This document shows positions 1 through 64,000 of a stretch of 64,000 nt of DNA, in pieces (the first letter of the stretch is position 1; every line of letters starts with the position of its first letter). The notes below the pieces were generated by a model. That model did no database searches. It was not told the DNA's origin and saw nothing but the letters and a program-made list of their open reading frames with translations. Made by a program: the position numbers and the translations under genes. Origin of the DNA: Spartobacteria bacterium LR76 (GTDB lineage Bacteria; Verrucomicrobiota; Verrucomicrobiia; Chthoniobacterales; Terrimicrobiaceae); contig QAYZ01000016.1 of assembly GCA_003054655.1 (NCBI GenBank), positions 1,488,001 to 1,552,000 of the forward strand, written 5' to 3'.

Positions 1-87
1 CGCCAGCACGAGAATCATGATGGCCAGGGCAATAATAAGCGCGGCACCCCGGCTGTTGCCAAGGCGCGATGAAGTCAGTTTTCTCAC
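1..87 (-). CDS. Verru_Chthon cassette protein A, N-terminal fragment
   Basis: Only the first 29 codons are inside the window. The reading starts with GTG at 87 and overlaps the stop codon of the upstream gene (GTGA). The peptide has a short basic N-terminus (VRKLTSSRLGNSRG) followed by a hydrophobic helix (AALIIALAIMILVLA), as in PilX/GspK-like minor pseudopilins. Its place as the fourth gene after three pseudopilin genes fits the large A protein of the Verru_Chthon cassette (TIGRFAM family known from Verrucomicrobium and Chthoniobacter). The family assignment rests on context and the N-terminus only. Confidence 0.6.
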   Translation of the reverse strand, partial: MRKLTSSRLGNSRGAALIIALAIMILVLA

Positions 88-668
88 GGTCTGTAGGTGC
101 GTACGCGACCATTTACCTGGTCGACCTGGATCACGGCGTAGTTGTCCGGCACATCGGTCTTCGACGCATCTCGGTCCCGCACGACGGTCACAAAGTTCGA
201 AGTCGTGTCAAACCCGAGGTCGGTCCCGCCGCCTGGACGAAAACGAAAACCGCAATACTTCGTATTTCCTCTCCCGGGGAACACTCCATTGGTCTCGCGG
301 ATCGACGCACCCGCGATCAAGGGCGACATCTTGGAATTGGAGGCCATCACTGTTCCGTCCGGCAGCCACGAAATGCGCGAGATCGGGCGATAGCTCGTCA
401 CGTCGTTCGGGGCTGGTGCCCACAACTGCACCCCGGCATAACCGGGCTGGCTGCCGTCGCGCCAGACAAAGCGCACCTGCACCTCGCGATTCTTGCCCAC
501 GGCCTCCTGCCTCGCGTAGGCAAACTGGTCGGCGACGATCTGCCCCGCCCGCGTCATCGACGTGCCGCCCGTGATATTGTTCATGGCAGGAATCGCCAAT
601 ACCGCGAGGAGGCCGATGATCGCCACCACGACAAGAAGCTCCACCAGGCTGAAAGCGCACGTCCTCAT
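84..668 (-). CDS. Verru_Chthon cassette protein D (type II pseudopilin-like)
   Basis: 194 residues. The start at 668 is chosen because its ATG overlaps the stop of the upstream gene (ATGA); an in-frame ATG at 677 is the alternative. The N-terminus MRTCAFSLVELL followed by a long hydrophobic helix is a prepilin cleavage/methylation motif, with Ala rather than Gly at position -1. The rest is a soluble beta-rich domain of the size of GspH-type minor pseudopilins. It should be processed by a prepilin peptidase and assembled at the inner membrane. Gene order B-C-D-A with overlaps matches the Verru_Chthon cassette; the cassette's substrate is not known to me. Confidence 0.8.
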   Translation of the reverse strand: MRTCAFSLVELLVVVAIIGLLAVLAIPAMNNITGGTSMTRAGQIVADQFAYARQEAVGKNREVQVRFVWRDGSQPGYAGVQLWAPAPNDVTSYRPISRISWLPDGTVMASNSKMSPLIAGASIRETNGVFPGRGNTKYCGFRFRPGGGTDLGFDTTSNFVTVVRDRDASKTDVPDNYAVIQVDQVNGRVRTYRP

Positions 669-1723
669 GGCGACCATTTCGACTCCCGTAGAGACACCGT
701 GGTGGAGAAGACCCGGAAGCCGATGTTCTTATCCGCCAGCCGGTCCTGGAGCTTCTTCAGGTCGCTGGCGTACTGCGTGACGTCATTGGCAAAGAGTCCG
801 GCAAGCGCCGCCGTGATTTCCGCCGGAGGAGCCTGCCCTTTGTCGATACGCTTGGCGGAAATTTCATCAATGACGACCAGTGTGAGTTGCAGGTTCGGCG
901 GGAGCTGATGCGCCTGCGCAGGCTGCCTGGGAGGAGTGCCGCTCCAGGCATCGGCCGTGCGCGAGTCATAGGTATAGTCGTCAGAGATCTGGGTGCCCGC
1001 AGCATCATCCTGGGTGGAAAGCCGCGGCCACACGATCAGGGCGATCACATTTTCCGCCACCGCCCGCACCTGTCCCTGGGACAGCGGAGTGGTCGCCCAG
1101 GAGTCCCCCGACGATGACGTGAAAACCGAGAGCTTTTCCGCCGGAGCGCTCAGCTCCATCAATCTCCAACGATACCGCGACGGGGTGGAGAGAAATCCCG
1201 GCTTGGACGCGTCGTCATCGCCAAAAGCCACGAAGTAACCGCAGGCGCTCAGCAGCCCGGGGAGCGCGCTATAGTCGGCATTGGACGACAGTCCGGTGGG
1301 CGCGATAAAGAAGATCGCCTGCGTGGCCACCGCAGAGATGCCCGGCGGCATTCCGGTGATCAACGACGAGGCCGGACCGCAAAGAAAATGCAGATCAGAG
1401 TAACGACCGTACTGGTCTGGAACAAAGGTTGAGGGCGACGACGACAACCGGAACGGTTTGCGTGAGCTGTCGTAGTAATCCCAATAGGTATTGAGCGTCG
1501 CCCGGCTCAATCTCGCCGTCATCACATCAAACGCGGCGCGCGCGTCCTGAAAGGTTTCGATCTTGGCATTGGCCTGTCTCCACGCACGGGAACTGCTGCT
1601 GATGATCGATCCCGTCATCACAAGGATCATCGCCAGCAGGGTCACCGCCGCCAGCACCTCGAGCAGCGTAAACGCGGCGGGATGAGTCGCCTGTCTGTCA
1701 GCGGGCTGCCACTTGAATCGCAT
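665..1723 (-). CDS. Verru_Chthon cassette protein C (pseudopilin-like)
   Basis: 352 residues from ATG at 1723, which lies inside the end of the upstream gene (26-base overlap). Upstream in-frame starts would place the prepilin motif too far inside. The N-terminus carries a short leader and the motif AAFTLLEVLAAVTLLAM, a type IV prepilin helix with Ala at -1. The long soluble domain is typical of GspJ/PilW-like minor pseudopilins. It is the third gene in transcription order after B and before D only in the sense of B-C-D-A; all four are translationally coupled by overlaps, implying a single envelope-associated pseudopilus complex. Confidence 0.8.
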   Translation of the reverse strand: MRFKWQPADRQATHPAAFTLLEVLAAVTLLAMILVMTGSIISSSSRAWRQANAKIETFQDARAAFDVMTARLSRATLNTYWDYYDSSRKPFRLSSSPSTFVPDQYGRYSDLHFLCGPASSLITGMPPGISAVATQAIFFIAPTGLSSNADYSALPGLLSACGYFVAFGDDDASKPGFLSTPSRYRWRLMELSAPAEKLSVFTSSSGDSWATTPLSQGQVRAVAENVIALIVWPRLSTQDDAAGTQISDDYTYDSRTADAWSGTPPRQPAQAHQLPPNLQLTLVVIDEISAKRIDKGQAPPAEITAALAGLFANDVTQYASDLKKLQDRLADKNIGFRVFSTTVSLRESKWSP

Positions 1724-2132
1724 ACCAGACAACCTGGGCGTTTGGCACATTGCTCCGCGTGATGCCGATCCTGATGCGCTTGAGATGATCCTGCATCTGT
1801 GCGATGTCGGCATCGGCGCTCAATCCCGGCAGGGAGGGTGTCGACTCCTGGACCTTCGCTGTATAACGGGCGCTGGCATCCGACGCGCCAGCCAGCAACT
1901 GGCCCTCCTGGTCAAATGTGAGGGTCTGTCCCGTGAGAGAGGCAAACTCGGAAGTGGAGACTCCCGCCGCGATCCGCTGCAGGATCTGCGCATGCACCGT
2001 CTGGTCCATCGACTCACGCAATGCCCCCAGACCCGCAGGCAGCAGGCCGATCAAGGAAAGCAGGCTCACCGAGACGATTCCCAGCGCCAGCGTCACCTCG
2101 ACGAGAGAGAAGGCTGCAAAAGACTTTTTCAT
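1698..2132 (-). CDS. Verru_Chthon cassette protein B (pseudopilin-like)
   Basis: 144 residues. The start at 2132 gives MKKSFAAFSLVEVTLALG, an ideal short basic leader and prepilin helix; the longer reading from 2153 would add seven unlikely residues. An AAGG stretch lies just upstream as a possible ribosome-binding site. It is the first gene of the B-C-D-A cassette, so the promoter should lie between 2133 and 2227. GspI/PilV-like minor pseudopilin fold is inferred from the N-terminal helix and small soluble domain. Confidence 0.78.
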   Translation of the reverse strand: MKKSFAAFSLVEVTLALGIVSVSLLSLIGLLPAGLGALRESMDQTVHAQILQRIAAGVSTSEFASLTGQTLTFDQEGQLLAGASDASARYTAKVQESTPSLPGLSADADIAQMQDHLKRIRIGITRSNVPNAQVVWYAIQVAAR

Positions 2133-2227
2133 ATGCCTTGGGGGATTGAGCACGAACGAAACATACTACCGGTGTTTATGGATTACCAACTCGTTTAGGA
2201 TTCAACCTGTAGAAATACCCTAATGAT

Positions 2228-3010
2228 TCACCTCGCCTGGATTAACGCCGCCGAGGCCGCCGGCGCAGCCTGCCGGGGAAAGTCGCCGAACCGGTATTGC
2301 GGCCGCCAGCCCAGGCGCTGCATCGTGTAGGCGATATCGGCATGCTCCTCGGCCTCGGGCCCGGCCACGAGGTAAAATGCCTCGCATCCCAGCCCCTCCA
2401 GGAGCAAGGCGGCGCGGGCGGCCGCGGCGATATCCCGAGGGTCGATCGCCTGCCAGTCGACCCCCGGCTTGCGGTTTCCATACTTATCCACGAGGTCATC
2501 GCCGCTCACGACATAGGCCGGGCGCAACATTGCAACCGCCATGCCGTACTGCTCATGGAAATACGCTGCGGTCGCCTCCTGCAGGGTTTTGGTCAGGGCG
2601 TAGATCCCGTGAGGCGACGGCGGCAGATCCCGAGAGAGGAAGCGCCGTGCGGCCAGATCGCGTCCCACCACCGCGGTGCTGGAGATCAGGACGACTCTCT
2701 TTACGCCGCGCTCGGCCGCGACCTGCAGGCACAGGGCGGCACCCTTGACATTGATGTCAAACGGGATCGCCGGATCATCATACATGCCGGCACGATTCGG
2801 TGCCATGTGGCCGATAACCAAAGCCTCCACCCCCTCCATGGCGGACTCGAGTGCGGCACGATCCGTCACCGAGCCGTGAATCACCGACTCCCCTTGCACA
2901 TCGAAGGGGCGGACCGAAAAGTCCCGATCAAGAGCCTCGACCAGATGGCTGCCCAGGAACCCGGCGGCTCCAGTGACCAGCACCGGGGAACGCAATGAAA
3001 GAGCTGTCAT
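2228..3010 (-). CDS. NAD-dependent epimerase/dehydratase (extended SDR)
   Basis: 260 residues. The N-terminus VLVTGAAGFLGSHLVEAL is the Rossmann GxxGxxG dinucleotide-binding loop. Further family marks are the RVVLISST strand and YALTK, the catalytic Tyr-x-x-x-Lys (Y ~137). It is cytoplasmic and probably acts on a sugar, uronate or nucleotide sugar; the substrate cannot be read. It starts six bases after the esterase gene stop and is likely co-transcribed with it. A paralogue lies at 8236-9006: the two share MAPNR, DINV.GAAL, VLRPAY, DLVNKYG-like and DPRDI blocks, so they are a lineage-specific pair within one polysaccharide locus. Confidence 0.85.
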   Translation of the reverse strand: MTALSLRSPVLVTGAAGFLGSHLVEALDRDFSVRPFDVQGESVIHGSVTDRAALESAMEGVEALVIGHMAPNRAGMYDDPAIPFDINVKGAALCLQVAAERGVKRVVLISSTAVVGRDLAARRFLSRDLPPSPHGIYALTKTLQEATAAYFHEQYGMAVAMLRPAYVVSGDDLVDKYGNRKPGVDWQAIDPRDIAAAARAALLLEGLGCEAFYLVAGPEAEEHADIAYTMQRLGWRPQYRFGDFPRQAAPAASAALIQAR

Positions 3011-3016
3011 GACTGG

Positions 3017-4297
3017 TCAGTGCTGCACCGCGGCTGGCGCTGCCTCGGCTTTGAGAACGATCTTCTGCTGCGGCTTCGGCGGGGAATACTGGTGAGTCAT
3101 CCCCTGCACCAGATCGAGCTGCTTCGCGCCCTTGAGATTGTTGTACAGCACTGCCACTCCCGACGGCGGGCAAACATAATCCCCGAGACCCGCCGTGATG
3201 GTCACAGGGCAGGCAATACGGCTGCCCATGTTCACGGAATCATAATACCCCAGCCCATCAGCGTAATCCGGCCGCCACCCGCGGAGCCGCCCCACATTCA
3301 CCCCGCCGAGGTCGCACATCCACGGCACATTGACCATGCACTTCGTCACGTCCTGGTCCAGCGCGGCACCGGAGAGGGCCTGGAATCCTCCCTGGCTCCC
3401 GCCGCTGACGATGAGGTCCTTGCCGTTCCACTCGGGCTGGGCCTTGAGAAACTCCAGCGAACGCAGCACCCGCAGGATCATGCCGTTGAAGTACGAGGTC
3501 TCCGGCTTCGCATTCTCCTCGTTCTTGAAGCCGTATTTTTCCAACCCCAGCCCCTTGTAATACTCCGGCTCCCTGCCGTTCTCGATCCCATGGGCATTGA
3601 TACAGAGCATCATCGTCCCCGGCGCGGTGTATGGTTTCGCCGATGCGACGCCGTACCCCATGTAGGCTCCGTTGGCCCGCAGCGATTTGGCTGCGGCATC
3701 CTTGGGCTTCGTCAGATAACCGGAAACCGGCCTGCCCCCGACGCAGTCGATCTTGACGTCATAGGTGACATACGCGGGATCGGCTGACGGCACCTCGGTC
3801 ATGGTGAATTTGAGCGGCACCTCTTTCAGCCGCCCGATCTGCGCCTTCCAAAAGGCATCAAAGTCCGCAGGCTCCGGCACGCCCTGCACGAGCTTCTCCG
3901 GCTCAACTCCCGCGCCTCCATCGAAGCGGACGGGGAGCTGCTTGTCCCCGAGGATCGGCTTGCCCGCTTCATCCACCGCCTCCACCTGGAGGCGCACAAA
4001 TCCCGGCTTGTCCATCGATGTGGTGATAACCAGAGGTTCTGCCGCCGACGCCGCCGCATCGCCCTTCTCCGTCTTTCCATCATCCCCGGTCCGCGTCCAG
4101 CGCAGCTTCCGGTCTCCGGCCGGCTTGCCATCTTCCAGCAACTGGACCTGAAAAACCATCGGCTCGCCCGGCTGGTAAAGAGCGGCCTCCCTGTCGGTCC
4201 TCCCGGCAAGAGTCAATTCACCCGCCCAGGTCGTGGCGATTGAAAGCGAGAGGATTCCGAGCAGGATTTGATTCGCAGAAGCGATGCACATTCTCAT
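3017..4297 (-). CDS. Secreted acetylxylan-esterase-like alpha/beta hydrolase
   Basis: 426 residues with a signal peptide (~1-25). Residues ~30-130 form a beta-sandwich-like accessory region; the catalytic part from ~135 resembles the AXE1/cephalosporin-C deacetylase family. The nucleophile elbow GGSQGG is at about residue 298, followed by candidate Asp (GLGDYVCPP, ~373) and His (GMTHQYSP, ~399). It would remove acetyl groups from a polysaccharide or oligosaccharide in the periplasm or outside. It is transcribed divergently from the LacI regulator at 4404, which probably controls it, and is followed closely by an epimerase gene. Confidence 0.85.
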   Translation of the reverse strand: MRMCIASANQILLGILSLSIATTWAGELTLAGRTDREAALYQPGEPMVFQVQLLEDGKPAGDRKLRWTRTGDDGKTEKGDAAASAAEPLVITTSMDKPGFVRLQVEAVDEAGKPILGDKQLPVRFDGGAGVEPEKLVQGVPEPADFDAFWKAQIGRLKEVPLKFTMTEVPSADPAYVTYDVKIDCVGGRPVSGYLTKPKDAAAKSLRANGAYMGYGVASAKPYTAPGTMMLCINAHGIENGREPEYYKGLGLEKYGFKNEENAKPETSYFNGMILRVLRSLEFLKAQPEWNGKDLIVSGGSQGGFQALSGAALDQDVTKCMVNVPWMCDLGGVNVGRLRGWRPDYADGLGYYDSVNMGSRIACPVTITAGLGDYVCPPSGVAVLYNNLKGAKQLDLVQGMTHQYSPPKPQQKIVLKAEAAPAAVQH

Positions 4298-4403
4298 TTA
4301 AAAAAGGGGGGCGTTTTCATCCTATGTTAGCCCTGCGAACCGGGATTTAAATTGCTTTGCCAAGATAAGTCATTCACACTGAAGAATTCCTTCCCACCCC
4401 CTG
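4298..4403. promoter_or_regulatory. Divergent promoter region of esterase and LacI regulator
   Basis: The 106 bases between two divergently transcribed genes must hold both promoters and probably the LacI-family operator. An A+T-rich stretch with the palindrome ATTTAAAT lies at about 4346-4353. I could not identify a convincing operator or -35/-10 pair by eye. Confidence 0.4.
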
Positions 4404-5441
4404 ATGACAAAGCGCGTTTCGGTCCGCGACATCGCCCGTGAGCTGGGCCTGCACTACACGACAGTCGGACTCGCCCTGCGAGGGTCTCCGCGATTGAAAA
4501 AGGAGACCCGCGACAAGGTGCGCGCCGCCGCCGAGAGGATGGGCTACCGTCCCGACCCGTTCCTCTCCGCCCTCGTCTCCTACCGGAACGCCAAGCGCCC
4601 AGCCACGTTTCACGCCGTGCTGGCCTGGATCAACAACTGGCCCGACCGGGAGGCCCTGCTGGATAACCCCATCTATCGCAGCTATTTCGAGGGCGCTTCG
4701 ACCCGCGCCAGCGAACTCGGCTACAAGCTGGAGGAGTTCTGGCTGCAGGCGAAGGAAATGACGCCGGAGCGGCTCCAGCGCATTTTCCAGGCGAGAAACA
4801 TCAATGGTCTGCTCATCGCCCCGCAGCCCCGATCCAAGGTGCCGGTGGAGCTGAACTTCCATGACTTTTCCGCCGTGGCCTTCGGCTACTCGATGCACCC
4901 CCACATGCTGCACCTGGTGACGAATCACCACACCCAGACCATGGACCTTGTGATGGACAAGGTGATGCAGCTCGGTTACCGGCGGCCCGGTTACTGCATC
5001 CTGCCGTCGACCGACGTCGGCGGAAACTACATCTGGATCTCGCGCCTGCTGTATCTCTTCGCGATGCGCCCCGAACTCACCCCCGTGCCTCGCCTGCAAT
5101 CCCTCGATCCGGATTTCCTCGACAAGTGGATCAAGAAGTACAAGCCGGACGTGCTCATCGGCTACAACGCCGTCCTCCCGGTGGTCGAGAAACTCGGCTA
5201 CCGCGCGCCCACGGATATCGGCTTTGTTTCCATGGCAATCGATACCGATGACCAGCGCATCTCGGGCGCAAACCAGAACGACTTCCTCATCGGAAAAATC
5301 GCCACCGACGTGCTGGTCGGAATGATCCACCGCGGCGAACGCGGACTCCCCGAGGTCCCTGTCCGCACGCTGGTCGACAGCACATGGTTCGCGGGGGAAA
5401 CCCTCCCTCCGCGCAAATCCCCTCCGAAGGCAAAACGTTAG
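4404..5441 (+). CDS. LacI-family transcriptional regulator
   Basis: 345 residues. Residues 1-55 are a LacI helix-turn-helix plus hinge (VSVRDIARELGLHYTTVGLA, then a conserved AAERMGYRPDP hinge entry). Residues ~60-330 are a periplasmic-binding-protein-like sensor domain. In this family a sugar effector releases or promotes DNA binding. It sits between a divergent esterase operon and the convergent PL8 lyase gene, so its most likely targets are the surrounding polysaccharide genes. The start has no strong Shine-Dalgarno sequence, which is not unusual here. Confidence 0.9.
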   Translation: MTKRVSVRDIARELGLHYTTVGLALRGSPRLKKETRDKVRAAAERMGYRPDPFLSALVSYRNAKRPATFHAVLAWINNWPDREALLDNPIYRSYFEGASTRASELGYKLEEFWLQAKEMTPERLQRIFQARNINGLLIAPQPRSKVPVELNFHDFSAVAFGYSMHPHMLHLVTNHHTQTMDLVMDKVMQLGYRRPGYCILPSTDVGGNYIWISRLLYLFAMRPELTPVPRLQSLDPDFLDKWIKKYKPDVLIGYNAVLPVVEKLGYRAPTDIGFVSMAIDTDDQRISGANQNDFLIGKIATDVLVGMIHRGERGLPEVPVRTLVDSTWFAGETLPPRKSPPKAKR

Positions 5442-5528
5442 GTCGCCAGGATCACCACCCGCCTGATTGCGGACGAAGGCGGATGGCAATGCGTATTCCC
5501 TCCTCCCCCGCCGAAAGTCCGCGCTCAT

Positions 5529-8198
5529 TCACGGCAGCGCAACCGTGAGAGTCGATCCCGCCATGGCTCCGGCAGGCAGCGCGAGCTTCGTCGCCTTGCC
5601 ATCCAGCGTGACGGCGATCTCCTTGAGCAACTGCGTCGGGTCCGCTATCGCCAGCCTCCCGCCAGACTCATCGAGCATGAGCACACAGGGCTGATCAACG
5701 GCGATCACCCGGCCCGCTCCGAAACTCAAGGCCCCCGGCTGATGAAAAACAGCCTGCGTCCTTTTTAGTCCGGCATGGCGCACGGCCTGGAGCTCCCGGG
5801 TGTTTTGCAGGATCTGAACCGTCGGAGAGGCCGCCATCGCCTCGGTCTGCTCGCGGGAGATGCCAGGCAGCAGCACGTATGCGTATGTCGCATCCCTCGG
5901 CTTGTCCCCATGATTGATCCACGCCGAGAAAACCTCTGCCGTCACGGGATCGGGCTTCGCCCGGCCATTGACGAGATTCCACGCACCGGTCTGCTCCTGA
6001 AAGCCCAGACTCACGCGTTGCGGGGACGGAAAGACGTAGCCCACTCCGTCATGCCACGCCCACTTGAGATCCGGGTATTCTCGTACTCCCACGCCGGCTC
6101 TCTCCGGTTTCCCGGCGCCGGCTGCCACCATCACATCACCCTTCGCGAGACACTGGTTCACACTGGATGCCACCGGCTCCCCGTCACTGGAGATTCCGGC
6201 ACCGAGGCCGACGATCTCGTCGTCAAAATAGAACCAGCTCTTTTTCGCCTTCACTCCGTCACGATTGAGGGTCAGCACCGCCGCGCCGTATCCGCCATCC
6301 GACACTCCGCCGACGAAATCACTGTCATTCGTCACCTTCCAGTTTTTCGGCTTGAGCCGCGCTTTGTCGGTGGTCATCGGAGCGGTGACTCCCGGCAGAC
6401 GCGCCCAGTCCCAGACCGGGAAGATGTCGTCGTATTCCCGCCCCGTCAGGTACAGGAATGTCGCCCCGTCGCCGAGGTAGCCGCCGGAGAGATTCTCCGT
6501 ATTGACAACCTCCGTGGCGAGAACCCGCGCCGAATTCATCCTCGTGGAGGCGTAGTACCTCGGCCGGCGGTGCACCATGTAGTCGGAGCGCCAGAAATAC
6601 GTGCTCTGCGCCGGGATGACCGCCGCGTCCGGACGGTCGCGCTCGATGGCTGCCTGATATTGCGCGGTATGCCCGGGGTCCATCGTCTTCGCCGTTTCCA
6701 ATAGCAGCAACACCTCGCCGCCCTTGCCTGCCGGAGATCGAGGCCCGATCTGGCGTCCGCACGAGCTGATGTCGACATTGCCTTTCCAGACGACCGTGGC
6801 GAGACCGTTGAGCAGATAGCCTCGCACGACCGCCATCTTCTCCGGGCTCGCCGCCAGACTCGTCCCGCGCAGCACGGTCATCCATTGCACGGTATCCTGG
6901 GCGAAGCCCATCCCATAGTTTCCGAGCTGGAGCAGAGGCCCGTGCTGATAAAAAGAAAAGTCCGGCTGCACGCCCTCCTGGGTCGATACATCGATGTCGC
7001 CCGGCCTCCCTGATGTCTTGAAAGCCGGCCTGGTGCCGCCCGGCTGGCTGGCGATCACGACCTCCTCGAAGGCCACATCCCGGGCGCGCCGGACCAGCGC
7101 CATGTCCGAGGCGAGCAGCCCCTTGGCCAAAGCATTCGCCGCGACCCACACCCGGTTCTGCCCTGTCAGCACACCTCGTCCCCAGTGCGGCGGGCTATCC
7201 ATCACCGCACGCCCCACGATCCGGATGCCAGCCGATCGCTCCTCCGGCGTGAGCTCCGCATCCATCAGCAGCAGGATTTTCGCCAGATCGGCAGGCACGC
7301 CGATCTCGCGGTACCACCATGCGCTCGACCAATAGTCATTCCGCAGCCAGTTCCCGAGCGCCTTGTGAATCGCCGCCGACAAGGCGGCATCGCCCTTCAG
7401 CGGACTCCCCGGCATCGTGTAGGCGAGCGCCATCGCCTCGAGCCGGGCCAGATGAGTCAGCGGCTGCCAGAAGCCGCCGGTTTTGCTGGCGTAGTCAATA
7501 TCCGGCCACGCCCCCTCCGCGTTCAGCGCCGCCATCCACTCCGGCACGCGCTCGCGCTGGCGTTCCATTTCCCCCGAGCCTTTCCACTGCGCCTGTTGAT
7601 ACCCGGCAAACTGCCTCTTGATTTGATCCACCTCCGCCTGTTCTGCCGCAGAAAGCGGATTCGCCACGGCCCGATGCAGCGTCAGACCGTCCAGATACAA
7701 GACCGCGTCCGGGCTGGGTTTCATCCCCCACCCGTCCACGGTGAACATCATGGAATCGATCTTGTGCCATCCCGCCGGGTTGCCGCTCGGCTGGAAATAC
7801 GAGATCGGAATGCGCACCTCGTTCCACCCCTCCCGCTCAACGGTCACGCGGTATCCGAAGTATGAGAACCCCTGCGGGTCCGCCCGGGATACGAGTACGA
7901 TCATGAGAGGCACCGGCTTCTGGCCCGCATTGTAGATCCAGAGCGAGAGTTCCTCCGCGTCCGACCAATCATGCGGGATGTTTCCGCTGCCGACGGACTT
8001 GTTCACCAGGTGATCCTTCCACAGTCCCGATCTCCCTCCTGTTTTCACCTTCTCGCCGGAAAGCTCGATGCCTTTCCAGTCGCCCTGATCAAAACCGAGC
8101 ACCACCGCGGAGGAATCCGCCGCCCGGACGGAAGACAAAGAGGCCAGGCCCAGCGCCAGGCCGAGCAGGACGGTGACAGGAAGGGGGAGTCGATACAT
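5529..8198 (-). CDS. Polysaccharide lyase family 8-like protein (hyaluronate/chondroitin/xanthan lyase type)
   Basis: 889 residues with a signal peptide (~1-26). Residues ~30-180 are a beta-sandwich carbohydrate-binding-like region. Residues ~190-560 form an alpha/alpha toroid with PL8 hallmarks: NDYWSSAWWYREIGVP, TGQNRVW (~346, active-site Asn), FSFYQHGP (~418, active-site His), then GGYLGDGATFLYLTG (~576, active-site Tyr region). The C-terminus is beta-sandwich. PL8 enzymes cleave uronic-acid-containing polysaccharides by beta-elimination; the actual polymer cannot be told. It is the last gene of a minus-strand run beginning at the alginate-lyase-family gene and converges on the LacI gene. 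Confidence 0.85.
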   Translation of the reverse strand: MYRLPLPVTVLLGLALGLASLSSVRAADSSAVVLGFDQGDWKGIELSGEKVKTGGRSGLWKDHLVNKSVGSGNIPHDWSDAEELSLWIYNAGQKPVPLMIVLVSRADPQGFSYFGYRVTVEREGWNEVRIPISYFQPSGNPAGWHKIDSMMFTVDGWGMKPSPDAVLYLDGLTLHRAVANPLSAAEQAEVDQIKRQFAGYQQAQWKGSGEMERQRERVPEWMAALNAEGAWPDIDYASKTGGFWQPLTHLARLEAMALAYTMPGSPLKGDAALSAAIHKALGNWLRNDYWSSAWWYREIGVPADLAKILLLMDAELTPEERSAGIRIVGRAVMDSPPHWGRGVLTGQNRVWVAANALAKGLLASDMALVRRARDVAFEEVVIASQPGGTRPAFKTSGRPGDIDVSTQEGVQPDFSFYQHGPLLQLGNYGMGFAQDTVQWMTVLRGTSLAASPEKMAVVRGYLLNGLATVVWKGNVDISSCGRQIGPRSPAGKGGEVLLLLETAKTMDPGHTAQYQAAIERDRPDAAVIPAQSTYFWRSDYMVHRRPRYYASTRMNSARVLATEVVNTENLSGGYLGDGATFLYLTGREYDDIFPVWDWARLPGVTAPMTTDKARLKPKNWKVTNDSDFVGGVSDGGYGAAVLTLNRDGVKAKKSWFYFDDEIVGLGAGISSDGEPVASSVNQCLAKGDVMVAAGAGKPERAGVGVREYPDLKWAWHDGVGYVFPSPQRVSLGFQEQTGAWNLVNGRAKPDPVTAEVFSAWINHGDKPRDATYAYVLLPGISREQTEAMAASPTVQILQNTRELQAVRHAGLKRTQAVFHQPGALSFGAGRVIAVDQPCVLMLDESGGRLAIADPTQLLKEIAVTLDGKATKLALPAGAMAGSTLTVALP

Positions 8199-8209
8199 AA
8201 GGAATGAAA

Positions 8210-8225
8210 GCCCGGCGGGCCGGGC
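8210..8225. other. GC-rich hairpin in front of the PL8 gene
   Basis: GCCCGGC and GCCGGGC are perfect inverted repeats separated by two bases. The hairpin lies in the 37-base gap between the epimerase stop and the PL8 start, just upstream of its AAGGAATG-like ribosome-binding region. It has no following T-run on the minus strand, so it may affect mRNA processing or translation rather than terminate. Confidence 0.45.
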
Positions 8226-8235
8226 GCGTTTTCTG

Positions 8236-9006
8236 CTAGGCCGCCTCTATGGCGATGCCTTCAAAGCGGTGCCGGGGCGTCCAGCCAAGACGCCGTTTAT
8301 TGGGTTCCAGGTCCACATGCTCCTCCGCCCCCGGACCCGCCGCAAGATAGAACACCTCGTACGAGAGATCCGAAAGCTGCAAGCCGCACCGCACCGCATG
8401 GCCGATGTCCCGGGGATCGATGCAGTGCCACGTGATCGCGTCTCGCTTTTTTCCGTATTTGTTCACGAGGGAGTCCTCTCGCAGGATGTAGGCAGGCCGG
8501 AGCACGACGACCTCAAGCCCGCGCAGGCGATGGTAATACTCCGCCACCTCCTCCTGCAGCACCTTGGTCATCGAGTACAGGTTCACCGGCGCGAATGGCA
8601 TTTCCGCCGTCGTGAAATCCGGCGAGCAATGTCCGCCGACAACCGAGATGCTTGAGATCAACACCACGCGCCGGATGCCATGGCGCACCGCAGCCTCAAA
8701 GGCAAGCGCGGCCCCGCGCACGTTGATGTCCAGGCACTCATCCGGCCAGTCGTAGACATCGGGGCGGTTCGGCGCCATGTGCGCGATCACCAGCGCGTCC
8801 GCACCCGCGCAGGCCGAGTCGAGCGCCTCGCGATCCGTCACCGACGCAGCCAGAAACCTGCCCGGCCCGGGCGTCTCGACCACATCCATGCGGATCAGGT
8901 CATAATCCTCCGCCAGCACCTCGCAAAGCGACTGCCCGAGATAGCCAGACGCGCCTGTGACGAGAACTTTGAGAATGGCAGGAGTCAGACGCGTGTCGGT
9001 ATTCAT
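8236..9006 (-). CDS. NAD-dependent epimerase/dehydratase, paralogue 2
   Basis: 256 residues from ATG at 9006; an in-frame ATG at 9048 would add 14 residues. The Rossmann motif VLVTGASGYLGQSL, the RVVLISSISVV strand and YSMTK (catalytic Tyr/Lys) identify an extended SDR. It is clearly homologous to the gene at 2228-3010, sharing MAPNR, DINVRGAAL, VLRPAY, NKYG, DPRDIG and FYLAAGP.AEEH. It lies between a carbohydrate-binding protein and the PL8 lyase, so it probably processes a sugar or uronate released by that locus. Confidence 0.85.
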   Translation of the reverse strand: MNTDTRLTPAILKVLVTGASGYLGQSLCEVLAEDYDLIRMDVVETPGPGRFLAASVTDREALDSACAGADALVIAHMAPNRPDVYDWPDECLDINVRGAALAFEAAVRHGIRRVVLISSISVVGGHCSPDFTTAEMPFAPVNLYSMTKVLQEEVAEYYHRLRGLEVVVLRPAYILREDSLVNKYGKKRDAITWHCIDPRDIGHAVRCGLQLSDLSYEVFYLAAGPGAEEHVDLEPNKRRLGWTPRHRFEGIAIEAA

Positions 9007-9102
9007 AGATTTCCCGGAAAATGGGGATACTTCTGGCTTTAATGGCAAAATAGCGGGACTCCCGATACGGGCAAGACGCGCAAGTTTCTTCCTGTAGAAT
9101 CT

Positions 9103-9639
9103 TCAGTTCGCTTCGCCGATCTCCTCGAGGACGACAGCGTCCACATCAATGGGCGTCGAGCCCGTCTTTCCCGGCGGCATCCAGGTCGAAAAGCCCACCT
9201 GCAGAGAAGCTGCACCATCCGGCGGAACAAATTCCCGGGTGTAATGCTGCCACTCGGAACCTGTCGGCAGAGTCAGTTTGAAATCATTGGGAGCATCCGC
9301 CTCAATGTATTTGCCCGAGTCATTGCGAAACCCGAGATTGAGCGACATAGGGATCGAGGCAATACCGCGCACCCAAAATGAGATGCGATACTTTTTCCCA
9401 AAGTCCACCGGCACCGAGGCGGCCTGGATGCTCATCTTTTCCGCCATCGGGATGCGCAGCCCGGCCTGCCCGTCATGGGCGGCTTCCGGCGCAGCGACAG
9501 CCCCCGACCCGACCCGCACGGTCCATCCATCGAGTCCGTTCTCGAATCCTCCGTTGTCGATGAGAGCATCGACCGGCTCAGCCGCATGGCACCAGCAGCC
9601 GACCGCCAGCGCCGCCAGGGTTGCGGCGCGCAGCTTCAC
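9103..9639 (-). CDS. Secreted carbohydrate-binding module protein (CBM4/9-like)
   Basis: 178 residues: signal peptide ~1-19, then a single jelly-roll domain opening with LIDNGGFENGLDGWTV, the usual start of CBM4/9-type modules, with YRISFWVRG in the middle. There is no catalytic domain. Its ATG overlaps the stop of the PEP-CTERM gene upstream (ATGA), so the two are translated together. It may bind the polysaccharide at the cell surface for the neighbouring lyases. Confidence 0.75.
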   Translation of the reverse strand: MKLRAATLAALAVGCWCHAAEPVDALIDNGGFENGLDGWTVRVGSGAVAAPEAAHDGQAGLRIPMAEKMSIQAASVPVDFGKKYRISFWVRGIASIPMSLNLGFRNDSGKYIEADAPNDFKLTLPTGSEWQHYTREFVPPDGAASLQVGFSTWMPPGKTGSTPIDVDAVVLEEIGEAN

Positions 9640-11456
9640 GAGACCCTCCTCCGATGCCGCAACACCACCAGCACCGTCATGCCGGCCGCCAGGAGACCCC
9701 AGGTGGATGGCTCCGGCACGGTTGCGACCGTCAGCACGAGGTCATTGCCGTACACCCCGCCGCTGCCGCTGACCGCGAAGGTCAATCCGCCGCCCGCGTC
9801 GTAGGTGCCTCCGGCGATAAGGTTGCTGAACTGACCGGCGATGCTGCCAGCCCCCGTGTTGTCGATGATCTTGAACTCGTCGTTCACCTGCAATCCGCTC
9901 AAGCCGCCGAGCAGGGTAAACGAAAACGTCGCTCCCGAGTCGACAGCCACGCCGTTGGCGACGATCCTGTCCGCCGCGACCGAGCCGGTCGACCCGTTGA
10001 GCTCAAAGGCAAACACCGCATCGGACAAGAGCGAAAGCGACCCCGTGGTGGTAAAGACACCCGTCCCGCCGCTCCCCGGGGTGATCGTCGCATCCTGCGT
10101 GCCGCTGGCATTGCCGATCGTGACATTGGCGGCGGTGAACCCCGCGCCGCCCAGAGCGCCCGTATTGACAACCACCGCCCCGGTGCCGAGCGCATTCCCG
10201 CTCGCATTGTTGATGAGCAAAGTGCCGCCCGACACCGTCGTGCCGCCGGTGTAGGTGCTGGCGGTTCCCGTAAGGATCAGCGTACCCGACGAGGTCTTGG
10301 ACAAGGCAAAAACCTTGGTCCCGGCGCTCTGGTCTTTCAGTACGCCGCTGAACGAACCCGATTGAACAGTCAGCGCTGTCGTTCCGGCGATGTTCATTGA
10401 GAGCGTTCCGCCGCCGCTGCCGCCATCCTGCAGATTTGCAATGGTTTGTGTACCGGCATCAAACCTGAGCGTGGCACCGGAATTCACCCTCACCGTACTG
10501 TTCACCGAGATGGCGTTTGTCGCTCCGGAAGACAGCGTCCCGGAGTTCACGATCGTATCGCCGCTGTAAGTGTTTCCCGTGCTGGTCAGGCTCCAGATTC
10601 CCGACCCGCTTTTGGTAACCGAAGTCGCACCTCCCGCGCCATCGGTGATCGCGCCTCCCAACGTGGAGGTTGCCGAACTCGTCGTCGACAAAACCAGCGT
10701 ACGCGGCCCCGATCCGGTAAAGGAAATCGTTCCATTGCTCAGCAAGGCCGATGTCCCGGCGACTTGAATCGTGGACGTTCCTGCACCAAGAATCCAGTTG
10801 CGATTGAATCCGGAGGAAGTACCCGTCCACTGAAAGGCGGCTCCATTCAGCATGGTCAGGTTCCGGTTCGCTCCCGAGCTGCTATCGCCCAGATTAGCAT
10901 TTACTCCCGCGACCAAGGTGCCCCCGCTGATCACGGTGCCCCCGCTGTAGGTATTTGTTCCGCTGAGCGTCAGCGTCCCGCCTCCGGCTTTGGTCAAACC
11001 CGCGCTCCCCGCGATGACCGAGCTGATCGTCACGCTCGCGCTGGCCGTGATCGTGGCGGAGCCGCCCAGCGTCAGCGTACTCCCCGCGACCGTATAGGCA
11101 CCCGAGCCCGGGGCATCAAAGGTCAGGCCCCCGGCGGTGATGGCCTCGCCGAGCGTCACGGTGCCGGCTGCGCCATTATTGTTTCCAAACACCGCGATAT
11201 TGCTGATCGAGTTGGTCCAGGCGATGTCGGAGACACCGTTGCTCCACAAAAGGCTCGAGGTATTCCATGTTCCCGAGCCATCGAGCGGATTCCCGGGACT
11301 CGCTCCCCCGCTATCCCAGGTCAGGGTATCTGCGTGAAGCGAAGGCGTGAGAGCTGCCGCGGCTAAAGCTGCCAGGCCGAAGAACCCGCGCAGGGAACGG
11401 AGCGCTGAGAACGTACATCCAGCGGGAAGCGGATGAGACATGAGGGATGTTTTCAT
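9636..11456 (-). CDS. Autotransporter-type beta-strand-repeat protein with PEP-CTERM tail
   Basis: 606 residues. A signal peptide (~1-43) is followed by repeats of the GGGTLTLSGTNTYSGGTVIS kind, the autotransporter-associated beta-strand repeat (PATR), which predicts a right-handed beta-helix. The C-terminus has VPEPSTWG, a hydrophobic helix and an RHRRR tail, i.e. a PEP-CTERM sorting signal recognised by an exosortase. It is not a true autotransporter because no barrel domain follows. Coupled to the CBM protein downstream, it is likely a surface or matrix protein involved in polysaccharide capture. Confidence 0.88.
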   Translation of the reverse strand: MKTSLMSHPLPAGCTFSALRSLRGFFGLAALAAAALTPSLHADTLTWDSGGASPGNPLDGSGTWNTSSLLWSNGVSDIAWTNSISNIAVFGNNNGAAGTVTLGEAITAGGLTFDAPGSGAYTVAGSTLTLGGSATITASASVTISSVIAGSAGLTKAGGGTLTLSGTNTYSGGTVISGGTLVAGVNANLGDSSSGANRNLTMLNGAAFQWTGTSSGFNRNWILGAGTSTIQVAGTSALLSNGTISFTGSGPRTLVLSTTSSATSTLGGAITDGAGGATSVTKSGSGIWSLTSTGNTYSGDTIVNSGTLSSGATNAISVNSTVRVNSGATLRFDAGTQTIANLQDGGSGGGTLSMNIAGTTALTVQSGSFSGVLKDQSAGTKVFALSKTSSGTLILTGTASTYTGGTTVSGGTLLINNASGNALGTGAVVVNTGALGGAGFTAANVTIGNASGTQDATITPGSGGTGVFTTTGSLSLLSDAVFAFELNGSTGSVAADRIVANGVAVDSGATFSFTLLGGLSGLQVNDEFKIIDNTGAGSIAGQFSNLIAGGTYDAGGGLTFAVSGSGGVYGNDLVLTVATVPEPSTWGLLAAGMTVLVVLRHRRRVS

Positions 11457-11567
11457 GGATGAGTATTGGGGGGATGGGAGTAACCTTGGGGTCAGATCGT
11501 TGTCGGGAAGGAGGCGGGGAACAAGATGGCCAGAATCCTCATTGGAGAATCACCCTGGAGCGCCGCG

Positions 11568-13181
11568 TCATTTCGCATGCAGATCGCGGTGGGTGAGAGT
11601 CTGCCAGCTATTGAGCCAGCCATCCTCCTCGGCGATGACGGTGGCAAAGAGAGACGGGAAGGGCTCTGGAAATTTCCACAGCCGGGGATTCGCCGGATCG
11701 AGTCCCTTCTCGCCACGTACCAGCGGATAAACCCGCGCACCCTTGGCCGGGCGGACCACGACTTCCAGGAACTTCAGCGAATGCGGCAGATCCATGCCCA
11801 TCACGTTGTGAAATCGATCGTAGGCCATTTCGTAAGACCCCGGCCCCGAGCCCAAAGCCAGGAGCGGCTCCTTCACGGAATCCGGAGGCAGCTCTCCGAA
11901 GCGCAGCCTGGCCTGGGTCTCCATGAATGTCGTCAGGCGCTTTGCCGCCGGAGTGTAGAGATCGATGCCCTGATGCCAGGCGATCTCGGCGGTGTTCATC
12001 GTCGAGACAAAGGACACATCGACGTGGGCCAGATCGCGGGCCGTTTCCGCCGTATAACCATCGAGATAGGTGCCAGGCGCTCCCCGCCATGCGGGCGCGG
12101 GATCGCGCTCCTCCTTTGCCGCCTTGCGCATGGTGGTGATGTCATCGCCGAATTTCCCCCGGCGTTTGCTCATGTTCCAGTTCTCCTCGGCGAGCTGGAT
12201 CCACGGCGTCCAGTCCTTGGGAAAGGCGGGGGCGTCGAGGGCATTGAGAAAGGCGTCGCTCGGCGTCACCTCCGGCAGCCAGTAGTCCGGCAGCCTCGGC
12301 CTGGGCCCGTCTGATTGGAGATAGAAATAGGCGGGCACATAGTTCACCCAGTGGTTCATCGCCTCGTAAAATGCCCCCACGTCTTCATTGAAGACCCCGA
12401 TCGCCGCCATCGCGTTGATCACGGCCAGTTCGCGATTGCCGTGGGAGACGCGGTTGTGCAGTACGGGCAGAAAGACGTCGTTGAACCATTTCTGCACGAG
12501 AGACGCGTTCTTCCACTCGGGATCGGTGGCCTTGAGCAGATCCGCCGCCACGGGAAAGACCGACCCGGACCACGCGACAAGCAGATACCAGTTTGCACCT
12601 TCGTGGGATTTTACCGTCCTGGCATAGGTCTCCAGGATGGCCGCCGCGTTCTCCGCGTATTTCCTCTCCCCAGTGAAGTACCAGAGGAGCGACTGGGCAT
12701 AGGCCGCAGTGGCGTCGTTCATTTCCTCAAAGGCACCCACGGCCTGAGATCCATTGAAGCCGGACGAGATCACCTCAGGGGGCTGCTTCATCCTGGCCAG
12801 ATAATCGATCTTGCCATGGCGGGACTTCTTCATCCGCTCAAAGGCGCTGGCCCAGGGCTCCCTGCCCTCTGCGATCTTCTGCTTGATGAAATTGAGCTGC
12901 TCCAGGTCGTTCAGCGTACCGGGATGCCTGAAAAGAAACGGCACCACCGTTTCGATCGGCACGCCATCCGTATCTGCGGGTCTGAGCTTGAGCAGTTCGG
13001 CAAAGTTGTACTCCCTGCCATTGACCTTCACCCGATAGGGCTGGAGTTCCCTGCCGTCGGAATTGGTTCGCATCAGGGCATCCTGCGCATGGCAGAGGCC
13101 GCTGAACGATCCAGTCGCCACGACGGAGAGAACCCCGAGCCAGCGGGCGATACGGCGGGAAAAGGGAGGGAGAGCAATCAC
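11568..13181 (-). CDS. Alginate-lyase-family secreted protein
   Basis: 537 residues with a signal peptide (~1-32). The alpha/alpha-toroid region (~110-440) shows blocks typical of the Pfam alginate-lyase fold: FNGSQAVGAFEEMNDA, SVFPVAADLL, HNRVSHGNRELAVINAMAA (NR..HGN around residue ~245) and AEIAWHQGIDLY. It is probably a secreted lyase of a uronate polymer. It is the first gene of the minus-strand lyase/CBM/epimerase run, and it is transcribed divergently from the ABC permease at 13470. Confidence 0.8.
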   Translation of the reverse strand: MIALPPFSRRIARWLGVLSVVATGSFSGLCHAQDALMRTNSDGRELQPYRVKVNGREYNFAELLKLRPADTDGVPIETVVPFLFRHPGTLNDLEQLNFIKQKIAEGREPWASAFERMKKSRHGKIDYLARMKQPPEVISSGFNGSQAVGAFEEMNDATAAYAQSLLWYFTGERKYAENAAAILETYARTVKSHEGANWYLLVAWSGSVFPVAADLLKATDPEWKNASLVQKWFNDVFLPVLHNRVSHGNRELAVINAMAAIGVFNEDVGAFYEAMNHWVNYVPAYFYLQSDGPRPRLPDYWLPEVTPSDAFLNALDAPAFPKDWTPWIQLAEENWNMSKRRGKFGDDITTMRKAAKEERDPAPAWRGAPGTYLDGYTAETARDLAHVDVSFVSTMNTAEIAWHQGIDLYTPAAKRLTTFMETQARLRFGELPPDSVKEPLLALGSGPGSYEMAYDRFHNVMGMDLPHSLKFLEVVVRPAKGARVYPLVRGEKGLDPANPRLWKFPEPFPSLFATVIAEEDGWLNSWQTLTHRDLHAK

Positions 13182-13469
13182 GTCTGCAATCTATGACCGC
13201 CGCCGCGCCGCCTCAATGAAGCAGCAATGCTCATTGGAGAACACACACCGCACGATCATCTCACTTTGCCCCGGAAAATGCCACTGCAGGCAGCGGCTTA
13301 CCCTGTCCACCGGAGCCGGGCGGCGGATGGCCGTATAGGAAGAAAGTGCTATTCCCGGATTTCGCGATCCGGGGCACCATGCCGTCATGAAATCCCGGAG
13401 GGCAGAAAGAGGGACGACGAAAGTCGATCGGGACCACGCAGGGCCGCAGCTCACCGTTAGCTGTCTCAC
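13182..13469. promoter_or_regulatory. Divergent intergenic region
   Basis: 288 bases between the lyase gene and the importer/Rieske operon. It must carry promoters for both directions. I see several short GC-rich inverted repeats (for example around 13364-13376, CCCGGATTTCGCGATCCGGG-like) but no riboswitch I recognise and no clear promoter boxes. Confidence 0.4.
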
Positions 13470-14291
13470 GTGATGGAGAATACGGCGAAAAAGCGCTGGC
13501 GACGCATCGGCTGGTTTGAGTTTCAGGCCACGCTGCCCCGGTGGGCTCGCGTGATGCTCGCGGCGGCGGCCTGGGCGCTGTTTCTCGGCGTCTGGCAATT
13601 CGCGCCCCGCTCGCCGGAACTCGAGGCGCTCCTGCCCACTCCGCTTACCGTCCTGGAAACGCTCTACAATCTTTTCGCCGAGAAGGGCTTCGCCACGGAT
13701 GTCTGGCAGAGCCTCCAGCGCACGATGCTGAGCTTTGCCCTGGCGGTCGCCGTGGCCCTGCCGATCGGCGTGCTCATGGGCTCCTTTCCGGCGGTGGAGG
13801 CTTTTCTGAATCCCATCGTCTCACCCTTCCGCTATCTGCCTGCACCGTCCTTCATTCCCCTGCTCCTCGCGTGGTTCGGCACGGGCAACGAGCAAAAGAT
13901 TGCCCTCCTTTTCATCGGCGTGGTCTGGTTCCTCATCAGCCTGCTCATGGATGACACGAAGCGCGTGCCGGTTGATTTCATCGACACCTCGCGCACGCTG
14001 GGAGCGAAGCACTGGCAGGTCGTTCTGCGAGTCATCCTGCCCTGCGCGCTGCCGTTCTTCATCGACACGATGCGCCAGATGCTGGCGGTGAGCTGGACGT
14101 ACCTCGTCATCGCCGAAATCGTCGCGGCCACCGATGGCATCGGCGCGGTCATGATGCGGGCACGGCGGCTCGTGCGCATGGACATCATCATGGCGGGCAT
14201 CCTCACGATCGGCATGCTCGGTTTCCTTTCCGACGCGGCGATCCGCGGCCTGCGCTGGTGGGCGTTTCCCTACCTGCGCAGCCGCAAGTAA
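13470..14291 (+). CDS. ABC importer permease, SsuC/TauC type
   Basis: 273 residues with about six membrane helices in the BPD_transp_1 fold. The EAA-like cytoplasmic loop is FIDTSRTLGAKHWQVVLRVI (~170-190), where the ATPase would dock. Relatives import nitrate, sulfonates, taurine or pyrimidine precursors. It is the first gene of the plus-strand operon and is followed 29 bases later by its binding protein. No ATP-binding subunit gene is found anywhere nearby, so an ATPase must be supplied from elsewhere. Confidence 0.88.
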   Translation: MMENTAKKRWRRIGWFEFQATLPRWARVMLAAAAWALFLGVWQFAPRSPELEALLPTPLTVLETLYNLFAEKGFATDVWQSLQRTMLSFALAVAVALPIGVLMGSFPAVEAFLNPIVSPFRYLPAPSFIPLLLAWFGTGNEQKIALLFIGVVWFLISLLMDDTKRVPVDFIDTSRTLGAKHWQVVLRVILPCALPFFIDTMRQMLAVSWTYLVIAEIVAATDGIGAVMMRARRLVRMDIIMAGILTIGMLGFLSDAAIRGLRWWAFPYLRSRK

Positions 14292-14320
14292 CGAATCAAC
14301 AAACCAAAAAACACGAAACT

Positions 14321-15367
14321 ATGAAAACCAAGGGGAAGGCAATACTGATGGCCCTGACCGTCATGGGCATGGCGGTACAGGGAGGCGTGGCGGCTGACAA
14401 GGAGACGGTGAAGGTGTCTCTCTTCTCATGGCCGGGATATGGATTCTGGTTCATCGCCAAGGAGAAGAACCTCGCACCGGACATCAATCTCGACGTGCAG
14501 ATCATCGAGGACCCGTACGAGAGTTTTGGCCAGATGGCCGCGGGCAAGCTGGACGTCACCTCCAGCACGGTGGAGTACGGCCCTATCGCGGCGGACAGCG
14601 GGGTGCCGGTGAAGTTTGTCACCTATACGAACCCATCGACCGGCACGGACAAGATCATCATGTCGCCGAAGATCGCCGACCCGAAGGACCTCAAGGGCAA
14701 GTCTGTCGCCGTACTGGAAGGCGGCCTCACCCAGATCTTCATGGGCATCTGGCTGGAAAACAACGGCGTGAAGTTTGACGAGGTCAAATACGTCAACGTG
14801 GTGATGGACGACGCCGTGGCAGCCATGGTCAGCGGCAAGGTGGCGGCGGGTGAATTCTGGGAGCCCTTCGGCGGCCAGGTGCTGGAGAGCCTGAAAGGGT
14901 CCAAGGTCATGGCGAGCTCACTGGAGCCATACTTCATGAAGACCGCGCTGCTCGGCGACGGCATGTACATGTCCGACAGCTTCCTCAAGAACAAGCCGGA
15001 AGCGGCCAAGAAAGCCATGAAAGCCTACTGGGACGCCGTGGCCTGGTGGAAGGCGCACCCCGAGGAAGGCAACAAGATCATCGCCGAGGGCCTGAAGTTT
15101 GACGTAAAGGACGTCGAGAACGTCATCGGCAAGGATGGCAAATGGCTCAAGGGTGGAATCTATGTCTTTGACCTGCCAGAGGCGGCGAAGTTCATGGGCG
15201 TGATGGCCGGAGAGCCGCCGCTCGGGTGGAAGAACGGCGAGATCAACGATCACTGGAAGCTCACCGAGACCTGGTGGCTGAAGTTTGGCCTGATCAAGAA
15301 AGAGCATCCGATCGACGCAGGCGTGAGCTTTGAGCCGATCAAGTCCCTCGCGGCCGAGCTGAAATAA
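14321..15367 (+). CDS. ABC importer substrate-binding protein, NMT1/SsuA-like
   Basis: 348 residues. The start at 14321 is chosen because it gives MKTKGKAILMALTV, a proper signal peptide cleaved near AADKE, and an upstream ATG at 14258 lies in the permease gene. The fold is a two-lobed periplasmic binding protein (VKVSLFSWPGYGFWFIAKEK; DLKGKSVAVLEGG hinge). Family members bind sulfonates, nitrate or thiamine precursors; the ligand here is probably the substrate of the two oxygenases downstream. Followed 12 bases later by the first Rieske gene. Confidence 0.88.
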   Translation: MKTKGKAILMALTVMGMAVQGGVAADKETVKVSLFSWPGYGFWFIAKEKNLAPDINLDVQIIEDPYESFGQMAAGKLDVTSSTVEYGPIAADSGVPVKFVTYTNPSTGTDKIIMSPKIADPKDLKGKSVAVLEGGLTQIFMGIWLENNGVKFDEVKYVNVVMDDAVAAMVSGKVAAGEFWEPFGGQVLESLKGSKVMASSLEPYFMKTALLGDGMYMSDSFLKNKPEAAKKAMKAYWDAVAWWKAHPEEGNKIIAEGLKFDVKDVENVIGKDGKWLKGGIYVFDLPEAAKFMGVMAGEPPLGWKNGEINDHWKLTETWWLKFGLIKKEHPIDAGVSFEPIKSLAAELK

Positions 15368-15379
15368 TCACACCTCACG

Positions 15380-16717
15380 ATGAGCGCTGTCGCCGAATCG
15401 AATGTTGTTGGCAACTCGGGCTGTGGCTTTGCGGAGTACCCCATCTTCCGCAAGGCCCGGCCCGAGCGAAGCGTGGAGGACATCCTGGCTGACATCCAGC
15501 ATGCCGCGGACCTGCCGCTGGCGCAGGGAATACCCATGCCGGCGGAGGCCTACACCACGGAAGCCTTCTACAACTGGGAGGTGGAGCATGTGCTGCGGGC
15601 GGAGTGGCTGTGCCTGGCCCACCGCTCGCAAATTCCCAATCCCGGCGATTTTCTCAACATCGACCTCCTCGGCGAACCGCTCATCGTCGTCCATGGCAAG
15701 GACGGGCAAATCCGGGTGCTCTCCCGGGTCTGCCCGCACCGCGCGATGGACATCATGCCGCCCGGTTTCGGCTACGATGGCCATGGCCCCGCCGATGCCC
15801 GCGAAGGCGGCGCGGGCTGCGGTCACACACGGCTGTTTCTCTGCCCGTATCACCACTGGAGCTTCGAACTCGACGGATCGCTCAAGGCCTGCCCCGAGAT
15901 GCAAAATGCCGAGGGTTTCCGCCGCGACGACTATGCGCTGACCACTTTCCGCAGCGAACTGTGGAATGGATTCATCTTCGTCAATCTCGACGGCAAGGCG
16001 GCCTCGCTGGAGGCCAACATGACCGACCTCACCGCCGACCTCACGGGTTGGGAGATGGGCAAGATGAAGGTCGTGATCGAACGCGAGTGGGATTGCCCGT
16101 TCAACTGGAAGGTGCTCATCGAGAACTTCATGGAGCCCTACCACCATCTCGGCGCCCACTGCCGCACACTCCAGCCCCTCATGCCCGCGAAGGACACCTG
16201 GACCTCGGGCGAGAGGGCGCATTCCATCCGGGTCAACACCCCGCTCAAGGAAGCCGCCCTGGCCGAGATGCGGCAGCAATACGCCGATGGCACCACGGAG
16301 GGCTTTCCGCTCATCCCCACCCTGCCGCCGGAGCATCAGGTGCAATGGAGCGCCTATCTTTCCTATCCCACCTTCCTGCTCTTTGGCGGGCCGGATCGCA
16401 TGATCTGGTATCGACTCGACCCGATCACCACCGACCGCAGCAGGCTTATCACCACGACGCTGGTCAATGAGGATGCGCTCGCCGCGCCGGACTTTGAAAC
16501 GCGAAAGGCGGCGGCGGAGAAGATGATGATCGATTTTCACCTAGAGGACATGGAGGTCTGCACCGCCGTGCAGCGGGGCTTTTACTCCACCGGATACCGG
16601 CGCGGCCGCCTCAGCCACCTCGAGATGCCGATCTGGCTGATCGAGCGCTACCTCGCCGCGCGTTCCCGCAACACCTGGCCAACCTATGACCGTCCTGCCG
16701 CCCCTTCCCAGCGCTGA
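15380..16717 (+). CDS. Rieske [2Fe-2S] oxygenase large subunit 1
   Basis: 445 residues. The Rieske domain has CPHR and CPYHHW, but 34 residues separate the first His from the second Cys, about twice the usual spacing; the extra loop contains a third CGH (GCGHTRLFL). The C-terminal domain carries the mononuclear iron site ENFMEPYHHLGAH. Such enzymes hydroxylate aromatic rings or demethylate quaternary amines, using electrons from a separate reductase not encoded here. It is strongly similar to the gene at 18279. The last 32 bases overlap the next gene. Confidence 0.9.
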   Translation: MSAVAESNVVGNSGCGFAEYPIFRKARPERSVEDILADIQHAADLPLAQGIPMPAEAYTTEAFYNWEVEHVLRAEWLCLAHRSQIPNPGDFLNIDLLGEPLIVVHGKDGQIRVLSRVCPHRAMDIMPPGFGYDGHGPADAREGGAGCGHTRLFLCPYHHWSFELDGSLKACPEMQNAEGFRRDDYALTTFRSELWNGFIFVNLDGKAASLEANMTDLTADLTGWEMGKMKVVIEREWDCPFNWKVLIENFMEPYHHLGAHCRTLQPLMPAKDTWTSGERAHSIRVNTPLKEAALAEMRQQYADGTTEGFPLIPTLPPEHQVQWSAYLSYPTFLLFGGPDRMIWYRLDPITTDRSRLITTTLVNEDALAAPDFETRKAAAEKMMIDFHLEDMEVCTAVQRGFYSTGYRRGRLSHLEMPIWLIERYLAARSRNTWPTYDRPAAPSQR

Positions 16718-17414
16718 AGCAGCAATCGCTCCCGATCTCGCGATCGTTCCCGCCGGGATCTTCGCGATGGGCGAGAACGACGAGGACAAGTTTGCCAACG
16801 ACACCGAGCGCCCGCGCCATGAGGTCGCGATTCCGCGAGATTTCGGGCTGGGCGTATTTCCTGTCACCGTGGGCGAATTCCGCGCCTTTCGCCCCGGCCA
16901 TGCGCCCCGCGAATCCGCCGACCTGCCCGCCGTGGGTATCAACTGGATCGACGCCACGGCATATTGCGAATGGCTCGGTGAACATACCGGCCGCGCCTAC
17001 CGTCTGCCCACGGAGGCGGAGTGGGAATACTCCTGCCGGGCCGGAAGCCGCGACATCTTCACCCACGGCAACACGCTCGATACGGATCGGGCAAATTACC
17101 TCTACTCCGAGCACGGCATGAAAGTCGGTCGCGGACATCGCACGCCCTGCGGAGTTTTCCCGCCGAATGCCTTCGGCCTTTTCGACATGCACGGAAATGT
17201 CTGCGAATGGGCGCAGGATACCTGGCACCCCGACTACATCGGCGCTCCCAATGACGGCTCAGCCTGGATCGAAGGCGGCCGGCGCGGATGGCGCGTGATC
17301 CGCGGCGGGGCCTGGGACTACCTGCCGCGCCTGCTGCGCACCTCCTGGCGCGACGCCCTGCCGGAGGCCATCCGGCGCGACAACGTGGGATTCCGCATCG
17401 CCTGTGACTTATGA
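16686..17414 (+). CDS. SUMF1/formylglycine-enzyme-fold protein without the catalytic cysteines
   Basis: 242 residues with FGE-sulfatase hallmarks: MGENDEDKFANDTERPRHEV, GINWIDATAYCEWLG, YRLPTEAEWEYSCRAG, GLFDMHGNVCEWAQD and NVGFRIACD. True formylglycine-generating enzymes use a Cys pair near the C-terminus; that segment here reads LLRTSWRDALPE and has no Cys, so sulfatase activation is unlikely. Related SUMF1-fold proteins serve as oxidoreductases or binding scaffolds. No sulfatase gene is nearby. It overlaps both neighbours (32 and 4 bases), so it belongs to the oxygenase pathway. Confidence 0.85.
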   Translation: MTVLPPLPSAEAAIAPDLAIVPAGIFAMGENDEDKFANDTERPRHEVAIPRDFGLGVFPVTVGEFRAFRPGHAPRESADLPAVGINWIDATAYCEWLGEHTGRAYRLPTEAEWEYSCRAGSRDIFTHGNTLDTDRANYLYSEHGMKVGRGHRTPCGVFPPNAFGLFDMHGNVCEWAQDTWHPDYIGAPNDGSAWIEGGRRGWRVIRGGAWDYLPRLLRTSWRDALPEAIRRDNVGFRIACDL

Positions 17415-18265
17415 AACTGCTCTTATTCAAACAACGCTGGGGACACGAGGGAACATTCGCCGATGCGGCGAAACAGGTTCTCGACGCGGGCTTTCACGGC
17501 ATTGAGGGGCCGCTGCCCATCGACCCGGCGGAACGCGCGGAGTTCATCAGCGTCCTGCGGGACAATGACCTCAAGTACATCGCGGAAATCTCCACCACCG
17601 GCTACGCGACTCCCGATCCCGGCAGCACGGTCGACGATCACCTGGAGGCCTTCAAGCGCATCCTCGATTCCAGCCTGGAGGCGGAGCCTCTGTTCTTCAG
17701 CAGCATGGCGGGGAACGATCTGTGGGTCTTCCGCGACAGCGTGCGCTTTCTTACCGAGGCTTACGAGATCGTGCAGGATCGCGGTGTGCGCCTCGGATTT
17801 GAAACCCATCGCAGCCGCACGCTGTTTCATCCCGTCATCACGCGGGAGTTGCTCAAGGAAGTGCCGCCCATCGAGATGACGCTGGATTTCAGCCATTGGT
17901 GCGTGGTCACCGAGCGCCTCGTGCTCGACCAGTTGCCCGACGTGCTCGATCTTTGCGCCAAGCGCGCCCTGCACATTCAGCCCCGCATCGGCTACGACCA
18001 GGGGCCGCAGGTGCCCGATCCCCGCGCGCCGGAGTACGCCTACGCCGTGGAGGCGCACCTGCGCTGGTGGAAGCACGTCTGGGCCGGACAGCGCGCCCGC
18101 GGCTTTGACACCATCACGATGACACCGGAATTCGGCCCCGACGGCTACCTTCATCTCGAACCCTACACGCAGAAACCCGTCGCCAACCTCTGGGAACTGA
18201 ACTCCTGGACGGGTCAATACTTGCAAAAAGAGTTTCAAACCTGGGCGCAACAGCCGTCCGCCTAA
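17411..18265 (+). CDS. Sugar phosphate isomerase/epimerase-type TIM-barrel protein
   Basis: 284 residues of the xylose-isomerase-like/AP-endonuclease-2 TIM barrel. Visible blocks are FHGIEGPLP near the start, RLGFETHRSRT in the middle, MTLDFSHWCVV (metal-ligand Asp and His) and MTPEFGPDGYL near the end. Members isomerise sugars or cyclitols or act as dehydratases. Its ATG overlaps the previous stop (ATGA). With two oxygenases and an SDR it may process a ring-oxidation or polyol product; the substrate is unknown. Confidence 0.82.
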   Translation: MKLLLFKQRWGHEGTFADAAKQVLDAGFHGIEGPLPIDPAERAEFISVLRDNDLKYIAEISTTGYATPDPGSTVDDHLEAFKRILDSSLEAEPLFFSSMAGNDLWVFRDSVRFLTEAYEIVQDRGVRLGFETHRSRTLFHPVITRELLKEVPPIEMTLDFSHWCVVTERLVLDQLPDVLDLCAKRALHIQPRIGYDQGPQVPDPRAPEYAYAVEAHLRWWKHVWAGQRARGFDTITMTPEFGPDGYLHLEPYTQKPVANLWELNSWTGQYLQKEFQTWAQQPSA

Positions 18266-18278
18266 TACCTGAAAAGCC

Positions 18279-19622
18279 ATGATCGCTCTCGCCGAAGACA
18301 CTGAAGCCAAAGTATCCGCCTGTGAAAATGCAGTCGGCCAATCCCTCACCTCGCAGCAAAGCCGCCCCATCCGCCCCCTGCCGGAGGTGATGGAAGCCAT
18401 CGAAAGCTGCGCCTCACTCCCGCTGGAGGACGCCGTAACGACTCCTCCCGAGGCTTACACCAGCGAGGAATATTATCAATGGGAGGTCACCAACATCTTC
18501 CACCGCGAGTGGCAATGCGTGGCCCACGTGTCGCAGATCCCCAAACCGGGCGATTTCCTCAATCTCGACCTTCTGGGCGAGCCGCTCATCGTCGTGCGTG
18601 GCAAGGACGAGTCCGTCCGAGTCCTTTCGCGCGTTTGTCCGCACCGAGGCATGGACATCATGCCTCCGGGATTCGGCCACGAAGGCCATGGCGTTGCAGA
18701 GGCGCGGGGCGAGTCCAACTGCGGCCACACCCGCCTGTTTCTCTGTCCCTACCATGCGTGGACCTTCGAACTCGACGGCAAGCTGAAAGCCTGTCCCGAG
18801 ATGCAGCAGGCGCGCGGGTTCAAGCGCGACGACCACGGCCTCATGCCCTTCCGCACGGAAATCTGGCGCGGGTTTATCTTCGTGAACTTCGACGGGCAGG
18901 CCGCGCCGCTGGCCGAGCGCCTTTCCGAGATGAACACCGACTTCGGCGACTGGCACTCCGAGGACATGCATGTCATCATCGAGCGGGAATGGGACTGCCC
19001 GTTCAACTGGAAGGTGCTCGTGGAGAATTTCATGGAGAGCTACCACCACCTCGGCGCACACGCCAAGACGCTCCAGCCCATGATGCCTGCGCGTGATACG
19101 TGGAATGAACAGGAGCGCGACAGCTACGTCCGCTGCCACCTTCCTTTCAAGGAAGCCCTCGTCGCCGAGTGGGAGGCGATGGAAAAGGCGGGCGGCAATC
19201 CCTTTGGCTTCCCCACCATCCAATCCCTCGCCGACTGGAAAAAGAAGGAGTCTGGACTCTTCCTTATTTATCCGAACTTCCTCACCTTCGTCCTGCCCGA
19301 CCGCGTGGTCTGGTATCGTGTGCAGCCGATGGGTCCGCATCGCATGAAGCTTCTCACGACGATGCTCGTCCCGAAGTCGACCACCGAGCACCCGGAGTTC
19401 CCGGAGATGCTGACCCGCGAGACCAAGATGCTCATCGACTTTCACCTGGAGGACATGGAGATGTGCACCGCCATCCAGCGCGGCATGCGCTCGCTCGGCG
19501 CGCAGCAGGGACGCCTCAGCCACCTGGAGATGTCGGTGTGGCTCATGCAGCGCTACCTCGCCGCGCGCGGTCGGGGTTCCTGGCCTGGTCAGGACCGCCC
19601 CGCCGCACCAGCCCAGAGGTGA
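18279..19622 (+). CDS. Rieske [2Fe-2S] oxygenase large subunit 2
   Basis: 447 residues, a paralogue of the gene at 15380 (shared RVCPHRGMDIMPPGFG, CGHTRLFLCPYHAW, EREWDCPFNWKVL). The Rieske ligands are separated by 33 residues instead of the usual ~17, again with an additional CGH. The catalytic iron site is ENFMESYHHLGAH. The two paralogues may form a mixed oligomer or catalyse successive steps. It starts 13 bases after the isomerase gene and ends 3 bases before the SDR gene. No ferredoxin or reductase gene is present in the operon. Confidence 0.9.
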   Translation: MIALAEDTEAKVSACENAVGQSLTSQQSRPIRPLPEVMEAIESCASLPLEDAVTTPPEAYTSEEYYQWEVTNIFHREWQCVAHVSQIPKPGDFLNLDLLGEPLIVVRGKDESVRVLSRVCPHRGMDIMPPGFGHEGHGVAEARGESNCGHTRLFLCPYHAWTFELDGKLKACPEMQQARGFKRDDHGLMPFRTEIWRGFIFVNFDGQAAPLAERLSEMNTDFGDWHSEDMHVIIEREWDCPFNWKVLVENFMESYHHLGAHAKTLQPMMPARDTWNEQERDSYVRCHLPFKEALVAEWEAMEKAGGNPFGFPTIQSLADWKKKESGLFLIYPNFLTFVLPDRVVWYRVQPMGPHRMKLLTTMLVPKSTTEHPEFPEMLTRETKMLIDFHLEDMEMCTAIQRGMRSLGAQQGRLSHLEMSVWLMQRYLAARGRGSWPGQDRPAAPAQR

Positions 19623-19625
19623 CGC

Positions 19626-20405
19626 ATGTTCAGCCTCGCCGATAAAGTCGCCGTCGTCACCGGAACCAGCTCCGGCATCGGCCTCGCCATCGCCCAGCGG
19701 TTTCTGGAAGCAGGTGCCATCGTGCATGGACTCGACCTGTCGCCTCGGGAAGAGCTGCCCTTCCCGTGTGCGGCGGTCGATGTCTCGCAGGAAGACGAGA
19801 TCATCCGCGCACTGGAGAGTATTACCTCTCTCCACGACAGGCTCGACATCGTGGTGAACAACGCGGGCATCCAGCCGCTGGGTGTTTCCTTTTCCGATAT
19901 CACCGGGCAGCTCCTGCAAAGAACGTTTGCCGTGAATGTCAACGGCGTGGTTTTCGGCACGAAGCACGCCGCACGCCTGATGAGCAGCGGAGGTCGCATC
20001 ATCAATACCGGCTCCTTCGTCGGCCTGCTGGGCGTTCCCTGCGGCACCGCCTACGCCGCATCAAAGGCCACCGTCATTCACCTCACCCGGTTGGCCGCCG
20101 TGGAGCTGGCCCCGAGGGGAATCACCGTAAATTGCGTCTGCCCCGGCACGATCCGCACTCCCGCGGTCACGGAAATCCCCAACAATCCCGAAATCGCCTT
20201 CGTCGAAAAGCGCACCCCTCTGGGCCGCCTCGGAGAACCCACCGAGGTTGCCGCCGCATTTCATTTTCTCGCCTCCGACGAGGCCTCCTATATCACGGGT
20301 GCCATCGTCCCCGTCGACGGCGGCATCGCCGCCGGGTGGGAGCAGTATGACCTCACCCTTCCCGCCAATGTGCAAAATGGCGAATGGCGCGACGCCACCG
20401 CCTGA
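19626..20405 (+). CDS. Short-chain dehydrogenase/reductase
   Basis: 259 residues. Classical SDR marks: VVTGTSSGIGLAIA (cofactor loop), NNAGIQPLG, NTGSFVG (catalytic Ser) and YAASK (Tyr and Lys), then FLASDEASYITGAIVPVDGG near the C-terminus. It would oxidise a hydroxyl group, for example a dihydrodiol or alcohol made by the oxygenases. It is the last gene of the plus-strand operon and converges with the FtsK-like gene 12 bases away. Confidence 0.9.
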   Translation: MFSLADKVAVVTGTSSGIGLAIAQRFLEAGAIVHGLDLSPREELPFPCAAVDVSQEDEIIRALESITSLHDRLDIVVNNAGIQPLGVSFSDITGQLLQRTFAVNVNGVVFGTKHAARLMSSGGRIINTGSFVGLLGVPCGTAYAASKATVIHLTRLAAVELAPRGITVNCVCPGTIRTPAVTEIPNNPEIAFVEKRTPLGRLGEPTEVAAAFHFLASDEASYITGAIVPVDGGIAAGWEQYDLTLPANVQNGEWRDATA

Positions 20406-20417
20406 AAACACGGCAAC

Positions 20418-23400
20418 TTATCGCGCCGCCGCTCCCAACGGCAAAGCGGCAGTGAGGCTTTTCACCGCCGCCTGTACCCAATCGCTCTCCGGCTCCGCAT
20501 AAGGGCGGAACGTCTCCAGCGAGCCATTGTGCTCGTTGTAAAGGATGGCGCGATGAAGTCCCAACCCGCTGGCCTGCGGCGAATCAATCAGGCTCGCCGA
20601 GTCATTCGCGCCCATCTGGAAGACGACCCGCACCTCAAACTCGCCCAGCGCCTTCCGGCTCAGGAAGCGCCCAACGTTGTTAAAGGTATCGATCGACGCC
20701 AGGACGTGGATCCCGACGCTGCTTCCCTCGGAGAGCAAGGCCTTGAGCTGTTCGGCGGGCGATTGCGTGGCATCGGAGGAGAAGCTGAAGTCGTCTTCGT
20801 TGCGCAGCTTCTTGAACCGTTCGAGATGATGGATGAAGACAAAGACGGGCTCCTCCTGTCCTCCCGCCTCCCCCGCTGACCTCGCGGCCAGTTCATCGGA
20901 CAGGGCCTGCATGGCGTCCTTTACGCCGTCGTTCTGCACTATGGTCAGACGGTCTCCGAGGGCCTCGGCCAGCGCATCCAGCGTCGGCAACGATCCGCGA
21001 CCGTCCGGCGTCAGAACTACATACCGCGCTCCGCCTCCGGCATGCTGCGCAGCGAGAGCGAGCAGCGAGACGCCCAGCATGGTCGAGACGGCCTCCTCGT
21101 TCTGGCCGACGATGAGGAGATGGCTGCCGCTCTGGCTCTGAAACCCGATCTCGGTGGGGCCTTTGATGGAGTTCGGCGCTCCCAGCCAGATGCGAGCCAC
21201 AGCAGGAGCCGAAGCAGGCGGACGGACGATCACATCCTTCAGCAGCAGGTTTTCCTCAAGATCCGCCGGAGCATTGCCCTCGAAGACAATCGGCCCGGCC
21301 GCAGTCTCCCTGCGCTTTTGCGCGAGGGCGTGAATCTCATCCAGCCGAGCATCGCGCTCAGAGTCCGGCAGCCAAACCACCTGAAAGGGGCTGTTGCCCT
21401 CGATGGCTCCGGCGGCGTCATTGTAGATGCCCTCACCCGGTCGCGACAGCAGACGCGGCGCGGGGTTGTTATCATCCATGATGAGATAGGCGTCGGCCTC
21501 GCTGCATTGCAGGGCGACCCGAATCACCATCTGCCCGAGGGTCGTGCGAGCAAGCGTATAAGCTCCTCCCAAGGTCTGCGACCCGAGCAGCACATGAATG
21601 CCAAAGGCGCGGCCCTGCCGGACGATGCGGTCAAACAGGAGGGATGCGGTCTGGGCGATCTCGTCGTCCTCGACGAAGAACTCCTGGAACTCGTCAATAA
21701 TCAACAGGGTACGGGGCACCGGTTCCTTGCCTCCCGCGCGTTTATAACCCGCGATGTCCTGCACGCCGAGCTTGCGGAACATGTCGCCGCGGCGCTTCAG
21801 CTCGAGGTCGACCCGCTGGAGCACGCTCAACCCAAACTCGCGGTCGCTCTCGATCGCGACGACTTTCGCATGAGGCAGGCGATGCTCCGCGTAGCACTTG
21901 AACTCCACGCCCTTCTTGAAGTCGATCAGGTAAAACTCGACCTGGTCCGGGCTGCACCACAGCGCCAGGTTCGTGATGATGACATGAAACAGCGTCGACT
22001 TGCCCGACCCGGTCTTTCCGGCAAAGAGTGCGTGCTGGCGGGTTCCCTTGCCGATCGAGAGATACTGGAGCTTCGTCGCCCCGGTGCGGCCGATGGCGAC
22101 CTTGAGCTCGCTCGTGGTATCGCCGGTCCACATTTCCTCCCCATCCGGCGCGATCTGGGAAAAGGGCACCTCGACGCGATTGGAGTCAATACTGCTTTGG
22201 CCGATCCGGTGCAACAGCTCGACCGCCAATTCCTTCCCCGGCGGCGGGCCGAGCGTCACTACGGCATCCGGCTGGATATTTTCCTCCGGGAAGATCCAGC
22301 GGTTGTGATCGCGGCGGAGGCAGATGGCGTTTCTGCGCAGTTCCTCCGGTACGAGTCCGTCCGGCATGGCCTGTCGGCGGTCCCAATGCAGAAAGGTAAA
22401 GACGCCGCAGCGCGGCCCGGACGCCACGATACTCTGGAGACGCTTCGCCGCGGTCTCGCTGAAATTCGCCGGGAAATCCGCCACCACCAGGAAGTGATAT
22501 TTCTCCGCCACGCTGCCCGCCTGGGCGTTGTACTCCGTGATGGTCTCGTACTCATTGCGGAGATACATCTGGATCACCTTTTCGATATGCTCATTGAGCT
22601 CCGCGAGGCGCTCCTCGATCTGCTCGCGCTGGGTCCAGATGCGGCGGTTGATCAGCGATTCCTCGAAATCCGTCAGGTGCATGAGGCCGGCGAAATTCTG
22701 CCCCAGCCCGACGGGATCGAGGATCGTGAAGCTCAGCTTCCCCGGCGGAGTGTGCGTCAGCAGGCGCAGGATGACATTGTTGAAAGACGCCTCCGCCTCC
22801 GCCGCCCCGGACTCGGAGGTTTCAAAAAGCAGAGAACCCTGTGATGGGAAAGACAGGGCGAGCGGAATGTCGATCGTCAACGATTCCGGCATCGCAAGCC
22901 TGGGATCACGCGGATGCGGTGTGGTGGAAAGATCCACCTCCAGCCCACCGACCCGGATGGCGGGGCTGAATGTCGCCGGCGGTGTCCAGCTCTCCACGGT
23001 CGCCGCATCCCAGGGGGCGGAGGTCTCGGCAACCGCCTGCTGCATCGCCTCGACGTCTCCTGCGAGGGGCGTGACAGCTCCGTCCCAGGCCGCCCTGAGT
23101 TCCGTCCAGCGCGCCTCCTCCTCGACCTGCGAGGCCGAGCTTTCTTCGGCATATGCGGTGGTTATCTGAGCGCGCCACGGCTCGACCCGGGCCGCAATCT
23201 CCCTCTGCCGATCCTCATAGAGCTGCCGGTTGCTCTCCAGGCTGCGCGCAAGCCACTCCTCATTGCGCTGTAACAACCGCGGAGCCTGCGCCTCGATCTT
23301 GGCCCGGATCTCCACGGCAAAACGGCTCTCGATCGCCTCACCCTGCTCCCACTTTTCCGTAAGCTCGGCGCAAAGCTGATCGTAGTCCCGCTGCAATCTC

Positions 23401-24308
23401 TCACGCTTCTCCTGGTATTGACTGGTGGCGACTTCCCGGCAAAGCAGGGCAAGGCCCTGCGCTCGCACAAGCGCGGCAGCCAATGCCTCCGCCGCGACCT
23501 GCGCCTGCCGTCGTCCTTTCTGATGCAGGACAAAGATGGCCCCCAGCAAAACGATGTCCGCCGCGGTCGAGCCAAGAGTCAGCAGCGGCGACGAGCCGGT
23601 GAGACAGGCCACAACCGGCACGGCCACCAGCAAAGGGATCAGGAGCAGAGGAGGCAAAAGACTGAAGTATCTCGGAATCTCGATTTTCCGAAATTCAGCC
23701 AGACGATCCTCCGTTTCCCGATAAGCCTGTTGCAGATTTGCAAAGAGGACAAATCTGTCCTGAGGCTCTGCGGCCAGTCCGGCAGGGTCCGCCTTTATCA
23801 GCTTTCCAAAACTCCAATAGCCGCGAAAAGCTCCGCGCACCTTGCGCTCCAGCGCAGCCACCGCCGCCTGCCATCCGCCCAGCTTGGAGGAATAGTCAGC
23901 AAATCCCTCATCCGCAGCCTTCAATTCGAGCGGCAGGCTCCGCGTGGCGCGGAAGTGCCTCATTTGCAGATTGCCCAGCCAGCGTTCCTTGGCCGCCCTG
24001 GCTTGCTCCTGGAGATTTTCCAGTCCCGAGCGGTGCGCCCGCTCGATTCGCGTCCGGCGTGATGCCGCACGCTGCTCGACCTCCACCTTTCTCTCTTCGA
24101 AGAATGTGTCGGCGCGGGCCGTTTCCGTGGCCAGCCAGGTCTCCAGACGAGCCAGCTCCTCTCGGAACTTCCGCGTCTCCGCCACCCGACGTGCGCTGAT
24201 CTCCCGGTCGAGGGCGCTTTCCTTCCGGGCAAAATCCTCCGCCACCGCCTTCAGGGAATGCGCCAGCCTCAGGCTGCGCTGTACTCGCAAATCCATGGAA
24301 CTATTCAC
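20418..24308 (-). CDS. FtsK/SpoIIIE-type membrane ATPase, type VII-secretion-like
   Basis: 1296 residues from GTG at 24308 (ATG at 24296 is an alternative). Residues ~1-210 are coiled coil; ~215-262 are two membrane helices; ~265-450 are a second coiled coil. The main ATPase has Walker A AGKTGSGKST (~762-770) and Walker B TLLIIDEFQEFF (~866). A second ATPase-like domain (from ~1060) has lost the P-loop lysine (GQNEEAVST) and the acidic Walker B (VFVFIHHLERF). Tandem active and degenerate domains recall EccC/EssC of type VII secretion; FHA domains are absent. Small WXG-like proteins lie directly upstream in the same operon. Confidence 0.88.
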   Translation of the reverse strand: MNSSMDLRVQRSLRLAHSLKAVAEDFARKESALDREISARRVAETRKFREELARLETWLATETARADTFFEERKVEVEQRAASRRTRIERAHRSGLENLQEQARAAKERWLGNLQMRHFRATRSLPLELKAADEGFADYSSKLGGWQAAVAALERKVRGAFRGYWSFGKLIKADPAGLAAEPQDRFVLFANLQQAYRETEDRLAEFRKIEIPRYFSLLPPLLLIPLLVAVPVVACLTGSSPLLTLGSTAADIVLLGAIFVLHQKGRRQAQVAAEALAAALVRAQGLALLCREVATSQYQEKRERLQRDYDQLCAELTEKWEQGEAIESRFAVEIRAKIEAQAPRLLQRNEEWLARSLESNRQLYEDRQREIAARVEPWRAQITTAYAEESSASQVEEEARWTELRAAWDGAVTPLAGDVEAMQQAVAETSAPWDAATVESWTPPATFSPAIRVGGLEVDLSTTPHPRDPRLAMPESLTIDIPLALSFPSQGSLLFETSESGAAEAEASFNNVILRLLTHTPPGKLSFTILDPVGLGQNFAGLMHLTDFEESLINRRIWTQREQIEERLAELNEHIEKVIQMYLRNEYETITEYNAQAGSVAEKYHFLVVADFPANFSETAAKRLQSIVASGPRCGVFTFLHWDRRQAMPDGLVPEELRRNAICLRRDHNRWIFPEENIQPDAVVTLGPPPGKELAVELLHRIGQSSIDSNRVEVPFSQIAPDGEEMWTGDTTSELKVAIGRTGATKLQYLSIGKGTRQHALFAGKTGSGKSTLFHVIITNLALWCSPDQVEFYLIDFKKGVEFKCYAEHRLPHAKVVAIESDREFGLSVLQRVDLELKRRGDMFRKLGVQDIAGYKRAGGKEPVPRTLLIIDEFQEFFVEDDEIAQTASLLFDRIVRQGRAFGIHVLLGSQTLGGAYTLARTTLGQMVIRVALQCSEADAYLIMDDNNPAPRLLSRPGEGIYNDAAGAIEGNSPFQVVWLPDSERDARLDEIHALAQKRRETAAGPIVFEGNAPADLEENLLLKDVIVRPPASAPAVARIWLGAPNSIKGPTEIGFQSQSGSHLLIVGQNEEAVSTMLGVSLLALAAQHAGGGARYVVLTPDGRGSLPTLDALAEALGDRLTIVQNDGVKDAMQALSDELAARSAGEAGGQEEPVFVFIHHLERFKKLRNEDDFSFSSDATQSPAEQLKALLSEGSSVGIHVLASIDTFNNVGRFLSRKALGEFEVRVVFQMGANDSASLIDSPQASGLGLHRAILYNEHNGSLETFRPYAEPESDWVQAAVKSLTAALPLGAAAR

Positions 24309-24513
24309 AATCGGCTTTCACCTTTCTCAGTAAGGCGTGGATTTCCTCGATGGCCTCCGTCGCACGGATGATGTGCTGAGGCAACTCCTCCAGATAAGTC
24401 TCTTGAAACTCGCGGCCCTTGGCGTCCTGCCAGCGCTCAGCCGTTCGCTCCCACTCCAGCATGAGATCCTTGGTGGCCTGCACGAGACGGGCTGATGCGG
24501 TGACGACACTCAT
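24301..24513 (-). CDS. Small helical WXG100-like protein (70 aa)
   Basis: 70 residues, all predicted alpha-helical. Around residues 26-41 it reads RWQDAKGREFQETYL, which matches the W-x-D...F...Y turn seen in the 90-residue WXG100-like protein of the same operon (SWQDQEHEKFAEEF). Its ATG overlaps the upstream coiled-coil gene (ATGA) and its end overlaps the FtsK-like gene by eight bases. It is shorter than a standard ~100-residue WXG protein. The likely role is a secreted or partner subunit of the ATPase; this is inference. Confidence 0.7.
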   Translation of the reverse strand: MSVVTASARLVQATKDLMLEWERTAERWQDAKGREFQETYLEELPQHIIRATEAIEEIHALLRKVKADCE

Positions 24514-25031
24514 GATTCTGGAGGCGGGTTGGGTGCCACAGGGGCGGCCGGGCGTACGGCACCGGCCTCCATGTAAGCCTCAAGCGCTTTTTCAATTTGG
24601 AGCAGATAAGCCAGTCCCTTGGGCATCTCGCGATCGAGGACACCTCTCAGAGACTCCAGCTTTTTCAGCAACGGAGAGACCTGCGACTCATACACCCGGA
24701 ACCACCGCTTGACTGCAAGGAGCTTGGCCTCCGCCTCCTGCAGCGCGGCGCGGGCGCGATTGACCGCCAGCATCTGGAGGGTATTGGAGTCCTTCATCGA
24801 GGACAGGCGGGAATTCATCAAATCCGCCTCCGCCTGGTCGAGCACACGCTTGCGCCAACGAATCTCTCCCTCCCAGTGCATCCGCTGCTCCGTTTGCAGC
24901 CAGACCCGCGTCCGGCGCACCTCGTCGCCGACCTCATCGAGGCGGGCATGCGCCTGGTTGATATAGACAATCAAGTGGGAGCGAAACTCCTCTATCGCCT
25001 CCACCGAACTGACTCTGGCCTGGTCCGCCAT
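24510..25031 (-). CDS. Coiled-coil protein of the WXG100/FtsK operon
   Basis: 173 residues, almost entirely helical with heptad spacing and many Trp/Arg (VWLQTEQRMHWEGEIRWRKR) in the middle, ending in a Pro/Ala-rich tail (RPAAPVAPNPPPES). I do not recognise a family name. No signal peptide or membrane helix. It lies four bases after the WXG100-like gene and overlaps the 70-residue gene, so all four genes are one translation-coupled unit. It could be a chaperone, a long helical secreted subunit or a linker to the ATPase coiled coils. Confidence 0.7.
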   Translation of the reverse strand: MADQARVSSVEAIEEFRSHLIVYINQAHARLDEVGDEVRRTRVWLQTEQRMHWEGEIRWRKRVLDQAEADLMNSRLSSMKDSNTLQMLAVNRARAALQEAEAKLLAVKRWFRVYESQVSPLLKKLESLRGVLDREMPKGLAYLLQIEKALEAYMEAGAVRPAAPVAPNPPPES

Positions 25032-25035
25032 GCGA

Positions 25036-25308
25036 TTACCTTTGATCCAGATACTCCTCGATCCGCTGAGCCTTGCGCAGGAGGTACGGCGTGTGGTTCT
25101 CCGAGATTTCCACGAATTTCTTCAGCGCCTTCATCGTGACGATGAACTCCTCGGCGAATTTCTCATGCTCCTGGTCCTGCCAGGAACCTCCCAGCGAAGC
25201 AAACTGGGCCTGCAACGCTGAGGCCTTGGTCGTCACGTCATCATTGAAGCGTTTGAGTTCGCGAGCAAATCGCCGAACCTCCTCGGGGTCCATGATTGCT
25301 TGAGCCAT
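25036..25308 (-). CDS. WXG100-family-like protein (90 aa)
   Basis: 90 residues from ATG at 25308; the longer open frame upstream is rejected because this start has a GGAG site 13 bases ahead and gives the canonical size. The sequence is two helices joined by SLGGSWQDQEHEKFAEEF, a W-x-D variant of the WXG turn at residues ~41-43. ESAT-6-like proteins are exported as dimers by an FtsK/SpoIIIE ATPase, and such an ATPase is the last gene of this operon. It is the first gene of the operon; the promoter should lie between 25309 and 25506. Confidence 0.75.
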   Translation of the reverse strand: MAQAIMDPEEVRRFARELKRFNDDVTTKASALQAQFASLGGSWQDQEHEKFAEEFIVTMKALKKFVEISENHTPYLLRKAQRIEEYLDQR

Positions 25309-25506
25309 AATCTGATCGTCTCCGGCGGGGTGGGATGTTTCCGAGTCTTGCGAGCGGAGTCTCCTCTGCCCGACAGGGAAATTTACCTCAGGATCGCATT
25401 TAAACAATGGAGATAAAACCCCACAGCACGCCGTCTGGTTCGGCATATTCTCAGAAAACTGCTTAAAATCCCGCCCGCTGCGCCAATCCACGGGCTTCTT
25501 CGCACA

Positions 25507-25566
25507 TGGTACCGGCGGTGGGACTCGAACCCACACTCCCATTTCTGGAAAACGGATTTTAAGTCC
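25507..25566 (-). tRNA. 3' fragment of tRNA-Leu(UAA): att site of the genomic island
   Basis: Read on the minus strand this holds the anticodon loop CTTAAAA (anticodon UAA), a class II variable arm, a perfect T-arm (GTGGG-TTCGAGT-CCCAC), the 3' acceptor strand and an encoded CCA ending at 25507. The D-arm and 5' acceptor half are missing: the sequence to the right is A+T-rich and unrelated. It is therefore a partial tRNA, as left by integration into a tRNA 3' end. The orientation predicts the intact tRNA at the far right end of the island, outside this window. Confidence 0.85.
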
Positions 25567-25640
25567 TTCTTTTTTTCAGAGGTGTAATTTATAAATTGGA
25601 AAGAAATGGAAACTTTTCCAACTTTCAGGCAGTTTAAAGC

Positions 25641-26960
25641 ATGGCTCGAACACCGAAATTGCCGAACGGAGTCTCCGTTTACCCAGACCTGGCTGGTAAC
25701 CGAAAATTCTGGCGCGTTCGCCTCGGCGCAAAATTCCTGGGCAAGGGGCGTAAGCCCGAAAAAAGGGCGTTCTCCAGTCACGCCGAGGCAGTAAATTGGA
25801 TCAAAGAACGCCAGGCAGAGCTCCACCCCTGCAAAGCTGATGCAGAGAAGACAAGACTCACGGAGAGTCAGATCGACGAAGCCAAGGTCGCGATAGCGCG
25901 ACTTCTCAATGCTGGGGGCGAAGGAGTTTCCCTCGTCGATGCCGCCGATGCATGGATTCGTCACGTTCTTCCGACCCTGAGGTCAGAAACCGTAGCCAAC
26001 GCCATCGCGAAACTCATCGAGGCCAAGGCACGAAAGCTGAAAAGCGAACGCAGTAAGCGGCATCTTGCAGAACTCAAAAACAAGCTGAAGCGCCTCTTCC
26101 GAACTTTCGAGACTGAAAAGATGGCTGCCATCGAGCCAAAACATTTCGAAACCATGCTGTATCGCGAAGACGCCAAGGGAAATCCCCCCAGCGATTCACA
26201 GATCGTTAAACGTGCACGTTATGCAAAAATCCTTTTCAGATACTCGACAGCGCAAGGATGGATGACGAACGACAAAAAACCGTTCGCTGGAGTGGAATTA
26301 CCAGAATTGATTGGCGACGAGGTCGTCGTACTATCTCCGGCGCTTATTGCCCGTCTGCTCTGGAACGCGGATCAAAAGTACCCTCTCATTCTTCCAGCGT
26401 TGGCTATCAAGATATTCTCAGGCATTCGACAGACGGAGCTCTATCGTCTCAGGTGGGAAGGAGTTGCAGACGATCAAATAACCGTACTGGCTGCACATTC
26501 CAAGACCGGGCGTAAACGTGCGATTACGATCCATCCTACACTCGCAGAATGGCTCAAGATATGCCGCAAAGATTCAGGACCGGTTTTTGATTGCGAACCT
26601 CAGCGGAAAGATCGAGTTGCCGTCTGGTACTCCATATTCGGGCAACTGCAAAAATCAGCTGGCATCACCGAATGGCCGCAAAACGCACTTCGTCATACCT
26701 TCGGAAGCTACCATTACGCCCTTCACAAAAACGAAAACCTGACCGCAGCCGAAATGGGAAATTCGCCAGCGATCGTAAAGGCCAATTATATAACTGCGCC
26801 CAAAAAACAGGAAACACTCGGATTCTGGAGGCTTATTCCAGGTGTAGCAGAAGCCGTCGCACAGACACAGATTGAACGCGATACCGCAAGCTTCGGCTCC
26901 AGCGAATCGACCACCTCAAGCGAATTGCCATGCGACGAGTACGAGCCTCCTTTCGATTGA
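25641..26960 (+). CDS. Tyrosine recombinase (island integrase)
   Basis: 439 residues: N-terminal arm and core-binding region, then a phage-integrase catalytic domain from ~240. Active-site candidates are R263 (SGIRQTEL), Lys in HSKTGRKR, R351-H352 (ALRHTF) and nucleophile Y383 (KANYI). The usual His three residues before the second Arg is Asn, and the usual GH box is GN, so two conserved positions are altered. It lies 75 bases from the tRNA-Leu fragment and points into the island, the normal arrangement for a tRNA-targeting integrase. Confidence 0.9.
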   Translation: MARTPKLPNGVSVYPDLAGNRKFWRVRLGAKFLGKGRKPEKRAFSSHAEAVNWIKERQAELHPCKADAEKTRLTESQIDEAKVAIARLLNAGGEGVSLVDAADAWIRHVLPTLRSETVANAIAKLIEAKARKLKSERSKRHLAELKNKLKRLFRTFETEKMAAIEPKHFETMLYREDAKGNPPSDSQIVKRARYAKILFRYSTAQGWMTNDKKPFAGVELPELIGDEVVVLSPALIARLLWNADQKYPLILPALAIKIFSGIRQTELYRLRWEGVADDQITVLAAHSKTGRKRAITIHPTLAEWLKICRKDSGPVFDCEPQRKDRVAVWYSIFGQLQKSAGITEWPQNALRHTFGSYHYALHKNENLTAAEMGNSPAIVKANYITAPKKQETLGFWRLIPGVAEAVAQTQIERDTASFGSSESTTSSELPCDEYEPPFD

Positions 26961-27348
26961 GGACGCTGCCAACTACCGCACCTTCTATTTCCAGATCGAG
27001 AGAAATCCGACGAGACGACAGCTGCGGAAAGAAAACCTATCGCTCAGTATGTCACTCCTGCTGCCTGAGCTGCCTCATCTTCAATCTCCCCATGCCTCCG
27101 CGCTGCATAGAATGAAGAGATGTCGCAGTCCTCGACTACGACTCCAATGAATAACTCGCTGTCAAGCGGCGCTCGGCGTACCGCTTACGAATGAAATCCA
27201 TCGACCGGCGTTGATCAGGTATTGCGTCCCCCCGTTGTAGTTGGACAGGCAACAAGAACGAACGAGAGACGATAAACCCGCAGCGGAGGCGGAGCCGAAG
27301 CGCAGGGTATATCGTGACCACCGGTCTGGTAAACCATGGAGGAACGCT

Positions 27349-27627
27349 ATGACGAACGAACCCTCCTCTGACGAAGTGCAACGCTGGACGGCCAAGCGCA
27401 AAGCCGCCGTGGTGCTTGATTTGATTGCTGGCAAGACGACGGCGGCGGAAGTGGCGCGCAGCCACGGCCTGACCGTCTCGGAGATCGAGCAATGGAAGAG
27501 CGACTTCATCACCCAGGGCACTGAGTCCCTGCGCAGTCATCCGCGTGATCTGGTCGCCCAGCAGGAAGCCCGCGAGCAGCAGTTGCCGGCCAAGATCGGC
27601 GATCTCATGCCCTCAGTGAACATTTAA
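27349..27627 (+). pseudogene. IS3-family OrfA remnant
   Basis: Begins with a good GGAGGAACGCT ribosome-binding site and ATG. The protein (KRKAAVVLDLIAGKTTAAEV...HGLTVSEIEQWKSDF) is the helix-turn-helix OrfA of an IS3 group. It breaks off at LPAKIGDLM and ends in five unrelated residues where the IS256 fragment begins, so the leucine-zipper C-terminus and the frameshift window are lost. Confidence 0.75.
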
Positions 27628-27738
27628 AAAAAAGCCCAGCGCATACTCCCCAAGGACCGCCTCACGGCTCCTTCCATACTTTTCCAGCAGCGCTTCGATC
27701 AACTCATCGCCACTCGTGTCTTTCTTCTCTTTGGTCAT
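27628..27738 (-). pseudogene. N-terminal fragment of an IS256-type transposase
   Basis: Minus-strand reading from ATG at 27738 gives about 37 codons (MTKEKKDTSGDELIEALLEK, then a YGRS..VLGE segment), resembling the start of IS256/Mutator-family transposases. The sequence upstream to ~27780 looks like the left end of such an element (CCGAAAGTTTGTGTG). Everything after the fragment is missing at the junction with OrfA. Confidence 0.5.
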
Positions 27739-27781
27739 TTTCCTTTTCTTTCAGGTTCTGACCCACACACAAACTTTCGGA

Positions 27782-28330
27782 CAGGCTCTCGCCAAAGAAA
27801 AGACCCCTCGGCACCTGATCGACCCGGTGCTCGAACAGCGCATCAAGGAACTGATCGAGACGCAGGCCGCTTTTGGCATCCGCTCGGTCTGGGCCTGGCT
27901 GCGCTTCGTCGAAGGGCTCCAGATCAACCGAAAGAAGGTCGAGCGCATCATGCGCCTCAGGCGCTGGACGCTCATGGCCCGCCGGGCTGGCCAGCGTCCT
28001 CGCGCGCAGGCCTCCCGCTCCATTGCCGAGGCTCCCAATCAACGCTGCGCCACCGACATCGCCCTCGTCCATTGCGGCATCAACGGCTGGTGCGCCATGG
28101 TCTCCGTCATCGACGGCTGCACCCGCGAAATCCTCGGCTGGGAACTCGACCACACCGCTCGTGCCAAGACCGGCGAGCGGGCCACGGAAGGTGCCCTGCT
28201 CAATCGCTTCGGCTGGCTCCATGGAGCTCCTCCCGGACTCGCCCTGCGTCACGACAACGGACTCGTCTTCGGCTCCCGCCTCTACCGTTCCACCATCCGC
28301 CCTCCCCAAGCCCTTGATTACCTCTCTCCA
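27782..28330 (+). pseudogene. IS3-family OrfB (DDE transposase) remnant
   Basis: The frame contains the rve integrase core: NQRCATDIALV (first Asp), VIDGCTREILGW and LRHDNGLVFGS (second Asp). It then jumps from LYRST directly to RPPQALDYLSP, which in intact relatives lies roughly 70-80 residues later near the C-terminus. The section with the catalytic Glu is thus deleted. The N-terminus is also missing because of the IS256 fragment. Confidence 0.8.
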
Positions 28331-28390
28331 ACCCAACACCTCAACTCACCCAACCTGCCGGTTAATAAGCCATCTCACTTGTCCAGCTAC

Positions 28391-29262
28391 CGGCGGCATA
28401 CTATATGTCGCCGTAACCGAGTCCCTGAGAGTGGACATCATTTCATGAAGGAGATGACATGCGACGACCGCGCTTGATCCGATCTCAGGCGACCCTACCA
28501 CCCTCACCGCCACCCCGATCATGGCACAACACATTCCCTGGCTGAGTGCCCGAAAAGAAACTTCATTGCAGAAAGTGCGGGACCTGCGCACAGCATGCCG
28601 GTATCAGGCGCACCAAGCTCGGTCATGGCGAAACTCAAATCGTAACATTGCGGATCACAAAGCCCGCCGCAAAGAAACACATTGATTTATCCTCGCCGCC
28701 ATGATATGGGGGAGTTTATAATGTTAATTGCACTTCATCGTTTCTGGTCGGCAAACGGCCAGACTGGTGACAATTGCCAACCCACCCACGCTCGCAGCGT
28801 GATGGGCGCGATGTCTTCAGTGGCGCTGACCACGCCCTACGATGCTGATCGAGACTTCGGTCTCTTTGGCGGTGCAAGAGTCTCTACGCTCGAGCTGCGG
28901 AGTCGGAGGGTCCTTCATGGACCGCCGCCGTGCCAGAGCGCTCACGATTTGAGATAGCGGTTAATCTTTGGAAGCAGGCATTCGCCCTGCTCAAGAATTT
29001 TGTCGGACCTGTCCTCCGCGGGCAGGGAGAGCGCAGGCATGTAGTCATCGAAAGACATCTCGAGAGCCCGCGCTCATCGCGGTCTTCTCTTGATGACCTC
29101 TCGTGGCCTAAGGCGTCATCAAAACCACAAAAGGTTCCCTTCGGAACCTTCTCGACATCTCATCAGGAACCCTTCCGCAAGCGAAATTCAGCCAGGTTCC
29201 CCATTTCTCACCGCGCACGTCGATGAATACATCGGGGCACCGCGATAAATGATTCTCAAACT
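28391..29262. other. Gene-poor region upstream of the mobilization operon, possible oriT
   Basis: 872 bases with no reading frame I trust. Hairpins are visible: CACGCT-CGC-AGCGTG at 28787-28801, a TCTGG...CCAGA stem near 28743, and AAGGTTCC-CTTC-GGAACCTT at 29131-29150. Transfer origins of ColE1/RSF1010-like systems usually lie just upstream of the mob genes and contain such inverted repeats, so this is the place to expect one. The last hairpin is followed by TTTTGTGGTTTT on the minus strand and could instead be a terminator for that strand. Confidence 0.35.
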
Positions 29263-29610
29263 ATGAAACGCACGAAACTAAAGATAGAACTCCCACTGCC
29301 TGAAATTTCCGGATCCGTACCCGACTCCTGGATGTTCCGGCAACACCTCGCCGATGCCATCGCAGACTTGGTTCGTCGAAGTTGCAGCGACGCCTGGCTC
29401 CGAAAAGAGTGCGTCAAATACCTGCAGACGAGAGAACTTCAACGCCGACAAGCATTCAAAAACTCCATTGAGAGTCTCAAGGGTGGGAATTCTGAAAAGC
29501 CAGCCGAAAACTGCTGCTTGCCCCCTGCCCGACAAGCTCCAGCCTCAGTGGCTGATAACAGCAGCAAGAAAGCACCTGTGGCTACAAATGACGACGATGA
29601 AGCCGCATAA
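29263..29610 (+). CDS. Hypothetical protein, first gene of the mob operon
   Basis: 115 residues: a helical first half (WMFRQHLADAIADLVRRSCS, with CVKYLQTRELQRRQAF) and a low-complexity Ser/Ala/Pro-rich second half ending in NDDDEAA. I recognise no family. It overlaps the following MobC-like gene by 23 bases, and codon use agrees with the neighbours, so it is probably translated. A DNA-binding accessory role in mobilization is possible but unsupported by a motif. Confidence 0.5.
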   Translation: MKRTKLKIELPLPEISGSVPDSWMFRQHLADAIADLVRRSCSDAWLRKECVKYLQTRELQRRQAFKNSIESLKGGNSEKPAENCCLPPARQAPASVADNSSKKAPVATNDDDEAA

Positions 29611-29917
29611 AATAACATCATCAAATCGTTACACACTCAGAGTCGTGTTAACGAAAGAGCAACGAAACCTCGTATGGAAAATCTATGGGCCGACCAAAGT
29701 ATCCACGCGTGTCAGGGAGCACATTACCAATCCCTTTTCGAAGAGGGATCCATCCAAATGGATCGAGTTTGTAACCATCACCAATGCTTTGGAAACCATG
29801 CTTGAGACTCATATCCGAGCACTTTCCACCAACACACCTGCGTCGAAGCTGCACTTTATCGAAGCATGTTGGACGGCAATGAGGCTACTGGAAGAGCTGC
29901 GACGTCATGAACCATAA
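29588..29917 (+). CDS. MobC-like relaxosome accessory protein (tentative)
   Basis: 109 residues. The ATG at 29588 is preferred (29597 also possible); the frame is open further upstream but that part runs opposite the previous gene. The protein is basic and helical (RYTLRVVLTKEQRNLVWKIY...). Its size, basic charge and position immediately upstream of and overlapping the relaxase (11 bases) match MobC proteins of ColE1-type plasmids. The assignment depends on position, not on a diagnostic motif. Confidence 0.5.
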   Translation: MTTMKPHKITSSNRYTLRVVLTKEQRNLVWKIYGPTKVSTRVREHITNPFSKRDPSKWIEFVTITNALETMLETHIRALSTNTPASKLHFIEACWTAMRLLEELRRHEP

Positions 29918-31406
29918 CATATTATCGTCGCCTCAAAACCTCCAGCGCCATCCACAGAAAGCGGCCGATTACGTGTTGGGTAATCGCGACTGGATGGACA
30001 ATCCACGACATGCTCCGCCATCAATCTTAAGCGGCAGCAGAGAGCAATTTCTTCGGGCAACAAGCATTGTCCCGAGTGGCCTCACCTATTTTTCCACAGC
30101 CATCTCGGACCCTGGAGAAATCAATATCGCAAGAATACGGTACGCAGCTGACTGTTACTCCGCACATTATCTCTCGGGTCTGCCTCCAGAATCCATCGGA
30201 TCACTATCCGTACTCCATCAAAAAGCGCATGGTTGGGACGTCCATCACCTGATGGGCTTATCAATCCGCGGCACCAGCAAAAAAGCGCGATATCTTCGCA
30301 CAACCGCAGACTATTTGCGGTTTGCGTGGCTTACGTCTGCAATAAATCGCCTATTCGGTTGGCCCGATCCCCTCGATCCTCAGCACTACAATCCGATCCA
30401 TATCCGCGAAACATGGCGAGCTCAACCAGCGATTCTCTCAACCGCCATGACCGAGATATCGACCGGGTTCCACTCGGCAAGGATACAGTCACGTAAAGAT
30501 ATTATTGCAATCCTCCATCATCACAAGCTGCGTGTGACGGCAAGCGATAGGCAGATTGAAATCGATCTCGATGGCGAAAGTTGGACGCTTACAGGTTATG
30601 CCGCAACACGCCATGCGGACATGGAGACCAGCCTCTCTGCCCATCGAAAGCGAACGACAAAACCATTTTTGGACTTCAAGGATAACCCCGACGAGATCAA
30701 CCGCCGACTCCGCGCCCTATATGATAAGCGCGTTGCCGAGAATGCGAATTACTACGCATTAAGCCCCCACAAAGTTGATGATGGCCTCGTAGTACCAAGC
30801 AAGAAATTTCACATCGAATACTATGAAAGATCAAGCATATGGCATCTCGCAACCGAACCACCCCGTGAGCTGGATCGAGCATACCCTTTACCAAGCCCTC
30901 AAATCGCTCCAATGCTCATTCCGCGAAATCGAGTGTCGACTGAAAATGGTAGAGCAGGCGATACCATCGTCAGGATCGCTGGAAAAGGAACTGACGGAGC
31001 TAAAGGAACGTCAGACGGATGCCATGGCTCAACTCCAACAACTCACGATCCAAATTCGCCATATCGAATCTCGTCAGACGACGTCAGAGAAAGAGCAAGG
31101 ACTCATGATCAAAGAGCTGAAAGGCGCGCTAAGGAGCTTGGAGAAGCTCGCCGAAGTATTGAAGAGTGGCTCGACATAATTCGCGGCCTGCTCCGCATCC
31201 CTCGATGGCTCCGGCGGTATCGAGCTGATCGCAAAAGACAGATCCAGGAGTTCACGCAAAAATTCGGCCCCATCATTCGTCCGCTACCCAGAAGCCTCAT
31301 ACGGAAAATCCTCAAGGACCAAGCCGCTCGGACCATCCTCTCCGAACTTCAACAGCCCCCAAAACAGAACGAACCGTCCACCAACCAACCTAACCTCGAC
31401 ATATGA
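29907..31406 (+). CDS. MobA-type relaxase, MOBP/ColE1 (HEN)-like
   Basis: 499 residues. Near the N-terminus AADYVLGNRDW matches the DYLLGKDR block of ColE1-type MobA, giving Y22 as the candidate nicking tyrosine, and ILSGSREQF matches the following LRGDPE block. LHQKAHGWDVHHLMGLSI (103-120) aligns with the H..E..N motif of that family, here H/D/H. SINRLFGWPDP..PQHY (approximately) and SRKDIIAIL...LDGESWTLTG match later conserved parts. It would nick DNA at oriT and start conjugative mobilization with another element's secretion machinery. The 3' part is low in complexity because a second gene is nested there. Confidence 0.75.
   Translation: MNHNILSSPQNLQRHPQKAADYVLGNRDWMDNPRHAPPSILSGSREQFLRATSIVPSGLTYFSTAISDPGEINIARIRYAADCYSAHYLSGLPPESIGSLSVLHQKAHGWDVHHLMGLSIRGTSKKARYLRTTADYLRFAWLTSAINRLFGWPDPLDPQHYNPIHIRETWRAQPAILSTAMTEISTGFHSARIQSRKDIIAILHHHKLRVTASDRQIEIDLDGESWTLTGYAATRHADMETSLSAHRKRTTKPFLDFKDNPDEINRRLRALYDKRVAENANYYALSPHKVDDGLVVPSKKFHIEYYERSSIWHLATEPPRELDRAYPLPSPQIAPMLIPRNRVSTENGRAGDTIVRIAGKGTDGAKGTSDGCHGSTPTTHDPNSPYRISSDDVRERARTHDQRAERRAKELGEARRSIEEWLDIIRGLLRIPRWLRRYRADRKRQIQEFTQKFGPIIRPLPRSLIRKILKDQAARTILSELQQPPKQNEPSTNQPNLDI
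30823..31179 (+). CDS. Coiled-coil protein nested inside the relaxase gene (MobB-like)
   Basis: 118 residues read in the +1 frame relative to the relaxase and lying completely within it. The sequence is strongly heptad-patterned (SLEKELTELKERQTDAMAQL, and KGALRSLEKLAEVLKSG), unlike an accidental frame. The relaxase frame over the same DNA is compositionally poor (GKGTDGAKGTSDGCHGSTPT), as expected if the inner frame is under selection. ColE1 and RSF1010 also nest mobB within mobA. The ribosome-binding site is weak, and no membrane helix is seen, unlike plasmid MobB. Confidence 0.6.
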   Translation: MKDQAYGISQPNHPVSWIEHTLYQALKSLQCSFREIECRLKMVEQAIPSSGSLEKELTELKERQTDAMAQLQQLTIQIRHIESRQTTSEKEQGLMIKELKGALRSLEKLAEVLKSGST

Positions 31407-31774
31407 CTGAAGAAACCCAATATCCGTGTTACACTGCAACAAAGAAGACCAACTCGTTCCTTGCTCTCAGGATAAGCAACACTCGTCAATATTTCCTGCC
31501 CTATCACCATCTGCTGGCTGGGGAAGTCAATATTGAGGAATCCGGCGGCATCAAGACAGAATACATCACACTTGAGTTTGCCGCGCATGTCGCGAGAATT
31601 GAAGGAAGCAATTTATCACAACTTGTCGCAGACCTCCGGGAAATGAAGGTCAGGACCATGCGAATCCTACCCGAGTCAAGAAACTCCCTAAACGCCAAAA
31701 TGCTCGAATCCAGCGCGAGAGTGACCTTGATCGATGTTGCTTACCGTCACGACGATAACCAGCGCTCAACCTAG
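31403..31774 (+). CDS. Hypothetical protein, last gene of the mob operon
   Basis: 123 residues. The start overlaps the relaxase stop (ATGA), so it is translationally coupled. The N-terminal half is beta-rich (FLALRISNTRQYFLPYHHLL, then GGIKTEYITLEFAAHVARIEG) and the rest mixed. It reads like a small single-domain cytoplasmic protein of unknown family. The base composition is as A+T-rich as the rest of the mob operon, distinguishing it from the Rhs region that follows. Confidence 0.6.
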   Translation: MTEETQYPCYTATKKTNSFLALRISNTRQYFLPYHHLLAGEVNIEESGGIKTEYITLEFAAHVARIEGSNLSQLVADLREMKVRTMRILPESRNSLNAKMLESSARVTLIDVAYRHDDNQRST

Positions 31775-31806
31775 TCCCGTCGTTAGTCTGCATCATATTG
31801 ACTCCT

Positions 31807-33255
31807 TCACCGGTTCTTCTTCCACCATTCGGCCCAGCCGCCTTCGAAGATGAGGAGGGAGTTGTATCCTCTTTGGCGCAGTTTGGTGGCGACGATGCTG
31901 CTATCTTCGCATTGGCGGCTAGTGCAGTAGACGATGATTGTTTTCGCTTGTTTGAGCGCGTCCTGCACTTGGGGGAGATCGAACTCAAAGGTGGTGCGGC
32001 CGAGATGGATTGCTCCAGGGATGTGGCCTGCGCTGTATTCGGCGGTGGAGCGGGCGTCGAGGAAAAGGTTACCGGGTTCCTTCTGGCGTTTTTCGGCTTC
32101 CGCGAGATCGATGTAGCGCATGCCTGCTTCGGCATGGGGCGACGGGACAGCGCCGTTCTCGGTCCATTCCTTGGCGACCTTTCCATCGCTTGAGTAGGTG
32201 ACTCTCCGGGAAGAAATCAGCGTTCCGTCTTCGGCCACGCTATCCATCTGGAACGGCTTCATGTACATCGGTCCCGGCTTGATTTCGTATTGACTAACCA
32301 CGCGGCTCCCGTCCTGGCGTTTATAGGTCGACCGGCCCTCCTTCATATCAAAGATATACCACTCCGAATCCCCCGCACGATTGATCCGGTACAGCGCTGC
32401 CTCGCCGGCATCGGTAGGTTTTTGCTCGTAGGTGAAATCGCCGTCCGTGAGGAGCGCTCCGGTTTTCGTCACCCAGCGGTAGACGCGGTTTTCGTACGGA
32501 GGGTATACGATGGTCATTTTCGTTACGCCGTCCCCGTCCGGCGCGATCATCCATTCCTCGCTTCTTCCGCCGGGATAGTGAAGGCGATAGACGGAGCGGC
32601 CAGTTTCCGGGGAGACTTCGCTCTCGATCTGGAACGCTCCGAAGCTCCCGCTCAGCGTGACAGCATTCCCCGCTCGTGACGCCTTGAGGATGGGCTGGCC
32701 ATTGGCTCCAGTGATCCGCGCGACACGATCATTTTCGTAAATCCACGATAGCGTGCTGCCGTCCGGCGTCATTATCGTCTCAAGCTTCCCCGCAATGTAG
32801 CGATAGCGCCAGCCCTCGGACAGGACCTCGGCGCCATCCTCGATCAGGCGCGCCGTCGCTTGCTTGTTCAGGGAGAGGAACTCCGTGCCTGATGTTCTTT
32901 CGAGGGATCGCACCCGGCCTCCGAGTGTCGTAAACTTGAGATCGCCCTCCTTGGTAACTGAGGAGGTATTTTCGAGCACCGGGCACCAGAGATACGGACC
33001 GAACACTCGTTCCTTCTTCGACGGAATGCTGGCAAATCTCAATCGGAGCGGGATCGCGGACTCCTTACCCGCTGAGATGTTCCCGATCTCTACCCACAGT
33101 TCCAGCGCCGAATTCCACCCGGCGTTCCCGATGTAGGTATTCGGGTGATCGAGGTCGTTGTCGTAGGCGGCGGGAAGAGTGCCCGGATTGCCTGCGGTCA
33201 CGAAACCAAGGATGCCGAGCAGAAACAGGCGAGTCCTCCGCGCTTTCGTACACAA
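31807..33255 (-). CDS. Orphan Rhs-companion protein fused to a rhodanese domain
   Basis: 482 residues if it starts at TTG 33255, which gives a good signal peptide (KARRTRLFLLGILGFVTAG); the frame is open to an ATG at 33321, but those codons lie in the intercassette repeat. Residues ~30-370 form a YD-like beta-propeller homologous to the companions at 39676 and 48507 (IPLRLRF..., RVFGPYLW, LGGR). Residues ~375-482 are a rhodanese domain with active-site Cys in IVYCTSRQCEDS. Rhodaneses transfer sulfane sulfur or act as thiol-redox modules. No Rhs gene follows it; the next gene is the mob operon on the other strand. Confidence 0.8.
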   Translation of the reverse strand: MCTKARRTRLFLLGILGFVTAGNPGTLPAAYDNDLDHPNTYIGNAGWNSALELWVEIGNISAGKESAIPLRLRFASIPSKKERVFGPYLWCPVLENTSSVTKEGDLKFTTLGGRVRSLERTSGTEFLSLNKQATARLIEDGAEVLSEGWRYRYIAGKLETIMTPDGSTLSWIYENDRVARITGANGQPILKASRAGNAVTLSGSFGAFQIESEVSPETGRSVYRLHYPGGRSEEWMIAPDGDGVTKMTIVYPPYENRVYRWVTKTGALLTDGDFTYEQKPTDAGEAALYRINRAGDSEWYIFDMKEGRSTYKRQDGSRVVSQYEIKPGPMYMKPFQMDSVAEDGTLISSRRVTYSSDGKVAKEWTENGAVPSPHAEAGMRYIDLAEAEKRQKEPGNLFLDARSTAEYSAGHIPGAIHLGRTTFEFDLPQVQDALKQAKTIIVYCTSRQCEDSSIVATKLRQRGYNSLLIFEGGWAEWWKKNR

Positions 33256-33263
33256 GAAACCGT

Positions 33264-33738
33264 AAAGGCCCGGGGCGGGGTTGGCTGGAGATTGGGAACG
33301 TTGGCGGGGTGCCTCGATCACCGGGGGAGATTGCTCTTTCGGTCGACTCCCGGAAAGCTTCTTCTGGTCAACCTGGGTTGATCGGTGCGCCTCCGCTCTC
33401 CATACTACCTCTCACATCGTGCGGCAGGTCGCATCTCTTACCGAATTCTTTCCCCCTGGCCCTTTCGGCACTCGCGCCCGGGGCCTGGGCTGGTTAACCG
33501 GGACAGCGCTCCGTGGCGGGCTTGGCGTTGGGGTGTTCAGTCTGATGTAGGCGAGCTTTGCCCTTCCTTCAGGATTCCGCTTCCGGCGAGATCGCTCCCT
33601 TTCGTGTGCTCATGGCGCGGGAGTCGGTCTTTCCGACAGGCTGCTTCCTTATTCGGGTGTTCGTAGCCGAGAAGCTTGTCGCACTTCATCCCACAAATAG
33701 CTGGCATCCGCCCTGCTATGGTTGGCCCGTGCGTTCAT
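33264..33738. repeat. Intercassette repeat, copy 1 (~475 bp)
   Basis: Direct repeat of 41840-42316 with high identity, starting near AAAGGCCCGG and ending near GCGTTCATT. It lies between the rhodanese-fusion gene and the stop codon of the first immunity gene. No convincing coding potential. It includes a 92-base unit (33651-33742) that is repeated again in tandem just to the right. Confidence 0.85.
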
Positions 33739-33742
33739 TTTT

Positions 33743-33832
33743 ATTCGGGTGTTCATTGCCGAGAAGCTTGCACTTTATTCCCCAATAGCTGCCGTCCGCC
33801 CCGCTATGGTTGGTCCGCGCGTTCATTTTTTT
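33743..33832. repeat. Tandem partial copy of the 3' unit of the intercassette repeat
   Basis: About 90 bases (ATTCGGGTGTTC...CGTTCATTTTTTT) repeating 33651-33742 with several differences. The unit contains a short inverted repeat (ATAGC...GCTAT). Its end overlaps the stop codon of the immunity gene at 33823-33825, so the repeat boundary and the gene end coincide. Confidence 0.75.
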
Positions 33833-34104
33833 CGAGAACTAAAAATATTATAAACCAGTGAAAATATAACTAATGGAATGCTGCCCCATTCGATGAATAA
33901 TGGCAACCACCACCATTGAGTAATCCCTTCGATTGGAAACGTAAAGACCGCCAAAGCTCCAATCAGCCCCCCAACAAAGGGAATAACCGATGTAAATGTT
34001 TTTTTACGGATATAATTGTAAAAAAATATTCTCCAGTTAGTGAAAAAGAACACCAAAAATATCGAGAATAGAAATACCGCCAAAATCCAAGAAAAGATTT
34101 TCAT
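33823..34104 (-). CDS. Small membrane protein, putative immunity protein for Rhs 1
   Basis: 93 residues with about three to four hydrophobic helices (ILAVFLFSIFLVFFF; GGLIGALAVFTF; WWWLPLFIEWGSIPLVIFSL). The start overlaps the Rhs stop (ATGA). Small polytopic proteins with a WWW-P-L..D/E.GS.P block often follow Rhs genes with the VTRWG..GL..GDWVM tip found here, so it is the expected cognate immunity protein. Markedly A+T-rich compared with the Rhs core. Confidence 0.75.
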   Translation of the reverse strand: MKIFSWILAVFLFSIFLVFFFTNWRIFFYNYIRKKTFTSVIPFVGGLIGALAVFTFPIEGITQWWWLPLFIEWGSIPLVIFSLVYNIFSSRKK

Positions 34105-37100
34105 TGCTTTGGATCATATACTCGCTGGTTCAGTCGTTCCTTCAACAAGAGAGTAGCCGCGTTTTCATTTTCAGTGCCAACATCCCCTTTTTGAGGCGCT
34201 CTAACTGCGGATTGCGGGACAGAGCTCGTTTCTCCAGATCTGAAGGGAGCAGTCTTATTATTTCCTGTCATCCAATTTGGCTGCCATTTTCCAGACATGA
34301 TATAATTCCACCAAGTTTTACCTCCTTGCATCACCCAATCACCTGCTTTTAAGCCTTCGCGACCCCACCGTGTAACAAGAACCTCGCCAGGGCCCATAGC
34401 AGCGGCTCCCCTTAAAACAGTCAACTCACCAACACCTGCCACAATCGCCAAGCCTGTAAGTCCAGCAGAAGTCGCTCTCAGAGAATCCTTAAGAAGCAGT
34501 CCGCCCATATCTTCGTATTTCGAATCATCTAGTTCCCTAGAGTCGACATAAGAAAATCTTCCGGGCTTACCAGAAAGTTCGGCCGCGTCATTCAGTAATT
34601 TTGCGAATTGATTAATGCCTTGCGCCGAAGCTTCAATCCGATCAATAGCGCCTTGAGCATTTTCGATGCGAGCTCCATGCGTTTTATACGCTTGATCCAG
34701 CAATCTCTGCTTCGACCTTTCATTCAATCCCTTTGAATTTGAGATTTGTTTTAGTTTTCGCTCAAGTTGTTTTCGTTCTTTAGCTATTTCATCTTCATAA
34801 TCTTTTATTTTTTTTAATCCCTCCGGATCAAAATTAGTCCAAGGATTCTGCACCACGTAGGCGTAGAGGTTCGGCCCGTCAACGAAGCCCGCCGGGTCCT
34901 TGCTCAGGAATGCCCCTGTCTCCAGATCGCGGAACCGGAACCCCTCATTGGCATACCCCGGCACGTCCTCGTCCTTCGTATTGCTCTTCTGTCGATCCAG
35001 CGTCGCGCCGGTCTCCGTCACCCTCTTACCGAACGCCTCGTACGTGGCCTGGTAAGTGATATTGCCCGTTGCGTCCGTCTTGGCCGTCACGTCTCCGCGC
35101 CGGTTGTAGTGCGTGAAGCTCGGCACTCCCGCCCTCTCGGTGTACAGGATGCCTCCCACTCCTCCGCCCCAGTCGGAGCCTCGCACGTAATCCACGCTCG
35201 GCAGCCCGTTCTCGAACTCCCGCACCTCCGTGCCTCCGCTGAACACCGCCTTCGTCACGGTCGCGTTGTAGGCCAGCTCCACCCGGCGCGTCCGGTAATC
35301 GTACCCCCAGCCGTAGGTCCCGCTTCCGCCCAGGCTCGTCTTGGCCAGCGCGATGAGACGGTTTTCGTTGTCCCATGTGAACGTGTCGGTATTGATCCCC
35401 TCCGTCCGCGTCAGACGGTTGCCGTTGTTGTCGTACGTATAGCTCACCGTCCGGCTTGACCCTTCGGTAAACGACGTAAGCTGGTTGCGGCTGTTGTAGC
35501 TGTAGCTCGTCAACACTCCGCCCTTGGTCATCGTCTCCCGGTTGTGCGCGTTGTCATAGCTGTAGAGCGTCGTTCCCGCTCCGCTGCCCGTCACCGCTTC
35601 CTGCGTGAGCCGGTTGATCGCGTCGTAGGTGTTGGTCACCACGCGGTCCATGCTCGCGTTTGAATACGCCTCCGTCACCTGCTTCACGTTGGCCGCTGGA
35701 TCGTAGGCGTAGGTGTAGCTCGAGAGCGGCAGCCCTCCGCTGCCTCGCGTGCTCACCAGCGTCATCGTGCGGTTGGCCGCGTCGAATGTGCTCGTCGTCG
35801 CGTCCCCATTGGGCAGCGTCTTCGTCAGGATGTTGCCATCCAGATCGTACGCGTACGTCGTCACCAGCGGCCCCTGCGTGAGGGTGCTCAGCCGGTTCTG
35901 TGCGTCATAGGCCGAGATCAGCGGCACGCTCAGGCCTCCGTAGAGCACGGACGTGCGGTTGCCCGCCAGGTCGTACTTGTACTGGTGGGTCAACCCTCCG
36001 CTGGTTTCCGTCAACTGCCGCTTCAGCGCGTCGTAGGTGTAACCCACATCGGCCTTGCCCGCCTTGCTGGCATCCGGCTCGGTCACCGTCAGCAGGTTGC
36101 CCGTCGCGTCGTAGCTCATCACCCGGTTGTCCTGGCTGCGGCCCACGTAGTTGACCGTCGTCAGGCGATGTCGCAGGTCGTACCCGTACTCGGTGCGATG
36201 GCCCATGGCGTCCACCCGGGCCGTCTTGTCCACCGCGTTGTATTGGAACGTCGTCGTCTTGTTCCCCGCGTCCTTCACCGTCAGGTTGCGCTTCAACCCG
36301 TCGTACGTAAACTCCGTCCGCTGGTTCTTCCCGTCCACGATGGCCGTGCGGTTGCCCGCGAAGTCGTATTCGTTGCGCACCACGATGCTCTCCGCGTCGG
36401 TCGTTGTCACCAGGCGGTTCAGCTTGTCGTAGGTATTCAGCGTTTCGTGTCCGTTTGGGTCGGTCACCTTTGTCGCATTACCGTTCCTGTCGTATTCCGT
36501 CAAGGTCGTCGGCCTCTGGCTTCCTCCTCCGTAGATCGCCACGCTCGGCTGCTCGACCTTCGTCACCCGGTTGGCCGCGTCGTACGTCGTGTCGGTTTCG
36601 TTGCCCCGGGCGTCCGTGGTTTTCACCACGTTGCCCACGGCGTCGTAGGACCAATGCAAGGTCGGGGTGCCCGTACCGGGCCGCGTCTCGGTCAGCTTCC
36701 GGTTGCGGTTGTCAAAGGTGTACGTCCACTCGTACCCCAGCGGGTTGATCGTCTTGATCACGTTGCCCGCGTCGTCGTACTGGGTCTGCGTCACCGCCCG
36801 CGCCGTCACGCCCAGACCGTTATCCACCTCGGGGCTCGACACCTTCACCGGGCGGCCCGCGTCGTCGTACTCCGTCAGCGTGTCGTTGCCCAGTTCGTCC
36901 TCCACCTTCCACTTCAATCCCGTCGACGTGTAATACGTGTGCGTCGCCGTCAGGTCCGGCCAGATCGTCGACGTCTCGCGGTTCAGCGCGTCGTAGGTCT
37001 TTTGCGTGATGCGCGGCACCAGCGTCGTGGTCAGCGGGTCGTATTCCTTCACCAGATTGCCCACGTCATCGTACTCGTACTTCGTCACCGCGTAGACTCC

Positions 37101-39692
37101 GTCCTGGTACTCCGCCTTTTTCTCGATCGGCCGGTAGGTCGCATCGTACGTCGTCAACGTCTCGTACCCCAGCGGGTCCGTCACCTTCACCGGCATGAAA
37201 TCCCGCCCAAACTGCAACCCGCCCGAGTTCTCGCCGTACTCAAAGGTCGTTTCCTTCCCGTATGGGTCTGTCGTCTTCACCAGGCGATTGAGCCCGTCGT
37301 ACGCCATCGTCGTCACCCACCCGTTGGGGGATTTCACCGACGTTTTCGCTCCCAGTCCGTTGTACGTGGTTTCCGTCACCAGATCCGCCGCGCTCAACTC
37401 ATGGTCTCCATCCATGTCCCTTGCCTGCTTGACCACGCGGTTCAACGAATCATACACGCGCAACGTCGAGCGCCCCAACTCGTCGTCTTCGCGAACCTTG
37501 TTGCCACGAGCATCGTAGTACAGGCGCTTCACGCTGGACCCAGGCAAGTGGGTTTCCGTCAAACGATTCTGTCCGTCATAGACGAAACTTGTAACATTGC
37601 CGTTCGGGTCCTCGCTCGTCAGCTTGTTGTTGTTCGCGTCGTACGTGTATTCGGAAACTCGTTCATGTCCCGCCGAACCAACCTTTTCCTTCAGGATATT
37701 CCCCGTAATCGGCTCAAGTTGATAGCTGGTGACGAGGTCTTTTGACCAGAATGGATCTGCCCCAAGTCGCTTCGCTATCGTCTTCTTGCTGACGACACCC
37801 TTGAAGTCCGGGCTGTACTCGTAATCTGTCTGTTGAACAATAGGCGCGGTCTCGCTGTCACTGGCCTTAACGATCTGACTGGTACGGTTGCCGGTCACCG
37901 GATCAATGGTATCCTCCGTAACCCGGCCCTCCTCATCGATCGTCTTGTTCATCACGCGCCATGTCGGGTCGTAGGTGAACGTCTTCGTTTTACCAAGCCC
38001 GTTGGTCTGACTCGTAACATCTCCAGCCTTGAAAACAGGGAGATACGGGATCAACGCCGATGGCATCCACGGCATGCTGCTGAGATAATCGAAATCATCA
38101 TCATAAGCGAACGTAGTCGCCGCTGTGACGCCGAGGTCTTGAAAGCTCTTCAGCGCATTACCGGCCGTTGGCTCAAATTTAGCCACCATCTCCCCCCCCT
38201 CTGGCGTCGTCACTGTAAGGGTTCGATACGCGATCTGAAACTTAACCTTTGAGGCTGCTATCGGCGTGTTGGACATCAGCGGCCCAAGCATGGAATACGC
38301 CTCCACCAAACCATCTGTGAAATTATAGCTCCAGTCCTTGCCCTCAACGTCCTTGACATCCGTCTTTCTCTCCCCGGCAGCGGACATGCTTCCGTCTAGT
38401 TTCCTCTCGATCCAGGTTCTGGACCCATTAATGAAACTCGCCAATTTTCCGTCCGGTTGCGTGACGCTCACAATATTCCGGGCATTTCCTGAAGTCCGAT
38501 ACCAATTGCCGTTCCTCAACGAAAACCGACTACGATCGAGCGCGTACTGAAAGGCCCACGTGTTGCCCAACTGATCCTGAATAGATGTCAGGTCGAAATG
38601 AGCAAAATAACTGCCAAACCCAGCATCCGGGGTGGCGTCCGGCTCGATGACAAATTCGCATGCATACTGCGTTGGCGTCCCTCCACCACGCGTCACGGAT
38701 GCCAGGATAGGCCACCCACTAAACTGCGGGTACCTTGGATCAGGCATCGTTGAGTACGCATACGAGATCGAGTTTCCCCGGGGATCGGTGATTTGTGTGA
38801 CTCGATTATCCGCGTTTTTGGTGATGGAGATCGTCTTTTCCCTGATCGTTATCGTCGAGGGAATCAACTGTTCCTCTTTATGCTCTTCCGGATCTGGATC
38901 CACATAAGTACGCGCTTCAACCGTGCCAAAGCGATCTTCGACCTTGGTCAGTCTTGCCCATGCTTCCGCACCACTCTCGGTATTTCGTGCAACGTTTGTT
39001 AACTCGAAGGTCAACGTCGTCTTGAACTTCTTTCTGAAAATGAACTTCGCCCGTACGCCTTCTTGAAAAACCGCCTCCAAAGTTGTCTTAAAAGTTTCCT
39101 GACAATTCCGATCGCTGTTGAGGGGAAAGTATTTAAGCCCCCCTTCAGCATACATGAACGCGAGAAAACGGTAGCTCGCTCCATCGTTGTCCACGACGGT
39201 AGCAACCTGAATTCCATCCTCCCCGGAGAAATTAATATATGAGCAAATATTTGACTGCCACCCAGGGCCGAATGGCCGGTCAGGCCTATACCTGATATCA
39301 AGACCCTTGTTACTAAAAATCTCTGTACTCCAGTTCCGGCGCACACTCAAAGCCATATCGGCACCGGGCATCGGAACATATACATCCGTCACCTGATGAG
39401 TCAGTGTCTGGGTAAATGGATCCACATAGGTCTCCTCCGGAGACTGATCTGTTTCCTCCTGCTGTTGCGGCTTTTCATCAGGAATAGGGAATCCATTGAG
39501 TCCGACCTTCCGATATTTCGCTCCTGTTCCCTCGTTGACGGACTGATAGAGCGGACCATCACCTCCCCCTCCGCCTTCGTCCTCACACTTTTCAGGTTCT
39601 TGATCAGACGACTCCTCCGCAGGCAATGAGCGACTAAACATCGCTCCAAGCATCAGCAGGCAAAATAGCAAAACGTTAATTCGGCTTTTCAT
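34101..39692 (-). CDS. Rhs/YD-repeat polymorphic toxin 1
   Basis: 1863 residues from ATG at 39692, which gives a signal peptide (SRINVLLFCLLMLGAMFSRS). Shared leader block KYRKVGLNGFPIPDEKP follows, then DUF6531-like N-domain and many YD repeats forming the Rhs cocoon up to the core end (YANEGFRFRDLETGAFLS, then DPAGFVDGPNLYAYV and DPEGL, ~1626). The C-terminal tip (~1627-1863) has a helical part, then VTRWGREGLKAGDWVMQGG and WWNYIMSGKWQPNW, a tip type known from other Rhs proteins whose chemistry I cannot name. The tip is A+T-richer than the core, suggesting exchange. Overlaps the companion gene by 17 bases. Confidence 0.9.
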   Translation of the reverse strand: MKSRINVLLFCLLMLGAMFSRSLPAEESSDQEPEKCEDEGGGGGDGPLYQSVNEGTGAKYRKVGLNGFPIPDEKPQQQEETDQSPEETYVDPFTQTLTHQVTDVYVPMPGADMALSVRRNWSTEIFSNKGLDIRYRPDRPFGPGWQSNICSYINFSGEDGIQVATVVDNDGASYRFLAFMYAEGGLKYFPLNSDRNCQETFKTTLEAVFQEGVRAKFIFRKKFKTTLTFELTNVARNTESGAEAWARLTKVEDRFGTVEARTYVDPDPEEHKEEQLIPSTITIREKTISITKNADNRVTQITDPRGNSISYAYSTMPDPRYPQFSGWPILASVTRGGGTPTQYACEFVIEPDATPDAGFGSYFAHFDLTSIQDQLGNTWAFQYALDRSRFSLRNGNWYRTSGNARNIVSVTQPDGKLASFINGSRTWIERKLDGSMSAAGERKTDVKDVEGKDWSYNFTDGLVEAYSMLGPLMSNTPIAASKVKFQIAYRTLTVTTPEGGEMVAKFEPTAGNALKSFQDLGVTAATTFAYDDDFDYLSSMPWMPSALIPYLPVFKAGDVTSQTNGLGKTKTFTYDPTWRVMNKTIDEEGRVTEDTIDPVTGNRTSQIVKASDSETAPIVQQTDYEYSPDFKGVVSKKTIAKRLGADPFWSKDLVTSYQLEPITGNILKEKVGSAGHERVSEYTYDANNNKLTSEDPNGNVTSFVYDGQNRLTETHLPGSSVKRLYYDARGNKVREDDELGRSTLRVYDSLNRVVKQARDMDGDHELSAADLVTETTYNGLGAKTSVKSPNGWVTTMAYDGLNRLVKTTDPYGKETTFEYGENSGGLQFGRDFMPVKVTDPLGYETLTTYDATYRPIEKKAEYQDGVYAVTKYEYDDVGNLVKEYDPLTTTLVPRITQKTYDALNRETSTIWPDLTATHTYYTSTGLKWKVEDELGNDTLTEYDDAGRPVKVSSPEVDNGLGVTARAVTQTQYDDAGNVIKTINPLGYEWTYTFDNRNRKLTETRPGTGTPTLHWSYDAVGNVVKTTDARGNETDTTYDAANRVTKVEQPSVAIYGGGSQRPTTLTEYDRNGNATKVTDPNGHETLNTYDKLNRLVTTTDAESIVVRNEYDFAGNRTAIVDGKNQRTEFTYDGLKRNLTVKDAGNKTTTFQYNAVDKTARVDAMGHRTEYGYDLRHRLTTVNYVGRSQDNRVMSYDATGNLLTVTEPDASKAGKADVGYTYDALKRQLTETSGGLTHQYKYDLAGNRTSVLYGGLSVPLISAYDAQNRLSTLTQGPLVTTYAYDLDGNILTKTLPNGDATTSTFDAANRTMTLVSTRGSGGLPLSSYTYAYDPAANVKQVTEAYSNASMDRVVTNTYDAINRLTQEAVTGSGAGTTLYSYDNAHNRETMTKGGVLTSYSYNSRNQLTSFTEGSSRTVSYTYDNNGNRLTRTEGINTDTFTWDNENRLIALAKTSLGGSGTYGWGYDYRTRRVELAYNATVTKAVFSGGTEVREFENGLPSVDYVRGSDWGGGVGGILYTERAGVPSFTHYNRRGDVTAKTDATGNITYQATYEAFGKRVTETGATLDRQKSNTKDEDVPGYANEGFRFRDLETGAFLSKDPAGFVDGPNLYAYVVQNPWTNFDPEGLKKIKDYEDEIAKERKQLERKLKQISNSKGLNERSKQRLLDQAYKTHGARIENAQGAIDRIEASAQGINQFAKLLNDAAELSGKPGRFSYVDSRELDDSKYEDMGGLLLKDSLRATSAGLTGLAIVAGVGELTVLRGAAAMGPGEVLVTRWGREGLKAGDWVMQGGKTWWNYIMSGKWQPNWMTGNNKTAPFRSGETSSVPQSAVRAPQKGDVGTENENAATLLLKERLNQRVYDPKQ
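34821..37333. repeat. Rhs core repeat, copy 1 (2.5 kb)
   Basis: Colinear with 43627-46139 at a constant offset of 8806 and no net insertion or deletion. The encoded protein is nearly identical, while DNA differences in the parts compared by eye are mostly at third codon positions. Outside these limits the two Rhs genes diverge sharply. Confidence 0.85.
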
Positions 39693-41205
39693 TAGGTTTC
39701 GGCAGTAATTTCTTTCTGGCGGCAGCCATCGCGGAAGCAACATCCGCAGGGGAGGCGGAAAACGACGGAAACGCAGGCGCAAGCTGCAACTCGCCCGACT
39801 CATTGGGCTCTAAAAACACGGACTGCTTCATCGTCTTGTCCATTACAACGATCCCAAAGTCTTTGCCGGCAAGGGTCCGTTTGATCAGCGTCTTGCCGTC
39901 TTGGGTCTCGTAGTTCAGCGTCCATGGTCCCTCAGTCCGCTCGACCAGCCCTCCATCCGCGGCGTATTTCTCCTGCCACTTCACGGCATCTCCCACCTTA
40001 CATCCCTTAACCACCGATCCACTGGGATCGTACTGACAAAAATACTCGCCTTGGCCATCCCGCCTCCGGATCAGGCGTCCCAACTCGTCGTACGTCCATC
40101 GAACAACCTTCACATCGGTCCCGTTCAGAGTCTCTTTCAGGTCTCGAATCTTTCCAAACAACGGCCCTCTGGAAACGAAGTACCTCCTGCTGACTATGGT
40201 CCCATCGGTCTTGCGGTACTCAGTCAGTCCCCGCACACTATCGGCGGAATAAGTCTCAAACCTACCCGATGGATTCGTCCTCTTGACCGTCGAAATGCCT
40301 TCTTTTCCCTCAATGGAATAGCTCCAATCCCCCGCTTCCTTCAACGACCCGGTAGCGGCATCCCACCGGAACTCTTTGGGATCATCACGGGTCGAGGCAA
40401 ACTTCATCACGTAGCTACCGTCTGTCTCAAGAATCACCCGGTAGTCCTGCTGGATTCGCAGAGCTTGGGCAAATGCCGAACTGGTTGGCGACTTTCCTTC
40501 GGCAGGAAGAATGGTTATCGATGCCACATTCCAGTCATAACCTGAGATCAAGGCTCCCGGCCCACCGGGTAGTACCCGAGGAATCTGCTGCCACTCCAGC
40601 ACGTATCGCCCGGTCGCGGTTGACAGGGATACGGCCTGAACACTTGATCCACTGTAATCAAACTTCAGAAGATCTCCTCCCGCCGCATTCCTGATCGCTA
40701 AAAATCGGCTGGCTTCCCAGATCCACTGAAACTGCGCGCCCTTGTCAGTGGTCAACTCCTTGATCTTCCCCCCAACATAGCGAATTTTCCACCCCGCGAC
40801 CTCCACGACCATCTCGGATCCGCTGGTTGATCGAGCAACGTAGAGGTCGTCAAGCGATGTGTAGACGCCGTCTTCGCCCTTCTTCCGCCGAAGATAAATC
40901 GCCCTGCCACTGATTGAATTCAGGAGGAGATCCGTCTCACTGACACGCACCAGAGTCGACTCGACCAATGGAAACAACCAGTGCGAGCCGAAAACCCGGT
41001 TCCCCTCGGGTTGCCCTCGAAAACACAACCGCAACGGCAAGGCGTTCCCATCACCAAGTGATAACTTTTCCTGGTCTTGCCAAATGATCAACCTCCCAGC
41101 GTCATCCGAATATCCCAGAAACGTATGAGGTCTCGAAAGATCCGGCGCAGCGGCTTGCAGAGATGCCACGACGCCAAGAACCGCTACCACTAAGAAGAAC
41201 CTCAT
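39676..41205 (-). CDS. Rhs companion protein 1 (secreted YD-like propeller)
   Basis: 509 residues with a signal peptide (MRFFLVVAVLGVVASLQAA). The rest is a repeat-rich beta-structure with YD-like turns (WRYD/ WTYDELGRLIRRRDGQGEYF). It is homologous to the proteins at 48507 and 31807: RPHTFLGYSDD, NALPLRLCFRG, RVFGSHW, SGRAIYLR. It lies between the small CEPP protein and the Rhs toxin and overlaps the Rhs start by 17 bases. It may be a chaperone, plug or surface anchor for the toxin; no enzymatic motif is visible. Confidence 0.8.
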   Translation of the reverse strand: MRFFLVVAVLGVVASLQAAAPDLSRPHTFLGYSDDAGRLIIWQDQEKLSLGDGNALPLRLCFRGQPEGNRVFGSHWLFPLVESTLVRVSETDLLLNSISGRAIYLRRKKGEDGVYTSLDDLYVARSTSGSEMVVEVAGWKIRYVGGKIKELTTDKGAQFQWIWEASRFLAIRNAAGGDLLKFDYSGSSVQAVSLSTATGRYVLEWQQIPRVLPGGPGALISGYDWNVASITILPAEGKSPTSSAFAQALRIQQDYRVILETDGSYVMKFASTRDDPKEFRWDAATGSLKEAGDWSYSIEGKEGISTVKRTNPSGRFETYSADSVRGLTEYRKTDGTIVSRRYFVSRGPLFGKIRDLKETLNGTDVKVVRWTYDELGRLIRRRDGQGEYFCQYDPSGSVVKGCKVGDAVKWQEKYAADGGLVERTEGPWTLNYETQDGKTLIKRTLAGKDFGIVVMDKTMKQSVFLEPNESGELQLAPAFPSFSASPADVASAMAAARKKLLPKPNEKPN

Positions 41206-41226
41206 ATTCCCTCCCTCAAGTCCATC

Positions 41227-41400
41227 CTATCCACCAGGCGGAGTGTCAGGCGGGGGACTGCTCGGCGGCTCGCAGACACTCGCTTCCACCTTGATCTGAT
41301 GAGAAGACGCCCATTCTGCGCTTGCAGAATACAAGCCCAGCCCGACGGCAATTGCCGTCAGCACCAAGACTATTCCTAAACCGGCCCTTAAATTCCTCAT
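41227..41400 (-). CDS. Small exported protein with CEPP motif 1
   Basis: 57 residues from ATG at 41400 (ATG at 41424 also in frame). An N-terminal hydrophobic helix (AGLGIVLVLTAIAVGLGLY) is followed by a short exported tail ending VCEPPSSPPPDTPPGG. The same layout and the CEPP motif recur in the gene at 50006 heading cassette 2, so selection on the motif is likely even though the tails differ. The single Cys is far from the helix, so it is not a lipobox. Family unknown. Confidence 0.7.
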   Translation of the reverse strand: MRNLRAGLGIVLVLTAIAVGLGLYSASAEWASSHQIKVEASVCEPPSSPPPDTPPGG

Positions 41401-41422
41401 GCGTTGCTTGAATGCGGCATGC

Positions 41423-41514
41423 ATACACCACTAAGCTTAAATCAAGTCAAGAGAATGAATCCTCTTCAGAGGTAAGATTTATTTCAAGAAAGAGAAATTG
41501 ACATTCGTTGCTCG
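41423..41514 (-). promoter_or_regulatory. Conserved upstream region of Rhs cassette 1
   Basis: About 90 bases closely matching 50198-50290 upstream of cassette 2. On the minus strand it contains TTGACT (41450-41445), a good -35, with a weak -10 (TGTATG) 17 bases on. A perfect 12-base palindrome CCTCTTCAGAGG (41461-41472) and TTTCAAGAAA are candidate regulator sites. Conservation between the cassettes supports shared control. Confidence 0.6.
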
Positions 41515-41659
41515 GAACGCGGTATATCCATACCCCGAGAGAGATTTAGTCTCTCCATGAGAACATATCGCAACAGTTCTTCTCTCGCGTTATTCCGACA
41601 GTCGCGATTCAGAATCCACCTATAGCCAATGAACCTTACGCAATGACACGTAACACAGG

Positions 41660-41701
41660 CAATTCTTCGGGAAAACCGGCTCAGTTCCCGGCAAAGAATT
41701 G
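41660..41701. other. Long inverted repeat A upstream of cassette 1
   Basis: CAATTCTTCGGGAA pairs with TTCCCG and AAGAATTG (three-base bulge), giving a 14-pair stem with an 11-base loop. It works as a hairpin on either strand. No T-run follows directly. Confidence 0.6.
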
Positions 41702-41716
41702 TCCAAAATGCCGATT

Positions 41717-41762
41717 GCCAAGCGACTCGGTTAGAACTGCGCTGTTACAGCCGTCGCTTGGC
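41717..41762. other. Long inverted repeat B upstream of cassette 1
   Basis: GCCAAGCGAC and GTCGCTTGGC are a perfect 10-base inverted repeat around a 26-base centre that itself contains CTGTTACAG. It follows repeat A by 15 bases. The pair is not seen near cassette 2. Confidence 0.6.
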
Positions 41763-41839
41763 TGATATTGCGCGTTCCGTCGAAAGCATGAAGGCAATTG
41801 AAGGGCAACAGCAACACCTACAAAGCGATCACTGCGTCG

Positions 41840-42316
41840 CAAAAGCCCGGCGCGGACTTGGCTGGAGATTGGGAACGTTGGCAGGGCGCCTCGATCACCG
41901 GGGGAGATTGCTCTTTCGGTCGACTCCCGGAAAGCTTCTTCTGGTCAACCTGGGTTGATCGGCGCTCTTCCGGTCTTCATACTGCCTGTCACATCGTGCG
42001 GCAGGTCGCATCTCTTACCGAATTCTTTCCCCCTGGCCCTATCGGCACTCGCGCCCGGGGCCCGGGCTGGTTAACCGGGACAGCGCTCCGTGGCGGGCTT
42101 GGCGTTGGGGTGTTCAGTCTGATGGTGGCGAGCTTTGCCCTTCCTTCAGGTTTCCGCTTCCGGCGAGATCGCTCCCTTTCTTGTGCTCATGGCGCGGGAG
42201 CCGGTCTTTCCGAGCGGCGGCTTCCTTATTCGGGTGTTCGTAGCCGAGAAGCTTGTCGCACTTCATTTCCCCTATAGCTGGCATCCACCCTGCTATGGTT
42301 GGCCCGCGCGTTCATT
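41840..42316. repeat. Intercassette repeat, copy 2 (~475 bp)
   Basis: Second copy of the repeat at 33264-33738, same orientation. It starts near AAAAGCCCGG and ends at GCGTTCATTTCG, within a few bases of the immunity gene stop codon at 42328. It therefore occupies the same position relative to its cassette as copy 1. Confidence 0.85.
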
Positions 42317-42327
42317 TCGTTCATTTA

Positions 42328-42936
42328 TTACATCATTTTCAAAGGAGCAAATGTGCCTTCAGGTGCCAGCGATTCGCTCCGATATTGTAAAACCTGAAGA
42401 GGAAATATATTCCCTGAGAATTCCCACTTCTCAACACTTCCCTTGCTGGTGAGGATAAATGCCCGCAGAAACCAGCCATTACCTTCGAATCGAAATATCG
42501 GGTCAACCGCATATTTCAAAAGATCCTTGTTTGATTTGAAGGGAGGCTTCGACTTTGTTCTTGAAACAATTGCAGCAAGCCTTCCATTCAGAATCCAACA
42601 GTCAGCCGCTAGGCTAGCGATCAAAAGATTCACCATCTGTCCACTAACAAAACGCCTCGCCTCCTCGGCGCTTGAAAATTCGGAAGCTAAAAATGCATTG
42701 ATTCCCGATAAATTACCCTTAAGTCGAACCCATTTACCAAATTTTGACTTAAATAGATAACTTTCGAAAAAACCATCGGAGGACAACTCCTCCCTTAACA
42801 CTCCTGCGGCCAAAAAACAACTAATTCTTTGTCCATCCGAAATAGAACTATTAACATTTCCTTGATCTAATTTTGCCATACCATCAACCGCACCGATTAA
42901 CAAGGCTAGAACAAAAGCAATAATGACTCTAGACAT
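42328..42936 (-). CDS. Putative periplasmic immunity protein for Rhs 2
   Basis: 202 residues with a signal peptide (VIIAFVLALLIGAVDGMA) and a mixed alpha/beta soluble domain. It starts at the base after the Rhs 2 stop codon. It is not similar to the membrane immunity protein of cassette 1, matching the unrelated toxin tips. A+T-richer than the core genes. Position and the Rhs context make it the expected immunity protein; a periplasmic location suggests the toxin acts or is neutralised there. Confidence 0.65.
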   Translation of the reverse strand: MSRVIIAFVLALLIGAVDGMAKLDQGNVNSSISDGQRISCFLAAGVLREELSSDGFFESYLFKSKFGKWVRLKGNLSGINAFLASEFSSAEEARRFVSGQMVNLLIASLAADCWILNGRLAAIVSRTKSKPPFKSNKDLLKYAVDPIFRFEGNGWFLRAFILTSKGSVEKWEFSGNIFPLQVLQYRSESLAPEGTFAPLKMM

Positions 42937-45900
42937 TTACCTTGGATTTCCTATTATAATTTTAGTTTGTGGCTGAACGGTGAAACTACCTCCCGCCGCC
43001 GGAATAGATCCCGAACTAAACTGGGATTGCGTAACGGTCGTAACTCCACCGCGTCCGTTTAGATTGCTAATCTGTATAGTTCCATCACCAGCATTTTGAG
43101 CTGTTACCGCATGCAACTGTCCTCCCGGAGTCTTCACCCCAATGATAGCGGGTGACTCCGTTGATGTAATGTTATCAGCCATTTTCCCTGCACTCGGATT
43201 GCCATCCTTGTCAAGATTCGACTTTATAGACGGCTTCACTCCATTCTCTTTTAGCACTTTCGACATGGTTTTCTCAAACCCATCAGAGATCGTTCCACCC
43301 TGCCTGGAGTTCCAATTCTGCCCCACGGTACCTTGGGCAGCATCGACTTGCTCACGAATCCTTGCCTCTCCCGGATTATCACCTGTTACCGTTTGCACAA
43401 CAGTTCGAAGAGCGGCGGGCGCGCATGACTGCTTCATTTCTTGAGCATAAGCATTACCTTTTATATCCCCAACACTTTTGTCGCTTCTACCCTTCGCTGT
43501 TTCGCTTGGCTTTGTATCTCCCGCACTTTTTTTGTTCAATTCACCTCTGATCAGATGATTTAGCGTTTCTTTAACTCTCTCGATAATTGATGGCTTTTTC
43601 TTTTCGTTCTCGTTCTCCGCGAGTCCCTCCGGATCAAACTTGGTCCAAGGATTCTGCCTCACGTAGGCGTAGAGGTTCGGCCCATCAACGAAGCCTGCCG
43701 GGTCTTGGCTCAAAAACGCCCCTGTCTCCAAATCCCGGAACCTGAAACCTTCATTGGCATACCCCGGCACGTCCTCGTCCTTGGTATTCGACTTCTGGCG
43801 GTCCAGCGTCGTGCCGGCCTCCGTCACCCGCTTGCCGAACGCCTCGTAGGTCGCCTGGTAGGTGATGTTGCCCGTTGCGTCCGTCTTGGCCGTCACGTCT
43901 CCGCGCCGGTTGTAGTGCGTGAAGCTCGGCACTCCCGCCCTTTCGGTATACAGGATGCCGCCGACTCCTCCACCCCAATCCGAACCCCGCACGTAATCCA
44001 CGCTCGGCAGCCCGTTCTCGAACTCCCTCACCTCCGTGCCTCCGCTGAACACCGCCTTCGTCACGGTCGTGTTGTAGGCCAGTTCCACCCGGCGCGTCCG
44101 GTAATCATACCCCCAACCGTAGGTCCCGCTTCCGCCCAGGCTGGCCTTGGCCAGCGCAATGAGGCGGTTTTCATTGTCCCACGTGAACGTGTCGGTATTG
44201 ATCCCCTCCGTCCGCGTCAGACGGTTGCCGTTGTCGTCGTAGGTGTAGCTCACCGTCCGGCTTGACCCTTCCGTAAACGAGGTGAGCTGGTTGCGGCTGT
44301 TGTAGCTGTAGCTCGCCAGGACCCCGCCCTTGGTCATCGTCTCCCGGTTGTGCGCGTTGTCGTAGCTATAGAGCGTCGTCCCTGCTCCGCTTCCCGTCAC
44401 CGCCTCCTGCGTGAGCCGGTTGATCGCGTCGTAGGTGTTGGTCACCACGCGGTCCATGGCCGGGTCGGCATACGCCTCCGTCACCTGCTTCACATTGGCT
44501 GCGGGGTCGTAGGCATACATGTAGCTCGAGAGCGGCAGCCCTCCGCTGCCCCGCGTGCTCACCAGCGTCGTCGTGCGGTTGGCCGCGTCGAATGTACTCG
44601 TCGTCGCGTCCCCATTGGGCAGCGTCTTCGTCAGGATGTTGCCATCCAGATCGTACGCATAGGTCGTCACCAGCGGCCCCTGCGTGAGGGTGCTCAGCCG
44701 GTTCTGCGCGTCGTAGGCTGAGATCAGCGGCACGCTCAGGCCTCCGTAGAGCACGGAGATGCGGTTGCCCGCGAGGTCGTACTTGTACTGATGGGTCAAC
44801 CCTCCGCTGGTTTCCGTCAACTGCCGCTTCAGCGCGTCGTAGGTGTAACCCACGTCGGCCTTCCCGGCCTTGCTCGCATCCGGCTCGGTCACCGTCAGCA
44901 GGTTGCCCGTTGCGTCGTACGTCATCACCCGGTTATCCTGGGTGCGGCCCACGTAGTTGACCGTTGTCAGGCGGTGCCGCAGGTCGTACCCGTACTCGGT
45001 GCGATGTCCCATCGCGTCCACCCGGGCCGTCTTGTCCACGGCGTTGTACTGGAACGTCGTCGTCTTGTTCCCCGCGTCCTTCACCGTCAGGTTGCGCTTC
45101 AACCCATCGTACGTGAACTCCGTCCGCTGGTTCTTGCCGTCCACGATGGCCGTCCGGTTGCCCGCGAAGTCGTATTCGTTGCGCACCACGATGCTTTCCG
45201 CGTCGGTCGTCGTCACCAGCCGGTTCAGCTTGTCGTAGGTATTCACCGTTTCGTGTCCGTTCGCGTCGGTCACCTTCGTCGCATTACCGTTCCTGTCGTA
45301 TTCCGTCAAGGTCGTCGGTCGCTGACTTCCTCCTCCATAGATCGCCACGCTCGGCTGCTCGACCTTCGTCACCCGGTTGGCCGCGTCGTACGTCGTGTCG
45401 GTTTCGTTGCCCCGGGCGTCCGTGGTTTTCACCACGTTGCCCGCCGCGTCGTAGGCCCAATGCAAGGTCGGTGTGCCCGTACCGGGCCGCGTCTCGGTCA
45501 GCTTCCGGTTGCGGTTGTCATACGTGAATGTCCACTCGTACCCCAGCGGGTTGATCGTCTTGATCACGTTGCCCGCGTCGTCGTACTGCGTCTGCGTCAC
45601 CGCCCGCGCCGTCACGCCCAGGCCATTGTCCACCTCGGGGCTCGATACCTTCACCGGGCGGCCCGCGTCATCGTACTCCGTGAGCGTGTCGTTGCCCAGT
45701 TCGTCCTCCACCTTCCACTTCAATCCCGTCGACGTGTAATACGTGTGCGTCGCCGTCAGGTCCGGCCAGATCGTCGACGTCTCCCGGTTCAGCGCGTCGT
45801 AGGTCTTTTGCGTGATGCGCGGCACCAGCGTCGTGGTCAGCGGGTCGTATTCCCTCACGAGGTTGCCCACGTCATCGTACTCGTACTTCGTCACCGCGTA

Positions 45901-48510
45901 GACGCCGTCCTGGTACTCCGCCTTTTTCTCGATCGGTCGGTAGGTCGCATCGTACGTCGTCAGCGTCTCGTACCCCAGCGGGTCCGTCACCTTTACCGGC
46001 ATGAAGTCGCGCCCAAACTGCAACCCGCCCGAGTTCTCGCCGTACTCAAAAGTCGTTTCCTTCCCGTACGGGTCCGTCGTCTTCACCAGGCGATTGAGCC
46101 CGTCGTACGCCATCGTCGTCACCCAGCCATTGGGGGATTTTACCGTCTCCTTCCCGTTGAGCTTCGTATAGGTCGTCTCCGTCACGAGATCCGAGCTGTC
46201 AATCGCGTGGTTCCCGTCCATGTCACGGGCCTCCTTGACCACGCGGTTCAACGAATCGTATTCCCTCAACGTGGAGCGCCCCAACTCGTCATCCTCCCGG
46301 ATCTTGTTGCCCCTCGCATCGTAGAAGGTTTTTTTCTCGCTCCCGCCCGGCAGACTCACTTTCGTCAGCCGGTTGACGCTGTCGTAGGTGAATCTCGTGA
46401 TGTTGTTATTTGGGTCCTGGGTCGTCAGCTTGTTGTTGTTGTTGTCGTAAGTGTATCTGGTCGGCCGATTACTCCCAACCTTCTCCCCGCTAATGTTTCC
46501 CGTACCCGATTGAAGGGTGTACTCGGTCACAAGGTCAGCAACCCAGAGCGGATCTCCTGCCTTTTTGCGAACCAGCTTTTTGTGCAGAATCCCCGGGAAC
46601 GAGCTATCATACACAAAGTCCGTTCTCTGGAACTCCGGCGCACTGTTAGCCGTGGTCGCCAGAATCACTTCGCTTAGTCGATTGCCATTGGCTGGATCGA
46701 TCTCATTCTCTGTGACCCGCCCCTCCTCGTCCACCGACCGATTCATCACGCGCCACGTCGGGTCGTAGGTGAACGTCTTCTCTTTGCCCTCTCCATTTAT
46801 CTGCTTCGTGACGTCTCCCCATTTCACCGGGATCTCCTCACCAGCGCCTCCCGGCAGGGCTGGCCAGTTGTAGCGAAGCGCAAAATCGAAATCGTCGCCG
46901 TACTCGAAGGTCGTTGGCGTCGGGGAAGAGACATCCTGGAAGCTCTTCAGAGCCATTCCTGCCGTCTTGTCGAATGTCGCAACCATCTGCCCGCCCTGAG
47001 GCGTCGAGACACTCATCTTCTGGTAAATGATTTGTAATGTTTCGTGGCTTGCTTCGGGCAGTTCGGCCGATCCTGCTATAGGAGCATCAAATGCAATCCA
47101 AGTGGTAAATACACCCATTCGCTCTACCGCCGAGTCACTAAAATCGTAAATCCACTCTCCTCCCGCCGCGTCCGTCACAATCATTCGCCTGGAACCCATG
47201 AGTTCCTCCCTCCCCTCATCATCCTTACCGATCCATACTTTTGAAGAATTTTGGAAAGTGACGCAATCACCGTTGGGAAGAGTCACTTTCTTGACGTTTC
47301 GCGGGTTTCCGGCAGTAGTGTACCAACCACCAATATTATCCTCTTTTTTGTACGCCCATTTCGAGTTATCGACAGCATACTCGAATACGTACATTGAACC
47401 ATTCGGGTCTGTGATCGATGTCAGATCTACATGCAAAAAAACTCCCGGCGACTTGGGCTCCTTATTATACTCTGCCACCATTTCATAACCATACATCGTC
47501 GTCGCACCGTTTTCCTTTGCGACTGATTTTAAACGAATGAATGGAAAGGTCTTATTAAACTGTTCAGAAAGAACAAACGGACTGACATCGTAGTCGTAAG
47601 TCGTTACATTGCCATTTGGATCACTTATACTGGTCACCCGCCCATTGTCATCCTGGGTAATCAGAAGCCTTTTGCCACGCATACTGATTGCTTCCGGAAC
47701 AAGAGTTTCATACTCGGTAGGATAAGTGTAGTCGATTTGAGTTCCGTACCGATCAACAATTTTGACCAATCGAGCGCACTCGATACCCAACGACTGCATT
47801 CCTGCCGACGACAACCCCGGGCGAACTTCAAACGTCAGCGTCGTTCCGAACTTTCTTTTGAATTCATAAAAGACCGGCTGATCCCCAGCATGCGGCAAAA
47901 TGTTCAATGAAGTCGCCATAACATCCTGCTGATGACGAGTTTCAGGTCGTGGAAAGAACTTCATTTCAACCCCTTGTTCCCCGTTTGTTTTCGGGACGTA
48001 AGGCATCGTGATAAATCCGTACTCAACTCCATTCTCATCAATCACCTTGGCTGAATAGCGACTTATCGTTATGCTCGCTGAGATGTTGCTGGTCCAGCCG
48101 TCTCCAAATGGATTCCGTCCACGAAGCCCCCCCAAATGAAGATAGGGCCTCAAATAGGTTTTTACGACGTCGGGCGACCAGATCAGGGTATTCCAGTTGC
48201 GTCGAACGGAAAGCGTGAGGTCGGTTCCGGAAAAGGGCACGTAAACATCAGTGACCTGATGCGTAAGGGTATGCCCCATGGCATCGATGTAGGTTTCTTC
48301 AGGCTCCTGATCCGTTTCCTCCTTGGCCTGCGGCTTTTCGTCAGGAATTGGGAAGCCATTAAGGCCGACCTTCCGATATTTCGGACCAGTTACCTCATTG
48401 GTCCCGAGGAAAACTGAAATTGGATTGCAACCATCCACCATGTCTGCCAAGACCGGATGCAAAAAGGTGACAAATATCGTTGCTGCAATGAGGGTTTTCA
48501 GGCTCTTCAT
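42937..48510 (-). CDS. Rhs/YD-repeat polymorphic toxin 2 with papain-like tip
   Basis: 1857 residues with signal peptide (TLIAATIFVTFLHPVLA). It shares KYRKVGLNGFPIPDEKP, the YD cocoon and the core end (DPEGL, ~1630) with Rhs 1. The unrelated C-terminal tip (~1630-1857) has a Lys/Glu-rich linker and then a papain-like/C39-type fold: MKQSCAPAALRTV with candidate nucleophile C1696 and GGQLHAVTA with candidate H1800. Such tips can be toxins or self-processing proteases. The start overlaps the companion gene stop (ATGA). Confidence 0.9.
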   Translation of the reverse strand: MKSLKTLIAATIFVTFLHPVLADMVDGCNPISVFLGTNEVTGPKYRKVGLNGFPIPDEKPQAKEETDQEPEETYIDAMGHTLTHQVTDVYVPFSGTDLTLSVRRNWNTLIWSPDVVKTYLRPYLHLGGLRGRNPFGDGWTSNISASITISRYSAKVIDENGVEYGFITMPYVPKTNGEQGVEMKFFPRPETRHQQDVMATSLNILPHAGDQPVFYEFKRKFGTTLTFEVRPGLSSAGMQSLGIECARLVKIVDRYGTQIDYTYPTEYETLVPEAISMRGKRLLITQDDNGRVTSISDPNGNVTTYDYDVSPFVLSEQFNKTFPFIRLKSVAKENGATTMYGYEMVAEYNKEPKSPGVFLHVDLTSITDPNGSMYVFEYAVDNSKWAYKKEDNIGGWYTTAGNPRNVKKVTLPNGDCVTFQNSSKVWIGKDDEGREELMGSRRMIVTDAAGGEWIYDFSDSAVERMGVFTTWIAFDAPIAGSAELPEASHETLQIIYQKMSVSTPQGGQMVATFDKTAGMALKSFQDVSSPTPTTFEYGDDFDFALRYNWPALPGGAGEEIPVKWGDVTKQINGEGKEKTFTYDPTWRVMNRSVDEEGRVTENEIDPANGNRLSEVILATTANSAPEFQRTDFVYDSSFPGILHKKLVRKKAGDPLWVADLVTEYTLQSGTGNISGEKVGSNRPTRYTYDNNNNKLTTQDPNNNITRFTYDSVNRLTKVSLPGGSEKKTFYDARGNKIREDDELGRSTLREYDSLNRVVKEARDMDGNHAIDSSDLVTETTYTKLNGKETVKSPNGWVTTMAYDGLNRLVKTTDPYGKETTFEYGENSGGLQFGRDFMPVKVTDPLGYETLTTYDATYRPIEKKAEYQDGVYAVTKYEYDDVGNLVREYDPLTTTLVPRITQKTYDALNRETSTIWPDLTATHTYYTSTGLKWKVEDELGNDTLTEYDDAGRPVKVSSPEVDNGLGVTARAVTQTQYDDAGNVIKTINPLGYEWTFTYDNRNRKLTETRPGTGTPTLHWAYDAAGNVVKTTDARGNETDTTYDAANRVTKVEQPSVAIYGGGSQRPTTLTEYDRNGNATKVTDANGHETVNTYDKLNRLVTTTDAESIVVRNEYDFAGNRTAIVDGKNQRTEFTYDGLKRNLTVKDAGNKTTTFQYNAVDKTARVDAMGHRTEYGYDLRHRLTTVNYVGRTQDNRVMTYDATGNLLTVTEPDASKAGKADVGYTYDALKRQLTETSGGLTHQYKYDLAGNRISVLYGGLSVPLISAYDAQNRLSTLTQGPLVTTYAYDLDGNILTKTLPNGDATTSTFDAANRTTTLVSTRGSGGLPLSSYMYAYDPAANVKQVTEAYADPAMDRVVTNTYDAINRLTQEAVTGSGAGTTLYSYDNAHNRETMTKGGVLASYSYNSRNQLTSFTEGSSRTVSYTYDDNGNRLTRTEGINTDTFTWDNENRLIALAKASLGGSGTYGWGYDYRTRRVELAYNTTVTKAVFSGGTEVREFENGLPSVDYVRGSDWGGGVGGILYTERAGVPSFTHYNRRGDVTAKTDATGNITYQATYEAFGKRVTEAGTTLDRQKSNTKDEDVPGYANEGFRFRDLETGAFLSQDPAGFVDGPNLYAYVRQNPWTKFDPEGLAENENEKKKPSIIERVKETLNHLIRGELNKKSAGDTKPSETAKGRSDKSVGDIKGNAYAQEMKQSCAPAALRTVVQTVTGDNPGEARIREQVDAAQGTVGQNWNSRQGGTISDGFEKTMSKVLKENGVKPSIKSNLDKDGNPSAGKMADNITSTESPAIIGVKTPGGQLHAVTAQNAGDGTIQISNLNGRGGVTTVTQSQFSSGSIPAAGGSFTVQPQTKIIIGNPR
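43627..46139. repeat. Rhs core repeat, copy 2 (2.5 kb)
   Basis: Partner of 34821-37333, same orientation and equal length. The two copies could recombine and delete or exchange everything between them, including the immunity gene and repeat of cassette 2 and most of cassette 1's upstream genes. Confidence 0.85.
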
Positions 48511-49982
48511 TTAATGATCGGCATTGTGCCGGGTAGGTTTTGCTGAATTGCGCGTTGAGCTTCCGAGACAGCCTTTGTCAGGGGCATAAACTCCCGCTCC
48601 ACTTTCAATTGTTTCGTCTGCGGATCCTGTACCAGCGTTCGTTCGAGTCCCGTACGTGGATCCCGCGACACTTGGGCAATGAGTTTCTCGCCCTGATACC
48701 AATCCACGAGAATCTCCCCGGCCTGATAGGAGTATTTGAATGTGTCTCCCTTGCGAACTCGCTCCGCGATCCGCCCGCTCTGGTCATAAAGTTCCGAGTA
48801 TAACACTTTGTCACCCAGGCTTTCCCTATAGGAAATCAGACCGCCCTCCGGGCCATAGGTCCATTCTTTCAGCGATTTTCCCAATCGCTCGCGAATCAGC
48901 CTGCCAGCCTCATCGTAGCTCCACTTTTGCACGAGAATCTCGCGCCCATCACGGCTCTGCGTGAGCTCCCGGATCTTGAGATACAACGGGCCGCTCGCCA
49001 GAAAATACGACCTCGCGGTCGTCAGTCCGTCGGGTTGCTTGTATTCGGAATATCCGATCTTTTTGTTGTAGAAATACGACTCTGTCGTTCCGTCGGCAAA
49101 TTGACGAACCATGGTCAGGGGGACGGTTTCGGTTCCTCCAGACCGCTGGTAGGTGGCTTCACCGTCCGACACAATCGCTCCATCCCCAGGCTTCCAGACA
49201 AAATCCCTCAGAGGATCGCTCAAGGAGCGATATTTCATCTGCAACTCCCCTGAGGGAAGAAGCTCGATCGGGAACTGCTCGTCGACAAATAAACGGGAAA
49301 TACGGGCGAGCTCCGTGTCATAGCCAGCCACCAAGGTGCCAGGCGCACCGGGAACCACGCGAGGCACCTGCTGCCAGTCCAGACTATAGCGTCCATCAGT
49401 GGTCATGATGGAAGTTGGCTTGGGATCTGACCCGGCGTACTCGAAACGCAGAATATCTCCCCGCGTCTTTTCCCGGATGGCCTGAAACTTCGCCCCCTCC
49501 CAGATCCACTCGACTTGCACTCCCTTGTCGGTAACCAGGTCCTTGATCTTTCCGCCGACGTAGCGCAGCTTCCAGCCCTTCGTTTCCAGGATCGTCTCGG
49601 AATCGCTCGTCATTCGGGCGACATATGTGCCGTCGCGAGAGGAATACCCGCCATCCTTCAGGAGCCGGAGATAAATCGTCCTGCCGCCCAATGTACTCAG
49701 GATCAGCCTCTTCTCGTTGAGCCGAACCAGAGTGGAGTCCAGAAGCGGCATGGACCAATGAGGGCCGAATGAGCCATTGCCCTTTGTCGCGCCGCCAAAA
49801 CGAAGCCGCAACGGCAGCGTGTTTCCATCACTCAGGCGCAGGTCGACCAACTCGGTCCATACAACCAGAGCGCCTTTATCATCAGAAAACCCGAGAAACT
49901 TGTGCGGACGGGTAAAATCCGGCGATTCCGCCCAACCCGAGACCGCGAAAGCCACGACAGCCGCTATGCCAATTAATCGCAT
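48507..49982 (-). CDS. Rhs companion protein 2 (secreted YD-like propeller)
   Basis: 491 residues with a signal peptide (IGIAAVVAFAVSGWAE). Homologous along its length to the companion at 39676 (DFTRPHKFLGFSDD, NTLPLRLRFGG, GSFGPHW, LGGRTIYLR; later WSYDEAGRLIRERLG). The C-terminus ends in a short helical tail. The stop overlaps the Rhs 2 start codon (ATGA), so the two are made in fixed proportion. No enzymatic motif seen. Confidence 0.8.
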   Translation of the reverse strand: MRLIGIAAVVAFAVSGWAESPDFTRPHKFLGFSDDKGALVVWTELVDLRLSDGNTLPLRLRFGGATKGNGSFGPHWSMPLLDSTLVRLNEKRLILSTLGGRTIYLRLLKDGGYSSRDGTYVARMTSDSETILETKGWKLRYVGGKIKDLVTDKGVQVEWIWEGAKFQAIREKTRGDILRFEYAGSDPKPTSIMTTDGRYSLDWQQVPRVVPGAPGTLVAGYDTELARISRLFVDEQFPIELLPSGELQMKYRSLSDPLRDFVWKPGDGAIVSDGEATYQRSGGTETVPLTMVRQFADGTTESYFYNKKIGYSEYKQPDGLTTARSYFLASGPLYLKIRELTQSRDGREILVQKWSYDEAGRLIRERLGKSLKEWTYGPEGGLISYRESLGDKVLYSELYDQSGRIAERVRKGDTFKYSYQAGEILVDWYQGEKLIAQVSRDPRTGLERTLVQDPQTKQLKVEREFMPLTKAVSEAQRAIQQNLPGTMPIIK

Positions 49983-50005
49983 CCCTTCCCTCCCGAAGAA
50001 ATCAA

Positions 50006-50173
50006 CTAACCCTGACCGCCGCCACCGTCGTCGTCACCATCGGGAGGTTCGCAAACATTGTCCCCGGACAATGATCGAAAAGTCGGCCCCACAAGATTCG
50101 AGGCAAAGCCCTTTTGAGCAAACACCGCCACCAATATCAGCAAGATGATCCGAAATAGTCCCTGAACCTTCAT
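50006..50173 (-). CDS. Small exported protein with CEPP motif 2
   Basis: 55 residues from ATG at 50173, chosen for the AAGGAAAAG site upstream and a start directly before the hydrophobic helix (LFRIILLILVAVFAQKGFAS). After the helix a short region ends in NVCEPPDGDDDGGGGQG. It mirrors the gene at 41227: same position at the head of a cassette, same CEPP motif, low-complexity tail. First gene of cassette 2. Confidence 0.7.
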   Translation of the reverse strand: MKVQGLFRIILLILVAVFAQKGFASNLVGPTFRSLSGDNVCEPPDGDDDGGGGQG

Positions 50174-50197
50174 AGCGCTTTTCCTTGTTGAGGCGCC

Positions 50198-50290
50198 ATA
50201 CATCACTAAGCCTAACCTAAGTCAAGAGAATGAGATTTCTTCAGAGGTAAGATTTATTTCAAGAATGAGAAATTGACATTCCATGCTCCG
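50198..50290 (-). promoter_or_regulatory. Conserved upstream region of Rhs cassette 2
   Basis: Counterpart of 41423-41514. It keeps the TTGACT -35 candidate, the TGTATG spacing and the GAGGTAAGATTTATTTCAAG block on the plus strand; the palindrome is imperfect here (TTTCTTCAGAGG). It lies between divergent genes and may also influence the plus-strand operon starting nearby. Confidence 0.6.
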
Positions 50291-50897
50291 AGATCGCGAT
50301 TTTCCCCGCGTCGCCGAACCTCATTCATCATCAAAAAGTCGACTCGACTTCAGTCGAGTGCATCGATCTGCAGCCAATCCCGGCCTTACACTCAAAGAAC
50401 TCGCGCTTGAAATTCCCGCGGAATCCAGAGAAAGCAAGTGCGTGGAAAATTCGGAACACCCACATACCGAGAGCGATCTCCGCTCTCCCTTTGCGAGCGG
50501 AGCGCCACAGGCGAGCCGCAGGCGCTTTCCTTACGTCGTCCTGCTGGCAGCAATCGGCGTACTGGCTGCTGCCGGGATATCTTACGTACTAATACGCAGC
50601 GCCAGCGATCCCTTAAGAAAACTGAGCCAGTTTCCGGTGCAGGATTACCACGAAAACTACAACTCCCTCCTCGGAGCGCGATACCGGGCCGAGTTGAAAG
50701 TCTCCAATCAGCTCGGATGGGACGAAACCAAGGGCAGGCTGATCACCTTTCAGCTCGTGGAGGCGGAAAAACCGATCGTTGCCTTAGTGAGCCAAAACCT
50801 GAGCAGCATGGATATGAGGGCGGGTGATCGCATCGTTTGCGAAATCGATGTCGATCAGGGAGGCTTGCTCCGCATCCCGTACGCCCGGAAAGAATAA
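50283..50897 (+). CDS. Single-pass membrane protein at the head of the ABC/hydrolase operon
   Basis: 204 residues as drawn. The start is uncertain: the first 50 codons lie partly in the conserved cassette promoter, and GTG at 50442 (giving VENSEHPHTES...) may be the true start, for 151 residues. One membrane helix (FPYVVLLAAIGVLAAAGISYVLI) is followed by a beta-rich extracytoplasmic domain (YRAELKVSNQLGWDE...RAGDRIVCEIDVDQGG), possibly OB-like. It precedes the ABC gene by six bases. Unknown family; a periplasmic adaptor of the exporter is one possibility. Confidence 0.6.
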   Translation: MLRDRDFPRVAEPHSSSKSRLDFSRVHRSAANPGLTLKELALEIPAESRESKCVENSEHPHTESDLRSPFASGAPQASRRRFPYVVLLAAIGVLAAAGISYVLIRSASDPLRKLSQFPVQDYHENYNSLLGARYRAELKVSNQLGWDETKGRLITFQLVEAEKPIVALVSQNLSSMDMRAGDRIVCEIDVDQGGLLRIPYARKE

Positions 50898-50903
50898 CCT
50901 CGC

Positions 50904-52625
50904 ATGACGGTCTCGGGGATCATGGACATTGCGGGAGATACAGCGATCGCCCAGGAAAAAACCGACGGGCTGCACGTTCGCGATCTCTCGGTCTTCGCCC
51001 ATGGCCGCAAGACCGCTCTTCTCGAGAATGTCTCCTTCTCCTTGCCTGCGGGTACGTTTACCGCCGTCATCGGGCTTTCGGGCTGCGGAAAGTCGACATT
51101 GCTGCGGTCTCTCGCAGGCATCCAGAAACCGACCTTGGGGAACATTGCCCTGGCGGGGCACTCGATCGAGGCGCTGAAGGCCGACTACCCCCTTGCGATC
51201 TCGTTCCTTCCGCAATTTGCCTCATTTCATGCGTCCCTCACGGTCCGCGAAATCCTAGGATACGCGCTCGCCCTTCGCCTGCCGGCGCATCTCGACGATA
51301 AAGTGAAGCGGGACTGGCTGAAGAACCTGATCGCGCTGTCCGGCGCGGAGAGCTTCCTCGATCAGCCCTACTCGACTCTATCCGGCGGACAAATGCGTCG
51401 CGTCGCCATCGCGGAGGAACTCGTGGGCGATCCGGCCTTCATCCTGCTCGACGAACTCACCACCGGCCTCGACATCTACTCGGACGGGGAAATCATGGCG
51501 TGGCTGCGCAAGCTCGCCAACGATCTCAACAAGACCATCGTCCTCGTCACACATCAAACGGAACACCTGGCGCTCTGCGACCAGATCGCCTTTCTGCACG
51601 ATGGGAGACTGCGTTCAGTCGCTCCACTCAAGACCCTCCTGGCGAAGGAAGAAGTGGATTCCGTGGAGGGGCTTTTTCACAAATACACACTCGGCTCCAA
51701 GCCCGCTCCGGCATTCGTCAGTCCCCGGGCGGAAAGCGCCCGCGAGGTCCGGCTCATCAAGTCGCGACCCGCCGATGGCTGGCAACAATTTCTCACTCTT
51801 CTGAAGCGGCAGTGTCAACTGGCCCTCCGGGACAAACTCACCATCTCGGTCCAACTCGCCCTGACGATCCTGTTTCCCGTACTGGTAGCGATTTTCGCTC
51901 TTGAGGGCCTGCCGCAATTGCGTACTGCGGGCGACAGCCTGGACACCAATATCGTCCGGGCGCTAACCGACAAATTTGCCGTCCTGAAAGCGAGCGCCGA
52001 AAATGCGTCTCTTATTTCCGGCCTCGTCATGTTTCAGGTGATCCTCCTCGCCTTGAGCGGAGCAAACAACGGCTGCAAGGAAATCGCTGGCGAATACCAG
52101 ATCCTGCGCAAGGAACGCTATGCTGGCCTTTCCACGTGGTCGTATGTCTGCTCGAAATTCGTCTACGTAACGGCTCTCAGCATCGTGCAAGCCGGGTGGA
52201 TGACGATATTCGTCAAATCCGTGTGCGGCTTTCCCGGGTCGCTGGTTCCACAATTTGCCATCCTGCTGCTTGTCACCCTCGCCATGGCATGCACCTGCCT
52301 CGCCATCTCGGCAGCCATTCCCTCACCGGCCAAGGCTTCGCTGCTCTCCATCTACCTCGTGGGATTCCAACTTCCGCTCTCGGGCGCGGCCTTGGCCCTG
52401 CCTGCATGGATCTCCACCTGGACCCAGCCTCTTATTTCAGCCTACTGGGGGTGGAGCGGATTTCTGAGGACTCTCCAAGGCCATGGGTATTTCGGTCTGG
52501 TGCGCGACTTCAATAAGAGCGCGATCGCAGATTACTCCCTGAGCGTCGCGGTGTTGCTGGCGCATATCGTGATCGCTCTCGGAATCACTGCATTTTTCGT
52601 CAAACGGTCTGCCCAGGCGCAATGA
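50904..52625 (+). CDS. ABC exporter, fused ATPase and permease (ABCG/ABC-2 type)
   Basis: 573 residues. The N-terminal ATPase has Walker A GLSGCGKST (~57-65), signature LSGGQ (~159), Walker B FILLDE (~179) and H-loop VTHQTEH (~216). From ~300 the ABC-2 membrane domain has about six helices. The ATPase-first order is that of ABCG half-transporters, which work as dimers and export lipids, glycolipids or hydrophobic compounds. It overlaps the next gene by four bases and is the transport core of this operon. Confidence 0.9.
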   Translation: MTVSGIMDIAGDTAIAQEKTDGLHVRDLSVFAHGRKTALLENVSFSLPAGTFTAVIGLSGCGKSTLLRSLAGIQKPTLGNIALAGHSIEALKADYPLAISFLPQFASFHASLTVREILGYALALRLPAHLDDKVKRDWLKNLIALSGAESFLDQPYSTLSGGQMRRVAIAEELVGDPAFILLDELTTGLDIYSDGEIMAWLRKLANDLNKTIVLVTHQTEHLALCDQIAFLHDGRLRSVAPLKTLLAKEEVDSVEGLFHKYTLGSKPAPAFVSPRAESAREVRLIKSRPADGWQQFLTLLKRQCQLALRDKLTISVQLALTILFPVLVAIFALEGLPQLRTAGDSLDTNIVRALTDKFAVLKASAENASLISGLVMFQVILLALSGANNGCKEIAGEYQILRKERYAGLSTWSYVCSKFVYVTALSIVQAGWMTIFVKSVCGFPGSLVPQFAILLLVTLAMACTCLAISAAIPSPAKASLLSIYLVGFQLPLSGAALALPAWISTWTQPLISAYWGWSGFLRTLQGHGYFGLVRDFNKSAIADYSLSVAVLLAHIVIALGITAFFVKRSAQAQ

Positions 52626-53437
52626 GGACGGCCCTATCTGCTCTGTTCATTGCGACGATCGCTCTGACCGGGAACTCACAATTGGTCGAGCTGCCAAAAC
52701 CTCCCGGACTCACCCGGGCAGCGGTCTATTTTTCGGTAACCCCCGACTCCACGCCCCGAGCGGTCCTGGTTTTTTGCCCCGGGATGAACGGCGATGGCTC
52801 GTCCATGGTCCAGAGGGAGGAGTGGAAACAATTCGCTCGCGACAATAATCTTGCACTCGCCGGACTCTGTTTCTCCTCCGAACCCCGCGATCTGGATAAC
52901 GACAAGGGCTACACCTCGGTAGAAATCGGTTCCGGGCAGACGCTGTTGACGGCCATCGACTCCCAAACACAGAGGAAGGACATTCCGCTCATTCTCGTCG
53001 GGTTTTCCAGTGGAGCGTACTTCGTGAGAAACATGGCAGGTTGGTGCCCAGACCGTATAAGTACATGGATCGCGTGGGGGAGCTCTTTCGACAGTCGCAT
53101 GACGACCCGCCTCTCACCGGGACTCATCGTCTGTGGAGACAAAGACTACACGCGCTGGGGAGGTGCATTCCTCCGATTCAAACGAGACAGGAGCACCGGG
53201 AGCCCGGTCCTTTGGCTCAGTCTCGCAGGCAAAGGGCATCAATGGGCTGATGAGGTGGTTCCTTTTCTTCGTCAATACATCAAGGCCTGCCTGGACCGCG
53301 ATGGAAGCGGCTGCTGGGTCGACGTGGAGACAAAATCTCCGCTGACTCCGGCTATTGCCAAAGCCCAACCTGCACTCTCCGGATGGATGCCAGACGCGAG
53401 TCTGGTTCCCACATGGGAGCAGCTTCACACGCCATGA
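52622..53437 (+). CDS. Secreted alpha/beta hydrolase (esterase-like)
   Basis: 271 residues with a signal peptide (RTALSALFIATIALTGNSQ). The core has VLVFCPGMNGDGSS (oxyanion region), LVGFSSGAYFVRNMA with nucleophile Ser in GFSSG (~122), LIVCGDKDYTRWG with candidate Asp and GKGHQWADE with candidate His, so a complete triad is present. It probably acts on an ester in the periplasm. Overlaps both neighbours by four bases, so its activity is linked to the exported product. Confidence 0.75.
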   Translation: MRTALSALFIATIALTGNSQLVELPKPPGLTRAAVYFSVTPDSTPRAVLVFCPGMNGDGSSMVQREEWKQFARDNNLALAGLCFSSEPRDLDNDKGYTSVEIGSGQTLLTAIDSQTQRKDIPLILVGFSSGAYFVRNMAGWCPDRISTWIAWGSSFDSRMTTRLSPGLIVCGDKDYTRWGGAFLRFKRDRSTGSPVLWLSLAGKGHQWADEVVPFLRQYIKACLDRDGSGCWVDVETKSPLTPAIAKAQPALSGWMPDASLVPTWEQLHTP

Positions 53438-54843
53438 AACGAGGCATCCTGCTGGCTTTGCTCTTTTTGATCTGCGCGGGACATTCATTTGCCCGCTCCG
53501 ATTTCTTTTCGATCAACCAGATTCGGGTTCTCGATGAGCCGGGACCGCAAGGCCAAGGAGTGTATGTCGAAAAGAAGTTCGTCCCCTGCGTACAGGTGGA
53601 GCTCTCAACCCCTCAGCCCATCTACACCGCCAAACTGATGATCAAGGCGTATTTTTTTGACGCCGATGGGAAAATATTGAGCGTCATGGCAGAGCCCTCA
53701 GATGCGCGCAGAGATGGAAACTCCCGCGATGAATATGGCGCACCCGTTATCCTTCCCGGAAAGGATTACGTTTTCTTCAGATTGCCTACAGCTTTCGACA
53801 AGAGAAAAGGCACTATCGTCATCGTTTTCGGAGACTCCCTGGAGATCGTTGCAAAATCCCTCCCGGCTGAGGGATGGGAAGCCCGATCTTTTACGGAGAA
53901 AAAGATGGCTCTGGCTCCGCCGCCAAAGATCGAACGAACACCTGCGATAGATCCGGTGATCGAACACGTCGTCAGGACTAACAATCCCACTCAGCCAAAG
54001 ATCACCCTGTTTCTTCGCATGCCGGAGAATGGACCGCCGAAAGGAGTTCTGGCTCTGAGCATGCTGGCCAACAGCACGGAAACAATACGCCGCTCGCTGC
54101 AGAGGCCGCTTTCGCAATCAAATTCCACCATGTTGCGATACGCGGGCCAAAACCAGTTGGCGGTTGTTTGCTGGGGAGCAAGGCGATTGTGGAGAGCTGA
54201 TGCCAGCTATGACGAACTAGATCGAGAAACGAATCGCGAACTGGACCGGGCCTTCGATGACGTGGCCAATGCCTGGGAGCGCGGCGTGAACGATCTCGGT
54301 CGACTGTACGGCATTCCCACCAACAACTTCCTGCTGGCTGGGACCTGCGCTTCCGCCCAATGGGCTCATCGTCTCGCACTGCGCAAACCCCAGTATTTCC
54401 TCGCCATCTATATTCACATTCCAAGCAGCTTCGACCAACCCACTCCGGAGGGAGCCAAACCTCTGTGGCTTCTGACCACAGGAGAACTCGACGGCGGATA
54501 TAGCAGGTCAATCCGATGGTACGGCGATTGCGTCAAAGCAGGTTATCCGATGGTGTACAAAGCCGTAAAAGATCTCGGCCATGCGGGAAGTCCGATTGCA
54601 GATTCCCTGGCGATTGAGTTTTTCAACTACGCGATGGGGTTGCGTGCCGAGAGAGAGAAAACTGCCGGTGCCGATCTTCGAGATGGCGTACGGCTTCCCT
54701 GGCCAGAAGGTTTTCGTAATCCACCCAGTTTCGGAGACCTCCTCAACCAGGAGATGATGGCGTCCAAGGACGTCGGGCTGATCCCTGCGGCTTTACGAGT
54801 TGCCCTTCCGAATCAAGCCATAGCCAACGCATGGAACCGATAG
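53434..54843 (+). CDS. Secreted alpha/beta-hydrolase-like protein
   Basis: 469 residues from ATG at 53434, which overlaps the previous stop and gives a signal peptide (KRGILLALLFLICAGHSFA). Residues ~20-160 are a beta-sandwich-like region; ~180-400 are alpha/beta-hydrolase-like with the elbow LAGTCASAQWAHRLAL, where the usual GxSxG reads G-T-C-A-S. Later blocks are LLTTGELDGGYSR and DLGHAGSP (candidate His). The altered elbow may mean a Cys nucleophile or loss of catalysis. It overlaps the membrane ligase-like gene by 13 bases. Confidence 0.65.
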   Translation: MKRGILLALLFLICAGHSFARSDFFSINQIRVLDEPGPQGQGVYVEKKFVPCVQVELSTPQPIYTAKLMIKAYFFDADGKILSVMAEPSDARRDGNSRDEYGAPVILPGKDYVFFRLPTAFDKRKGTIVIVFGDSLEIVAKSLPAEGWEARSFTEKKMALAPPPKIERTPAIDPVIEHVVRTNNPTQPKITLFLRMPENGPPKGVLALSMLANSTETIRRSLQRPLSQSNSTMLRYAGQNQLAVVCWGARRLWRADASYDELDRETNRELDRAFDDVANAWERGVNDLGRLYGIPTNNFLLAGTCASAQWAHRLALRKPQYFLAIYIHIPSSFDQPTPEGAKPLWLLTTGELDGGYSRSIRWYGDCVKAGYPMVYKAVKDLGHAGSPIADSLAIEFFNYAMGLRAEREKTAGADLRDGVRLPWPEGFRNPPSFGDLLNQEMMASKDVGLIPAALRVALPNQAIANAWNR

Positions 54844-56147
54844 TTTTTTTCTATAACAATATCGCCCGCTTCGATTTGGGATTTGAAAACCCCAATCGGA
54901 CGGCGGCATTGCTCGGCATGCTGATGATGTTGGCATGGTATCCAGCGATACTGAAGCGATCCCTCTTTTGGCTCTCTCTAGCCTGCTATGTTTTTCTTGC
55001 GGCACTCCTCCTCCAGACCTACTCCCGCGGAGGAATCCTCGCCGCAGCAGTAGGTACACTGATTCTGGTCGCGATGAGTATTCGCCCATGGAGGCACTCT
55101 TGGATCGTTGCTTCGGGAGTTGTATCAATTTTACTCGTGATGTACGCCTTCTCGCTGACCGCTACAAATCGCATCAGCTCCGCGTGGAATGGAGACCGTT
55201 CCGTGCTCAACCGAATCGAATTCTGGGCGAAAGCGCCGATCATGCTTCACGATTCACCCGACGGATGGGGAGCAGGCAAATCCGCTGAGGCGTACACCCA
55301 ATGGTATCAGGATCTCAACAGGACCGAACGTTTCGCCAACCCGGCTAATCTTCACCTCAGAATCCTGCTGGAATATTCATGGCCCGTTCGAGTGATTTAT
55401 GTGCTGGGATGGGCATTGGCGTTCCTCCTTGCGTTTGATCCCAGAATCCCAGCGACATCCCCACTGTTCGCCATTCTATCAGTCGCGTTCGTTTCAGGAA
55501 TTTTCACGGACTTCACCGAAGCGTGGCCATTGTACCTTGTTCCATTTCTGGCTGTAGTCACCGCACTGGCGCTGCGAGTCGCTTTCCGCATTCCGCCGAA
55601 AAAGCGGCATGCGGGAGTTCTAATCTCGATAGGTTCGACGTTCCTCTTTCTTCTCATTGCGTCGAGCGTTCTGGCGCAAGGTGAGTTGCCAATTCACGGT
55701 GCGTCTTCCCGTATCGTTATCGGTAAAAGTCCACAGCAAGCAGTCATCGTTGACCGAAAAACCCTGGGACCTGATTTCGGACGAACCTATAGGTCTTTCC
55801 GTTCGCGCGGAGACGCTCCCGAGAATGTGATATTCATTACCTCCGTCAAAGAAAATACTGCTCCGCATATCGTGCTGTGCGGAACAAACGATTTATCTGT
55901 CGTGAAAACAGTTGATTCCGGCAAACTGGAATCCCTGACGCTCATCAACCCAAAGGTCTTCCCCGAGCAGCTGGCCCCAAGTCTTCTGGCTCGAACCAAG
56001 GTCATATTTTCAGGACTCGGTTCGTCATCGGCCAAAGACGACTGGATCTTCCGAGCGCCATCACTGGAATGCGCTGATGCGGGCGATTATTTATACGCTT
56101 GGCCTTCTTTCCTCAAAAAAATCAATTCAACGCCTCTCCCGCAATGA
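54831..56147 (+). CDS. O-antigen-ligase/polymerase-like membrane protein with soluble tail
   Basis: 438 residues. About seven to eight membrane helices with two Wzy/WaaL-family marks: LGFENPNRTAALLG near the N-terminus and LLQTYSRGGILAA (~62-74). A long periplasmic loop carries GDRSVLNRIEFWAKAP. The last ~150 residues are a soluble domain (VIVDRKTLGPDFGRTYR...GLGSSSAKDDW) resembling a degenerate hydrolase. The protein is shorter at the N-terminus than typical family members. It likely joins or transfers a glycan or peptide chain on the outer face of the inner membrane. Confidence 0.7.
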   Translation: MEPIVFFYNNIARFDLGFENPNRTAALLGMLMMLAWYPAILKRSLFWLSLACYVFLAALLLQTYSRGGILAAAVGTLILVAMSIRPWRHSWIVASGVVSILLVMYAFSLTATNRISSAWNGDRSVLNRIEFWAKAPIMLHDSPDGWGAGKSAEAYTQWYQDLNRTERFANPANLHLRILLEYSWPVRVIYVLGWALAFLLAFDPRIPATSPLFAILSVAFVSGIFTDFTEAWPLYLVPFLAVVTALALRVAFRIPPKKRHAGVLISIGSTFLFLLIASSVLAQGELPIHGASSRIVIGKSPQQAVIVDRKTLGPDFGRTYRSFRSRGDAPENVIFITSVKENTAPHIVLCGTNDLSVVKTVDSGKLESLTLINPKVFPEQLAPSLLARTKVIFSGLGSSSAKDDWIFRAPSLECADAGDYLYAWPSFLKKINSTPLPQ

Positions 56148-58018
56148 CCGTAGCTTCAACCTGCTTTCGGCTCGGAGTGTTAGCCCTTCTGAGCTCCTTT
56201 TCCGCCCTGATGGGGCAAGAACCCGCACCATCTTCCGCCAGTTCGCCTGCCCCGGGAAGAGACGCTGCCGCCCTTGACTATTTATACAACAAGAGTCCGT
56301 CAGACGGTTCTGCCGCCGCAGTAACCCAACAAGAAATGAGTCAGGGAAAATCCACCGCCGAGAGCAAGCACAGCGCTCTCGATGCGCTGATTTCATCTCA
56401 AAGCTCTCTGTCGCCGGACTTCGAACGCTATCTCAGCACCCCGGAAGCTCCGAAAGACCAAATTCTCGAATACCAGAATCTCTACACACAGGCTCTCGAC
56501 TATCTCGACCAGCGCAAACCGGTGGAAGCGTGGCAGATTCTGTTCCGTTTGAGCCAGTTTGAATGGGATGCGGACATCTCAAAGCAGATCGCCAATCGGG
56601 TTCGCGCCGTATGGGACACCAACTCCACAGCGAAGACCTTGCTTGCCGAAAACGACAAGCTCCAAGGCAATATCCGCACATCCAACTGGAACGCAGATCT
56701 GACCGCCGACTCCCAGCAGCGCATCAATGAAGAGCGAGCGAAAGCAAGAGGAGACTCCAAGTCACCGCAGCCCGCTCCGAGTTCCAACAGTTCCTCGTCA
56801 GTTCCCGGAACTCTGCGCATGACAGAGGAGTACTTCAAATCGCTGGACTCCAAAGCGAGAATCAAGCTCAACGAGGTCAAGATCGACAATATCCGGACAA
56901 AAGCCCGTTCGGATCTCGTTGACTACATCACAACTCTTTTCAAAGCTAAAAGATACGCACACGCCGTGCTCGCGGCTTCGTTCTACCATGCGCTTTTCCA
57001 GGATGGCGAACTCCCACCGGAAGTCGCGAATCAAGCCACAGCGTCACTCGAAGCCACGCGACAGATCGCCAAAGCTGTCGAAGCGTTTCGCTTCAAGGTC
57101 GACCAAAAGCAGCTCAATACTGCGTCGGTCATCCTGGAAGAAGCTTGGCACACCGGCGAGTACACTCCGCAAATGCTCGGCCTTCCTCGTGAGCTAAAGC
57201 TCAAGGTCATCGAACACGCGAACAGCGTTCGCCGGATGCGCAATCTCATCGAAGCCAGAAACTTCGAGGAACTGGAATCACTGCTGGATCAAATGAGTGC
57301 AAGTTCCGCTGATTTCGATACAACCAAGCCAAAGGCCCTGATCCAATCTATCAAACTCGACAGCAGAATGAAGCTCGGAAGAGCTCGTCTCTTTGCGCAA
57401 CAAGGCAATACCACAAAAGCCATGGAAGAGTTTCGCTCTGCCGCTGAAACATGGCCCGGGAACCCTGATCTCGAAAAAGCCTCAACCGAGTATTTTCAGA
57501 CTGAAGACAAATCGACAAAAGCCACCGCCGATTTTGATGCCGACTTCAAACGCGGGGACTTCCGGGCGATCGCGGAAAAGCAAACTTTGTACGCTACCGC
57601 GCTTCAATCGGACCAACCCCGCCTCAAACAACTGGAAAGTTCTTTATTGAAGGTCAAATCTGCTGAAATCGCTCTTGAAAAATCCCGTCTTCTCGAAACC
57701 TCGGGGGATTATGCGGGCGCGTGGGAGGCCACCAGCCTTGCCTTGGACGACTGGCCGACCGACCCCCAGCTGAGCCTCTTGACCGCGAAATATTCCACTC
57801 GAGCGGTCTCCTTTGTAAGCGCAATTAGTAAAGCACGAGATGCCGAAACTCGCGGAGACAAGGGTGCCGCGATCAGCTACTTCGCCTTGGCCCGAAGCGA
57901 ATATCCGGTAAGCAGGATCGCAATCGATAGCTTGACTCGCCTCTCAAAGGACATCATGAGTCCGGAAGATAATGACAAGAAGGCAAAAGCCGACGCGACG
58001 CCCACGGCCAGCAAGTAG
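56144..58018 (+). CDS. Large secreted helical-repeat (TPR-like) protein
   Basis: 624 residues from ATG at 56144 (overlaps the previous stop, ATGA). A signal peptide (CFRLGVLALLSSFSALMG) is followed by a Ser/Pro/Ala-rich linker and then almost continuous helices with TPR-like pairs (LYTQALDYLDQRKPVEAWQI; LFAQQGNTTKAMEEFRSAAE; DYAGAWEATSLALDDWPTD; KGAAISYFALARSEYPVS). No enzyme motif. It is the last gene of the operon and could be a periplasmic scaffold for the exporter, hydrolases and ligase. Confidence 0.7.
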   Translation: MTVASTCFRLGVLALLSSFSALMGQEPAPSSASSPAPGRDAAALDYLYNKSPSDGSAAAVTQQEMSQGKSTAESKHSALDALISSQSSLSPDFERYLSTPEAPKDQILEYQNLYTQALDYLDQRKPVEAWQILFRLSQFEWDADISKQIANRVRAVWDTNSTAKTLLAENDKLQGNIRTSNWNADLTADSQQRINEERAKARGDSKSPQPAPSSNSSSSVPGTLRMTEEYFKSLDSKARIKLNEVKIDNIRTKARSDLVDYITTLFKAKRYAHAVLAASFYHALFQDGELPPEVANQATASLEATRQIAKAVEAFRFKVDQKQLNTASVILEEAWHTGEYTPQMLGLPRELKLKVIEHANSVRRMRNLIEARNFEELESLLDQMSASSADFDTTKPKALIQSIKLDSRMKLGRARLFAQQGNTTKAMEEFRSAAETWPGNPDLEKASTEYFQTEDKSTKATADFDADFKRGDFRAIAEKQTLYATALQSDQPRLKQLESSLLKVKSAEIALEKSRLLETSGDYAGAWEATSLALDDWPTDPQLSLLTAKYSTRAVSFVSAISKARDAETRGDKGAAISYFALARSEYPVSRIAIDSLTRLSKDIMSPEDNDKKAKADATPTASK

Positions 58019-58109
58019 GTAGCTAATATAAATAATACCTACCAATCCAAAGCAATCACTTCTGGTCTATTAATCTGCGATTTAGGAACTCCGAAGCGAG
58101 AGTTGCCGA

Positions 58110-58135
58110 AACAGGCTATAAAGACAGCCTGTTTA
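58110..58135. terminator. Bidirectional terminator-like hairpin
   Basis: AAACAGGCT and AGCCTGTTT form a perfect nine-pair stem with an eight-base loop, lying between two convergent transcription units. A weaker inverted repeat GTAGGTA...TACCTAC lies just upstream at about 58016-58048. Confidence 0.65.
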
Positions 58136-58155
58136 GCGAGCAGGAAATCACAAAC

Positions 58156-58668
58156 TTACCACGACTCAACATACCGCCTTTCTGGCGGAATATTGTTAGT
58201 TTTCTTGGGATCCTGCTTTTGAGGATCAGTCCACACAGCCACCATGGACCGAACCTTCGTGTTTTGGTTTGTGCCAGCGGTGCGAATGTCGCTCGTGTAA
58301 TTGGAGTCGTACGCGATCTGATATGGCCCACCCCAAGGATCGATAAACACACCGTTGCTGTACCCGCTCTTGCTGCCCTTGGCATAGGGAACCTCAAGAA
58401 AGATGATCCGTCGAGCGTTTGTCCCCATGAGGGCCGCCAACAGGTCTCCATCGACTTGCGTGTAGGAGTTTGTTCCCCAAACGCCAACCCCGTACTCGGT
58501 TTCGTAGGCCCGGCAGGCGTTGACAATCTGGACTGCGTCATTACGAGCCTGCGCTCGCCGCGCGGCAAGGATGGCTGAACTGACTGCGGGGAACAGCAGT
58601 CCCATCAGAATACCGATGATCCCGATGACGATCAGGAGTTCGATCAAGGTAAAGGCTTTAGATCGCAT
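58156..58668 (-). CDS. Type II pseudopilin (GspG/PulG-like)
   Basis: 170 residues. The start at 58668 gives MRSKAFTLIELLIVIGIIGI, a textbook prepilin leader with Ala at -1; the longer frame upstream runs through the neighbouring gene. The C-terminal region (DPWGGPYQIAYDSNYTSDI) matches the calcium-binding C-terminal part of major pseudopilins. It follows the 118-residue membrane protein by one base. It has no secretion ATPase or secretin gene nearby, so it must work with machinery encoded elsewhere. Confidence 0.85.
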   Translation of the reverse strand: MRSKAFTLIELLIVIGIIGILMGLLFPAVSSAILAARRAQARNDAVQIVNACRAYETEYGVGVWGTNSYTQVDGDLLAALMGTNARRIIFLEVPYAKGSKSGYSNGVFIDPWGGPYQIAYDSNYTSDIRTAGTNQNTKVRSMVAVWTDPQKQDPKKTNNIPPERRYVESW

Positions 58669-58669
58669 A

Positions 58670-59026
58670 TCAGTTTCCTTTCGCGATGACGGGCATGATC
58701 CACCCGCGGGGGGTGAGAACCGGTTCACCCTGCCCCGCAGCAGCAAGGGCAGCCAATATGGCTTTGGCATCCGCAGCAGAGATTTTTCCTGACCGGACCT
58801 GTCCGTCGAGGAAGGCGGAAAAGGTATCCGCCTGAACCGACACACCGCTCCCGAGATGGAATTTCCGCAGAAACGGTGCGACGACATCGGTCTGCACATC
58901 CAAGGCGGCTTGCAGATCACAAATACGCTGCTCGCTCCTTGCCACGAAGGAATGTAGCAGCGCAGAGGTAATCAACGCGACCACGGCTGCCACCAGGACG
59001 ATTGAAAGGGGTGCGGGGATTTTCAT
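58670..59026 (-). CDS. Membrane-anchored small protein paired with the pseudopilin
   Basis: 118 residues from ATG at 59026. One N-terminal membrane helix (LSIVLVAAVVALITSALLHSF) is followed by a helical domain (SEQRICDLQAALDVQTDVVA; GKISAADAKAILAALAAAGQ) and a short C-terminal strand. The topology places the helices outside the cytoplasm. Family unknown. It is in the same operon as the pseudopilin, so it may be a chaperone or minor subunit. Confidence 0.65.
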   Translation of the reverse strand: MKIPAPLSIVLVAAVVALITSALLHSFVARSEQRICDLQAALDVQTDVVAPFLRKFHLGSGVSVQADTFSAFLDGQVRSGKISAADAKAILAALAAAGQGEPVLTPRGWIMPVIAKGN

Positions 59027-59123
59027 GTCTGGGTCTGGAAGAGATCTATGCCCACCTCCGGTAATTTGCCAGCGAAATATTAAAGCAGGCTTTAACTTTT
59101 TCTCGCCGCAATCCGCTACAGGG

Positions 59124-59402
59124 ATGAGAATGGCCAAGCGCAAATCTCCAGGACGTAGTGATCGGCTCAATGAGGTCGGAGCGAAATTGGCCGCGATTCG
59201 CAAATCCTGTGGACTCACCCAGCCGGATCTGGTGGCCAGGCTTCAGCGTCTCGGTTGGGATGAAATCCATGTCCCTCTGGTGTCGATGATCGAGCGGGGA
59301 AAACGAGGACTCTCCGACATCGAAGTCGGGCTATTTCTCCGCGCTCTCGGCAAATCGTGGGGCGCCCTCGAGGAAACCCCAGGCAAGGCAAGGAAGGTGT
59401 AG
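59124..59402 (+). CDS. XRE-family transcriptional regulator
   Basis: 92 residues from ATG 59124 (59130 also possible). A Cro/C1-type helix-turn-helix (LAAIRKSCGLTQPDLVARLQ, VPLVSMIERGKRGLSDIEVG) occupies most of the protein. It is transcribed divergently from the pseudopilin pair, which it may control, and towards the replication-like or defence-like genes to the right. Confidence 0.85.
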   Translation: MRMAKRKSPGRSDRLNEVGAKLAAIRKSCGLTQPDLVARLQRLGWDEIHVPLVSMIERGKRGLSDIEVGLFLRALGKSWGALEETPGKARKV

Positions 59403-59504
59403 CTGTACATTCCCCTTCAGGCGTCTTGCTGAAGAACTGACCCGAGATCTCCCTCAGGCTGTCACCTGAGGTCGGTCAGGATTCGAGAAAAGTCGGGGTG
59501 GGGT

Positions 59505-59747
59505 ATGATCGAAATACTCGCCTACGGAAAAATCACCGACATTCGGTACCAACAGAATGTCCTCTTAGTAACTCTGCAAATCGCCGGATCGACGCGCTCT
59601 GCTCCTCGCAGAGTTACCTGCGTCAAGAGAGGGAAGCGCGCTCTCGCGCTCAAAGACCGGCTCCGGTTGGGACAACAGGTCATCGTCCGCGGCTCTGCAA
59701 TCTGCCGCGTTTCGAAGATCTATATGAACTCTTTACTGGTGACATAG
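59505..59747 (+). CDS. Small beta-rich protein (OB-like?)
   Basis: 80 residues, basic, with alternating beta strands (YGKITDIRYQQNVLLVTLQI; LRLGQQVIVRGSAICRVSKI). A GGGGTGGGGT stretch before ATG 59505 could serve for ribosome binding. The strand pattern resembles a small OB fold, but no family is recognised. It lies before the 265-residue gene and may be co-transcribed. Confidence 0.5.
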   Translation: MIEILAYGKITDIRYQQNVLLVTLQIAGSTRSAPRRVTCVKRGKRALALKDRLRLGQQVIVRGSAICRVSKIYMNSLLVT

Positions 59748-59970
59748 CGGCCAATGCAGGAACCGAGCAATGAAGGGCACTTCGTTTCCGAAGCAACCCT
59801 GCGGCTCAGGGATGAAGGAAATCCTGTCCGTGTTTTTTGAGAAGAAAGGAAGCGATTCCGATCTGACCTGAAGAACACCAACTCCGCCTGACATGCGTCG
59901 GCTCGGAGTTTCACCAACACGCCCCTCCATGCCGGAGCGGCACCACCTCAAAGAAGAAAGAACCTGTCCC

Positions 59971-60768
59971 ATGACAACTCCCATCGAATTCGCCGCCGCG
60001 AATGAATCCACCGACACTGAAACCTCCCCCTGGACCCAGCCACGCAAGAGCACCTACGAGGACCTGATCCTCAAGACCGAGTACGCCGAACGCCAACTGC
60101 GTTTTGCCGTCGGTCAGAACTGGATGCGCATCGTGCCCGCGCTGGCCAGCAGCGTCCATGGCTGGATGCTACCCTTGCATGTCCTCAACTTCGAGGGCGG
60201 GCGGTTTTGCCACCCGCGCACCCTCAAACGCAATGCCAAGAGCGTCTACGACCATGCCTACGCCTGGGCAAAGGAACACGCGCCCGAGGGACTCTACAGC
60301 AAGACCAACAAGTCCGGCATCCGTCTCCTGACTGATCCGATGTGCGTCTTCTGGACGCTCATCGAGCAGGATGGCAAGCAAGTCGCCCGTCTGGTCGTCG
60401 CCAGCGGATACGACGGCTCCCGCGGCGGGGCCCCGGGCCTCGGCTGGAAAATCTGGCAACACTGCCGGGAACGCGACGAGACGGGCAAGCTCATCGCCGA
60501 CGTCACCGGGGAAGAAGCCGGTGTCCTCATATGCGTGGAAAAGAACCAACCGAAAGGCGCGCAGTATCCCAGCTACACACTGCGGCTTGGCCGACAGCCT
60601 CGTCCCATGGCCGATCTGCTGGCGCAGATGGACGCCGAGGAAATCGCTTCGCTCCGTCCCCTGGAGGAGGTCGCGAGGGAACTCACCGAGGAGGAGCAAT
60701 GGGCATGTCTTGCCCGCACGATGGCACCGGAAACCGTGAAACTCATCCGTGCTAGTCTCAATCGGTAA
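59971..60768 (+). CDS. Conserved-looking cytoplasmic protein of unknown function (possible ssDNA-binding type)
   Basis: 265 residues from ATG 59971, preceded by AAAGAAGAAAG. The N-terminal region is helical/beta (TYEDLILKTEYAERQLRFAV); blocks HVLNFEGGRFCHPRTLKRNA, SGYDGSRGGAPGLGWKIW and EAGVLICVEKNQPKGAQYPS look like a phage-type single-strand DNA-binding or recombination protein with an acidic tail region, but this is only an impression. It precedes the AAA+ ATPase gene by 51 bases and may form an operon with it. Confidence 0.55.
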   Translation: MTTPIEFAAANESTDTETSPWTQPRKSTYEDLILKTEYAERQLRFAVGQNWMRIVPALASSVHGWMLPLHVLNFEGGRFCHPRTLKRNAKSVYDHAYAWAKEHAPEGLYSKTNKSGIRLLTDPMCVFWTLIEQDGKQVARLVVASGYDGSRGGAPGLGWKIWQHCRERDETGKLIADVTGEEAGVLICVEKNQPKGAQYPSYTLRLGRQPRPMADLLAQMDAEEIASLRPLEEVARELTEEEQWACLARTMAPETVKLIRASLNR

Positions 60769-60819
60769 CCAGCACCGCAGGAGAGGGGGCTTTTTAGCTC
60801 TCTCTCCTGCACCCCGCAC

Positions 60820-61734
60820 ATGCCTTCTCAATCCAAAAATTCCCCCATCATCCTCGGCCACCAGCAGGCCGTCTTTGACCGGCTCGTCGCCATCGGGCAG
60901 GCCTGCGTGTCACTGTCGCATGAAAATCTGCCCGTGCGGCCCCGCTACCATTCTCTGATTATTGGTTCCAGCGGAACAGGAAAAACCTATCTGGCCCGAG
61001 CTGTCGCCGAAGCGCTCGGCCTGGCGTATTACTACATCTCCGTCTCGGAGTGGATCCTGCTCGGTTGCACCGGTCGCGGAGCGCAAACCACATGGAAATC
61101 GATCTACCATTTTCTGCTCAGGGCAAACAAACACCCCGGAGCCGTCATTTTCCTGGATGAGGTCGACAAGCTCACGCACGACACGAGCTGGCTCACTCAT
61201 CTTCGGGTGGAGGTATTTCGTCTGCTCGATCTCCATGTGCCTCTGGATCTCGTGGATGACACCGATGAACCCGTCAACCTGCAGCACTATGAAGATGTTT
61301 AAAATATGCTGCAAAACCGAACCTTCATCATCGGCGCAGGCGCATTTCAGCACCTATGGGAGGAGCGCACAACCGCCAGGATGGGATTCAACCACACGAT
61401 GGACCAGAGCCCTGCACCCGATGCCAACGCTCTTGCTCGGACTCTTCCCCGGGAGCTGGTGAACCGGTTCCGTCGCGAACTCCTCATCCTGCCTTCGTTG
61501 ACCGCCGAGGATTACCACCGCATGCTGGATCTCGCCGTCGCAGAGATGCCCGATGCTCTTCGGAAAACCTTCCTGAGTCTCGGTAGAGAAAGGATAAAAG
61601 CCGCCATCGAGATGCAGCAGGGCTGCCGCTTCCTCGAGGAACTCATGCTCGACACTCTCCTGGCCCACCAAGCCGTGAACCAAAAAGCGCTTTCCAACAT
61701 GATCCCGACATCGCCCTTGCCGACTGGGTCGTGA
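60820..61734 (+). pseudogene. AAA+ ATPase split by an in-frame stop codon
   Basis: Two open segments in the same frame, 60820-61302 and 61306-61734, are separated by a single TAA at 61300-61302. The first has Walker A GSSGTGKTYLA (~50-57) and Walker B VIFLDEVDKL (~109-117); the second begins with sensor-1-like NRTFIIGAGAFQ and has the arginine-finger/lid part (LPRELVNRFRRELLILP). Together they make one normal ~304-residue ClpX/RuvB-like ATPase. Either a nonsense mutation inactivates it, or an ATG at 61306 restarts translation of a separate C-terminal half. Confidence 0.75.
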
Positions 61735-62107
61735 TTCTCCAAGGGAGCTGTGCGCCCCCTTCTCATCCCCCCACTGCTCGCCGCAGGGGCGTTCGGGGGG
61801 AGTCTATAGAGCGAGGAAAACCCATGGAGCGCTTGCTTCACTTTACCTCCCCTTACCAATGCACGATTGCCATGTGTGATTAAAAAGATCGAGAAAACCT
61901 TTGACGCATATCACACGCCTGAGATACGATGCTTATTACTCGGCAAAAGAAATCCGGCAGACAATGACGCCGGCCGGATTTCAAAAACCGAAGCCGCTGC
62001 GAGAGCGGGATCGTGTAGCAACCCTTCCATACCTCGCCTCGGTCTTCGGTTCAAACAAATCCTTGCCCATGCCGAGTTGGGCGAGATCGAAGAAAGAAAC
62101 AGATAAA
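61735..62107. other. Non-coding gap before the DUF3892 gene
   Basis: 373 bases without a trusted reading frame. A C-rich then G-rich stretch (61753-61800) could form a hairpin after the ATPase gene. The promoter of the DUF3892/hsd genes probably lies here; I see no clear boxes. Confidence 0.4.
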
Positions 62108-62374
62108 ATGGAAGTTGAAGTAAAATGTATTAACAAGACCGATCGGCAGAATCCTCATGAGAGGATCAAGAATATTGGCGGGTTCCAGCAGTGGAAGCTG
62201 TCCGAGGCGGAAGCCATTGCCGGTATTGAAGCGGGCACCTGGCAGTTCTACGTGAACGTAAATAACAGGCGGGTCAGGGTGATCGTGGCTACTCGCTTGG
62301 GGGTGAAATACCTCAAGACAGAGAATGACGGGGATCATCCGAACAACCTGCTAAGTCTGCCCGAGTGCCCGTAA
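62108..62374 (+). CDS. DUF3892-family protein
   Basis: 88 residues from ATG 62108, chosen because the family begins here (VEVKCINKTDRQNPHERIKN). The rest follows the known pattern: IGG..QWKLSEAEAIAGIE, QFYVNVNNRRVRVIVA and YLKTENDGDHPNNLLSLPEC. Function unknown; such small proteins often occur on mobile elements and near restriction genes. Seven bases separate it from the specificity gene. Confidence 0.85.
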   Translation: MEVEVKCINKTDRQNPHERIKNIGGFQQWKLSEAEAIAGIEAGTWQFYVNVNNRRVRVIVATRLGVKYLKTENDGDHPNNLLSLPECP

Positions 62375-62380
62375 CCCCAT

Positions 62381-62968
62381 ATGCCCAGGCTGGATTCCAT
62401 TACTGAAATTCGCATGGGTGCAACCCTGAGGGGGCGGGACGCCACGCGTCCCGTCCCGGACGGTCGCTTTTCGTTTCTGCGCATCGGAGACATCTCCCAG
62501 GATGGCACGCTCACTCAATCCGACTTCGTCCGCATCGAGCCCAATGAACCCATCAACGAGGCGCTCATCTTGAGGGAGGGCGACGTGCTGTTCCCAAATC
62601 GAGGAACGCGAACGACGGCGCTTTCCTTCCCCGGCTCCCAGCGACCCACGATTGCCGGGTCCCAGTTCTTCATCCTTCGCCCCAACCCAAAGAAGGTCTC
62701 GTCGGATTACCTTTCCTGGTTCCTCCGCTCCGAGATTGCCCACCTGCATTTCGAGGGCCGCCGCAAGGGGAGTTACGTCCAGATCATCCAGCGCGGAGAC
62801 CTGGCCGAGTTGGAGATTCCTCTTCCGCCCCTTTCCGGCCAGCATAAGATCGTCGAGATCGCTCGACTGGCCCAGCGGGAGCGGATTCTCTCGGAGGAGC
62901 TTACCGAGCGCCGCTGGCGGCTCGCCAACCAGCAGCTCCTCCAGGCAGCCCAAAAATTTTCCGCATGA
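62381..62968 (+). CDS. Half-size type I restriction specificity subunit (HsdS-like)
   Basis: 195 residues with a single target-recognition domain: FSFLRIGDISQDG, ALILREGDVLFPNRGTRT, DYLSWFLRSEIAHLHFEG, then SYVQIIQRGDLAELEIPLPP and a helical conserved region (HKIVEIARLAQRERILSEEL). Full HsdS proteins have two such units (~400 residues). Half-size subunits are known to dimerise and then recognise a palindromic target. It is upstream of hsdM and overlaps it (ATGA), unlike the usual M-S order. Confidence 0.85.
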   Translation: MPRLDSITEIRMGATLRGRDATRPVPDGRFSFLRIGDISQDGTLTQSDFVRIEPNEPINEALILREGDVLFPNRGTRTTALSFPGSQRPTIAGSQFFILRPNPKKVSSDYLSWFLRSEIAHLHFEGRRKGSYVQIIQRGDLAELEIPLPPLSGQHKIVEIARLAQRERILSEELTERRWRLANQQLLQAAQKFSA

Positions 62969-64000
62969 AAAAAGTCAATCAATCCGAAATCAACGACGTC
63001 GCGTGGCGTGCCTGTGACACCTTTCGCGGGGTCGTCGATGCCGAGAACTACCGGAACTACATCCTCGTGATGCTCTTCTGGAAATACATGTCCGACGTGT
63101 GGCGCGACCACCGCGACGCCTACCTCAAGGAATACAAGGGCGACAAAGCCCGCGTTGCCCGCCGCCTCTCCCGGGAGCGCTTCCAGCTCCCCGAGGGGTG
63201 CGACTTTTATTCTCTCTACGAACTCCGCAACGAGCCCGACATCGGCGAGCGCATGAATATCGCCCTGGCCGGCATCGAAGAGGCCAACAAGGCCAAGCTG
63301 GACGGCGTATTCCGCGAGGTGGATTTCAATTCCGAGTCGAAGCTGGGCCAGACCCGCGACCGCAATGTCCGGCTCAAGCTCCTTCTCCAGGACTTCGCCG
63401 ATCCCCGCCTCGACCTCCGTCCTTCCGTGGTGGGTGATGAGGATGTCATTGGCAATGTTTACGAGTACCTGCTGGAGCGCTTCGCCTCGGATGCCGGGAA
63501 AAAAGCCGGGGAATTCTACACCCCCGGCCAGGTCTCCACCCTCCTCGCCAGATTGCTTGCGCCCAAGAAGGGCCAGACGATCTGCGACCCCACCTGCGGC
63601 TCCGGCTCCCTCCTGATCAAGGTCGGCCGCCAGGCGGACGAGCGCGACTTCGCCCTCTTTGGGCAGGAGATGAATGGCACCACGCACGCCCTCTGCCGGA
63701 TGAACATGTTTCTCCACGGCATGGATAGCTTTCGCATCGAGTGGGGCGACACTCTGCGCAATCCGCGCCTATTCGATGGCGACCAGCTCCTTCGCTTTGA
63801 CATCGTGGTGGCAAACCCGCCCTTCTCCCTCGACAAATGGGGACAGGAGGATGCCGCCCAGGACGCCTACAACCGCTTCCACCGTGGACTCCCGCCGAAA
63901 TCCAAGGGCGACTGGGCCTTCATCTCACACATGATCGAGACTGCCCGCGAGGGTACCGGCAAGGTGGGCGTTGTCGTCCCGCATGGTGTCCTCTTCCGCG
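62965..64000 (+). CDS. hsdM: Type I DNA methyltransferase HsdM, 5' part
   Basis: 345 codons are present; the gene runs off the window. The N-terminal helical domain (CDTFRGVVDAENYRNYILVM) and the N6-adenine methylase core are clear: KKAGEFYTPGQVSTLLARLL, motif I DPTCGSGSLLIK (~208) and motif IV NPPFS (~282). With an HsdS it methylates the recognition site; an hsdR gene should follow outside the window. Confidence 0.92.
   Translation, partial: MKKVNQSEINDVAWRACDTFRGVVDAENYRNYILVMLFWKYMSDVWRDHRDAYLKEYKGDKARVARRLSRERFQLPEGCDFYSLYELRNEPDIGERMNIALAGIEEANKAKLDGVFREVDFNSESKLGQTRDRNVRLKLLLQDFADPRLDLRPSVVGDEDVIGNVYEYLLERFASDAGKKAGEFYTPGQVSTLLARLLAPKKGQTICDPTCGSGSLLIKVGRQADERDFALFGQEMNGTTHALCRMNMFLHGMDSFRIEWGDTLRNPRLFDGDQLLRFDIVVANPPFSLDKWGQEDAAQDAYNRFHRGLPPKSKGDWAFISHMIETAREGTGKVGVVVPHGVLFR

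What the first reader, a model, noticed from the sequence alone, without database searches (positions are those of the whole stretch)
20418..25308. Minimal WXG100 plus FtsK/SpoIIIE operon in a Gram-negative-type genome
Four tightly coupled genes encode a 90-residue WXG100-like protein, a coiled-coil protein, a 70-residue WXG-like protein and a 1296-residue membrane FtsK/SpoIIIE ATPase. Known type VII systems pair WXG100 proteins with such an ATPase but also carry EsaA/EssA/EssB or EccB/D/E-type membrane genes, none of which is here. This looks like a compact, perhaps undescribed, WXG100 export system in Verrucomicrobiota.
Basis: partly seen in the sequence, partly recalled or inferred. Interest (0 to 1): 0.78.

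Follow-up and report, generated by a model that had tools for sequence, protein, structure and literature searches.

The report
Four-gene WXG100 and ATPase module
A real, strongly conserved set of four genes in Verrucomicrobiota and Planctomycetota encodes two small ESAT-6-like proteins, a long helical hairpin protein and the one-motor ATPase that goes with them, a stripped-down relative of type VII secretion that was noted in one line in 2012 but, as far as I could find, never tested.

Summary
In detail: four tightly packed minus-strand genes (25308 to 20418). The 90-aa protein is a true WXG100 (Pfam 2.6e-10), nearest to H. pylori HP0062. The 70-aa protein is a shortened WXG100-like hairpin with W-x-D in its turn (AlphaFold pLDDT 94). 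The 173-aa protein is a long toxin-free helical hairpin. The ATPase has a coiled coil, two TM helices and three FtsK-type domains, with a Walker A motif only in the middle one. It falls outside both FtsK/SpoIIIE and EccC/EssC. The same four genes, in the same order, occur in 71 of 75 complete loci from Verrucomicrobiota, Lentisphaerota and Planctomycetota; every WXG100 is exactly 90 aa.

The system is not undescribed: a footnote in Zhang et al. 2012 (PMC3482391) names solo WXG proteins with an ATPase whose middle domain alone is active, in planctomycetes and verrucomicrobia. New here are the fixed four-gene composition, the TM hairpin (lost in one Prosthecobacter clade), the toxin-free hairpin, and a Helicobacter relative in which a coiled-coil nuclease toxin and SUKH immunity gene hold that position.

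Most likely it is a T7SS-like ATPase that handles its own hairpin proteins. Export is unproven and the missing channel argues against it. New variant of a known kind.

The parts
25036..25308 (-). WXG100 protein, 90 aa, W43-Q-D45 in the turn; N-terminus MAQAIMDPEEVRRFA
   Evidence: Pfam WXG100 2.6e-10 over cut-off; profile best matches in PDB HP0062 8e-8 and EsxB 3e-7; 73/73 homologues exactly 90 aa
24510..25031 (-). CC: 173-aa antiparallel helical hairpin protein with Pro/Ala-rich tail, no toxin domain
   Evidence: AlphaFold2 pLDDT 93, helices 2-76 and 80-157; no significant fold match, best E 0.04 to generic coiled coils; no Pfam family
24301..24513 (-). W70: 70-aa shortened WXG100-like protein, W28-Q-D30 in the turn, near-C-terminal Cys69-Glu70
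   Evidence: AlphaFold2 pLDDT 94, helix 3-27, turn 28-30, helices 31-69; top PDB fold matches are mostly WXG100 proteins, TM 0.71-0.77 for several but E > 1; family HMM finds Caballeronia WXG100 at 5e-7
20418..24308 (-). EssC/EccC-like ATPase, 1296 aa: coiled coil, TM hairpin 217-260, coiled coil, three FtsK-type domains, Walker A GKTGSGKST at 764 only in the middle domain
   Evidence: PF01580 7.9e-31; Walker motifs; TM; tree; closest solved EccC

Best explanation
It is a lineage-specific form of the 'solo WXG' or mobile T7SS-like module: an FtsK/EssC-type ATPase (hexamer inferred), tied to the inner membrane by a TM hairpin, whose dedicated clients are three helical-hairpin proteins (WXG100, the shortened WXG-like W70, and the long hairpin CC). 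By analogy with T7SS, the single active middle ATPase domain pulls or remodels a complex built from these hairpins. In related operons the CC position holds a coiled coil fused to a nuclease toxin with an immunity gene, so the ancestral job was probably to move or deploy toxins. In the PVC bacteria (Planctomycetota, Verrucomicrobiota, Lentisphaerota) the toxin is absent and the module has become a fixed chromosomal one. Shown: gene content, conservation, predicted folds of W70 and CC, motif pattern, kinship. Inferred: partnership, ATP-driven movement, membrane topology. Not shown: export.
For: Fixed order in 71/75 loci and strong purifying selection, WXG100 strongest. WXG subfamily and ATPase subfamily travel together: in 72,556 plasmids the WXG100 finds only the two proteins that sit beside an ATPase of this same subfamily, ignoring canonical Esx proteins. 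The ATPase aligns from its first to third domain with Caballeronia, Rhodococcus and Deinococcus members (first to second with Helicobacter) but only over FtsK-type active domains with EccC/EssC/SpoIIIE; the PVC clade has support 98/99 and stands apart from both. Helicobacter operon: WXG100, coiled-coil + WHH/colicin-DNase nuclease, SUKH immunity, 77 aa, ATPase. TM in 75/79 near-full ATPases. Literature precedent.
Against: No EssB/YukC in the genome and no other membrane protein in the operon. Three Prosthecobacter-clade ATPases have lost the TM hairpin yet keep the ATPase with W70, and the non-PVC relatives have no convincing TM, so membrane translocation by the ATPase cannot be obligatory. 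No C-terminal YxxxD/E signal is seen in WXG100 or CC (by eye). Only one WXG100 over cut-off in each of nine genomes and no WXG-toxin over cut-off.
Confidence: 0.5

Rival explanations
1. An intracellular stress or anti-invader module: the ATPase and coiled-coil/WXG proteins form a sensor or effector scaffold at the membrane or in the cytoplasm; nothing is exported.
For: Relatives sit in TerY-P/CoCoNuT operons (Caballeronia: VWA, CARF, PP2C, kinase, AAA) and next to TerD genes (Rhodococcus); CoCoNuT authors note missing TMs and suggest a mechanism different from EssC; TM loss tolerated in one clade.
Against: In the PVC bacteria no gene family recurs consistently beside the operon, so no defence-island pattern; no PADLOC hit for the three small proteins.
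Confidence: 0.3
2. A DNA-translocating FtsK-type system, with the hairpin proteins as accessory factors.
For: FtsK_SpoIIIE domain; PADLOC SspH/HerA hits limited to the active domain.
Against: Tree separates it from FtsK/SpoIIIE and the genome has its own FtsK; no FtsK gamma or DNA-binding domain found in the Pfam and NCBIfam scans; constant WXG100 partners point to T7SS kinship.
Confidence: 0.1
3. A still-working export system that uses a separate, unlinked inner or outer membrane channel and secretes CC or unlinked substrates.
For: TM-anchored ATPase in 75/79; W70-ATPase and WXG-CC apparently separate in some genomes, so unlinked parts are possible.
Against: No candidate channel identified; no WXG-domain toxins over cut-off in nine genomes.
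Confidence: 0.1

Closest known systems
Solo WXG / 'mobile T7SS' with ATPase of three HerA/FtsK domains, middle one active (Zhang et al. 2012, PMC3482391, Table 1 footnote 6)
   Same: Solo WXG protein, three FtsK-type domains with only the middle Walker motif, verrucomicrobia and planctomycetes named
   Different: The passages read do not mention the second WXG-like protein, the long hairpin protein, the TM hairpin or the fixed four-gene order; called mobile, whereas this form was not found on plasmids
WXG100/EssC-like insert of Type III-A CoCoNuT/TerY-P loci (PMC11090510; compare Caballeronia L126)
   Same: WXG100 plus second WXG-like protein, coiled-coil protein, ATPase with active middle domain and N-terminal coiled coil
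   Different: There the coiled-coil protein carries a nuclease domain, the ATPase has no TM, and the genes sit between VWA genes; here toxin-free, TM-anchored, stand-alone
H. pylori HP0062-HP0066 and Helicobacter plasmid operon (L129)
   Same: Closest solved WXG100 is HP0062; same ATPase subfamily in L129
   Different: L129 has a WHH nuclease and a SUKH immunity gene between WXG100 and the 77-aa gene
T7SSa/T7SSb (ESX, Ess/Yuk)
   Same: WXG100 pairs with an FtsK-type ATPase
   Different: No EssB in the genome, none of the other canonical membrane genes in the operon; ATPase similar only over FtsK-type active domains; only middle domain has Walker A

Membership tests
WXG100 (PF06013) | Profile match above curated cut-off (90-aa protein) | tested here: met
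   P0001 40.9 bits vs 27.3; TIGR03930 at 29.9 bits is below its 44.85 cut-off
WXG100 (PF06013) | W70: profile match above cut-off | tested here: not met
   No Pfam WXG100 match; TIGR03930 only E=0.011. WXG-like, not filed as a member
WXG100 (PF06013) | W70: helix-turn-helix with W-x-G/D in the turn | tested here: met
   AlphaFold turn at W28-Q-D30; fold matches to WXG100 proteins rank top but E-values > 1
T7SSb (Ess/Yuk) | EssB/YukC present | tested here: not met
   0 matches in the genome
T7SSb (Ess/Yuk) | EsaB/YukD encoded with the system | tested here: not met
   Only YukD-like hit over cut-off is on another contig, beside E1-like, JAB-like and E2-like genes
T7SSb (Ess/Yuk) | EsaA and EssA present | not tested
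   Not searched genome-wide; no such gene in the operon by inspection
T7SSa (ESX) | EccB, EccD, EccE membrane proteins | not tested
   Not searched genome-wide; none in the operon by inspection
EccC/EssC ATPase | Score over the EccC/EssC equivalog cut-offs | tested here: not met
   113.6 vs 509 bits and 90.7 vs 778 bits
FtsK/SpoIIIE cell-division translocase | Groups with FtsK/SpoIIIE in a tree | tested here: not met
   own FtsK is a separate gene
Solo-WXG three-domain ATPase module (Zhang 2012) | Three FtsK-type domains, only the middle one with Walker A | tested here: met
   outer two domains recognised by sequence and alignment with relatives, not by a structure
Solo-WXG three-domain ATPase module (Zhang 2012) | Mobile element association | tested here: inconclusive
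   No plasmid covers 80% of the ATPase; no consistent flanking genes; patchy presence, 22/388 and 41/294 genomes

The most novel reading that the evidence does not exclude
A minimal, toxin-free, chromosomally fixed secretion or membrane-remodelling machine in PVC bacteria, in which one ATPase and three helical hairpin proteins do a housekeeping job that is not warfare, derived from a mobile toxin-delivery module.
Probability: 0.25. Interest if true: 0.75.

Novelty: new variant of a known kind. Interest (0 to 1): 0.45.

Why it matters
It gives a fixed parts list for a very small recurrent WXG100-ATPase set in diderm bacteria, conserved over three phyla, with a natural loss of the membrane anchor in one clade. 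That makes an open question testable: can an FtsK-type ATPase with WXG100 partners work without the T7SS membrane channel, and does it export anything.

Tried and rejected
Cell-division FtsK or SpoIIIE: rejected by tree and by a separate own FtsK. Defence-island gene: no consistent neighbour family in about 85 loci; PADLOC hits limited to the FtsK domain. CC as a hidden toxin: tails of all 78 CC proteins are short and of low complexity. WXG/W70 kinship by hhalign on the small alignments alone: inconclusive, probability 8%; structure and deeper HMM used instead. CC/WXG kinship: none. Sigma-54 promoter upstream: 0 sites against 0.2 expected in 74 loci, although a few loci have an NtrC-type regulator about 100-280 bp upstream. 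W70 C-terminal Cys as a by-product of the overlapping GTG start: rejected, as Cys persists where it is written TGC. tRNA scan of the window: nothing.

Full report
Observation. Four minus-strand genes at 25308-20418 encode 90, 173, 70 and 1296 residues. Genes 2/3 and 3/4 overlap; the ATPase start GTG lies inside the last codons of the 70-aa gene. dN/dS against the same-genus copy is 0.04 (WXG100), 0.08, 0.08 and 0.09.

What the proteins are. The 90-aa protein is a WXG100 (Pfam 2.6e-10); its family profile finds HP0062 of H. pylori first, then EsxB structures. The 70-aa protein has no profile match over cut-off, but its model (pLDDT 94) is helix, turn, helix with W28-Q-D30 in the turn; Foldseek ranks CFP10-ESAT6, T. 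curvata EsxA-EsxB, EsxEF, HP0062 and EsxB among the top, with TM 0.71-0.77 for several but E-values above 1, as expected for a short hairpin; the HMM of 80 homologues finds the Caballeronia WXG100 at 5e-7 in a 23-sequence test set. The 173-aa protein is an antiparallel helical hairpin of about 75 residues per arm, pLDDT 93, with no significant fold match. The ATPase has a coiled coil, a TM hairpin (217-260), a second coiled coil and three FtsK-type domains; only the middle has GKTGSGKST and LLIIDE. Its best solved relatives are EccC and YukB, over the active domain.

Distribution. A scan of the species-genome collection returned 80 loci, nearly all Verrucomicrobiota, Lentisphaerota and Planctomycetota by record title; in 71 of 75 loci with room, all four genes stand in the same order and strand. 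All 73 WXG proteins found are exactly 90 aa. In samples the ATPase family occurs in 22 of 388 genomes of the window's phylum and 41 of 294 of the phylum of a Phycisphaerales carrier (a few of these are partial matches or distant paralogues). The window genome has one WXG100 over cut-off, as does each of eight other carriers. Exceptions: L061 and L024 have W70-ATPase without WXG-CC beside them; in the genome of L061 a WXG-CC pair lies elsewhere, which suggests two linked pairs.

Kinship. On the active domain the PVC clade (98/99) is separate from EccC/EssC and from FtsK/SpoIIIE (long branches, so the exact order among relatives is unsure). Beyond that domain it aligns with plasmid-borne ATPases of Rhodococcus, Caballeronia, Deinococcus and Helicobacter. 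Caballeronia: VWA, WXG100, 436-aa coiled-coil protein, 113 aa, 76 aa, ATPase, CARF, VWA, PP2C, kinase. Rhodococcus: ATPase, 314-aa protein with a coiled-coil N-terminus, 73 aa, WXG-like 87 aa, then TerD. Helicobacter: WXG100, coiled-coil + WHH/colicin-DNase nuclease, SUKH immunity, 77 aa, ATPase. The window's WXG100 finds only the Caballeronia and Helicobacter ones among 72,556 plasmids.

Mechanism. The constant association of three hairpin proteins with one ATPase subfamily, and the toxin-immunity pair at the CC position in Helicobacter, support a T7SS-like motor handling hairpin clients. Homology of CC with the coiled-coil part of the toxin proteins was not established by sequence (weak scores only); the correspondence rests on position and coiled-coil nature. 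Export is not shown. Against it: no EssB, no channel gene in the operon, no YxxxD/E signal by eye, and a Prosthecobacter clade (L056, L061, L088) whose ATPase has lost the TM hairpin, nested inside TM-bearing ones.

What is known. Zhang et al. 2012 (PMC3482391) noted solo WXG domains with a three-domain ATPase, middle one active, in planctomycetes and verrucomicrobia among others, and called them mobile versions of T7SS. The CoCoNuT paper (PMC11090510) describes the TerY-P-linked version with two WXG100 proteins and a coiled-coil nuclease, without TMs, and cites Anantharaman et al. 2012 for stand-alone copies (that paper was looked up under a DOI recalled from memory and was not held). PMC4978471 calls WxG + FtsK a minimal T7SS in H. 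pylori. So the kind is known; the PVC four-gene form with its TM-anchored ATPase and toxin-free hairpin was not found described in the searches made, which cover open-licence papers only.

Noticed in passing
window about 25507-25566 (minus) and 25641-26957 (plus): Just upstream of the operon lies a sequence resembling the 3' half of a tRNA (by eye...acttaaaatcc...gggttcgagtcccaccgccggtacca), next to a tyrosine integrase gene (Pfam 2.2e-7); ARAGORN calls no tRNA. It looks like the border of an integrated element that does not include the operon.
   Followed up: partly
window 34101-39803 and 42937-48510 (minus): Two very large genes (1900 and 1857 aa), each preceded by a gene of about 490-510 aa; the first is an RHS-repeat protein (Pfam 5.8e-86). 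The second was only scanned for defence families.
   Followed up: partly
L142 8719-14019 (G000:C14 near 115991): The same genome carries what looks like a ubiquitin-like conjugation operon: YukD-like ubiquitin-fold protein (1e-14), E1/ThiF-like, JAB-like, FHA and E2-like proteins (identified from sequence by eye apart from YukD).
   Followed up: partly
window 24304-24309; loci L013-L100: The 70-aa protein ends in Cys-Glu in 59 of 80 homologues and has a near-terminal Cys in most others, even where the codon is TGC and cannot serve the overlapping GTG start. Role unknown.
   Followed up: yes
L056, L061, L088: Prosthecobacter-clade ATPases have lost the TM hairpin (model positions about 160-280 replaced by about 57 residues) while the ATPase and W70 stay linked.
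   Followed up: yes
L015 4802-6184, L080 1446-2930 and a few further loci: NtrC-type sigma-54 response regulators lie about 100-280 bp upstream of the operon on the same strand; no sigma-54 promoter site found.
   Followed up: partly
L020 (G039:C41) 3268-8072: A second, distant FtsK-type ATPase grouping with a Deinococcus plasmid ATPase, with small W-x-D proteins beside it: apparently another branch of the same kind of module.
   Followed up: partly
L125 14444-15388: Rhodococcus plasmid coiled-coil protein beside the ATPase has an extra C-terminal domain (resembles a ParB-type fold by eye, no Pfam match), again hinting at a toxin in that position.
   Followed up: no
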